From NCBI RefSeq assembly GCF_048771995.1, contig NC_133050.1, positions 7,860,501 through 7,924,500 on the forward strand: a stretch of 64,000 nt of DNA, given 5' to 3'. The notes beneath the pieces are model-generated. The model was given only the letters and a program-made list of their open reading frames with translations, did no database searches and was not told the DNA's origin. Each line of letters starts with the position of its first letter. Within the stretch, counting starts at the first letter, position 1. Shown here one piece after another: positions 1 to 64,000 of this stretch. The translations under genes were made by a program, and so were the position numbers. This DNA comes from Taeniopygia guttata (taxonomy: Eukaryota; Chordata; Aves; Passeriformes; Estrildidae).

Positions 1-107
1 AGAAGGATTTGGGAAGGACTCCAGGCTTTGCCTCACTCCTGTTTGGGGCTGGAATTCGGGAATTCCGGGGGTGGAATTCCCGGAAAACGGGGCTGCTCCG
101 CTGGCAG

Positions 108-1036
108 GTACTGCACGGAGGGGAAGAGAACCTTCAGCAGCCGCCTGATCCTGGAGAAGCACATCCAGGTGCGGCACGGGATCAAGGTGACCGACCCCGC
201 CCGCAGCCAGGAGGTCGTCATCGCCCGCGGCCCCCCTGGGCCCGCCCAGGTGGGATTATCCCCAGTTCCCGCTTTTCCTGGGAATTTCGGGGGGTTGGGG
301 CAGGACTGGGGGGGTTTTATCCTGGAATTCTTACTGGGAACGCGCAAATCCCAGCTCTAAACTTCATCCAAGCGGGGAGGTTTTGGGTCCAGGACTGCCC
401 GGGTGGGATTATCTGGGAATTCCAGCGTTTGTGGCAGGATTGGAGATTCCTCATCCCAGAATTCCTTCTGGGAGCTGCCCCAGTTCCCAGGGAATTCCCA
501 GGCGGGGGTTCCCAGCCCGAGCCTTCCCGGAATTCCCGGATTTGCCTTCCCAGGCGCCGGGCCGCAAGCGGAAGCTGTCGTCGGACGAGTCGTGCAGCGA
601 GGAGCCCGACAGCACCACGCCGCCCGCCAAGAGCCCGCGGGCCCGCGCCCCGTTCCGCTGCCGCAAGTGCGGCTTCCAGGCCGGGAGCCGGGCGGAATTC
701 CAGGCGCACATCCCGCAGCACCGCACGGACGGGAATTCCCAGCAGTGCCGCGAGTGCGGCCTCTGCTTCACCTCCCAGGTCTCGCTCAGCCGCCACCGCT
801 TCATCTCCCACAAGAAGAAGAAGGGAGCCGAGCCCGAGGATTCCTCGGGGAGCGCTCCCCAAGGCAACGGCGGCGGGAATTCCGGGAATTCCGGCGGCGG
901 TGCCGGCACAGCCGAGGGGAAGCTGGAATGCAAAGTCTGCGGGAGGGGCTTCGAGACCCAGCTCACGCTCAAGACGCATTTCCGGACCCACGGGATGGCG
1001 TTCATCCGCGCCCGGCAGGGAGCCGAGGAGAACTGA
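108..1036 (+). CDS. ZNF687: ZNF687, last two coding exons (5' part lies outside the window)
   Basis: C-terminal end of the C2H2 zinc-finger nuclear protein ZNF687 (a ZMYND8/ZNF592-linked transcriptional regulator). Exon 108-249 follows a CAG acceptor and ends at a GT donor. It encodes [18 protein letters not shown], the end of a zinc finger. Exon 554-1036 continues in frame (AQ|APGRKRK) through the block [16 protein letters not shown], which is almost identical to the human protein as I recall it. Three C2H2 units follow: CRKC...H-H near 655-720, CREC...HRFISH near 750-810, and CKVC...HFRTH near 930-990. The protein ends [14 protein letters not shown] and stop, matching the mammalian C-terminus. 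The first of these three fingers seems degenerate in human ZNF687 (from memory) but keeps its Cys and His here. Identity is secure; only the tail of the gene is visible. Confidence 0.94.
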
Positions 1037-1205
1037 GCCCTCCCGGGAATCCCAGAGCCCCCGGCACAGCTCAGCATTCCCGGGAATCTCAGTGTTCCTG
1101 GAACTCCAGGATGAGAAGCGAGGAGAACTGAGCCTTCCTGGGAATCTCAGCATTCCTGGAGAACTGAGGAGAACTGAGCCTTCCTGGGAATCTCAGAATT
1201 CCTGG
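1022..1205 (+). repeat. tandem copies of the ZNF687 stop-codon edge in the 3'UTR
   Basis: The coding terminus GAGGAGAACTGAGCC is followed by two further copies near 1119 and 1164, each with the flanking 'cctgggaatctcag' text. The last codons and stop of ZNF687 are thus part of a short 3'UTR minisatellite. Confidence 0.8.
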
Positions 1206-2453
1206 AATTCCGGGATCGGCTCCAAGGCCAGGAATCGGCGCTGTGTACATAAAACACCCCCAGAGCCCTTCCCGGTGTCCAAGGGAAAGTTGGGAATTGG
1301 GATTGGGATGATCCCAAATCCCACCGGGAATCCCCTGGGAATGTTGGATTTTGGGGGAATTTGGGGTTTCCCAGGAATTCCCAGATCCGGACGGGGCAGG
1401 GGAAGCTTTTCCAGCAAAATCCACCTTTTTTTGTTATTATTTTTCGGGGTTTGTTTGTTTTTCCTGGATTTTTTCCCCTTTGGGAACGTTCCCGGTATGT
1501 TTTGGTGGGAAGGAGGCGATTCCAGAGCCCTGGAATTCCGGAGGTCCCCGGGAAGGACACTTGGACATGCAGCGGACATTCCCGAGGAGCAGGAGGAGGA
1601 AAAAGGCTGGAAAAAAGGAGAGAAAAGAAGGAAAAGAGATTTTTCCTTCGGCAAAGGAATAATGGCCCAAAAAAACCCAGGATTGGGAAGGGATCCGTCA
1701 GATCCTTTTCCTGAAGGAAAAGTGGGAAAACTGCTCCCAGATTCCAGGCTGAGGGTGAGGTCTGGGAGTTTTTCCAGCTCCTCCTTCTCCTCAGGATCCA
1801 GGACATTTCCTACTTCCAATCCCCCCCAAAAAAATCCTCTGGAAAAGCCCCTCTGGCACCGCTGTTCCCAGAATTCCTGGAAGAATTCCTGGGATTCCCT
1901 GTGGACAACCTTCCCCGTTCCCTGTAAAGCTGTATCATACACTAAACTCCACCAGTCCCACCAACTGCTGTGCTCATTCCGGGATGTGGTTTGGTTTTCC
2001 AGGGGGTTTTTTCCCGTTCTTTTGCGTTTTTCGGGACGGCAAAGTTGCTTTGGGGTTGATTTTTTTTTTTTTTTTTCCCCTGGGTTTTTATTCCTGGTTT
2101 TTCTGACTTTTTCCAAGCAGGAATGAGGTGTTCCCCTTTTCCCTGCAGGTGGATGGATGGAAAAAACTGGGAAAAATTATGTAGAATCGGCCATTCCCAA
2201 AAATCTTCCGGGCCGGGTGTAAATATAGAGAAGAAATTAAAGTTTCTACGAGATTTAGAAGGAAAAAAATTCCCAAAAAAACTATGGAAAAATGGCTTTG
2301 GACCCACGGTTTTCCAGCATTTCAGTGCCTTGAGCTGGATTTGGGGTGGAGGGAGGGAGGGGCCGGAATTTCGGGAATGTCTCTGCTGGGATTTTGGGGA
2401 CTTCGGGAATGTGCTGATGGAAAGCCGCGGGCTCGAGAGGCTCTCAGGAATTC

Positions 2454-2459
2454 TTTATT
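2454..2459 (-). terminator. AATAAA poly(A) signal, likely PI4KB
   Basis: This is TTTATT on the + strand, AATAAA on the - strand. It is the first canonical signal downstream of the PI4KB stop codon at 3659 and gives a 3'UTR of about 1.2 kb. Confidence 0.5.
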
Positions 2460-2476
2460 CTGTAGGAATCGACTCC

Positions 2477-2482
2477 ATTAAA
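2477..2482 (+). terminator. ATTAAA poly(A) signal, likely ZNF687
   Basis: ATTAAA on the + strand is followed by a G/T-rich stretch (agtggtttcaccctctgtg). It lies 18 bases beyond the opposite-strand AATAAA assigned to PI4KB, so the two genes would end in an overlapping tail-to-tail arrangement. Confidence 0.5.
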
Positions 2483-2791
2483 CTCCAGTGGTTTCACCCT
2501 CTGTGCCCGGCCTCGGCTCCTCCCGGGATTTTGCTTTTCCCAGGAAAAGCTCCCAGGAATGGGAATGGGGAGGGGGGGAGGGGCTGAGGGCTCCGGCTGC
2601 ATCCCCAAATTTTGGTCCTGCCCCCCAAAAAAGGGGCTTGGGAAGGGTCGGGGTCCCCCCTCTGTCCCCTCACGGTGTCCCCAGAGCCCCCTGCCCCCTC
2701 CCCGGGGGGTTGAACATCCAAATTTGGGTTGTTTTTTTTTTTTACACTAAAAATGGGGGGGAAAAAAAGAAAAAAAGAAAAAAAAAAGGGG

Positions 2792-2945
2792 GGACATTGA
2801 GGGGACACGGGGGGGGGGGCACAGGGACAGGGGGACACTGCGGGGACACTGAGGGGACATTGGGGGGACACAAAGGAGGGACACCGAGGGGACATTGTGG
2901 GGACATTGGGGACAAGGGGGGGACACTGGGGACACCCCACGTGTC
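2792..2945. repeat. GGGGACA/ACTG G-rich minisatellite
   Basis: Degenerate repeats of ggggacatt/ggggacactg with many runs of three or more G, so it is likely to form G-quadruplexes on the + strand. It lies in the PI4KB 3'UTR, where the transcript would be C-rich. Confidence 0.85.
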
Positions 2946-3658
2946 CCCACAGGCCAGGCCGGGGGAAGGGGGAGGGAAAATCCCAGGAAATTTTCCTTCC
3001 CTGGGAAGCTCCGGATCCTCCCCGATTTGGGATTTGGGGTCGGGACAAGGCCCCCAAACCACCCCCACCTCGTGTCCAACACTCCAGCCCGACATTCCCG
3101 GCAGGAATTCCCTGGGAAAGGGGGAGGGACAACAGGGGGACTCCCACCGGGAATTCCCCACCTGGAATTTTCACTCGGAATCCCGCCTGGGAATTCCGGC
3201 TGGGAATCTCACCTGGAATCCCCCCCCAGCCATCCCTGCGTGTCCCAGGAGAGGGAAGGACCCCCCGGGCCGGGAATTCCAGGAATTTCAGGCTTTTGGG
3301 ATTCCCAACCTTCAGGAGACACCTCCCCCCTCCCATCCCACACATTCCATGGGACTGGGGGGCAAATTCCAGGGAATTCCAAGCAGAGGGAAGGGGGAGC
3401 TGCCCCGCTCCCATCGGGATTTCCCTTCCCGCTCTTCCCGCCGCTTTTCCCGGCTTTTCCATGGAATTCTGTCCCATTTCTCCAGCAGAGTCCCAACCTC
3501 AGCCCCGAGGTTGCTTTCCGGGGAGGGAACAAAAACGGGAATTTCGGAATTCTCCCGTTTCCTCCTGGCAGCGGGGGGCGGGGGGGAAGGAAATTTTTTT
3601 GTTTGTTTTTTTTCCGGGAATTTTTTTCCATGTGGATTTTTGTTCTTCTCCTGGAATT

Positions 3659-14894
<11,236 letters not shown>

Positions 14895-16624
14895 GCTGGA
14901 GGAGGGGCGGCGCGGCTCAGAGCTGGAAAAACGGGAAAATTTGGATTAGGGAGCGGATTTGGGAAGGAATTCAAGAGGAGGACCAGTGGAGGGGCTGCGG
15001 GAATCAGTGATGGGGAAAAACGGGGAAAAACTGGGATTAGGGATGGGATTCAAGGGGAGAAACCCAGGATACACCTGAAGGGAAGATGGACATGAGTTTT
15101 CTTCCCTGTTAATTCAAGGATTTTTCCCTGTTAATTTCAGATTTTTCCTTGTTAATTTAAGGGTTTGCTCTATCCCTTCATTTTTCCAACTCACAAAGAA
15201 AGGAGGGAAAAAACTCTCAGGAATTCTCCCTAAATATTCCAAGTGAGTCAAACCTAGGTCACCTCCCAGATACCACTTCTCCTTTTTTTTTTTCCCTCTT
15301 CTTTTCCTCTTTTTTTTTTTCCCCCCACTTCTTCTCCAAGAAATCCCAGATGCCCAAATCCTGACCAAAGTCTGAGAGTTTGGCTGAGTTCTGTCATTCC
15401 CAGCACTCCAAATCCCACATTCCTGAGATTTTTGTGGCTCTTAGACCCCAAAAACCCCATGAGAACTGGAAAAAATCCCTGATGCTCCCATTTCTCAACA
15501 AACCCAAAAAAATGGGGGTGGAAATTCAGGATTCCACTCTTCCCCACACTTCCCATCCCAGTTTTTCCACATATCCCAGACTTTCCTCTTCTATCCCAAT
15601 CCCAAATCCCTACATGGCTCCAACCCAAAAATTCCAGGGATTCCCTCCCTTCCCAAGGTGTTTGGCTCATCCCAAAAACACGCATCCAAAGCTTTTCCCT
15701 CTTCCCAGAAATGCCACAGGATTCCAAAGCCTGGAGCAATCCCACAATCCTGGAATTCCCTCCTCCCGTGGATCACACTCCGTACAAAAATTCCCACTTT
15801 TTGAGGTTTTCCAAGTTTTTGCTTTTCCCAAAGGTTGGGAAATAAACTGGGAAAAGGCAGGGACAAAAAAAGCAGGGAAAAAAAGAAGCAGGTATCTACA
15901 TTCCCACCTGGATCCCAAGGGCAGCTCCTGGGCTGATCCAAGGATGGACCCTGAACTGTGGGATCATAAATTATCTGGGAAATCCGGAGCAGGGATCGCC
16001 CAGGAATTCGGGAGCAGAAATCACCCAGAATTTCAGGAGCAGGGATCATCCAGGAATTCCAGGAGGAATTCCAGGAGCAGAGCCCTGAAATCCCGTTCAG
16101 AATTCCAAGGAAGAAAGGGATCCAAGGGATTGTTTTCAGCAGATCCACGGTATCCACACCAGGAATGACTCCAAAACCTCAAAAACTCTTCCAGCACTGG
16201 GAAGAAAACAGCTGGAAAATCCCCTTTTCCACCCAGTTATTCCCTCCCGAGTTCCAGGGAAGCTGAGAGAATAAAAAGGGAAGGATTACACGTAATTATT
16301 TCTCATTATTCAACTTCCCACCAACTCCAAGCGAAGTTTTCAAGGGACAGCATTCCCGAGGAGACGAGTGACCCCCGCCAAGCCGAATTTTACGCAATCC
16401 GTGGGAATTCAGAGGGGATTTGGGGCAATTCCACATCTCCCGGAGGCACCGGACGGCCCCGGGAGGGAGCAGGGGGGGAGGAAGGGTTGGGAAATCACGG
16501 CCGGGGGAGGCCGGGGAAGGCCGGGGAAGGCGGGGGAAGGCGGTGGAAGGCCGGGGAAGGCCGGGGAAGGCCGGGGAAGGGGAACCGCGGCCGTTCCCCC
16601 ACAGGGAAGGACCGGGAGCGGTAC
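14895..16624 (-). other. PI4KB: PI4KB 5' intron
   Basis: Lies between the ATG exon and a probable 5'UTR exon whose donor (CTGCAG|GTACCG) is at 16624/16625. It contains poly-T/poly-C runs near 15280-15330 and a GGCCGGGGAA 10-mer array at 16497-16580. No other gene was recognised. Confidence 0.6.
16497..16580. repeat. GGCCGGGGAA tandem array
   Basis: About eight copies of a 10-bp unit immediately 3' of the PI4KB CpG island. Confidence 0.9.
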
Positions 16625-17115
16625 CTGCAGCAGCGACCCCATCCCGCGCGGCTCCGCTCGGCGAGCGCGGCCCTGCGGCCGCCGCGGGCGGCTCATCCCG
16701 GGCACCGGCGGCTGCGGCGGGGAAAGGCGGAAAAACGCCCCGAAATCACCCCCCAAAAAAAAAGAAAACCTCCGCCGGGGGAAAAGGCCACCCCCGTCCC
16801 GGCTGCTGCGCCACGAAGGCCGCGGAGGGAACCGGAGGAGGAGGAGGAGGAGGCGAGGCCGGACACGGAGCGGCCGCGGAACCAGCGGGCTGAGCGGGCG
16901 GAGAGGCCGCGGCGGGGCCGGGCTGAGCTCGGAGGAGCGGCGCGGAGCGGCGGAAGGGGCGGGCGGAGCGCGGCCAGAGCGGAGCGCGTCCGGCGGAGCC
17001 TCCCGGGCCCGGCGGAGCTCCGCAGGCCCGGCCCGGCGCCGCCTCACGGCGCTGAGGGGCGGCCCCGCCGCAGCGCCCCCTGCCGGCCCGGCGGCGCGCG
17101 GCGAGGGGCGGGCTC
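16600..17115 (-). promoter_or_regulatory. PI4KB: CpG-island promoter and 5'UTR exon of PI4KB
   Basis: Very CpG-dense sequence directly upstream of PI4KB. The probable untranslated first exon ends CTGCTGCAG|GTACCG with its donor at 16624/16625. It contains an upstream ATG (MGSLLQ) that is out of frame if spliced to the CAG before the main ATG. The transcription start cannot be placed from sequence alone. Confidence 0.65.
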
Positions 17116-17119
17116 TGCC

Positions 17120-17325
17120 GCGGGGCGTTGCCTGGGGGCGTGGCCTGTATGCTAATCTTGGTGTGTGGGCGTGGTTTGAGCGCTAATGTGGCGGTGGGCG
17201 TGGCCTGGCGTGGAATGGGGCGTGGTTTACAGTGCCAATGGGCGTGGTCTAAACCTCGCGTGTTGGAGAGGGCGTGGCCTCGTGGGGTATTTGCATATAT
17301 GGTAAAAGGGGCGTGGTCTCGGTAC
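17120..17325. promoter_or_regulatory. cluster of seven GGGCGTGG (KLF/Sp-type) boxes with octamer-like motifs
   Basis: GGGCGTGG recurs near 17137, 17166, 17197, 17218, 17239, 17269 and 17309. Between copies lie TATGCTAAT and ATTTGCAT octamer-like elements. The cluster sits between the PI4KB promoter and the RFX5 3' end. Spacing is irregular (20-40 bp), so it may be a decayed tandem repeat as well as a regulatory cluster. Confidence 0.55.
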
Positions 17326-17600
17326 GGGACAAGCCCAACGCGCCCCGCGGGTTCCGCGTTCACCAAAATCGGCGTTTTCGGGGAAAAATCGCCTCGGATG
17401 TCGCTGTCACCGCCCGGGGGGCTGGGATGGGGTGTCCCACCCTTGTCAGTGTCCTCTTCCACTGTGCCATGTCCCCTTCCCAGTTCCAGTGTCCCCTCCC
17501 AGTGCCCGCGTCCCCTTCCCAGTTCCAGTGTCCCCTCCCAGTGCCAATGTCCCCTTCCCACTCCCCGTGTCCCCTCCCACTGCCCACGCTCACAGACACG
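17307..17600 (+). repeat. inverted repeat flanking the RFX5 terminal exon, copy 1
   Basis: The text from ggggcgtggtctcggtacgg through cgcctcggatgtcgctgtc to cagtgtcctcttccactg reappears in reverse complement at 24393-24550 with few differences. A shared GGGACACTGGAACTGGGA minisatellite extends both copies (to about 17600 here). Confidence 0.9.
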
Positions 17601-17624
17601 ACAGTCACACTGCAGTGACTGGTT

Positions 17625-17630
17625 TTTACT
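17625..17630 (-). terminator. RFX5: possible AGTAAA poly(A) signal of RFX5
   Basis: TTTACT on the + strand, AGTAAA on the - strand, 6 bases past the RFX5 stop and followed by a G/T-rich stretch (tgtgactgtcgtgtctgtg). No AATAAA was seen before the PI4KB promoter. Weak assignment. Confidence 0.3.
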
Positions 17631-17635
17631 GGTTT

Positions 17636-20600
17636 TTACTGGTGTGGTGCAGGGGACCCCATCCCTGTGCCCGCCCTCGTGTGTGCTTCGTGGTGCCCGG
17701 AGCAGGGTTGTCCCTGTGTGTCCCCCATGGGCGACCCGGCCTGGCTGTGCCCCCGCTGTGCCACAGCCTCTGGTGCCACCCTGGCGCCCATCCTGCCGTC
17801 CCTGATGACGCTGACGCGGACAGGAGTGATGGGCCTGGCGGGCGCGGTGGCACTGCCAGGCCTGTCCCCAAGGGCACCGCTGCCACTGCCAGGCCTGTCC
17901 CCAAGGGTGGCGCTGCCCCTGGACGGGCAGTCCCTGACAGGGATGGCTGCGCTGCCACTGACTGGTGTGTCCATGACGGGGGGACTGCCAGGGATGTGCC
18001 TGTCCCCAAGGGTGGCGCTGCCCCTGGACGGGCAGTCCCTGATAGGGACAGTGGCACCGTCCCTTGATGGGTACTCCCTGACAGGGACAGTGCCACCGTC
18101 CCTCGATGGGCACTCCCTGACAGGGACGGTGGCACTGCCACCCACTGACCCGGCCCCAACAGGGAGCGTGGCACTGTCCCCAGATGGGCAGTCCCCGATG
18201 GGGACAGTGGCACCGTCCCTGGACGGGCAGTCCCTGACAGGGATGGTGGCACTGCCACAGGCCAGCGTGTCCCCGAGGGGGAGGATGGCGTGGGCAGGCA
18301 CCCTCGATTCCACGATGGCGGCGGTGACCCTAGGGATGGAGTCCCCAACGAGGACGGTGGCACTGACAAAGACGGGTGTGTCCACGATGGTGACGGTGCC
18401 CCTGGCCAGGCTGGCCTTGACGGGGACGGTGATGCTGCCCAGGATCCTCCTGTCCATCACAGTGCCGCTGAGCGTGACCAGCGCATCCACGATGGTGGCA
18501 GTGCCCCTGGACGGGCAGTCCCTGACGGGCACGGTGGCACTGCCGGCCACCGCGCTGTCCCCAGGGGTGCCGTAGGCCCAGAAGGGGCTGTCGCTGACGG
18601 GGACGGTGGCAGTGCCAGTGACACTGCTGGTGACGGGCGTGTCCACGATGGTGGCAGTACCCCTGGATAGGCTGTCCTTGACAGGGACGGTGGCACTGCC
18701 AGAGAGCAGCCTGTCCCCAGCAGTCCCACTGTCCCTGGAGGGGCAGTCCCTGCCAGGAGGGGTGCCACTGTCAGTGACCAGCCTGTCCCCAGCAGTGCCA
18801 CTGTCAGTAACCAGCTTGTCCCCAGCAGTGCCACTGACCGGCCTGTCCTCAACGGGCACGGTGGCAGTGCCACTGACTGGCCTGTCCCCAGCAGTGCCAC
18901 TGACCGGCCTGTCCCCAGCAGTGCCACTGACTGGCCTGTCCTCAACGGGCACGGTGGCAGTGCCCCTGGATGGGCTGTCCCTGGTGGGGACAGTGGCACT
19001 ACTCCTGCCCGGCCTGTCCCTAGTGTCAGGGGCCCTGGGGGACCTGTCCCTGGTGGGGACACTGCCAACAGCCCTGGGGGACCTGTCCCTGATGGGGACA
19101 GTGCCACTGGCCCTGGGGGACCTGTCCCTGGTGGGGACACTGCCAACAGCCCTGGGGGACCTGTCCCTGAAAGGGACGGTGGCACCATCCCTGACCAGCC
19201 TGACCCCGCTGCCACTGGCCCTGGCTGCGCTGTCCCTGATGGGGACACTGCCCCTGGCAGTGACCAGCCTGTCCCCAGTGGTGGCACTGCCCCTGCCAAG
19301 CCTGTCCCCTCTGCCACTGTCTCTGGGTGACCTGTCCCTGACGGGGACAGTGGCACTGCCCCTGCCCGGCCTGTCCCCAGAGGTGGCACTGCCCCTGGCT
19401 GCGCTGTCCCTGGTGGGGACACTGCCACTGCCCCTGCTCAGCCTGTCCCCAGTGCCACTGTCTCTGGGTGACCTGTCCCTAACAGGGACAGTGGCACTGC
19501 CCCTGCTCAGCCTGTCCCCAGTGGTGGCACTGCTCCTGGAGTGGCTGTCCCTGGCAGGGACGGTGGCACTGCCGGTCACCTCTCTGTCCCCAGTGCCACT
19601 GCCCCTGGGTGAGCTGTCCCTCCTGGGGACAGTGGCACTGCTGGAGACTGGCTTGTCCCTGGCAGGGACGGTGGCACTGCCCTTGACGGATCTGTCCCCA
19701 GGGGTGGCACTGCCCCTAGCTGTGCTGTCTCTGACGGGGACAGCAGCACTGTCCCTGCCTGGCCTGTCCCCAGCGGTGGCACTGCCCCTGCCCAGCGTGT
19801 CCCCAGTGGTGCCACTGGCTCTCGCTGACCTGTCCTTAACAGGGATGGTGGCACTGCCACCGTCTGAGCTGTCCCTGATGGGGACATTGCCACTGCCAGC
19901 AACTGGCCTGTCCCCAGTGGTGGCACTGCTCCTGCCTGGCCTGTCCCCGGTGGTGGCACTGCCCCTGGCTGCGCTGTCCCTGACAGGGACGGTGGCACTG
20001 CCCCTGCCCGGCCTGTCCCCAGCGGTGGCACTGCTCCTCACTGGCCTGTCCCCAACAGCAGTGGCCCTAGGTGACCTGTCCCTGGTGGGGACACTGCCAC
20101 TGCCCCTGCTCAGCCTGTCCCCAGTGCCACTGTCTCTGGGTGACCTGTCCCTAACAGGGACAGTGGCACTGCCCCTGCTCAGCCTGTCCCCAGTGGTGGC
20201 ACTGCTCCTGGAGTGGCTGTCCCTGGCAGGGACGGTGGCACTGCCGGTCACCGCTCTGTCCCCAGTGCCACTGTCCCTGGGTGAGCTGTCCCTCCTGGGG
20301 ACAGTGGCACTGCTGGAGACTGGCTTGTCCCTGGCAGGGACGGTGGCACTGCCCCTGACTGATCTGTCCCCAGGGGTGGCACTGCCCCTGGCCAGACTGT
20401 CCTTGACTGGTGCAGTGGCACGGCCACCAGCTGGGCTGTCCCTGACAGGGACAGTGGCACTCCTGGTGATCGGCCTGTCCCCAGTGGTGGCACTGGCCCG
20501 GGGTGAGCTGTCCTTGACAGGAATGGTGGCACTGCCACTGACTGGCTTGTCCTTGACAGGGACGGTGGCACTGCCGGTCACCGCTTTGTCCCCAGTGCCA

Positions 20601-23600
20601 CTGCCCCTGGGGGAGCTGTCCCTCCTGGGGACAGTGGCACTGCTGGAGACTGGCTTGTCCCTGGCAGGGACGGTGGCACTCCTGGTGACCGGCCTGTCCC
20701 CAGCAGTGCCACTGCCCTGGGATGAGCTGTCCCTGGCAGGGACGGTGGCACTGCCACCGACTGGCCTGTCTCCAGTGGCACCGTCCCTGGAGGGGCTGTC
20801 CTTACTGGGGACAGTGGCACTGCCACCAGCTGGGCTGTCCCTGGCAGGGATGGTGGCACTCCTGGTGACCGGCCTGTCCCCAGTGGTGGCACTGGCCCGG
20901 GATGAGCTGTCCCTGACAGGGATGGTGGCACTGCCAGGGCCTGGCTTGTCCCTGGCAGGGACGGTGGCACTCCTGGTGACCGGCCTGTCCCCAGCAGTGT
21001 CACTACCCCGGGATGAGCTGTCCCTAACGGGGATGGTGGTCCTGTCAGGGACTGGCTTGTCCTTGACAGGGACAGTGGCACTGCCACCAGCTGGGCTGTC
21101 CCTGGCAGGGACGGTGGCACTCCTGGTGACCGGCCTGTCCCCAGTGGTGGCACTGGCCCGGGGTGAGCTGTCCCTGACAGGGACGGTGGCACTGCCAGGG
21201 ACTGGCTTGTCCTTGACAGAGGCAGTGACACTGCGGCTGTCCCCAGTGGTGGCACTGCCCCGGGATGGACTGGCCTTGACAGGGACAGTGCCAGTGCCAC
21301 CAGCTGGGCTGTCCCTGGCAGGGATGCTGGCACTCCTGGTGACCGGCCTGTCCCCAGCAGCGTCACTGCCCTGGGATGAGCTGTCCTGCCTGGGGACAGT
21401 GGCACTGGCCCTGGCCAGACTGTCCTTGACGGGGATGGTGCCACTGCCACCAGCTGTGCTGTCCGTGATGGTGCCACTGCCCCTGGTTGGCCTGTCCCCA
21501 CTGGTGGCACTGATCCTGGAGGGACTGTCCTTGCCAGGGATGCTTGCGCTGCCATCAGCAGTGGGGACAGTGGCACTTCGAGCAACCGCCCTGTCCCTGG
21601 TGGCACTGGCCCTGGAGGGGCTGTCCTTACTGGGGACAGTGGCACTGCCGGGGACTGGCTTGTCCCTGACAGGACTGATGGCACGGCCACCAGCTGGGCT
21701 GCACCTGATGGGAATGGTGGCACTCCTGGTGACCGGCCTGTCCCCAGCGGTGGCACTGGCCCGGAGTGAGCTGTCCTTGATGGGGACAGTGGCACTGCCA
21801 GAGTCCAGCCTGTCCTCCATGGTGGCACTGCCAGTGACGGGTCCATCCTCCTCAGTGGCACTGCCAGTGTCCCACCCGTCCTCAGCGTCACTGACCATGG
21901 GTGAGCTGCCCCCGACAGGGACAGTGGCACTGCCACCACCAGGGATGCTGGCACTGCCACTGACCGGGCTGTCCCTAAGGGGGGTGGTGGCACCTCCCTC
22001 AGCTGGGTTGTCCCCAAGGGGGACAGTGGCACTGCCACTGACCAGGCTGTCACTAGGGGGGACAGTGCCACTGCCACTGACTGAGCTGTCACTAGGGGGG
22101 ACAGTGGAACTGCCCCCACCAGCAGAGCCACCACCAAGGACGCTGCCACTGACTGGGCTGTCACTAACAGGGACAATGGCACTGTCACTGACTGAGCTGT
22201 CCCTAAGGGGGACAGTGGCACTGCCACTGACTGAGCTGTCCCCAAGGGGGACAGTGGCACTGTCACTGACCGGGCTGTCACTAACAGAGACAGTGGCACT
22301 GTCACTGACTGAGCTGTCCCCAAGGGGGACAGTGGCACTGTCACTGACCGGGCTGTCACTAACAGAGACAGTGGCACTGTCACTGACTGAGCTGTCCCCA
22401 AGGGGGACTGTGGCACTGTCACTGACCGGGCTGTTACTAATGGGGACAGTGGCACTGTCACTGACTGAGCTGTCCCCAAGGGGGACTGTGGCACTGTCAC
22501 TGACTGCACTATCACTAACAGGGACAGTGGCACTGTCACTGACTGAGTTGTCACTAATGGGGACAGTGGCACTGCCACTGACTGCACTATCACTAACAGG
22601 GACAGTGGCACTGTCACTGACCAAGCTGTCACTAACAGGGACAGTGGCACTGTCACTGACCGGGCTGTCACTAATGGGGACAGTGGCACTGTCACTGACC
22701 AAGCTGTCACTAACAGGGACAGTGGCACTGTCACTGACTGAGTTGTCACTAATGGGGACAGTGGCACTGCCACTGACTGCACTATCACTAACAGGGACAG
22801 TGACACTGCAACTGACTGAGCTGTCCCCCGGAGGGACGCTGGCACTGTCACTGACCGGGCTGTCACTAACAGGGACAGTGGCACTCCCATTGACCATGCT
22901 GTCCCCAAGGGGTACAGCACCACTGCCACCGACCGAACTGTCACTAAGGGGGACAGTGGCACTGCCACTGACTGGGCTGTCCCCAAGGAGGACAGTGGCA
23001 TTGCCACTGACTGGGCTGTCCCCAAGGGGGACAGTGGCACTTCCACTGACTGAGCTGTCCCCAGTGGGGGTGGTGGCACTGCCACTGACCGTGCTGTCCC
23101 CAAGGGGGACAGTGGCACTGCCATTGAACAGGCTGTCCCCAGGGGAGACAGTGGCACTGCCACTGACCGGGCTGTCCCCACCAGCCACCGTGTCACCGTC
23201 AACCTCCATGCTATCCACAGCAGTCTCAGCAGCACCGCCAGCGATGCCCCTGTCCCCACCGGGCACGGTGGCACTGCCACCCCCGGGTGACCCCGCTGGG
23301 GGCGGCGAATCCCCTCCCTCATCCCCCCTGGGGACCTCCGCGTCCTCGGGTGACATCGCCGCGTCCTCGGGCCGCTTGCGGGGCCTCCCGCGCCGCCTCT
23401 TGTGCGCGCTGCCATCCGCGGCCGCCTCCAGCGCCCGCTTGGTGCCCTTGCCGCGCTGTCCCTCGCCGTCCCCCGCCGCCCGGGCCCCGCCGCCGGGGGT
23501 CTCGGCCGCGGGGACCCCCACGCCGGGCAGCAGCACGTTGAGCACGGGGATGGCGGCGGGGCCCGGGGCCAGCGCGGTGCCCACGGGCAGCGGCAGCGCC

Positions 23601-26600
23601 ACCTTGACCGTGCCGCCCAGCGGCGCCGCCGTCAGCCGCGGCACCAGCACCGGCGGGGCCGGAGCAGCACCGGGGCCCGGGGGCCGCTCGGTAACGGGGG
23701 CGCGGGGCAGCAGCAGCGGCAGCCGCGCCACCAGCGCGTTCACCTGCGGGCTGCTGCCCGGCCGCGCCGCCTCCGCCGCCTTCTTCTTGTCCGGCCGCGG
23801 GGGAACGGGGCCCTTGGGCACCGCGTCCTTCTTGGCCTGGGCGAGGGACGGGGTCAGCGCTGCGGTCAGCTCCGAGCGCCCAGCGGGTCGGGGAGGGGCC
23901 CGGGGTCTCACCTGCTCCTGCCCGCTGTCCGAGGGGTCCGGGCCGTTCTTCTTGGGGGCTGCGGCTGGCCGAGGCTCCTGCGGGGGCTTGTCCGTGCTCT
24001 CTGTGGGAGGAGGGGACGTGACCGGGGGGCAGGGGACACGGGGAGTGGGGAGGGTACATTGGGAGTGGGGAGGGGGCACGGGGAGTGGGGAGGGGACATT
24101 GGGAGTGGGAAGGGGGACACTGGAACTGTGGAGGGGTCATTGGGAGTGGGGAGGGGACACTGGGAGAGGGGAGGGTGCACTGGGAGTGGGGAGGGGGCAC
24201 TGGGAGTGGAGAGGGGGCACTGGGAGTGGGGAGAGGGCACTGGGAGTGGGGAGGGGACACGGGGAGTGGGGAGGGGGCACTGGAACTGGGAAGGGGACGC
24301 GGGCACTGGAAGGGGACACTGGAACTGTGGAGGGGACACGGGGAGTGGGAAGGGAACATTGGCACTGGGAGGGGACACTGGAACTGTGGAGGGGACATGG
24401 CACAGTGGAAGAGGACACTGACAAGGGTGGGACACCCCATCCCAGCCCCCCGGGCGGTGACAGCGACATCCGAGGCAATTTTCCCCCGAAATCGCCGATT
24501 TTGGTGAACGCGGGCGCGTTGGGCTTGTCCCGTACTGAGACCACGCCCCCAGTGGGGTGACAGCGTCCCCGGGGGGTGACAATGTCCCTAAAGGGGTGAC
24601 AGTGCCCCCAGGGGGGTGGCAATGCCGCCGGGGTGGTGGCAGCATCCCCAGGGGGGTGGCAATGCCCCCAGGGGGGCGTCCCCAAGGGGGGTGGCAGTGT
24701 CCCCGGTGTCCCTGGCCGACCTTGGACCACCATGGCCATGAGCAGGTCGGCGTGGGCTGAGCGGGGGCTGATGATGTGCTGCTGCAGCAGGAACTGCGCC
24801 ACCTCCACGATGTTGTTGAAGGAGCGGCGCAGGATCTTCTCGGCCCAGTCGCACGTCAGGGCACACGCGGCCTCCGTCACCTCGCTGCTGTAGGAGTGCG
24901 CCAGCTCGGCCAGCTCCGCCTGCGGGGACAGCACGGGGACATCAGACAGCGGGGTGGTGACACCAGGACACTGTCACCTCACTGCTGCAGGGTTCTGACT
25001 GCTGGGGACAGGACAGTGCGTGAAACCGGGGACAGGAGGACAGCAGGGACGGGACAGCAGGAGGGTCACGGTGTTGAGCAGGACACGGGAATGAGCCCAT
25101 GGAGCGGGATGGGGACAGGATGGGATTCATGGAGCAAAGCAGGACCTGCATCCCACCACCCCACCCCACCCCACCCCACCCCACCCCACCCCACCCCACC
25201 CCACCCCACCCCACCCCACCCCATCCCATCCCATCCCATCCCATCCCATCCCATCCCATCCCATCCCATCCCATCCCATCCCATCCCATCCCATCCCATC
25301 CCATCCCGCAGCTCTCACCGTCTCGGTCACTTTGAGGTCCAGGCTGGGCAGGGGAGGAAGGCTGACCACGGTCTTCCTCCGGATCCCGCCATAGCAGTAC
25401 GTTGGGAGGGTCAAGGATTTTTTCCCCAAGCCCAAAAAACCGGGAACCAACCCCTGAAGAACCCTCAGGAATGGGAAAAACTGGGGAAAACCGGGAAAAC
25501 CAGGAAAAAGAATGGGAAAAAAACAAAAAAAACCCAGGAAAAACCATGAAAAAGAGTAGCTGGCACCAGGAATTCCAGCCTGGGGAAGGATATTTGGATT
25601 GTCCGCGGCCTCCCAGGCGCCGGGCTTTGATGCTCGGGAAGATTTCCCGGATGATCTTGCCGAAGTTGGCCGTGCTCAGCGGGCGGCAGCCGAGGTTGTC
25701 GCAGTAGCGCCTGCGGGGAGGGAGCCGGCGTCACCGGGAATCCCGGGATACTGCCAGGGAATCCCGGGATATTGGCTGGGAATCCCGGGATACTGGCTGG
25801 GAATCCCGGGGCAGCGGGTCTCGGGGATGGGGGGAACCTGGGACACCAGGAAAGAGGACATGAGACACCTGGACAGGGGCACATGGGGACATGGGACATC
25901 AAGACAGCGGGTCCCCAGGGAGGTGGGGACGTGGGAACATGGGACACGAGGAGAAGGACGTGGGACACCAGGACAGGGACATGGGACACCAAGACAGGGG
26001 TCCCTAGGGAGGTGGGGACATGGGACACGAGGAGAAGGACGTGGGACACCAGGACAGGGGTCCCCAGGGAGGTTGGGACATGGGGACATGGGGACATGGG
26101 ACACCAGGACAGGGGCACATGGGACACCAAGACAGGGGGACATGGAACACCAGGACAGGGGTCCCCCAGGGAGGTGGGGACATGGGGACATGGGGACATG
26201 GGACATGAGGAGAAGGATGTGGGACACCAGGACAGGGGGACATGGAACACCAGGACAGGGACATGGGGACACGGTGCCGTGGGACACCCCGGCTCACTTG
26301 TAGGCGTCGTAGACGTCCTGCTTGGGCAGGCAGGTGTCCGTGTGCTCCTCCAGGTGGTTGCGGATCCAGCTGCAGGCGTGCATGTGCTCGGCCGTGCCCA
26401 GCGCGCTCAGCTCCAGTGAGGAGCCGCTGCCGCTGCTCCGCGGGGATGCCAGGCCAGGGGTGCCCCAGCAGGGACCAGGGACGGGAGGCACGGCCGGGGA
26501 GGGGAGGCACAGGGAGAAGAGGCAGTCGGCATCTCTGTCCTGGCTCTGGTCCGACAGATCCACCCTGGAGCATCCCTGTCCGTGCCATCCCATGGATCCC

Positions 26601-27457
26601 ATCCCATGGATCCCATTCCACCCCATCAGCTCCATCCTGATCCAGTCCTGTCCCAGCTTCATTCCATTCCACCTCCATCCCAAACCCTCCCACTCTCTCA
26701 TTCCCATCCCACCCCACCTCACCCCACAGATCCCACCCCACAGATCCCACCCCACCTCACCCCACAGATCCCGTCCCACGGATCCCCCCTCACCTCTTCT
26801 CGCCCAGGCTGGGCCCCGAGGGCAGCTGCAGGTACAGGTAGAGTTTGTCGCTGTCCGAGAACTTCTGCACATCCTGCTGTGCTCCCGGGACAAGGACAAG
26901 GTGACGGATCCAGCGGGACGAGCCCGAGAAACGGGATCAGCCAGCACAGGTGGGAATTCCCTGCCCTCCAGCCCAGCATTCCAGGGGAACACTCACCAGG
27001 ATGGAGTCCACCTTGCTCTGCACGGATTTGCTGCGTGGGACAGAGGCCGCGATGAGTCAGGGATGATCCCAGAAAATCCTGGGATCGCAATTCCGGCTCT
27101 TCCCAAGACTCCCGAGCTCCTTCCAGAGCTCAGAGATCCAGGATGGATCCCGGATGGATCCCACCACACCAGAGGGGTGCTGGACTGGTTTGGCACCAAA
27201 AGGGGCCCCTCTGTCCCCCTGGTGTCCCCTGTCCCCATCTCTCCTCCCTCCAGCCCCCAGGATTCCCGGTCCCCATCCCCGGAGCCCCGCCTGGGGCGCC
27301 CTGGCGGAATTCCCGAATTCCCGGGGCGCTGCCCTTACGAGATGTTGCCCCGGAGCTCCTGGAGCAGCGTGCTGGACTCGGTGGCACCGCCGCGGGCACT
27401 GCCCGGTGACAAAGTGCCCCTCCTGGTGGCTCTGGTCCCCAACTCCCCGTCAGCCAT
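17636..27457 (-). CDS. RFX5: RFX5, MHC class II X-box factor with a giant repeat-encoded C-terminal region
   Basis: DNA-binding subunit of the nuclear RFX complex (with RFXAP and RFXANK) that binds MHC II X boxes. Exons on the - strand: 27339-27457, 26997-27030, 26794-26876, 26298 to about 26432, 25594-25710, 25319-25400, 24721-24919, 23912-24000, 17636-23836. They total 7,059 bases, or 2,352 residues. The start is [32 protein letters not shown] is near residues 51-72. The winged-helix DNA-binding domain ([17 protein letters not shown] ... [18 protein letters not shown]) spans about 95-175. [15 protein letters not shown] is near 205-225, [17 protein letters not shown] at 317-333, and AT-hook-like KRRRGRPRK near 432. 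Residues from about 500 to 2285 are 13-residue repeats. The tail has VSVIRDGR at about 2294, resembling human VSVIKGSR. Intron 5 is AT-AC. The fourth exon's acceptor is ambiguous by 3-9 bases; all options stay in frame. The 75-bp intron 23837-23911 is stop-free, so it could be retained. Confidence 0.93.
17830..23210 (-). repeat. RFX5: 39-bp coding minisatellite in the RFX5 terminal exon
   Basis: About 5.4 kb, roughly 135-140 units by length, of a 39-bp unit encoding 13 residues of the type SATVPxxDSxVSx. Units near the array start (about 21,900-23,200) are acidic and serine-rich (SDSPVSD, GDSSVSG). Towards the C-terminus they turn basic, with [14 protein letters not shown] and VKDKPVP variants and some 11-residue units. 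The coding frame has no stop across the whole exon, and length changes appear to be multiples of three. By contrast, the intronic minisatellites nearby have freely varying lengths. Seen: repeat structure and open frame. Inferred: translation of the array. Ser/Thr/Pro/Val richness predicts a long disordered segment. Confidence 0.88.
24001..24720 (-). other. RFX5: RFX5 intron with a G-rich minisatellite
   Basis: No exon was found. It holds the GGGGACACTGGGAGTGGGGA array (24035-24420), the inverted-repeat core, and a looser 'ccccaggggggtggcaatg' array at 24545-24710. Confidence 0.75.
24110..24550 (-). repeat. inverted repeat flanking the RFX5 terminal exon, copy 2
   Basis: Reverse-complement partner of 17307-17600, inside the RFX5 intron 24001-24720. 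The non-repetitive core is 24393-24550. The rest is the 20-bp GGGGACACTGGGAGTGGGGA minisatellite, which begins near 24035. Confidence 0.9.
25147..25307. repeat. pentanucleotide satellite (CCACC)n then (CCATC)n
   Basis: A perfect run of about 14 CCACC units (to about 25222) switches to about 17 CCATC units. It lies in the RFX5 intron 24920-25318. Its purity suggests a young, length-polymorphic array. Confidence 0.97.
25401..25593 (-). other. RFX5: U12-type AT-AC intron in RFX5
   Basis: On the - strand the upstream exon ends GGACAATCCAA. The intron begins ATATCCTTCC, the hallmark U12 AT-AC donor. It ends TCCTTGACCCTCCCAAC before GTACTGC; TCCTTGAC fits the U12 branch-point consensus, about 10 bases before the terminal AC. 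Joining gives [14 protein letters not shown], exactly the conserved RFX DNA-binding-domain sequence. No GT-AG alternative preserves it. Length is 193 bp. Confidence 0.93.
25855..26265. repeat. GGGGACATGGGACACCAGGACAGG minisatellite
   Basis: G-rich array in the RFX5 intron 25711-26297, with units of roughly 12-26 bp and higher-order blocks containing 'ccccagggaggtgggga'. Many G-runs make G-quadruplexes likely on the + strand. Confidence 0.9.
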
Positions 27458-28200
27458 GGCAGCCGCGTCCCGCTGGGAGCCGGGAAAAGCGGGAATTCGG
27501 TTCAAAGGCAGGAATAAACCCCATTACGGATTCTCACGGGACACGTGGGCACGGACACGAGCCACGGGCGGCTACGGACACGGGACAGGGCCACCGGCAG
27601 CGACCCAGGCAGGGCTGGGGACACCAGGACAGGGGTCCCCGGGGACACCGCGGGCACCGGGAGGAGACCCGGGGGACACGGGGCCATGAGGCCGCCGGAA
27701 GCGACCTCCGGGGCCATGAGGCCGCCGGAAGCGAACCCCGGGGCCACCGCAGCCCTCCGCGCCCTCCCCGCGGCCCGGGGCACTTCCGGCCCGGCGCGAC
27801 CCCCGCACCGGAGCCGGGGCGGCAGCGGGGGCCGGGACCCCGGAGTGTCCCCGCGTGTCCCCCCGTGTCCCCGCGCCCGCCCTCCCCCCCCAGCCCCGCA
27901 CCCACCTGGTCCCGTCCTGCTCGGGGGGTCCCGAGGGGGGGGGAGGGGAGGGGTCCCGCCACGTGCCCCGCGCCCCCCGCGCGAACCGAAAGTGGACGCG
28001 CCCCTCGCCCGCCGCGCGCGGCCCCTTCTTTTTTTCTGATTGGCCGCGGCGCCGCTGGTCTGCCCGGATACGGCGGCGGCCGCGGCTGTGATTGGATGAG
28101 CTTGCCCCCCTCCCCTTCGCCGGCCAGGGGTGAGCGCCCGGATGTGGCGGGGCGGGAGGGGCTGAAATCTGCCTGGCAACAGCGATCTGATTGGTCGGGG
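27458..28200 (-). promoter_or_regulatory. RFX5: RFX5 CpG-island promoter with three CCAAT boxes
   Basis: CpG-rich sequence upstream of the RFX5 ATG. ATTGG (CCAAT in gene orientation) occurs at 28039-28043, 28091-28095 and 28190-28194. CCGGAAG ETS-type sites lie in a 34-bp tandem duplication near 27686-27745. No TATA box was seen. Together this suggests a TATA-less promoter driven by NF-Y and ETS factors. Confidence 0.7.
28172..28194 (+). promoter_or_regulatory. X-box/Y-box-like pair upstream of RFX5
   Basis: CCTGGCAACAG closely resembles the MHC class II X1 box (CCTAGCAACAG). It is followed 4 bases later by CTGATTGG, the Y-box (inverted CCAAT) core. The spacing is shorter than in MHC II promoters. 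The inferred role is RFX and/or NF-Y binding at the RFX gene itself. Confidence 0.45.
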
Positions 28201-28245
28201 CGGACGGCGCGAGGGGAGACGGGTGTGCAATGAGTGTGCAGGCGG

Positions 28246-28363
28246 GTCACGTGGGGGGGTCGCGCGCGTGGGGGGCGTGCAACGGAGGGGTCACGTGAGC
28301 GTGTCACGTGCGAGTGTGCAAGGGGTGAGCGTGCAAGGGGTGGTCACGTGGGTGTGTCACGTG
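28246..28363. promoter_or_regulatory. array of five GTCACGTG E-box elements
   Basis: GTCACGTG occurs at 28246, 28290, 28303, 28343 and 28356, interspersed with 'gtgcaagg' text. TCACGTG is the USF/MiT-family (TFEB, MITF) core. The array looks partly tandem-duplicated. It lies upstream of RFX5. Confidence 0.6.
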
Positions 28364-29769
28364 TGCAAGGCGCGTGCAAGGCGCGTGCAAGGCGCAGGGA
28401 AAGGAAAAATAAAATAATTTTATTTGAATTTATTTCGTCACGCGGGTCACGCACATCCCGCAATTCCCGAATTCCCAAATCCCAGAATTCCTGAATTCCC
28501 GAATCCCGGAATTCCCAAATTCCGAAATCTCAAACTCCAAATTCCCGACTCTTGGAATTACCAAATTCCCGACTCTTGGAATTCCCAAATCCCAGAATTC
28601 CCAAATTCCCAACTCTTGGAATTCCCAAATTTCAAACTCCGAATTCCTGATTCTTGGAATTCCCAAATTTTCAACTCCTGGAGTTCCGAAATTCCCAAAT
28701 CCCAGAATTCCCAAATTCCTAAATCTTAAAGTCTGAATTCCCTAATTCCCCACTATTGGAATTCCCAAATCTCGAATTCCCGACTTCCGGATTTCCCGGG
28801 GGGGATCGCAGCCAGTCCCCGCATTCCCAAATTCCTAGGAGGGGAAATAAATTGGGTATCAGATTTAAAAAACACCATTTAAATCAATTTTTTAATATAA
28901 ATCCCCGCTCCCACCGGGTGGGAATTCCAAGGAAAAGGGTTTGGAACAGCTGGAAAATTTCGGGGGAAAGGGATTTGAATGGTTCAAATTCCATGGAGGA
29001 ATTCCAGCCTCTCCCTGAGGGGAAGGATTTTTTCATTGTGGATTTTCCCGGGATTTGATCCCGGGATTTGATCCCAGGATTTGTTGTTGACTTTTCCTGC
29101 TTCTTTTTTTTTTTTTTTTTTTTTTTCCCTGGATTTCTGATCTCGGGTTTCGGATCGTTATTCCCAAAAAATGCCCTTTTTCCACACAAAAATGCCACTT
29201 TTAGGGAATAACCGGTAAACTCAGAGAGACGAGGGGAGGATCCTAAAACCCCCAAACCCCAAAATCCTCAGGGAAGAGGACCTGGAGCTCCCCGACTTTT
29301 CCAGGGGCTCCTTTGGAATGGGAGAGGGAAAATCCCGCAGTGCCGAGGGTTTTTGGGGAAGTTACAGATTTTTATTGGGAAAGGGGAAGAGTGGAGAAGT
29401 TTTAATTGAAGATAAATTAACTGGACGGGGTTTTAATTGCAGGGAGCGAGGCTTCGGAACGCGGAGTTCGGGATTGTGGGATTGTGGGATTTTTTGAGAT
29501 TTGGGGATTTTTTTGGACTTTAGGATGGATGGGACCTTAAAGCTCCGGTGGCCGCAGGAGCTGCCAGGCTGAGCTTGGGCAATTCCAGGGATGGGAAATC
29601 CATGGAAAAACCTGAGCCAGGGAAGGATTTATCCCAATTATTCCGCATTATTTCCGGGCAAAACCTTCTCCGGGAGCCCCCAGGGATAAAACACGGCGGG
29701 AAAAGAGGGGGGGGAAAAAAAGGAGATAAAAAAGGGATAAAAGAGGAATCAAAAAGGGATACAAGAGGG
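28364..29769. other. intergenic stretch between RFX5 and SELENBP1 copy A
   Basis: No gene was recognised. 28440-28790 is an array of 'ggaattcccaaattcc' words (unit about 12-24 bp). A poly-T run lies at about 29105-29126. The rest is unique, AT-richer sequence. Confidence 0.65.
28440..28790. repeat. GGAATTCCCAAATTCCC array
   Basis: Dense, imperfect tandem copies of gaattcccaaat(t)ccc. This is the purest local example of the GGAATTCC words that pervade the introns here. Confidence 0.85.
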
Positions 29770-29981
29770 ATAAAATAGGGATTAAATCCACCCCTGGAAG
29801 CAAACCCCGGGAAAAGAACCAGCGCCAGGAATTTCTCCCGGACACTTCCAGCGATCCCCGCACGGCCTGGCCCGGCCCGGCCCGGCCCGGCCCGGGGATT
29901 TCCAGGCCCCGCCGGGATTTGTTTGTCCCGGGATTTTTCCCGGAATGAGCCTCGGGAAGCTGCAGCTGATGCAGGAAAAAC

Positions 29982-29987
29982 TTTATT
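29982..29987 (-). terminator. AATAAA poly(A) signal, SELENBP1-like copy A
   Basis: AATAAAG on the - strand about 355 bp past the stop codon. The same motif is at 44232 in the other arm. Confidence 0.75.
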
Positions 29988-30064
29988 GATTGCAGGGAAA
30001 GCAGAGCTGCCCGGGGAGGGGGACGGGGACCGGGAACAGGGGACAGGGATGGCCGGGAATGGCC

Positions 30065-30275
30065 CGGGGGATCCCAAACCCTGAAATCACCTGGGGCACC
30101 CCAAAGCCCGAATCCCCCCAAACCCATCACCCAGGGCACCCCAAAGCCCGAATCCCCCCAAAGCCATCCCCCAGGGCACCCCAAAGCCCGGATCCCCCAA
30201 ACCCATCACCCGGGGCACCCCAAAGCCCGGATCCCCCCAAACCCATCCCCCAGGGCACCCCAAAGCCCGGATCCC
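30065..30275. repeat. 33-34 bp 3'UTR minisatellite, arm 1
   Basis: Five to six copies of a 33-34 bp 'ggatccccc...aaacccatc...caccccaaagcccg' unit downstream of the copy A stop. It is mirrored at 43940-44135. Confidence 0.9.
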
Positions 30276-30341
30276 CCGGGAGCCCCGGTGCCGCAGCCGA
30301 GGCCGGCGCTGCCGGCGGGACAGCGGCGCTGCCGGGGTGGC

Positions 30342-33300
30342 TCAGGGCAGGGTCACGGATTTGGAATCGCCGCCGGGGAAGCGAATCTCGTGCGCCAGGC
30401 ACGGCCCGTTGGGCTCCTTGCCGAAATCCACCAGGAAGTTCTTGTTGACGGTCAGGCCGCCCTTGTCCGTGTCCACGTCGAGCTGCAGCATCACCGAGCC
30501 CTCCCTGCGCGGGGACAGCGGCGGCTCGTGGGACAGCGCCCCGGGGCCGCTGCGGGGAGCGCCCGGCCGGGGCCAGCGGCACGGGCTGGGCCGCCTCTGG
30601 CTCCCCGCTGCCCGCAGGAGGGGCACAAAGCCGTGCGCAGGACGGGCTCGGCGCCTCTTGCTCCTCCCCAGCTCGCCCTGCAGCGGCTCAGGCTGCGCCC
30701 GGCCAGGCCGGACCCCCTTGGGCCGAGCTCAGCCCGGGCTCGGCTCCATCCCGGCCCCGCCGGGGCTCGGCCGGGAGCGGCTCCGGGGCAGCCCCGAGGG
30801 GTCGCGGCCCCTTCCCCACGCCCGCCCGGGCCCGCGGAGCCTTTGGCAGCCGCGAGTGGCTCACTTGATCAGGCTGGGGTAGAACTGCTGGTCCCAGGTG
30901 CTGTAGAAGGAGTTGGTCACGTAGAGCCGCTTCCCGTCCAGGCTCAGCTGCAGCGCGGCGGGGCCTCCGTACACGCGCTTGCACTGGAACACACGGACTG
31001 GGCTTACTGGGGGCACTGGGACACACGGACTGGGGGCACTGGGGGCACTGGGACACACGGACTGGGGGACTGGGGGCACTGGGAGCGCTGGGACACACGG
31101 ACTGGGGGCACTGGGGGCACTGGGAGCACTGGGATGCACGGACTGGGGTTAATGGGAGCACTGGGGGCATCGGGGCTGCTGCCATCAGAGACAGTGAGAG
31201 CACGCTCAGGGTCACCCGCGCTCGGGTGAGCACACACAGCCACGCTCAGCCGGGCACACACTCACCGCCCACACCCAGGTGAGCACGCACCCACGCTCCG
31301 GTGCGCACACGCTCACCCACGCTCCGGCTCAGCCCCAGCCACGCTGCCCCGTCCCGCCCAGGCGCTGCCGGCCCTGCCGGCCGCTCACCTTGACCACCAG
31401 CGGCTCGGGCTGGCACTTGAGCTCCTCGTCCCTGCACACGGTCACGGGGCCCCCTCGCAGGATGCTGCCGCCCACGAACACCTGCAAGGGCCGCGCTGGC
31501 ACACGAGCGTTCCGCGGCCGCGGCCCCGCGGGCCCCGCTCCCCCCCGGGCCGGGCGCTGCCCCTCACCTGCCCCACCAGCCGGGGCTTGCAGTTCCTGGC
31601 CAGCTCGTACTGCCGGATGTCCCCGTGCCACCAGTTGCTCACGTACAGGAACCGGTCGTCCGGGCTGATGACGAGGTCGGCGATGAAGGCTGCGGGCAGA
31701 GCCGGGGCTCAGGGCACGGGCAGAGCCGGGGGACGGCGCGGGGGCCTGGCCGGAGCTGGCCTTTGGGGCAGGGACGGGCACATCGGGCTCGGCCAGCCTT
31801 TGGGCTCGGCCAGGATTGGGGGTCACCGAGCAGGGCTCTGGAGCCGCCCGGCCGGGCTCTGCGGTCACCGCCCGGGCTGTGCCCGGCTGCAGAACGCGCC
31901 CGGGGAAGAGGAATGCCAGCCCCGAGGGCACACGAACCTGGCATCGTGGGCATGATCCAGCCCCTCACGTCCTTGGCCGGGATCCGGATCACCTCCTCCA
32001 CGGCCCAGTTGTCTCTCTGCACAGGGACACCGAGCCCGGCTGAGCCGCGCTGCCCCCGGCCCGAGCCGAGCCGGGCACAACGGGCATCCCCCCGCTGCCC
32101 CGCAAGCCCCGGATCTAGTGCTCCCTGGCCCCGCTCCTCCTCCTCCTCCTCCTCCTCCTCCTCCTCCTCCTCCTCCTCCCTGCCGGCTCTCCCAGCCCCG
32201 GGCCGCTGCCGCCGCTCGCACTCGCCTCGCAGGGTCTGTAGAGGCGGAAGATGGTCCCGCTCAGGGCACAGCCCACGTAGCCCTCGGTGGCCTCGGGGCT
32301 GTGCAGGAAGCGCACGCTCAGCGGCAGGGAATCCTCGCCCAGGTCGAAGCACTGCGTGAGGCTGCGGCACGACAAGTTCCACACGTTCAGGCGGCGGCCG
32401 AAGACCCCTGCGGGACACGGGGGGAAAGGCTCGGGGGTGTCCGGGGACAGGCACCGCTCCCCGGAGGGCTCCTGCTGGGGAGCGGCACGGAAAGGGCAGC
32501 AGCTGGGCAGGAGAAACTGGGAAATGCAGCATTTGGGGAGGAGAAACTGGGAAATGCAGCATTTGGGGAGAGCACAGAGGAATGCAGGATTTGGGGAGAG
32601 CACAGAGGAATGCAGGATTTGGGGAGAGCACAGAGCAATGCAGGATTTTGGAGCAGCCCGGCCCTGCCCGCCCTGGGTTCCAGCCCTGCCCATCCTCAGC
32701 CCGAGCCTGGCAAAGGCTCTGGGGCTCAAATCGGCCCCTCGGGGGCACCGAGCCCCGCCAGCCCCGCGCTCAGCCCTGCCATCGCTGCCAGCCGCGTGTC
32801 CCCACCTTTCTTGAGGTCCTCGGGGTTGAAGCCACGCCCGGCCAGTCTGGGCACCATCCCGGCCGAGCTGACCAGCACGTTGTGCTGGGCCTGGTACCAG
32901 AAGTCGTAGCCGGTCGGGGGAGCCTCACACTCGTTCTCCCAGTTGCCCTTCAGGTCGTAGCTCTCTCCGTCCAACTGCAGGAAGCCACCTGGGACACGCG
33001 AGGGACGTGGCGGTGACAAAGCCAGGCTCCCGCCTTCCCAGGGGGACTCCCGGGATGGCAGTTCGGGCAGGGACATTGGAGTTCGGGCAGGGAAACGGGC
33101 ATTCGGGCAGGGAAATTGGAGTTCGGGCAGGGAAACGGGCGTTCGGGCAGGGAAACGGGCGTTCCGGGAGGCACAATTCACCTTTGCCGTTGCCAGCGGG
33201 GTCGCCCATGTTGGCGATCAGGATGTCCCCGTTGGGCAGCGGGTGCGTGACAGCCAGGTAGCCCTTGTTGCACTTCCAGAAGACATCCACGGGCTCGATC

Positions 33301-35158
33301 ATCTGCAAAAATCGGCGCAAAGTTCAGCCTCCGCCTGCTCGGCGCCTTTCCCGGCATCACCGAATCCTCCCTCCGCGCCTCCCTCCCGGAGCCCCCCGCC
33401 GTTCCCCTCCCTCCCTCCCTGGCTCGCTGCCGCCCCGGGCTCGCCCCGGCCGTACCTTGCAGATCCGAGGCGCCCGGCACTGGGAGCCCACATCCACCAC
33501 GTAGATGCGGGAGGAGATGAGGCACGGCAGGACCAGCCTGGTCCTTCTGGCCGCGGCGCCGCTGTCGAAGCAGCCGCAGGCGGGGCCCCAGCCCGCGCAG
33601 TGCAGCTCGTCCTTGAGGTTGGGCATGGGCAGCCGGTGGATCACCTGGGCACGGCCAAGGCAGCTCAGCCCGGGCCGGGCCGGGCTTGCCCCGCGGGGAG
33701 CGGCCCCGGGCTTTGGGGGGCTGCGGAGAGGGGCCGGGAGCGGCCCCGGGCTTTGGGGGGCTCCGGAGAGGGGCCGGGAGCGGCCCCGGGCTTTGGGGGG
33801 CTCCGGAGAGGGGCCGGGAGCGGCCCCGGGCTTTGGGGGGCTCCGGAGAGGGGCCGGGAGCGGCCCCGGGCTTTGGGGGGCTCCGGAGAGGGGCCGGGAG
33901 CGGCCCCGGGCTTTGGGGGGCTCCGGAGAGGGGCCGGGAGCGGCCCCGGGCTTTGGGGGGCTCCGGAGAGGGGCCGGGAGCGGCCCCGGGCTTTGGGGGG
34001 CTCCGGAGAGGGGCCGGGAGTGGCCCCGGGAGCAGAGGGGACTGGAGAAGGTGTCCCTCGGGTTTCTTTTCCCCGAAAGAAGAAGAAGAGCTCCCCGGGC
34101 AGCCCCGGAGGACGCGGGGAGCGCGGCCCCGCAGCGATCCCGCCCCGGGCCCAGCGGGACCGGTACCTGGCCGTAGTGGCAGGAGCGCGGGTTGAGGTCC
34201 ACGGTGGCCAGGAAATCGGGCTGCTCGGTGCAGGTGCTCCTGTAGGTGCAGGTCACGTAGGCGACCTCCTCCCTCGGCGCTGGGGACACAAAAGCGCGCT
34301 CAGACCGCGCCGGGAAGCCCCGAACGGCGCGGGGAAAGCTCCGGGCGGCTCTCACGAGCGACCGCCGGGATTTTCGGGCTGCTGCGATTCACTCCAGCTC
34401 CCCTCGGGCGGCCCCGGGGCCGCTTCTGAGCCGGGAACAACCAGGAGGAATCTCCGGCAGCTCTGGGAAAGGGGCTCAGCACAGACCCTGCGCTCAGGGG
34501 GACCCCCAGAAACCCCAAATCCCCCCGTTCCAGCCCAGCCCCCGGCCAGCACTCGCCTTTCAGCACGTCGGGACACGCGGGGTACTCGTAGCACGGAGCT
34601 CTGCACCTGTCTGGGGAGCAAAGGGGACACCGTGAGCCCGGCCCGGGGCCCGCACCCCGACCCCGTTCCGAGGATCCCTCCCTCCCCCGGGACCCCCGGG
34701 GCCACCCCGGCCCTCCCTGGGCACCCGGACGAGCGCTCGGGGTGGCGCTGCCACCCCCCGGCTGCGGGACAGGGACCCTGGGGACAGCGCGGGGCCGAGC
34801 CCGGCTGGGGACACCGGAGCCCGCGGGGACCCCTCCCCATCGCGGGGACGGGACCGGGCACGGACGGGACGGGGACAGAGCTGTGCCCTGAGCCGGGATG
34901 GGGACAGAGCTGTGCCCTGAGCCGGGATGGGGACAAAGCTGTCATCCGGAGCTGGGATGGGGACAGAGCTGTCACCCATAGCTGGGATGGGGACAGAGCT
35001 GTCACCCGGAGCCGGGATGGGGACAGAGCTGTCCCCTGAGCCGGGACAGGATGGGGACAGAGCTGTCACCCGGAGACGCACACGCTGGAAGCTCCAGCAC
35101 GGTCAATCCCTCTGCATCCCCGGCGCTGCGGGGCGAGGCCGGGGGGTCCCTTACCCAT
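30342..35158 (-). CDS. SELENBP1: SELENBP1-like paralogue, copy A (complete, 12 coding exons)
   Basis: Member of the selenium-binding protein 1 / methanethiol oxidase family (cytosolic; oxidises methanethiol). Exons on the - strand: 35155-35158, 34557-34610, 34167-34279, 33456-33644, 33182-33302, 32806-32988, 32226-32407, 31938-32016, 31568-31689, 31389-31481, 30865-30983, 30342-30504. They total 1,422 bases, or 473 residues. It starts [15 protein letters not shown] and ends [17 protein letters not shown]. Family blocks include [54 protein letters not shown] and [16 protein letters not shown]. The human Cys57 position (PQYCQV) is Gly here (CHYGQV), and cysteines number 23. Introns 2 and 7 start with GC. 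It looks intact and is almost identical to copy B. Whether it has oxidase activity is unknown. Confidence 0.95.
30990..31160. repeat. GGGGGCACTGGGACACACGGACT minisatellite, arm 1
   Basis: Array in the SELENBP1-like intron 30984-31388, mirrored in arm 2 at 43060-43230. Confidence 0.9.
32133..32180. repeat. (CTC)n triplet tract, arm 1
   Basis: Perfect CTC run in an intron. It is one unit longer than its mirror at about 42045-42083. Confidence 0.9.
33701..34030. repeat. 40-bp VNTR, arm 1 (8 units)
   Basis: Eight near-perfect copies, starting every 40 bp from 33701, of cggccccgggctttgggggg followed by ctccggagaggggccgggag, in the intron 33645-34166. The arm 2 array has six units. Confidence 0.96.
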
Positions 35159-35270
35159 GGCTGCAGCTTCGGGGGTCGCGGTGCTGGCGGCGGAGGAGCC
35201 GGAGCTGAGGGGCAGCTGCTGCTGTCTCGGGGCTGGAGCGGCTGTGCCGTGCCCTGGCTGCTGCCGGGGG

Positions 35271-35277
35271 CCTTTTA
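35271..35277 (-). promoter_or_regulatory. TATA-like box, copy A
   Basis: GGATAAAAGG on the - strand, about 115 bp upstream of the copy A ATG and mirrored at 39021-39030. The transcription start is probably near 35245. Confidence 0.6.
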
Positions 35278-38193
35278 TCCCCGCCAAAGGGTGGGGGGAG
35301 CGGGGCCAAGCCCAGGGAGGGGCTGCCCAGCGCTTGGGAGGTGCCAGCCCGGCGCTGCGGCTTCTCTCCTCCTCCCCGCCGCCAATCTGGGCCCAAATCT
35401 GCTGCTCCCTGCAGCTCCCGAAGCCCCAAACCTCGCCGGCCCCGGCTGATCCCGGCCTCGCTCCGCACCCGCAGCGGCCTCCACCGAGCCGGGCCCGTGC
35501 CCGGGGCACCCCACCCCTGCTCCTGGTCCTCACAGGGGGATCCCGCTCCCCATCCCCATCCCAGGGAGCAGCCCCGCAGGGTCCCCGAGCAGGCTCTGCA
35601 CAGGGACAGTGGTCTGGGAGCTCGGGGATACCGGGATGAGCTCGGGGAGCTGCTCAGAGGTTCCCAGGGAACTGGGCCAGACCCAGAGGACACCGGGAAC
35701 CCTCAGGAAATCCACCCTGAACCCCCTGGGGCAGCAGCAGTCAGAGCAGGACACAGGGCAGCCTCCCAGGGTGGCACCTGCGGGTTGGGACATGGGGCCC
35801 GCTGCGGACAAGGGGACTTGGGGAGCTCAGCACTGGGAATTGGGGCCGAAAGGACAGCGGCCAGAGCCTTGCGGGCCTTCTCTGCACTGTGCGAGCAGCA
35901 AAGTCGCGAAAACGATTGGGTTTTGGGGTGGAAAATTACAAAAAAGCACTTCCAGGGCAGGGCAAACACCTGGGATCGGCACCGAGCCCTGCCAGAGCCT
36001 GCCCAGGCACCAGGGCAAGCCCAGCGGTGACCCCGGGACAGCCAGCGACACTCCGGGGCAGGAAAGGCTTCAATTAAATCCTGGAGGTGAGGAGAAATCA
36101 TGGGAAAAATCGGCTCTGAGGCCGATGTCGGGAAAGAAGCCGAGATCTGGGCGAAAGCAGTGCCAAGAGAAGGACGGAGCTCAGGATCCCCCGGGATCGG
36201 GCAGATCCCAGCACGGGAACCACTCTGGGATTCGGGGAAAGCCCCAAGAAGGGGGCACAGCCAAGGACCCCCAGAGCCGCCCCATCCCTGGGGCTGTCCC
36301 GGCCTGACCGGGGCTCGGGGCTCCCCGAGCCGGGCACGGGCGGAGCGAGGGCGGCACCGGCACCGCCGCAGCCGAGGAAACGGCTCCAGCTGCCATCCCC
36401 AACATCGTGGCACAGTCAGGGAATGCCCCGGGCTGGAAGGAGCCTGGAGCTCCGCTCGTGCCCCCCGTGCCGTGGGCATGGACCCCTCCTGCAGCCGCAG
36501 CTGCTCCAGCCCGGCCGCGGAGCCGCTTCCCGCTGGGAAACTCCGGGAATTCCGGCAGCGGCTCCCGGGCTCAGTCCCGGGGCCGCCTTTGGCCTCCAGC
36601 TCCACTTCAGTCCCCCCTGGGCCGGGCCGGTGTCCCCCGCGCTGCCCCTGCTGTCCCCACCTGCTCCTTCCCTGACGCGGCACACCCGCTCATTAGCCGG
36701 CTCATTAGCCCGCCCCTCATTAAGGACCGCGCTGCTCCCGGTGGCTTCCCGTGCTGACGTCGCCGTGTCCCTCCCTGTCCCCGCTCGGCGCTCGCGTGCC
36801 CCCACGGCGCTGATAAGAGCGAGATAAGCTCCCGTGGCCGCAGGACAAGCCCCGGCACCCTCCGGCCACCGCCCACGCCCCGCTGGCCACTCCTGCCCGC
36901 TCGCCACCGGCTCCTCCGGCCCCCGGGAAGGACACGCCGGGATTTGGGGATGCTCCGCCGCCACCTCGGACAGTTCCCGGCTCCGGCAGCGGCTCCAGCC
37001 GCCCGCAGCTCCCGGCGAGGCTTCGGCTTCCCCCGAGCCCCCGGGGAAGGTGCCTCCTTCAGCACCTCCCGTTCCTAAATCCCGATTTCCCGAGCTCTCC
37101 ATCCTCCCTTCGCAGCGTCCCGACCCCTCAGCCGGGCACTGAGCACCGGCAGACTTTGGGAAAACGTTTCCGTGCATGGAGCGAGCCCCAAATCCCACCG
37201 GCCATTCCTTCCCGGGCTGGAATTCCATCCACGAGCCGCTCCCGGGGCTGCGCAGCGCTCCCGGCTCTCCCATCAGCCGCGGGCACCGAACAGGGAGAAA
37301 GCCTTGAGCTTAAATCCCCTCCCAAGCCAAGAATTCCCAGATTTTCTGATGACTCGGTGGGAAAAGGGTGATTTTTGGGAGCTGACTCCCGAGTTCACCG
37401 GGAAGTGTGACAAAACCCGAAATTCCATGGCCAGTGGAAGGCAGGAGGCAATGGATGAGCTCGGGAGTTTGCTCCCCGCTCCACCACCACAAAAAAAAAC
37501 AGGAAAAAAATCACACTCGGGGGAACCCGCGAGCTCCTTTTCCTCCGTGCCACAGCCCCAAACTCCGGGAGGGTCCCGCTGCAGCCCGGAGCGGGGACTT
37601 GGAACGGGACCGAGGGAAGAGATTTGTCCCTGTCCCTGCCGAGGGGGACACGCGGGGAGCCCGAGCCCCGAATTCCCTCGGGATCGCTCCAGGGAACACC
37701 CGGACCCCCAAACCAACAGCCAAAGCCGGCGAGGAGGAGCCGCTGCCCTGGGCTGGATCCCAAAATTCCCAACGCTTTGAAGCTTTTTGGGCGAGCGGCC
37801 CCCGAGGAGCTGCCAAAGCCTGAAGTAATTCCAGGGCGTCTCTCGCTCCTCTGGATCCGCTTAGAATGAGGGAGTTGAAAGGCTCGGGGTGGCCTTTCCT
37901 CCCTCCACGGGGCAGGAATGTCCAGCTCCAGAGGCTTTTAGGGATGGGCAGGACAGATCCCAAGTGAATCCCTTCCAAATCGGGGGAGATAAACACGATC
38001 TGCAGTGTCAGGAACGGGAGAAATCTGATTTTCCCTGGATTATGGGAAGTGGGGATGAGCAGGAGAAGCCGGGAAACTTCCCGAGCCGGGCTGGAGGGAC
38101 GCTGCCCCCACCTGTGGTCATGGAAAAGCCGCAACGAGCACAGGGAGAACCAGCCCAGCTCACCTGGGCGCAGGGAGGGGCAGGAAATAATCG

Positions 38194-38223
38194 CAGCTGT
38201 TATCAGCATCTATATCTTATCAG
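38194..38223. promoter_or_regulatory. E-box plus paired GATA motifs
   Basis: CAGCTG is followed by TTATCAG and, about 10 bases later, CTTATCAG. Together they resemble an erythroid TAL1/GATA-type composite. Motif evidence only. Confidence 0.35.
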
Positions 38224-38394
38224 CCGCAGCTTTATGTCCTCCCGGCCAGGCTCAGCACGGGAATGTCGAGTTCTTCTATACGTTCATTTGCTGTGGTTTT
38301 TGTAGGATTCGCTCACTTTGGGGGGATTTAGGAACTGGGTTTGTTGTTTGGAAATAGCGCTGAGTGTTAAAGGGACCTTTCAGAGAATTCCAGG

Positions 38395-38470
38395 ATCTTT
38401 GAAGCTGGAAAATCCACCCAGGATCACCGAGTCCAAGATGGGACCAATCCCCCCCGATCACCCAGACAAA
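38395..38470. mobile_element. possible CR1 LINE 3' fragment
   Basis: 'gaagctggaaaatccacccaggatcaccgagtcca' has the cadence of avian CR1 tails (ggttggaaaagacc...agatcatcgagtccaacc). It is short, diverged and lacks the terminal ATTCTATG repeats, so the call is tentative. Confidence 0.3.
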
Positions 38471-39022
38471 CGACCAGGAATTCTCCACTCCAAATCACAC
38501 CGGGAAGGGAGAGGCATTTTCCCGTTTGCAGGAAGAATTTCCCCAGATGTCCCACCCTGAGCCTCCCGTGGCGCAGCTCGAGGCCGTTCCCTCTTGTCCT
38601 GGACCTGTTCCTGGGATCAGATCCCAGATCCCTCCTGGCAGACCCGAAATTCGCCGGGATCGCCCTTTTCTCCAGGCGGAGATCCCAGACCACTGTCCCT
38701 GTGCAGAGCCCGCTCGGGGACCCTGCGGGGCTGCTCCCTGGGATGGGGATGGGGAGCGGGATCCCCCTGTGAGGACCAGGAGCAGGGGTGGGGTGCCCCG
38801 GGCACGGGCCCGGCTCGGCGGAGGCCGCTGCGGGTGCGGAGCGAGGCCGGGATCAGCCGGGGCCGGCGAGGTTTGGGGCTTCGGGAGCTGCAGGGAGCAG
38901 CAGATTTGGGCCCAGATTGGCGGCGGGGAGGAGGAGAGAAGCCGCAGCGCCGGGCTGGCACCTCCCAAGCGCTGGGCAGCCCCTCCCTGGGCTTGGCCCC
39001 GCTCCCCCCACCCTTTGGCGGG

Positions 39023-39029
39023 GATAAAA
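39023..39029 (+). promoter_or_regulatory. TATA-like box, copy B
   Basis: GGATAAAAGG about 115 bp upstream of the copy B ATG, identical to the arm 1 motif. Confidence 0.6.
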
Positions 39030-39143
39030 GGCCCCCGGCAGCAGCCAGGGCACGGCACAGCCGCTCCAGCCCCGAGACAGCAGCAGCTGCCCCTCAGCTC
39101 CGGCTCCTCCGCCGCCAGCACCGCGACCCCCGAAGCTGCAGCC

Positions 39144-42100
39144 ATGGGTAAGGGACCCCCCGGCCTCGCCCCGCAGCGCCGGGGATGCAGAGGGATTGAC
39201 CGTGCTGGAGCTTCCAGCGTGTGCGTCTCCGGGTGACAGCTCTGTCCCCATCCTGTCCCGGCTCAGGGGACAGCTCTGTCCCCATCCCGGCTCCGGGTGA
39301 CAGCTCTGTCCCCATCCCAGCTATGGGTGACAGCTCTGTCCCCATCCCAGCTCCGGATGACAGCTTTGTCCCCATCCCGGCTCAGGGCACAGCTCTGTCC
39401 CCATCCCGGCTCAGGGCACAGCTCTGTCCCCGTCCCGTCCGTGCCCGGTCCCGTCCCCGCGATGGGGAGGGGTCCCCGCGGGCTCCGGTGTCCCCAGCCG
39501 GGCTCGGCCCCGCGCTGTCCCCAGGGTCCCTGTCCCGCAGCCGGGGGGTGGCAGCGCCACCCCGAGCGCTCGTCCGGGTGCCCAGGGAGGGCCGGGGTGG
39601 CCCCGGGGGTCCCGGGGGAGGGAGGGATCCTCGGAACGGGGTCGGGGTGCGGGCCCCGGGCCGGGCTCACGGTGTCCCCTTTGCTCCCCAGACAGGTGCA
39701 GAGCTCCGTGCTACGAGTACCCCGCGTGTCCCGACGTGCTGAAAGGCGAGTGCTGGCCGGGGGCTGGGCTGGAACGGGGGGATTTGGGGTTTCTGGGGGT
39801 CCCCCTGAGCGCAGGGTCTGTGCTGAGCCCCTTTCCCAGAGCTGCCGGAGATTCCTCCTGGTTGTTCCCGGCTCAGAAGCGGCCCCGGGGCCGCCCGAGG
39901 GGAGCTGGAGTGAATCGCAGCAGCCCGAAAATCCCGGCGGTCGCTCGTGAGAGCCGCCCGGAGCTTTCCCCGCGCCGTTCGGGGCTTCCCGGCGCGGTCT
40001 GAGCGCGCTTTTGTGTCCCCAGCGCCGAGGGAGGAGGTCGCCTACGTGACCTGCACCTACAGGAGCACCTGCACCGAGCAGCCCGATTTCCTGGCCACCG
40101 TGGACCTCAACCCGCGCTCCTGCCACTACGGCCAGGTACCGGTCCCGCTGGGCCCGGGGCGGGATCGCTGCGGGGCCGCGCTCCCCGCGTCCTCCGGGGC
40201 TGCCCGGGGAGCTCTTCTTCTTCTTTCGGGGAAAAGAAACCCGAGGGACACCTTCTCCAGTCCCCTCTGCTCCCGGGGCCACTCCCGGCCCCTCTCCGGA
40301 GCCCCCCAAAGCCCGGGGCCGCTCCCGGCCCCTCTCCGGAGCCCCCCAAAGCCCGGGGCCGCTCCCGGCCCCTCTCCGGAGCCCCCCAAAGCCCGGGGCC
40401 GCTCCCGGCCCCTCTCCGGAGCCCCCCAAAGCCCGGGGCCGCTCCCGGCCCCTCTCCGGAGCCCCCCAAAGCCCGGGGCCGCTCCCGGCCCCTCTCCGCA
40501 GCCCCCCAAAGCCCGGGGCCGCTCCCCGCGGGGCAAGCCCGGCCCGGCCCGGGCTGAGCTGCCTTGGCCGTGCCCAGGTGATCCACCGGCTGCCCATGCC
40601 CAACCTCAAGGACGAGCTGCACTGCGCGGGCTGGGGCCCCGCCTGCGGCTGCTTCGACAGCGGCGCCGCGGCCAGAAGGACCAGGCTGGTCCTGCCGTGC
40701 CTCATCTCCTCCCGCATCTACGTGGTGGATGTGGGCTCCCAGTGCCGGGCGCCTCGGATCTGCAAGGTACGGCCGGGGCGAGCCCGGGGCGGCAGCGAGC
40801 CAGGGAGGGAGGGAGGGGAACGGCGGGGGGCTCCGGGAGGGAGGCGCGGAGGGAGGATTCGGTGATGCCGGGAAAGGCGCCGAGCAGGCGGAGGCTGAAC
40901 TTTGCGCCGATTTTTGCAGATGATCGAGCCCGTGGATGTCTTCTGGAAGTGCAACAAGGGCTACCTGGCTGTCACGCACCCGCTGCCCAACGGGGACATC
41001 CTGATCGCCAACATGGGCGACCCCGCTGGCAACGGCAAAGGTGAATTGTGCCTCCCGGAACGCCCGTTTCCCTGCCCGAACGCCCGTTTCCCTGCCCGAA
41101 CTCCAATTTCCCTGCCCGAATGCCCGTTTCCCTGCCCGAACTCCAATGTCCCTGCCCGAACTGCCATCCCGGGAGTCCCCCTGGGAAGGCGGGAGCCTGG
41201 CTTTGTCACCGCCACGTCCCTCGCGTGTCCCAGGTGGCTTCCTGCAGTTGGACGGAGAGAGCTACGACCTGAAGGGCAACTGGGAGAACGAGTGTGAGGC
41301 TCCCCCGACCGGCTACGACTTCTGGTACCAGGCCCAGCACAACGTGCTGGTCAGCTCGGCCGGGATGGTGCCCAGACTGGCCGGGCGTGGCTTCAACCCC
41401 GAGGACCTCAAGAAAGGTGGGGACACGCGGCTGGCAGCGATGGCAGGGCTGAGCGCGGGGCTGGCGGGGCTCGGTGCCCCCGAGGGGCCGATTTGAGCCC
41501 CAGAGCCTTTGCCAGGCTCGGGCTGAGGATGGGCAGGGCTGGAACCCAGGGCGGGCAGGGCCGGGCTGCTCCAAAATCCTGCATTGCTCTGTGCTCTCCC
41601 CAAATCCTGCATTCCTCTGTGCTCTCCCCAAATCCTGCATTCCTCTGTGCTCTCCCCAAATGCTGCATTTCCCAGTTTCTCCTCCCCAAATGCTGCATTT
41701 CCCAGTTTCTCCTGCCCAGCTGCTGCCCTTTCCGTGCCGCTCCCCAGCAGGAGCCCTCCGGGGAGCGGTGCCTGTCCCCGGACACCCCCGAGCCTTTCCC
41801 CCCGTGTCCCGCAGGGGTCTTCGGCCGCCGCCTGAACGTGTGGAACTTGTCGTGCCGCAGCCTCACGCAGTGCTTCGACCTGGGCGAGGATTCCCTGCCG
41901 CTGAGCGTGCGCTTCCTGCACAGCCCCGAGGCCGCCGAGGGCTACGTGGGCTGTGCCCTGAGCGGGACCATCTTCCGCCTCTACAGACCCTGCGAGGCGA
42001 GTGCGAGCGGCGGCAGCGGCCCGGGGCTGGGAGAGCCGGCAGGGAGGAGGAGGAGGAGGAGGAGGAGGAGGAGGAGGAGGAGGAGCGGGGCCAGGGAGCA

Positions 42101-43877
42101 CTAGATCCGGGGCTTGCGGGGCAGCGGGGGGATGCCCGTTGTGCCCGGCTCGGCTCGGGCCGGGGGCAGCGCGGCTCAGCCGGGCTCGGTGTCCCTGTGC
42201 AGAGAGACAACTGGGCCGTGGAGGAGGTGATCCGGATCCCGGCCAAGGACGTGAGGGGCTGGATCATGCCCACGATGCCAGGTTCGTGTGCCCTCGGGGC
42301 TGGCATTCCTCTTCCCCGGGCGCGTTCTGCAGCCGGGCACAGCCCGGGCGGTGACCGCAGAGCCCGGCCGGGCGGCTCCAGAGCCCTGCTCGGTGACCCC
42401 CAATCCTGGCCGAGCCCAAAGGCTGGCCGAGCCCGATGTGCCCGTCCCTGCCCCAAAGGCCAGCTCCGGCCAGGCCCCCGCGCCGTCCCCCGGCTCTGCC
42501 CGTGCCCTGAGCCCCGGCTCTGCCCGCAGCCTTCATCGCCGACCTCGTCATCAGCCCGGACGACCGGTTCCTGTACGTGAGCAACTGGTGGCACGGGGAC
42601 ATCCGGCAGTACGAGCTGGCCAGGAACTGCAAGCCCCGGCTGGTGGGGCAGGTGAGGGGCAGCGCCCGGCCCGGGGGGGAGCGGGGCCCGCGGGGCCGCG
42701 GCCGCGGAACGCTCGTGTGCCAGCGCGGCCCTTGCAGGTGTTCGTGGGCGGCAGCATCCTGCGAGGGGGCCCCGTGACCGTGTGCAGGGACGAGGAGCTC
42801 AAGTGCCAGCCCGAGCCGCTGGTGGTCAAGGTGAGCGGCCGGCAGGGCCGGCAGTGCCTGGGCGGGACGGGGCAGCGTGGCTGGGGCTGAGCCGGAGCGT
42901 GGGTGAGCGTGTGCGCACCGGAGCGTGGGTGCGTGCTCACCTGGGTGTGGGCGGTGAGTGTGTGCCCGGCTGAGCGTGGCTGTGTGTGCTCACCCGAGCG
43001 CGGGTGACCCTGAGCGTGCTCTCACTGTCCCTGATGGCAGCAGCCCCGATGCCCCCAGTGCTCCCATTAACCCCAGTCCGTGCATCCCAGTGCTCCCAGT
43101 GCCCCCAGTGCCCCCAGTCCGTGTGTCCCAGCGCTCCCAGTGCCCCCAGTCCCCCAGTCCGTGTGTCCCAGTGCCCCCAGTGCCCCCAGTCCGTGTGTCC
43201 CAGTGCCCCCAGTAAGCCCAGTCCGTGTGTTCCAGTGCAAGCGCGTGTACGGAGGCCCCGCCGCGCTGCAGCTGAGCCTGGACGGGAAGCGGCTCTACGT
43301 GACCAACTCCTTCTACAGCACCTGGGACCAGCAGTTCTACCCCAGCCTGATCAAGTGAGCCACTCGCGGCTGCCAAAGGCTCCGCGGGCCCGGGCGGGCG
43401 TGGGGAAGGGGCCGCGACCCCTCGGGGCTGCCCCGGAGCCGCTCCCGGCCGAGCCCCGGCGGGGCCGGGATGGAGCCGAGCCCGGGCTGAGCTCGGCCCA
43501 AGGGGGTCCGGCCTGGCCGGGCGCAGCCTGAGCCGCTGCAGGGCGAGCTGGGGAGGAGCAAGAGGCGCCGAGCCCGTCCTGCGCACGGCTTTGTGCCCCT
43601 CCTGCGGGCAGCGGGGAGCCAGAGGCGGCCCAGCCCGTGCCGCTGGCCCCGGCCGGGCGCTCCCCGCAGCGGCCCCGGGGCGCTGTCCCACGAGCCGCCG
43701 CTGTCCCCGCGCAGGGAGGGCTCGGTGATGCTGCAGCTCGACGTGGACACGGACAAGGGCGGCCTGACCGTCAACAAGAACTTCCTGGTGGATTTCGGCA
43801 AGGAGCCCAACGGGCCGTGCCTGGCGCACGAGATTCGCTTCCCCGGCGGCGATTCCAAATCCGTGACCCTGCCCTGA
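39144..43877 (+). CDS. SELENBP1: SELENBP1-like paralogue, copy B (complete, 12 coding exons)
   Basis: Head-to-head twin of copy A. Exons: 39144-39147, 39692-39745, 40023-40135, 40578-40766, 40920-41040, 41234-41416, 41815-41996, 42203-42281, 42530-42651, 42738-42830, 43236-43354, 43715-43877. They total 1,422 bases, or 473 residues. The 4-base first coding exon ATGG is shared with the SELENBP1 orthologue, as is the GC donor of intron 2 (CTGAAAG|GCGAGT). Intron 7 also uses GC (GAG|GCGAGT); no nearby GT donor keeps the frame into RDNWAVEEV. It retains the beta-propeller blocks listed for copy A. It lacks the Cys57 equivalent and the CSSDIW-type C-terminus, and has 23 cysteines. A few exonic differences from copy A were noticed, mostly synonymous. 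The open frame with conserved exon lengths argues for a functional gene. Confidence 0.95.
40280..40525. repeat. 40-bp VNTR, arm 2 (6 units)
   Basis: Mirror of the arm 1 VNTR with six units. Both arrays keep the same deviant terminal unit (ctccgca/tgcggag), so they share ancestry and have changed in copy number since. Confidence 0.96.
42045..42083. repeat. (GAG)n triplet tract, arm 2
   Basis: Mirror of the arm 1 CTC tract and one unit shorter, showing independent change between the arms. Confidence 0.9.
43060..43230. repeat. CCCCCAGTCCGTGTGTCCCAGTG minisatellite, arm 2
   Basis: Mirror of 30990-31160, in intron 42831-43235 of copy B. Confidence 0.9.
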
Positions 43878-43939
43878 GCCACCCCGGCAGCGCCGCTGTC
43901 CCGCCGGCAGCGCCGGCCTCGGCTGCGGCACCGGGGCTC

Positions 43940-44135
43940 CCGGGGGATCCGGGCTTTGGGGTGCCCTGGGGGATGGGTTTGGGGGGATCCGGGCTTTGGG
44001 GTGCCCCGGGTGATGGGTTTGGGGGATCCGGGCTTTGGGGTGCCCTGGGGGATGGCTTTGGGGGGATTCGGGCTTTGGGGTGCCCTGGGTGATGGGTTTG
44101 GGGGGATTCGGGCTTTGGGGTGCCCCAGGTGATTT
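43940..44135. repeat. 33-34 bp 3'UTR minisatellite, arm 2
   Basis: Mirror of 30065-30275. Units contain 'ggctttggggtgcc' and a 'gggatggg' spacer. Confidence 0.9.
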
Positions 44136-44231
44136 CAGGGTTTGGGATCCCCCGGGCCATTCCCGGCCATCCCTGTCCCCTGTTCCCGGTCCCCGTCCCC
44201 CTCCCCGGGCAGCTCTGCTTTCCCTGCAATC

Positions 44232-44237
44232 AATAAA
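44232..44237 (+). terminator. AATAAA poly(A) signal, SELENBP1-like copy B
   Basis: 'caatcaataaagtttttcctgc', about 355 bp past the copy B stop. Confidence 0.75.
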
Positions 44238-44440
44238 GTTTTTCCTGCATCAGCTGCAGCTTCCCGAGGCTCATTCCGGGAAAAATCCCGGGACAAACAA
44301 ATCCCGGCAGGGCCTGGAAATCCCCGGGCCGGGCCGGGCCGGGCCGTGCAGGGATCGCTGGAAGTGTCTGGGAGAAATTCCTGGCGCTGGTGCTTTTCCT
44401 GGGGGTTTGCTTCCAGGGGTGGATTTAATCCCTATTTTAT

Positions 44441-45066
44441 GCCCATTTCATCCCTATTTTTCCCCTATTTTATGATCATTCTTCTCTGTTTCCTCCTCTA
44501 TTTTTACACATCTTACCTCTATTTCATCCCTATTTAATTTATATTTTATTTCTGTTCTGTCCCCTTTTTATCCCTATCTTATCTCTATACAACAAAAAAA
44601 AAAGTAAAAATGTCGGAAAATGACATGGTTTTTTAAGCCAAAAAATACCAAAAATTCCCAATAACCCTAAATAATTGAATTTCAGCTGCTGGAAGGGGAA
44701 ATTTATTGGGATTTTTGATTAGAAAGATCAAAGGTGATTTTTAGGAGGGGCTGATCCAGCATAGGAATTTTGGGAGTGGATGAAACCCTAGGCACCCCAA
44801 ATTTCCTGGGAAATGGATGGAGAGAGGAAAGAATGGGGAAAAAATGGGATACATCCTGAATTTCCTGGGATCAGAAATTCACTGCTGGGGGTGCAGTCCC
44901 TGAATTCCCAAATTCCCAGATTCCCTGGATCACAGGCAAGTGTTGGAGGTGCAATCCCCCATTTCCACATCCCCAAACATTCCTGGAATTCCAGTGGGAT
45001 CACAGCCAGATGTCGGAAGTGCAGTCCCCATTCCCAAACATTCCCAGAATTCCCAGATTTCCGGGA
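44441..45066. other. short gap between copy B and the SELENBP1 orthologue (tail-to-tail)
   Basis: AT-rich 'ctattttatccc' text, then the exon-edge array described for the SELENBP1 stop codon. The minus-strand AATAAA at 44702-44707 is the likely poly(A) signal of the orthologue. No gene was seen. Confidence 0.65.
44702..44707 (-). terminator. SELENBP1: AATAAA poly(A) signal, SELENBP1 orthologue
   Basis: TTTATT on the + strand, 360 bp past the stop codon at 45067. It is the first canonical signal in that direction. Confidence 0.55.
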
Positions 45067-45115
45067 TCACAGCCAGATGTCGGAGGTGCAGTCCCCCCCC
45101 GGGTAGCGCATCTCA
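44870..45115 (-). repeat. tandem copies of the SELENBP1 stop-codon edge
   Basis: The coding end 'gatcacagccagatgtcgg' plus 'aggtgcagtcccc' (45066 onward) has three diverged copies starting near 44873, 44930 and 44998, with spacing of about 57-68 bp. They lie in the 3'UTR and resemble the ZNF687 case. Confidence 0.85.
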
Positions 45116-48100
45116 TGCGCCAGGCAGGGCCCGCCCGGCTCCTTCCCGAAATCCAGCAGGAATTCGGGATTCACGGCCAGCCCCCCCCGCTCCGTGTCCA
45201 CGTCCAGCTGCAGCAGCACCGAGCCCTCCCTGTGAACACCAGGGAAAAAGGGAAAAAATGGGATTGGGAAAAGACAAAGGGGCTGGGAAAAGGTTTGGCT
45301 GATGTGATTAAAACTGAATTAATCATCAATTAATAACCAATTAGCACCAATTAATAACAAATTATAGTTAGCAATAATGCAATAATAAGCAATATTGCAA
45401 TAACTAGCAATATTGCAATGATTAGCAATCAATTAGCTGCCATTTAACAATCAACTAATAACCACTGAATTACCGATTAATCACCAACTAAAAACCAATT
45501 AATAATGAATAATCAGTAATAATCAGTAACCAATGATAACCAACAGGCTGTTACTGACCGCTCAGTCGATCAGCAATTGATGCCTGATCGGTAATCAGTA
45601 ATCAGATCAGTAATCAATAATCAGATCAATGATCAATAGCCAATAACCAGATCGGTGATCAGTAATCAATAATCAGTGATCAGTACTCACTCAATCAGGC
45701 TGGGGTAGAACTGCAGGTCAATAATCGCATCAGTAATCAATAACCAGCTCGGCGATCAATAATCAATACCCAATAATCAATAACTGATAATCAATAACCG
45801 GTGATCAATACTCACTTGATGAGTCCGGGGTAGAACTGCCGGTCCCAGGCGCTGAACAGCGACGTGCTCACGTAGAGGCGCCGCCCGTCCAGGCTCAGCT
45901 GCAGCATCTGCGGCCCCCCCGGGATCTGCTTCCCCTGAATCCCGAAAATCCCAGAGTCAGGAGCGGCCCCCCCCGGGATCTGCTTCCCCTGAATCCCGAA
46001 AATCCCGGATCCGCTTCCCCTGAATCCTGGAAAATCCCATCCCCGGCTTTGGGGAGAAAACTGAAGTTTTTGGGAATTTTTGCCTCGGGACAGGAGCACT
46101 GGAGTGGTTGGAGATGAGTCAGGGAATACAGGATGAAAGATTTGGAATTCTCCGGGATTTTTTTAGAGATTTCTGGAGTTATTAAGGTTGGGAAAACCCT
46201 GCGGGAATCATCAAATCCAAGGATTTTTCCCAATTTTTGGCATTTTTTTTGTCCCATTTTGGCAATTTTTTGTCCCATCCTCATCTCCCCAAAAGATTTT
46301 CCAACAATTCCAGGGGTGAAAATTCCAGAATTTCCTTGCCCTGGGGGTGTCCAAGAGATTTTTGATTCCCCATCCCAGAATTTGCCATGAAAAACTATCA
46401 ATTAATAGTTGAAGTGGGAAATCCGGGAATATTTCCCCAAATTTCTTAATTCTGATTTTTTTCCAAGGGAAAATTGGGATTTCAGGGACGAAACCCATCC
46501 CTAAGGAAGGAAAACCCAGGTGGGAACAACCTCAGGAAGGATGCTGAGTGTTGGGAATTTCCAAAAATCTGGGAAGAATCGGGAAGAAAGTTTGGGAATC
46601 TTCACCTGGATCACGCACGGCTCGGGCTGATCCTGCAATTCCTGATCTTCCAGCACGGTCACAGCTCCCCCTTTGGAGATGCTGCCTCCCACAAAAACCT
46701 GGAAAACCATGGAAAAAAATCCATGGTAAATCTGAATGAATCCCTTCAAAGCCGCGGGAATTGGGTTTTTTGGGAATTTTTCCCTCACCTGCCCCACCAG
46801 TTTGGGATTTTTGGGGTCGGAGATGTTGTACTGCCGCACGTCCCCGTGGATCCAGTTGCTGAAATACAGGAATCTGTCGTCCAGGGAAATCAGGATATCC
46901 GTGATCAGCCCTTCCCAAGGGAATTCCAGAGGAAAATCAGGGAATGGGAGCAGAGAGAATCCCAAAAGTCACCAAATTCCCATGTGAAAATGCCAAGAAA
47001 TGGGGTTGGGAAGGAGATGGGAGGAACAACATCAACCTCGGGAATTACTCCGGAATTCCTGAGGGAATTCCTACAATTCCTGAGGAAATCCAGACCCAAA
47101 TTCCAGACACTTTATGGAGAGGAAGAAAGGATGGAACCAATTCAGATGCAAATTCCAAGGATTTTTGTGGAACATCAACCTTGGGAATTGTCCCAAGGCT
47201 CTCCAGCATTCCCAGGACCATTCCTGAGCAAATCCAGGCTCAAATTCCAAGGATTTCCCTGGAAAATCCCACCCCTAAGCACAGAGCAGATCCCACTCTG
47301 GGGTTCCTTTGCTCATCCCAAAATTCTCCCCCAAAAAAACCCCAACATTTGGAATTTTTTGCCATTTAAGGATAGAATTCTGCCAAAATCCGCTCTGGAA
47401 CTGTGAGAAAATTCTCAAATTCTTCCCAGATTTCTCCCACTGACCTGGCATTTCTGGGAGGAGCCATCCTTGGACTTTCTTGCTGGGCACCTCAATCACC
47501 TTCTCCGCTTCCCATTTTCCTTCCTGAGGGACAGAAAACATGGAATTATTATCCCAAAATTCCCAAAACACATGGAATATCCACCCCATCCTACAGCGAT
47601 AAAACCTGGGAGATTCCCCTGGAAACACCTGGAATTCAATGGAAAAAGCCCCAATTCCTGCAGGTTCTGCCTGAATTCCCGGGAATTCACTGAATTTTTG
47701 TGGCACCTGTGGATGTCCTCGCTCAGGGCAAGGAAACCATGGAAAAATCCCTGGAAACACCTGGAATTCAATGGAAAAAGCCCCAGTTCCTGCAGGTTCT
47801 GCCTGAATTCCCGGGAATTCACTGAATTTTTGTGGCACCTGTGCATGTCCTCGCTCAGGGCAAGGAAACCATGGAAAAATCCCTGGAAACACCTGGAATT
47901 CCATGGAAAAAGCCCCAGTTCCTGCAGTTCTGCCTGAATTCCCGGGGATTCAGTGAATTTTTGTGGCACCTGTGGATGTCCTTACTCAGGGCAAGGAAAC
48001 CATGGAAAAATCACTGGAAACACCTGGAATTCCATGGAAAAAGCCCCAGTTCCTGCAGTTCTGCCTGAATTCCCGGGGATTCAGTGAATTTTTGTGGCAC

Positions 48101-51100
48101 CTGTGGATGTCCTTGCTCAGGGCAAGGAAACCACGGAAAAATCCCTGGAAATGCCTGGAATTCCATGGAAAACCCCAGGAATTCCAGGGGAAAAGCCCCA
48201 GTTCCCTGCCGCTCGCCCTGAAATCCCGGGAATTCACCGAGTTCCTGTGGAAGCGCTGGATCTGCCCGCTCAGGGCGCAGCCCACGAAGCCCTGGGCGGC
48301 GCTGGGGTCGTGCAGGAAGCGGATTTCCAGCGGGATGGATCCCGAGCCCAGATCCAGCTCCTGCACCAGGCGCCGCCCGCTCCAGTCCCACACGTTGATG
48401 CGGCGCCCGTAGTGCCCTGGGAAAGGGGAGACGTTCCCAAAATCCCGAGGTTTTACGGAATGTGCAGCAGTTCAGGGTGAAACGGGGGTAAAAGCAGGAT
48501 TTAAAAAAAAAATTGGATTTTTTAAAAGGGTTTTAAAGGTGGGAAATTGAATTTTTGAGGAGTTTGTAAGGTCAACGCTCGGACTTTTTTTTTTAGGAAT
48601 TTCCACACAAAATGTGGATTTTTTTTTAGGAGTTTTGACTGTCAAAAATTGGATTTTTTATGAGTTTCTGCTCTCAAAAATGGAATTTTCCAGGGTTTCC
48701 CAGATTTCCCACTGACCTTTCTCCACATCCCTGGGATCGAATCCCTGGGCCAGGATTTTGGGAACGCCCCACTCGGTGCTGAGCAGGACGTTGTGCCGGG
48801 GCTGGTACCAGAAGTCGTAGCCCAAATTGGGGATTTTTCCTCCTTTTTCCCAATTTCCTTTCACTTCGAAGGTTTCTCCATCCAGGAGGATGAAAGTGCC
48901 TGGAAAAAATTCCCAAAAAAAGGAGTTTGGAGAGATTTATAGAAATTGAAATAAAGCAAATAAATGTTTTCTTTAAACATTATTATTATTATTATTATTA
49001 TTACTATTACTATTACTATTATTACTATTATTACTATTATACTCACCAATAACAAAAAACAGTTCCTAAAATTATTTCCCATTATTTTATTATTGGTAAT
49101 AAAAATAATTTCCTAGGATTTTGTATTTTTCTATAATAATAATAATAATAACAATTCCTAAAACTATTTTGCTTTAAATAAAGCAAATTATTTATATTTA
49201 CTTTCCTTTTTTATTAAACAAAACATAAAAACAGCCTGGGAAATCAATAAAAACCTGCAGGAATGTGCTAAAAATTTCAGGAAAATTCCAGATATTCCAT
49301 GAATTGTGCAGGGAAGTGAATCCCTGGGGGTGTTTTTATGGAATTTGGAGGAATTCCAAACCTTTTCCGTTGCCATCAGGATCCCCCAGGCAGCTGATGA
49401 GGATTTCCCCGGAGCCCAGGCAGTGGGAAGTGTGTGGGAATGCAGCGTTCCCCTTCCGGGCCAGCTCCTCAGCTTCCACCACCTGGAATGGGGAAAAAAT
49501 GGGGAAAATTCCTCAGCTTCCACCACCTGGAATGGGGAAAATGGGAAAAATGGGGAAGATTCCTCAGCTTCCTCCACCTGGAATGGGGAAAATGGGAAAA
49601 ATGGGGCAAATTCCTCAGCTTCCACCACCTGGAATGGGGAAAAATGGGAAAATTCCTGGAAATCAGGTTGAGGGGGGAAATGGGGATTTCTGGGCAAAGG
49701 TTTGTGGGAATGTTTGAAGGGAAAAGAAGGGAAAAAAGGGGAAAAAAGAGAAAAAATGGAAAAAAATGGAAAAACCAGGGAATAAACCAGGAAATAAAGA
49801 GGGGAAAGAGGAAGAAATTGGGATAAAAGGATGAAATAAGGGGAAAAACAAGTGGGGGAAAAGCAGGAAAAAAGGGGGAATTCCAAACCTTGTGGAGTTT
49901 GGGAGCCCTGGGATCGGTTCCCACGTCCACGATGTAGATGCGGGAGGAGATGAGGCTGGGAAGGATCAGGAAATTCCTGGATTTTGTGGGATCACTGTGG
50001 CAGCTGCTGCAGGCGTTCCAGCCTGAGTGGTGCAGCTCGTCCCCCACGTTGGGCATGGGCAGGCGGTGGATTACCTGGAAAAACAGGGATCCAGCTCCTG
50101 GATTTTCCTGGAATTTTGGGGATTTCAGACCCTGCCAGTGCTGGGGGAGGATTTGAGGTCCTGGATTTTCTTGGATTTGGGATGCCAAGTTCTCACGGAT
50201 TCTCCCAGATTCAGGATCCCAGATTCCCCTGGGATCTTCCAGATTCAGGATCCCAGATTCAGGATCCCAGATTCCCCCAAATTCAGGATCCCGGATTCCC
50301 CCAGATTCAGGATCCCAGATTCCCCCAGATTCTCCCAGATTCAGGACCCAGATGGTCCCAGATTCAGGACCCAGATGGTCCCAGATTCAGGATCCCAGAT
50401 TCCCCCAGATTCTCCCAGATTCAGGATCCCAGATTCCCAGATTCTCCCAGATTCAGGATCCCAAATTCCCCCAGATTCTCCCAGATTCAGGATCCCAGAT
50501 TCCCCCAGATTCCCCTGGGCTCTCCCGCCCCATACCTGGCAGTACCGAGGGGATTTGGGATCCACATCCACGGTGGCCAGGAAGTCAGGAATGCTGATCC
50601 CGGTGTTCTGGTAGATGCAGGGCAGGTAGAGCAGCTGCTCCCGGGGCCCTGCGGGCACACTTTGGGATCAATCCCCCTGAATTCCAGCTTTTCCTGCTTC
50701 TCATCCATTGCCTCTGCCCCCGATCCCAAAGCAATTCCAGCATTTGGGAATGCTGGCCCAGCACTTGCCTTTCATGGCCTCCAGAGGGCTGGGGTAGCCT
50801 GGCCCGCACGCTCCGCACTTTCCTGCTGGAAAAGGGCAAAATTCCATCATTCCCACATCCCAAACTTCCCAGAACAGCCGCCAAAATTCCTGGGAATTTG
50901 GGGCTTTCCATTGGTTCCTCATTGCCAATCCCCCGTTCCCACTTCCCAGCCTTAAATCCACGGAATTCCCCATTCCCAACTCCTTATTCCCAGTTCCTCA
51001 TTCCCAGTTTTTGTGCCATGGATTTGCTCATTCCAGGGGAAAAAAAAATTGGAATTTATCCCAATTTTTGTGCCTTGGATTTGCTCTTTCCAGGGGAAAG

Positions 51101-52213
51101 AAACCACTGGAATTTATCCCAATTTTTAGCTCCCCGAGTTGTCCCAAAGTGTCAGATTCAAAGGGATAAATTTGGGACTTTAGCAAGGGCTGCAAAAAAT
51201 GGGAATTTCTTTGGAATTCCAGGGTTTAAAATCAGAATATTCCAAGTTTTAGGGATGCAAATCCAGATTAAATTTGGGAAAAATAAAATTGAAATTCAAA
51301 TGAAAACGACAGAGAAGCCACTGGAAAAAATCCAGGAATTTCAGGAATCTTCTCCCAAAAAACCCAAATTCCCAAGGAAATTTATGGAGTTAATTTTTCA
51401 GAGCATTCCAGGATTTATTTCCTTCCACAATTCCTGAGTTTTTGGAGCTCCCAGGTCCTTCCAGGTGTGTCAGTCATTCCCAAAGTTTTTTATTGACTTC
51501 CAGGAACTTGGAGCCAAAAAAATTTCTCAAAATATTCCACTTGGGAGTGAAAAATACCCAGGAAATTCAGGATAGTTTTGGTTAGAGTATTGATACTTTT
51601 TGGCTACACATTCCTGCTAAAAATTCCTCATTTTTGGCTGGGTTTGATCCCAACATTCCTGATATTTTCCCTCAGTTTTGAACTCCCAATATTTCCCATG
51701 GAAACGGTTTCCAAGTTTTTGGCCCCTCCTACTTTTTCCTCAGAGCCAAAAGTCAAAGTTCCTGGAAATCCGAGGTTTTATCCTCAAAAAACAAAAAACA
51801 AAACAAAAACAAAAAAAAAAAAACCCAAAAAAAAACCACCAGGAAAAACATCCTGAAAATCAAAGACTTATCTCAAAAATATGGAACATGTCAGGGAAAA
51901 GCTCAAATCTGAACCTTAAGGATTTTTCCAAGAGTTTTTCCTGTTCTCGAGCAGCAAACCAGGAGTTTCTCCCAGTTTTTAGAAGTTTAGGGATTAAAAA
52001 TTCCCAATTAATTCCAGGGAAAATGGATTTTAATGAAGAAACTCAAGGTCTTAATTAAAGTCCACAGGGGTTTTAGGGACTATTTAAATATTTAAATGCA
52101 GGGAAAAGCTGGACTTTCACCGTCCCCCCCACCCTCGGGAAGCCAAAAGCAGCAAATCCCGGGATTTTGGGATTTTTTTGGGATTGCTGGGGATTTTGGG
52201 ATCTCTTACCCAT
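45067..52213 (-). CDS. SELENBP1: SELENBP1, methanethiol oxidase orthologue (complete, 12 coding exons)
   Basis: Cytosolic selenium-binding protein 1, which oxidises methanethiol to formaldehyde, hydrogen sulfide and hydrogen peroxide (family knowledge). Exons on the - strand: 52210-52213, 50769-50822, 50536-50648, 49889-50074, 49362-49482, 48717-48899, 48238-48416, 47445-47523, 46789-46910, 46606-46698, 45816-45934, 45067-45229. They total 1,416 bases, or 471 residues (human 472). It starts [19 protein letters not shown]. It keeps the Cys57-equivalent ([15 protein letters not shown]), the CSSC pair (NACSSCHSD), and SHCLGSGE, and ends [10 protein letters not shown] as in mammals. Intron 2 has a GC donor (ATGAAAG|GCAAGT), shared with copies A and B. 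Of the three family members here this is the conserved one. Its introns are AT-richer and packed with exon-edge repeats. Confidence 0.97.
45300..45810. repeat. AT-rich AATCAATAATCAG degenerate repeat with an embedded exon fragment
   Basis: SELENBP1 intron 45230-45815 consists of (aat)(cagt)aatcaat words. At 45685-45718 it carries 'tcactcaatcaggctggggtagaactgc', a stray copy of the donor edge of the next exon (real edge at 45811-45845). The stray copy matches the paralogue version better than the local exon. Confidence 0.8.
45905..46032 (-). repeat. tandem acceptor-edge copies, SELENBP1 exon 11
   Basis: 'gggatctgcttcccctgaatcccgaaaatccc' occurs at the real exon edge (45921), again near 45976, and in shortened form near 46010. 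Each has a CAG acceptor on the - strand. Confidence 0.88.
47620..48270 (-). repeat. minisatellite of about 105-130 bp derived from the SELENBP1 exon 7 donor edge
   Basis: Four intronic copies of 'gaattcactgaatttttgtggcacctgtggatgtcc...gctcagggcaagg' (near 47686, 47816, 47948 and 48078) are diverged copies of the true exon end at 48232-48275 (gaattcaccgagttcctgtgg...gctcagggcgcag). Each also carries 'ggaaaccatggaaaaatcc' intron text. Confidence 0.9.
48979..49048. repeat. ATT/ACT microsatellite
   Basis: (ATT)n followed by (ACTATT)n in the SELENBP1 intron 48900-49361. A second, shorter (AATA)n run lies near 49134-49152. Confidence 0.9.
49463..49660 (-). repeat. 54-bp minisatellite from the SELENBP1 exon 5 acceptor edge
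   Basis: 'cctcagcttccaccacctgg' (exon edge | CTGG acceptor) occurs at 49466 and again near 49510, 49565 and 49615, with 'aatggggaaaatggg' between copies. Confidence 0.92.
50190..50520. repeat. AGATTCAGGATCCCAGATTCCCCC minisatellite
   Basis: About fifteen irregular copies of 'cagattcaggatcccagattcccc' in the SELENBP1 intron 50075-50535. Confidence 0.9.
50823..52209 (-). other. SELENBP1: SELENBP1 intron 1
   Basis: 1.4 kb, unique and AT-richer than the surroundings, with poly-A near 51785-51835. No additional exon or other gene was recognised. Confidence 0.65.
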
Positions 52214-53400
52214 CCTGGATCGGGCTGGGAATGGGAACTCCAGGAATTTCGTGGGATTTTTATGGCTAAACAGCCGGGGAAGGTCGGAAATCCAGGGAAA
52301 AGGGAGGGGTTTGGGAGAGGAGGAGCCAAGGGGAGGATCCAGGGCCCGGAAAAAACAAAATTCCTGCTTAAAATTCCCAAGGGAAACTTCCGAACTTCTC
52401 GCACCGTGGAATTCCTGCTTTCCACCGCCCCTCCCCCCCCCCGATTTTCTCCTTTTTATTCCAAATTTTCCTGGGTTTTTTTGTTTGTTTGTTTGTTTGT
52501 TTTCCCAGCCTGGAGAAGGAATTTGGGAATAGTGAAGGAGGAAGGAGTTTTGTCTGAAAAAAATGGGGATTTTGGAAATGCTTCTAGGAGTTTTGATTCA
52601 AAACCTCGGGATTTTGGGAATATTTCCAGGGAATTCTCTCCCAAGGGACTGCAGCAACTTTTAAAAATATTTTGTGGCATTTCTGGGTGGAAAAAAATTT
52701 TTAAAAATCCAAAGAAATAACGTTTTCTCCCTCTGGAAAATCAGGATCTCACTCCTAATTCCTGGGTTATCCCTAATGAGAATTAATATATTAATTAATG
52801 ATTATTTATTTCTTTAGTATAGAATTTTAAAGGAATCTGCCTTTTTTCCTCTCTCCAGGGAATATTAACCCTAACCCCTAACCCTAACCCTAACCCTAAC
52901 CCTAACCCTAACCCATTCTTTTACATTCATGCTTTTTCCATGAACCACCAAGAAATGCGGAGGGGGGGGGGGGAAGAGATTTTTCTGCTATGAAAAAAGA
53001 GATTTTAATTATTATTTTTGGATTGTTCTCTTTATTATTGAAGATATTTAAATTATTTATTTTTTCCAATTTTTGCTGTTTCTCACTCACTTTTTGGTCT
53101 GTTTCCCCCCTTTTGGGGATGTCTTACCTCATTTTTGGGGCTGTTTTACTTCATCTTGGGGCTGGCTCAGGTGGGCAGTTTTTGGCCTCAAGTGAGAGAT
53201 TTTAGCCAGGGCCTAACCTGGGGTTGTCAGGGAGGGCTGACCCAAAAGCCCATCCAGGTAAAGGCAACACCTGCCCAAGGTGGGAGATTTTGCCCTCAGG
53301 TGAAGAATTTTTGCCGTCAGCTGGACAATTTGGCCTCAGGTAGGACATTTTGGCCGGGGAGCCCCGAGCACCCCACAGCTGCGTGGGCTGACCGCTCTTC
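52214..53400. other. intergenic gap between SELENBP1 and POGZ (head-to-head)
   Basis: Contains the SELENBP1 upstream region, a (GTTT)n run at 52480-52501, an interstitial telomeric repeat and AT-rich sequence. Human PSMB4 lies between these two genes (from memory). I found no proteasome-subunit exon here. Confidence 0.6.
52865..52914. repeat. interstitial telomeric repeat (CCCTAA)n
   Basis: About eight units of CCCTAA, one with an extra C, form a nearly perfect 50-bp telomere-type tract in the SELENBP1-POGZ gap. Confidence 0.97.
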
Positions 53401-54114
53401 ACAGCCCGCCCGGCCCTGAGGGGCTCTCGGGCCGCTCGCACCCAGCGCGGGGCACCGGCCCGGGAGCTCCGCCTCAGCCCGTGAGGCAGCGCTGGCCGCT
53501 TCTCCCGCCGCTCCACAAGGTCTCGGCCCTCCGAGCCCGCTCGGAACCGCGGCAGCGGCGGGTCCGTGAGGGGAGGACCCGCGGGGAGCGGGAAGGGGTC
53601 GCGACCCAGCGCCGCCATTTTCCCGCCCTTCCCCTTCCCTCCCTCAGCCGCCTCAGGGCCCGGCCCCCGTGACGTCACTGCGCGCAGCAGGAAGTGACGT
53701 CAGCGGTATCCCTCCGCCGGCCAGGTCCCCTTTTTGTGTGTGTGGTGTGTGTGTTGTGTGTGGTGCGGCTGCGGGCGCCGCGCGCCTGTATCAGCCCGCC
53801 GGGCCCGACGACCTTTTTTTTCTTATCCCCCCCCCCTTTTCCGTAAGGGGTGAAGTAGAGGAGGAGAGGGGGGCGGAAAAAACCCACACGCACGCCAAGC
53901 ACGGAGCCGCCCCCCGGCAGAACGTACAGAGGGCGAGCATAGCCAGGGATAATTCCTCCTTCTTCATCACCGTCTTCATCCTCCTCCTCAGCATCCCGCC
54001 AAGTGGGGGGGGGGAGTGGGGGGGCTCATGCCACCTGCCCCCGCGCCCTGCGGGTCGCCTCGCCCGGAGAGCGGCGGAGCCCCGTAGGAGCGAGCGGCGG
54101 CAGCGCTGAGGAAG
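53400..54114 (+). promoter_or_regulatory. POGZ: POGZ CpG-island promoter and untranslated first exon
   Basis: Dense CpG island. Two TGACGTCA cAMP-response elements lie at 53670-53677 and 53695-53702; the second is fused to an ETS core (AGGAAGTGACGTCA). A (GT)n tract follows at 53734-53766. A strong donor GAGGAAG|GTGAGG at 54114/54115 probably ends untranslated exon 1. The transcription start was not determined. Confidence 0.65.

Positions 54115-64000
<9,886 letters not shown>

Follow-up and report, generated by a model that had tools for sequence, protein, structure and literature searches.

RFX5 activates MHC class II promoters together with RFXAP, RFXANK, and CIITA, and MHC class II expression needs it. 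In Taeniopygia guttata, the terminal exon predicted for this gene contains a tandem array that would supply roughly three of every four residues of the predicted product, which raises the question of how such an array can grow inside a coding exon with the reading frame kept, and what kind of product would result. No such RFX5 array is described in the open-licence PubMed Central literature, as judged from titles and the beginnings of abstracts among the matches listed; the available passages of PMC8449477 do not name RFX5, and in those of PMC3605853 it appears in the reference list alone. The explanation favoured here, held with moderate confidence, is tandem amplification inside the RFX5 coding linker, filtered for frame since the conserved C-terminus lies beyond it.

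Gene identity and model

The gene, which lies in the window, meaning the whole stretch of 64,000 nucleotides analysed, is syntenic RFX5, with the locus order PI4KB-RFX5-SELENBP1-POGZ; PI4KB, SELENBP1, and POGZ lie beside RFX5 in human as well. The predicted protein has both domains of an RFX5 orthologue (Pfam RFX5_N, 2.5e-27, and RFX_DNA_binding, 4.1e-28), its best match among solved structures is human RFX5 (PDB 8zjr, 1.4e-62), and its 201-residue core has a single match in the whole assembly. The model consists of nine exons with matching phases and a total of 7,062 nt, or 2,353 codons and a stop (Table 1). The first-pass annotation had assigned the locus to RFX5, with an open terminal exon of 6.2 kb at 17636-23836, a nine-exon total divisible by three, and a protein of about 2,352 residues, all of which agrees with the model; the first in-frame stop of exon 9 is the final TAA. 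The motif closing the conserved core is taken here to be AT-hook-like. The tail with VSVIRDGR, likewise proposed at first pass to be homologous, is a true RFX5 C-terminus, identical to the C-terminal end of Lonchura RFX5 at 56 of 63 aligned positions. The two AGTAAA hexamers near the stop codon are the only AATAAA, ATTAAA, or AGTAAA sequences on the minus strand from 17650 to 12000.

Table 1. Features of the RFX5 locus, in window coordinates
Feature	Position	Strand	Basis
RFX5 exons 1-8 and introns; RFX5_N, winged-helix DNA-binding domain	23912..27457	-	splice sites, phases, Pfam, human structure
Exons 1-4	27457-27339, 27030-26997, 26876-26794, 26435-26298	-	splice sites, phases
Exons 5-8	25710-25594, 25400-25319, 24919-24721, 24000-23912	-	splice sites, phases
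Exon 9, terminal, 6,201 nt: core, array, tail, stop	17636..23836	-	reading frame
AT-hook-like motif closing the conserved core	23375..23401	-	sequence; label assumed
In-frame array, 1,818 residues (model residues 470-2287), 13-residue consensus	17837..23290	-	self-alignment
Acidic part of array, to residue 962 (cumulative-charge minimum)	21812..23290	-	charge windows
Basic part of array, about residues 963-1880	19058..21811	-	charge windows
Distal part of array, more degenerate, near-neutral	17837..19057	-	alignment and charge windows
287-nt block, 98.6% identical to 19416-19703, 672 nt apart	20088..20375	-	self-comparison
Conserved C-terminal tail and stop	17636..17836	-	homology to Lonchura tail
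VSVIRDGR in tail	17792-17815	-	sequence
Two AGTAAA hexamers, candidate poly(A) signals, the first overlapping the stop codon	17625..17640	-	hexamer scan

A pseudogene or dead paralogue carrying a neutral array is the least probable of the readings considered. No evidence for it was found, no second copy of the core was found in the assembly, neither exons 1-8 nor the tail are disrupted, and the array keeps its phase. An artefact of assembly or copy number, in which the true allele holds few units, is also very improbable. Assembling tandem arrays is difficult, and the array position is where a number of passerine annotations break, but the window contains no N, the contig carrying RFX5 is 8,195,000 bases long and ends in telomere repeats, the units are diverged and not identical, and assembly errors would scatter a frame that is in fact kept.

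Frame preservation in the array

The alignment cuts the array into 152 segments, 74 of which are gapless 13-mers, and 1,818 residues divided by 13 give about 140 unit-equivalents, in keeping with the 135-140 units estimated at first pass. Phase is strong evidence for frame preservation across these units. All 10,340 identical 12-mer pairs are in one phase modulo three, as are all 80 AGTGCCAC anchors, across 57 spacing changes. The offsets between duplicated blocks are divisible by three in 13 of 13 cases, and six of them are not multiples of 39; the pair of 287-nt blocks points to a recent duplication or exchange, in frame. When control arrays were aligned with penalties identical to those for the RFX5 array, 98.2% of aligned bases were in one phase in the RFX5 array versus 51-84% in 12 controls, three of which had units trimmed by one base to a multiple of three, a step that disfavours those three, while the other nine still gave 51-84%. 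The contrast with nearby non-coding minisatellites claimed by the first-pass annotation is upheld. The aligned-base comparison is fairer than the 12-mer control because the unit length of many control arrays is not divisible by three; 15-71% of 12-mer pair distances were divisible by three in 27 of 29 control arrays, and 100% in the other two, which are short (17447-17588 and 25736-25810).

Gap lengths give a similar contrast, with 99 of 129 divisible by three in the RFX5 array and 13 of 123 in 22 control arrays, or 34 of 60 versus 12 of 88 if distinct gaps alone are counted. In a permissive self-BLAST, only 1,005 gaps out of 2,257 had lengths divisible by three and 69 of 74 match offsets were in phase, and the short word GTCCC was in phase at 69 of 75 occurrences. 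The tandem units stay in the reading frame, as those of a coding minisatellite do.

Openness, residue changes, and charge

Openness alone is weak evidence because an ORF of 1,984 codons runs antisense, and an open frame was rejected as proof of coding. The sense frames of the array have no stop in the RFX5 frame and 9 and 80 in the other two, against a mean of 29 stops per frame (range 15-44) under a first-order Markov null; one antisense frame across the array has a single stop. A Pfam scan of seven large ORFs matched none of them. Among the 74 gapless units, the synonymous excess was not significant, either for all changes (192 of 583 synonymous, p = 0.11) or for distinct changes (25 of 84, p = 0.28). 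The selection-test ratio was 0.72 in an antisense frame versus 0.91 in the RFX5 frame, and therefore the synonymous test fails to single out the true frame. In this array the frame is kept and the residues are hardly kept.

These results bear on the gain of a functional domain; the first-pass annotation had suggested that the array, if translated, adds a huge disordered domain. A functional domain would be an acidic-then-basic block polyampholyte, selected for RFX5 clustering or co-activator contact at MHC class II promoters. The acidic and basic stretches are separate, with summed windows giving a net charge of -59 for residues 441-1000 and +61 for residues 1001-1880; the array holds 48 SP/TP and 51 [ST]xx[DE] sites, and the available portions of the literature tie charge patterning to transcriptional condensates. 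The polarity noted at first pass is present in its acidic-then-basic order, but the basic character does not extend to the C-terminus, as residues 1881-2353 are near neutral at +1. Against selection for such a domain, block-wise amplification of two founder types can yield charge polarity, Lonchura is annotated without the array, and the units have no significant synonymous excess. The absence of a significant bias suits a tolerated, overgrown linker no less well than it suits a selected domain, and the gain of a functional domain is regarded as improbable.

Origin of the unit and other birds

Judging from sequence comparison, the array unit is an ancestral RFX5 segment that has one copy in many other birds. 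In nine of 12 non-passerine birds, a chosen sample, the best array-profile match ends six residues before VSVI. RFX5 of Gymnogyps californianus (614 residues, P0007) has the ancestral unit GSATSPLGDSPAG once, at this same spacing, and non-passerine proteins such as this one share with the finch their domains and core as well as the AT-hook-like and VSVI motifs. The distance from the AT-hook-like motif to VSVI is 1,853 residues in the finch versus 32-101 among the bird models listed with both motifs, and the 2,353 residues predicted for the finch compare with about 550-600 for RFX5 elsewhere among birds. An origin of the unit within RFX5 was absent from the first-pass annotation.

Related species were compared through annotated proteins. 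In the Molothrus (cowbird) model the core is followed by about 18 units that keep the same frame; non-unit residues then close the protein, which lacks the conserved tail. The Onychostruthus model has the start of the array. The nearest neighbour of a Molothrus unit was in its own species for 12 of 18 units and in the finch array for two, with four ties. Lonchura, a close relative with a core 95% identical, has an annotated RFX5 of 543 residues with one unit; the annotated RFX5 of Aphelocoma also has one unit, and both have the ancestral spacing of six residues from VSVI. The comparison with related birds proposed at first pass thus has a mixed outcome, with an in-frame array in the Molothrus annotation and a single unit in those of Lonchura and Aphelocoma. 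Proteins of about 866-2,754 residues included no passerine RFX5 as long as that of the finch. Among the songbird models listed, RFX5 ends or breaks at the array position in several differing ways, and present songbird annotations are probably incomplete there.

The one-unit annotations would also be expected if the array were an exitron, spliced from most or all mRNA to leave a protein of ordinary length, 500-600 residues, in which a single unit precedes VSVI. Sequences resembling donors, among them CCGGTCAGT, occur repeatedly in the acidic part, and there are also acceptor-like sites rich in pyrimidines; the best donor inside the array has a moderate score of 7.1, where the GT donors of the gene itself score 4.4-10.8. 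Donor-like sites scoring at least 5 number 24, but codon shuffling gives a mean of 24.6. An array lying wholly in an intron should drift out of phase, like the intronic arrays in the window, although the frame would still be required by a small unspliced fraction of the mRNA or by splicing from one unit to another. Removal by splicing is considered unlikely, if less so than a selected domain.

Proposed history and product

In the favoured explanation, amplification within the linker, one ancestral 13-codon segment between the AT-hook-like and VSVIxDGR motifs would have grown to about 140 unit-equivalents, with unit exchange and block duplication adding and removing copies. Length changes not divisible by three would be purged by selection because the frameshift would lose the conserved C-terminus, while residue changes would be largely tolerated. 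The product, if translated, would be an RFX5 that is normal except for its very long, flexible linker, first acidic and then basic, which would hold the VSVI motif distant from the DNA-bound core. Counted against this explanation were the one-unit annotations of Lonchura and Aphelocoma, the break of the Molothrus model without a tail, the moderate splice donors within the array, the gaps and offsets in the permissive self-BLAST, the phase of GTCCC, and the lack of any passerine RFX5 of finch size among the proteins of about 866-2,754 residues.

A more far-reaching proposal is that the array is fully translated, that its length varies among finches, and that the linker sets RFX5 clustering or C-terminus coupling at MHC class II promoters. 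This is quite improbable, more so than a selected domain; if true, a coding minisatellite would be a tuning dial for songbird MHC class II expression.

Comparison with known systems

Coding minisatellites include mucin repeats and the PRDM9 zinc-finger array. As far as the available portions of the literature describe such arrays, the RFX5 array resembles them in having a unit divisible by three with the frame kept, and in having units more alike within species than between. It differs from PRDM9 and mucin arrays in its place, the linker of a transcription factor with a conserved motif on either side, in its varying unit lengths, and in its share of about three quarters of the predicted residues.

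The second comparison is with the intronic stuttering of avian dot chromosomes, described in the available passages of PMC12954441 as blocks within introns, none of which enter exons, leaving coding regions intact. As in those passages, growth of the RFX5 array is local, with units that measure tens to hundreds of bases and derive from an ancestral segment of the gene itself, and it occurs on a small GC-rich avian chromosome, possibly a dot chromosome, where the RFX5 introns are also heavily repeated (44.5% tandem repeat). Unlike the stuttering so described, the RFX5 array is inside a terminal coding exon with its frame kept, so it works like stuttering yet is outside the definition given in those passages. 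The array may represent, within a coding exon, the same local "sequence stuttering" by which introns of small avian chromosomes are filled; repeat growth of the intron type appears to have entered a coding exon of RFX5. The array thus appears to depart from the exon-sparing pattern in the available text of PMC12954441, and because a single locus displays the unit in its ancestral form, the filter for frame, and the resulting product, coding stuttering becomes measurable.

Structure of the gene and of the array

The nine exons of RFX5 join into a coding sequence of 7,062 nt, giving 2,353 codons and a stop. The predicted protein far exceeds the Pfam cut-offs for RFX5_N and the RFX winged helix, and its top solved-structure match is human RFX5 (8zjr). 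The adjoining exons come from PI4KB, SELENBP1, and POGZ, in an order that we take to be that of human 1q21. The 201-residue core of the last exon has a single match across the assembly (1,140,912,852 bases, 41 contigs), and the window lies about 270 kb from the end of an 8,195,000-base contig that carries telomere repeats at that end. Core identity is 95.0% (438/461) with Lonchura striata, 89.8% (405/451) with Molothrus aeneus, and 87.4% (402/460) with Aphelocoma coerulescens, which suggests an estrildid finch or a close relative. The intron at 25401-25593, between exons 5 and 6, starts with ATATCCTT, ends with AC, and has TCCTTGAC close to its 3' end; it resembles a U12-type AT-AC intron.

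Features of the RFX5 region (window positions)
Feature	Positions	Strand	Remarks
RFX5 exons 1-4	27457-27339, 27030-26997, 26876-26794, 26435-26298	minus	
RFX5 exons 5-8	25710-25594, 25400-25319, 24919-24721, 24000-23912	minus	
RFX5 exon 9	23836-17636	minus	terminal exon
In-frame 39-bp repeat array	23290-17837	minus	residues 470-2287
Minisatellite family	24027-24397 and 17447-17588	opposite orientations	87% identity over 133 bases, minus-strand match
Large inverted repeat between RFX5 and SELENBP1	29751-35623 and 38679-44460		spacer about 3 kb

The array comprises 1,818 residues (65.9% GC at the DNA level; eight aromatic residues) and ends at the border RPITPVR. Wraparound alignment divides it into 152 segments, most commonly of 13, 11, or 10 residues, and the 74 gapless 13-mers define the consensus. 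There are three successive parts: an acidic one with 13-residue units, a basic one that adds shorter units such as 11-mers, and a near-neutral, more degenerate one. Compared pairwise, gapless units agree on average at 68% of residues in the first part and at 52-57% in the other two. The first-pass annotation had described the charge as acidic near the core and basic towards the C-terminus. The acidic and basic stretches are present in that order (-59 for residues 441-1000 and +61 for 1001-1880, summed over 80-residue windows), but the distal residues 1881-2353 are near neutral (+1) rather than basic. Codon-shuffled versions of the array average 0.7 GTCCC-N3..9-GGGAC hairpins, whereas the array itself has 37; in addition, two 300-base stretches of its sense RNA fold more stably than their shuffled counterparts (z = -2.45 and -5.60). 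Such structures may favour instability and make cDNA harder to synthesize.

Preservation of the reading frame

No in-frame stop codon occurs across the array; however, such openness says little, as the antisense strand is also open (plus strand 18606-24560, 1,984 codons, overlapping the array). The antisense frame probably follows from the near-palindromic GTCCC..GGGAC unit combined with frame preservation on the opposite strand. The phase of the repeats is more telling. Identical 12-mers form 10,340 pairs in the array, and every pair lies at a distance divisible by three. All 80 copies of AGTGCCAC share one phase despite 21 different spacings and 57 spacing changes, as do 69 of the 75 copies of the 5-base word GTCCC. 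Base-level alignment to a 39-base unit (21% mismatches) places 98.2% of aligned bases in a single phase, or 99.3% under a stiffer gap penalty, while in 12 control arrays from elsewhere in the window the modal phase takes up 51-84% of aligned bases (first penalty; 3-12% mismatches). Of 129 gaps, 99 have a length divisible by three, compared to 13 of 123 in 22 control arrays. Every duplication offset that reaches 90% identity or more across 150 bases is divisible by three (13/13), six of them not by 39, and a 287-base block repeated 672 bases away with 98.6% identity indicates that exchange has been recent as well as old. A permissive self-BLAST speaks against this, with 69 of 74 hit offsets in phase and 1,005 of 2,257 gaps divisible by three; its result is attributed to noise in the alignment, where imperfect borders easily split 6-base gaps. 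After a random one-base insertion, the median distance to a stop is 34 codons; after a deletion, it is 194.

The residues themselves are not detectably kept: synonymous changes from the unit consensus are not significantly in excess, whether all changes (192/583, permutation p = 0.11) or distinct changes (25/84, p = 0.28) are counted. Selection is thus visible on the frame and not on the residues, as expected if reaching the conserved C-terminus is what matters. The giant in-frame repeat region proposed by the first-pass annotation is confirmed; its interpretation as a gained domain is unproven.

Splicing and transcript end

Scored with a simple matrix drawn from general knowledge, the seven GT donors of RFX5 reach 4.4-10.8 and the best site within the array 7.1; exon 9 has 24 donor-like sites scoring at least 5, against a mean of 24.6 after codon shuffling. 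These scores point neither towards nor away from splicing of the array. Two AGTAAA hexamers are present, the first overlapping the stop codon, and no other AATAAA, ATTAAA, or AGTAAA occurs on the minus strand between 17650 and 12000, so the transcript plausibly ends just past the tail.

Origin of the unit and comparison among birds

Seventeen chosen taxa were compared (12 non-passerine birds, two passerines, turtle, crocodile, and frog). The best array-profile match ends exactly six residues before the conserved VSVI motif in nine of the 12 non-passerines, from ostrich to condor, and likewise in both passerines, Lonchura and Aphelocoma. The unit at this position is GSATSPLGDSPAG in Gymnogyps, GSATKPLGDSPAG in Indicator, and GTATSPVGDTPAK in Rhea. 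The match does not fall at this position in a galliform-like protein, hummingbird, and hoazin, and the unit is absent from turtle, crocodile, and frog RFX5 (0/3). The 39-bp repeat thus arose by amplification of a segment of RFX5 itself. The AT-hook-like motif and VSVI are 1,853 residues apart here, compared to 32-101 in other bird models with both motifs; by rough polymer scaling, a stretch of 1,853 residues is estimated to have a mean end-to-end distance of about 46 nm, and one of 45 residues 5 nm. Three galliform or galliform-like proteins (P0048, P0049, and P0052) carry a different short repeat before VSVI, e.g., GDNGHRGDNG or GDNGHRGDNGLRGDNGHRGD, so the linker may be prone to repeat growth; their sequences hint at separate growth in another bird lineage.

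Among the best 120 of 543 RFX5 matches are at least eight species that we take to be passerines. In the Molothrus model (738 residues), the core is followed directly by about 18 same-frame units and then by a terminal SSCQRPP, the tail being absent; the Onychostruthus model reaches the same array start and then stops. Lonchura (543 residues) and Aphelocoma (555 residues) have a single unit and the full tail; models from Corvus, Catharus, Myiozetetes, and Acanthisitta are short or partial and stop before VSVI. The MEVD segment common to the window, Molothrus, and Onychostruthus is missing in Lonchura, although its protein is the closest to that of the window, as is the PI ahead of TPVR found in the window and Aphelocoma. 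The short Lonchura form therefore looks derived, whether the cause is a deletion, a collapse in the assembly, or sequence annotated as an intron. Searching proteins of about 866-2,754 residues with the RFX5 N-terminus yielded 27 matches, none from a named passerine, and searching those of 1,136-3,615 residues with the array and core yielded, among the matches listed, only an unrelated hemichordate protein.

Repeat landscape and proposed mechanism

Tandem repeats make up 44.5% of the RFX5 introns, are almost missing from the eight short exons, and cover 27.6% of the window (TRF score of at least 50); RFX5 thus sits in surroundings where repeats expand locally. The minisatellites flanking the last two exons, which have no plus-strand match to each other, bracket the array-bearing stretch with inverted repeats. 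The larger inverted repeat aligns over 4,203 and 1,848 bases (99.3% and 99.8% identical), and its arms differ in minisatellite copies (8.4 and 6.4 of a 40-bp unit).

The array is a predicted coding minisatellite and, judged from its sequence, stuttering that would have entered an exon. Flexibility of the linker would allow growth there to be tolerated, and the conserved C-terminus beyond it would filter that growth for frame. For a master immune regulator, it would be unusual that an ancestral coding segment expanded in frame and under a filter for frame. A study of chicken dot chromosomes describes local repeat growth in introns, with exon ends sometimes copied, and reports that no repeat block was seen entering exons and that coding regions stay intact (PMC12954441). 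Compared with the intronic growth described there, the RFX5 array appears to be of the same kind, but lies within a coding linker.
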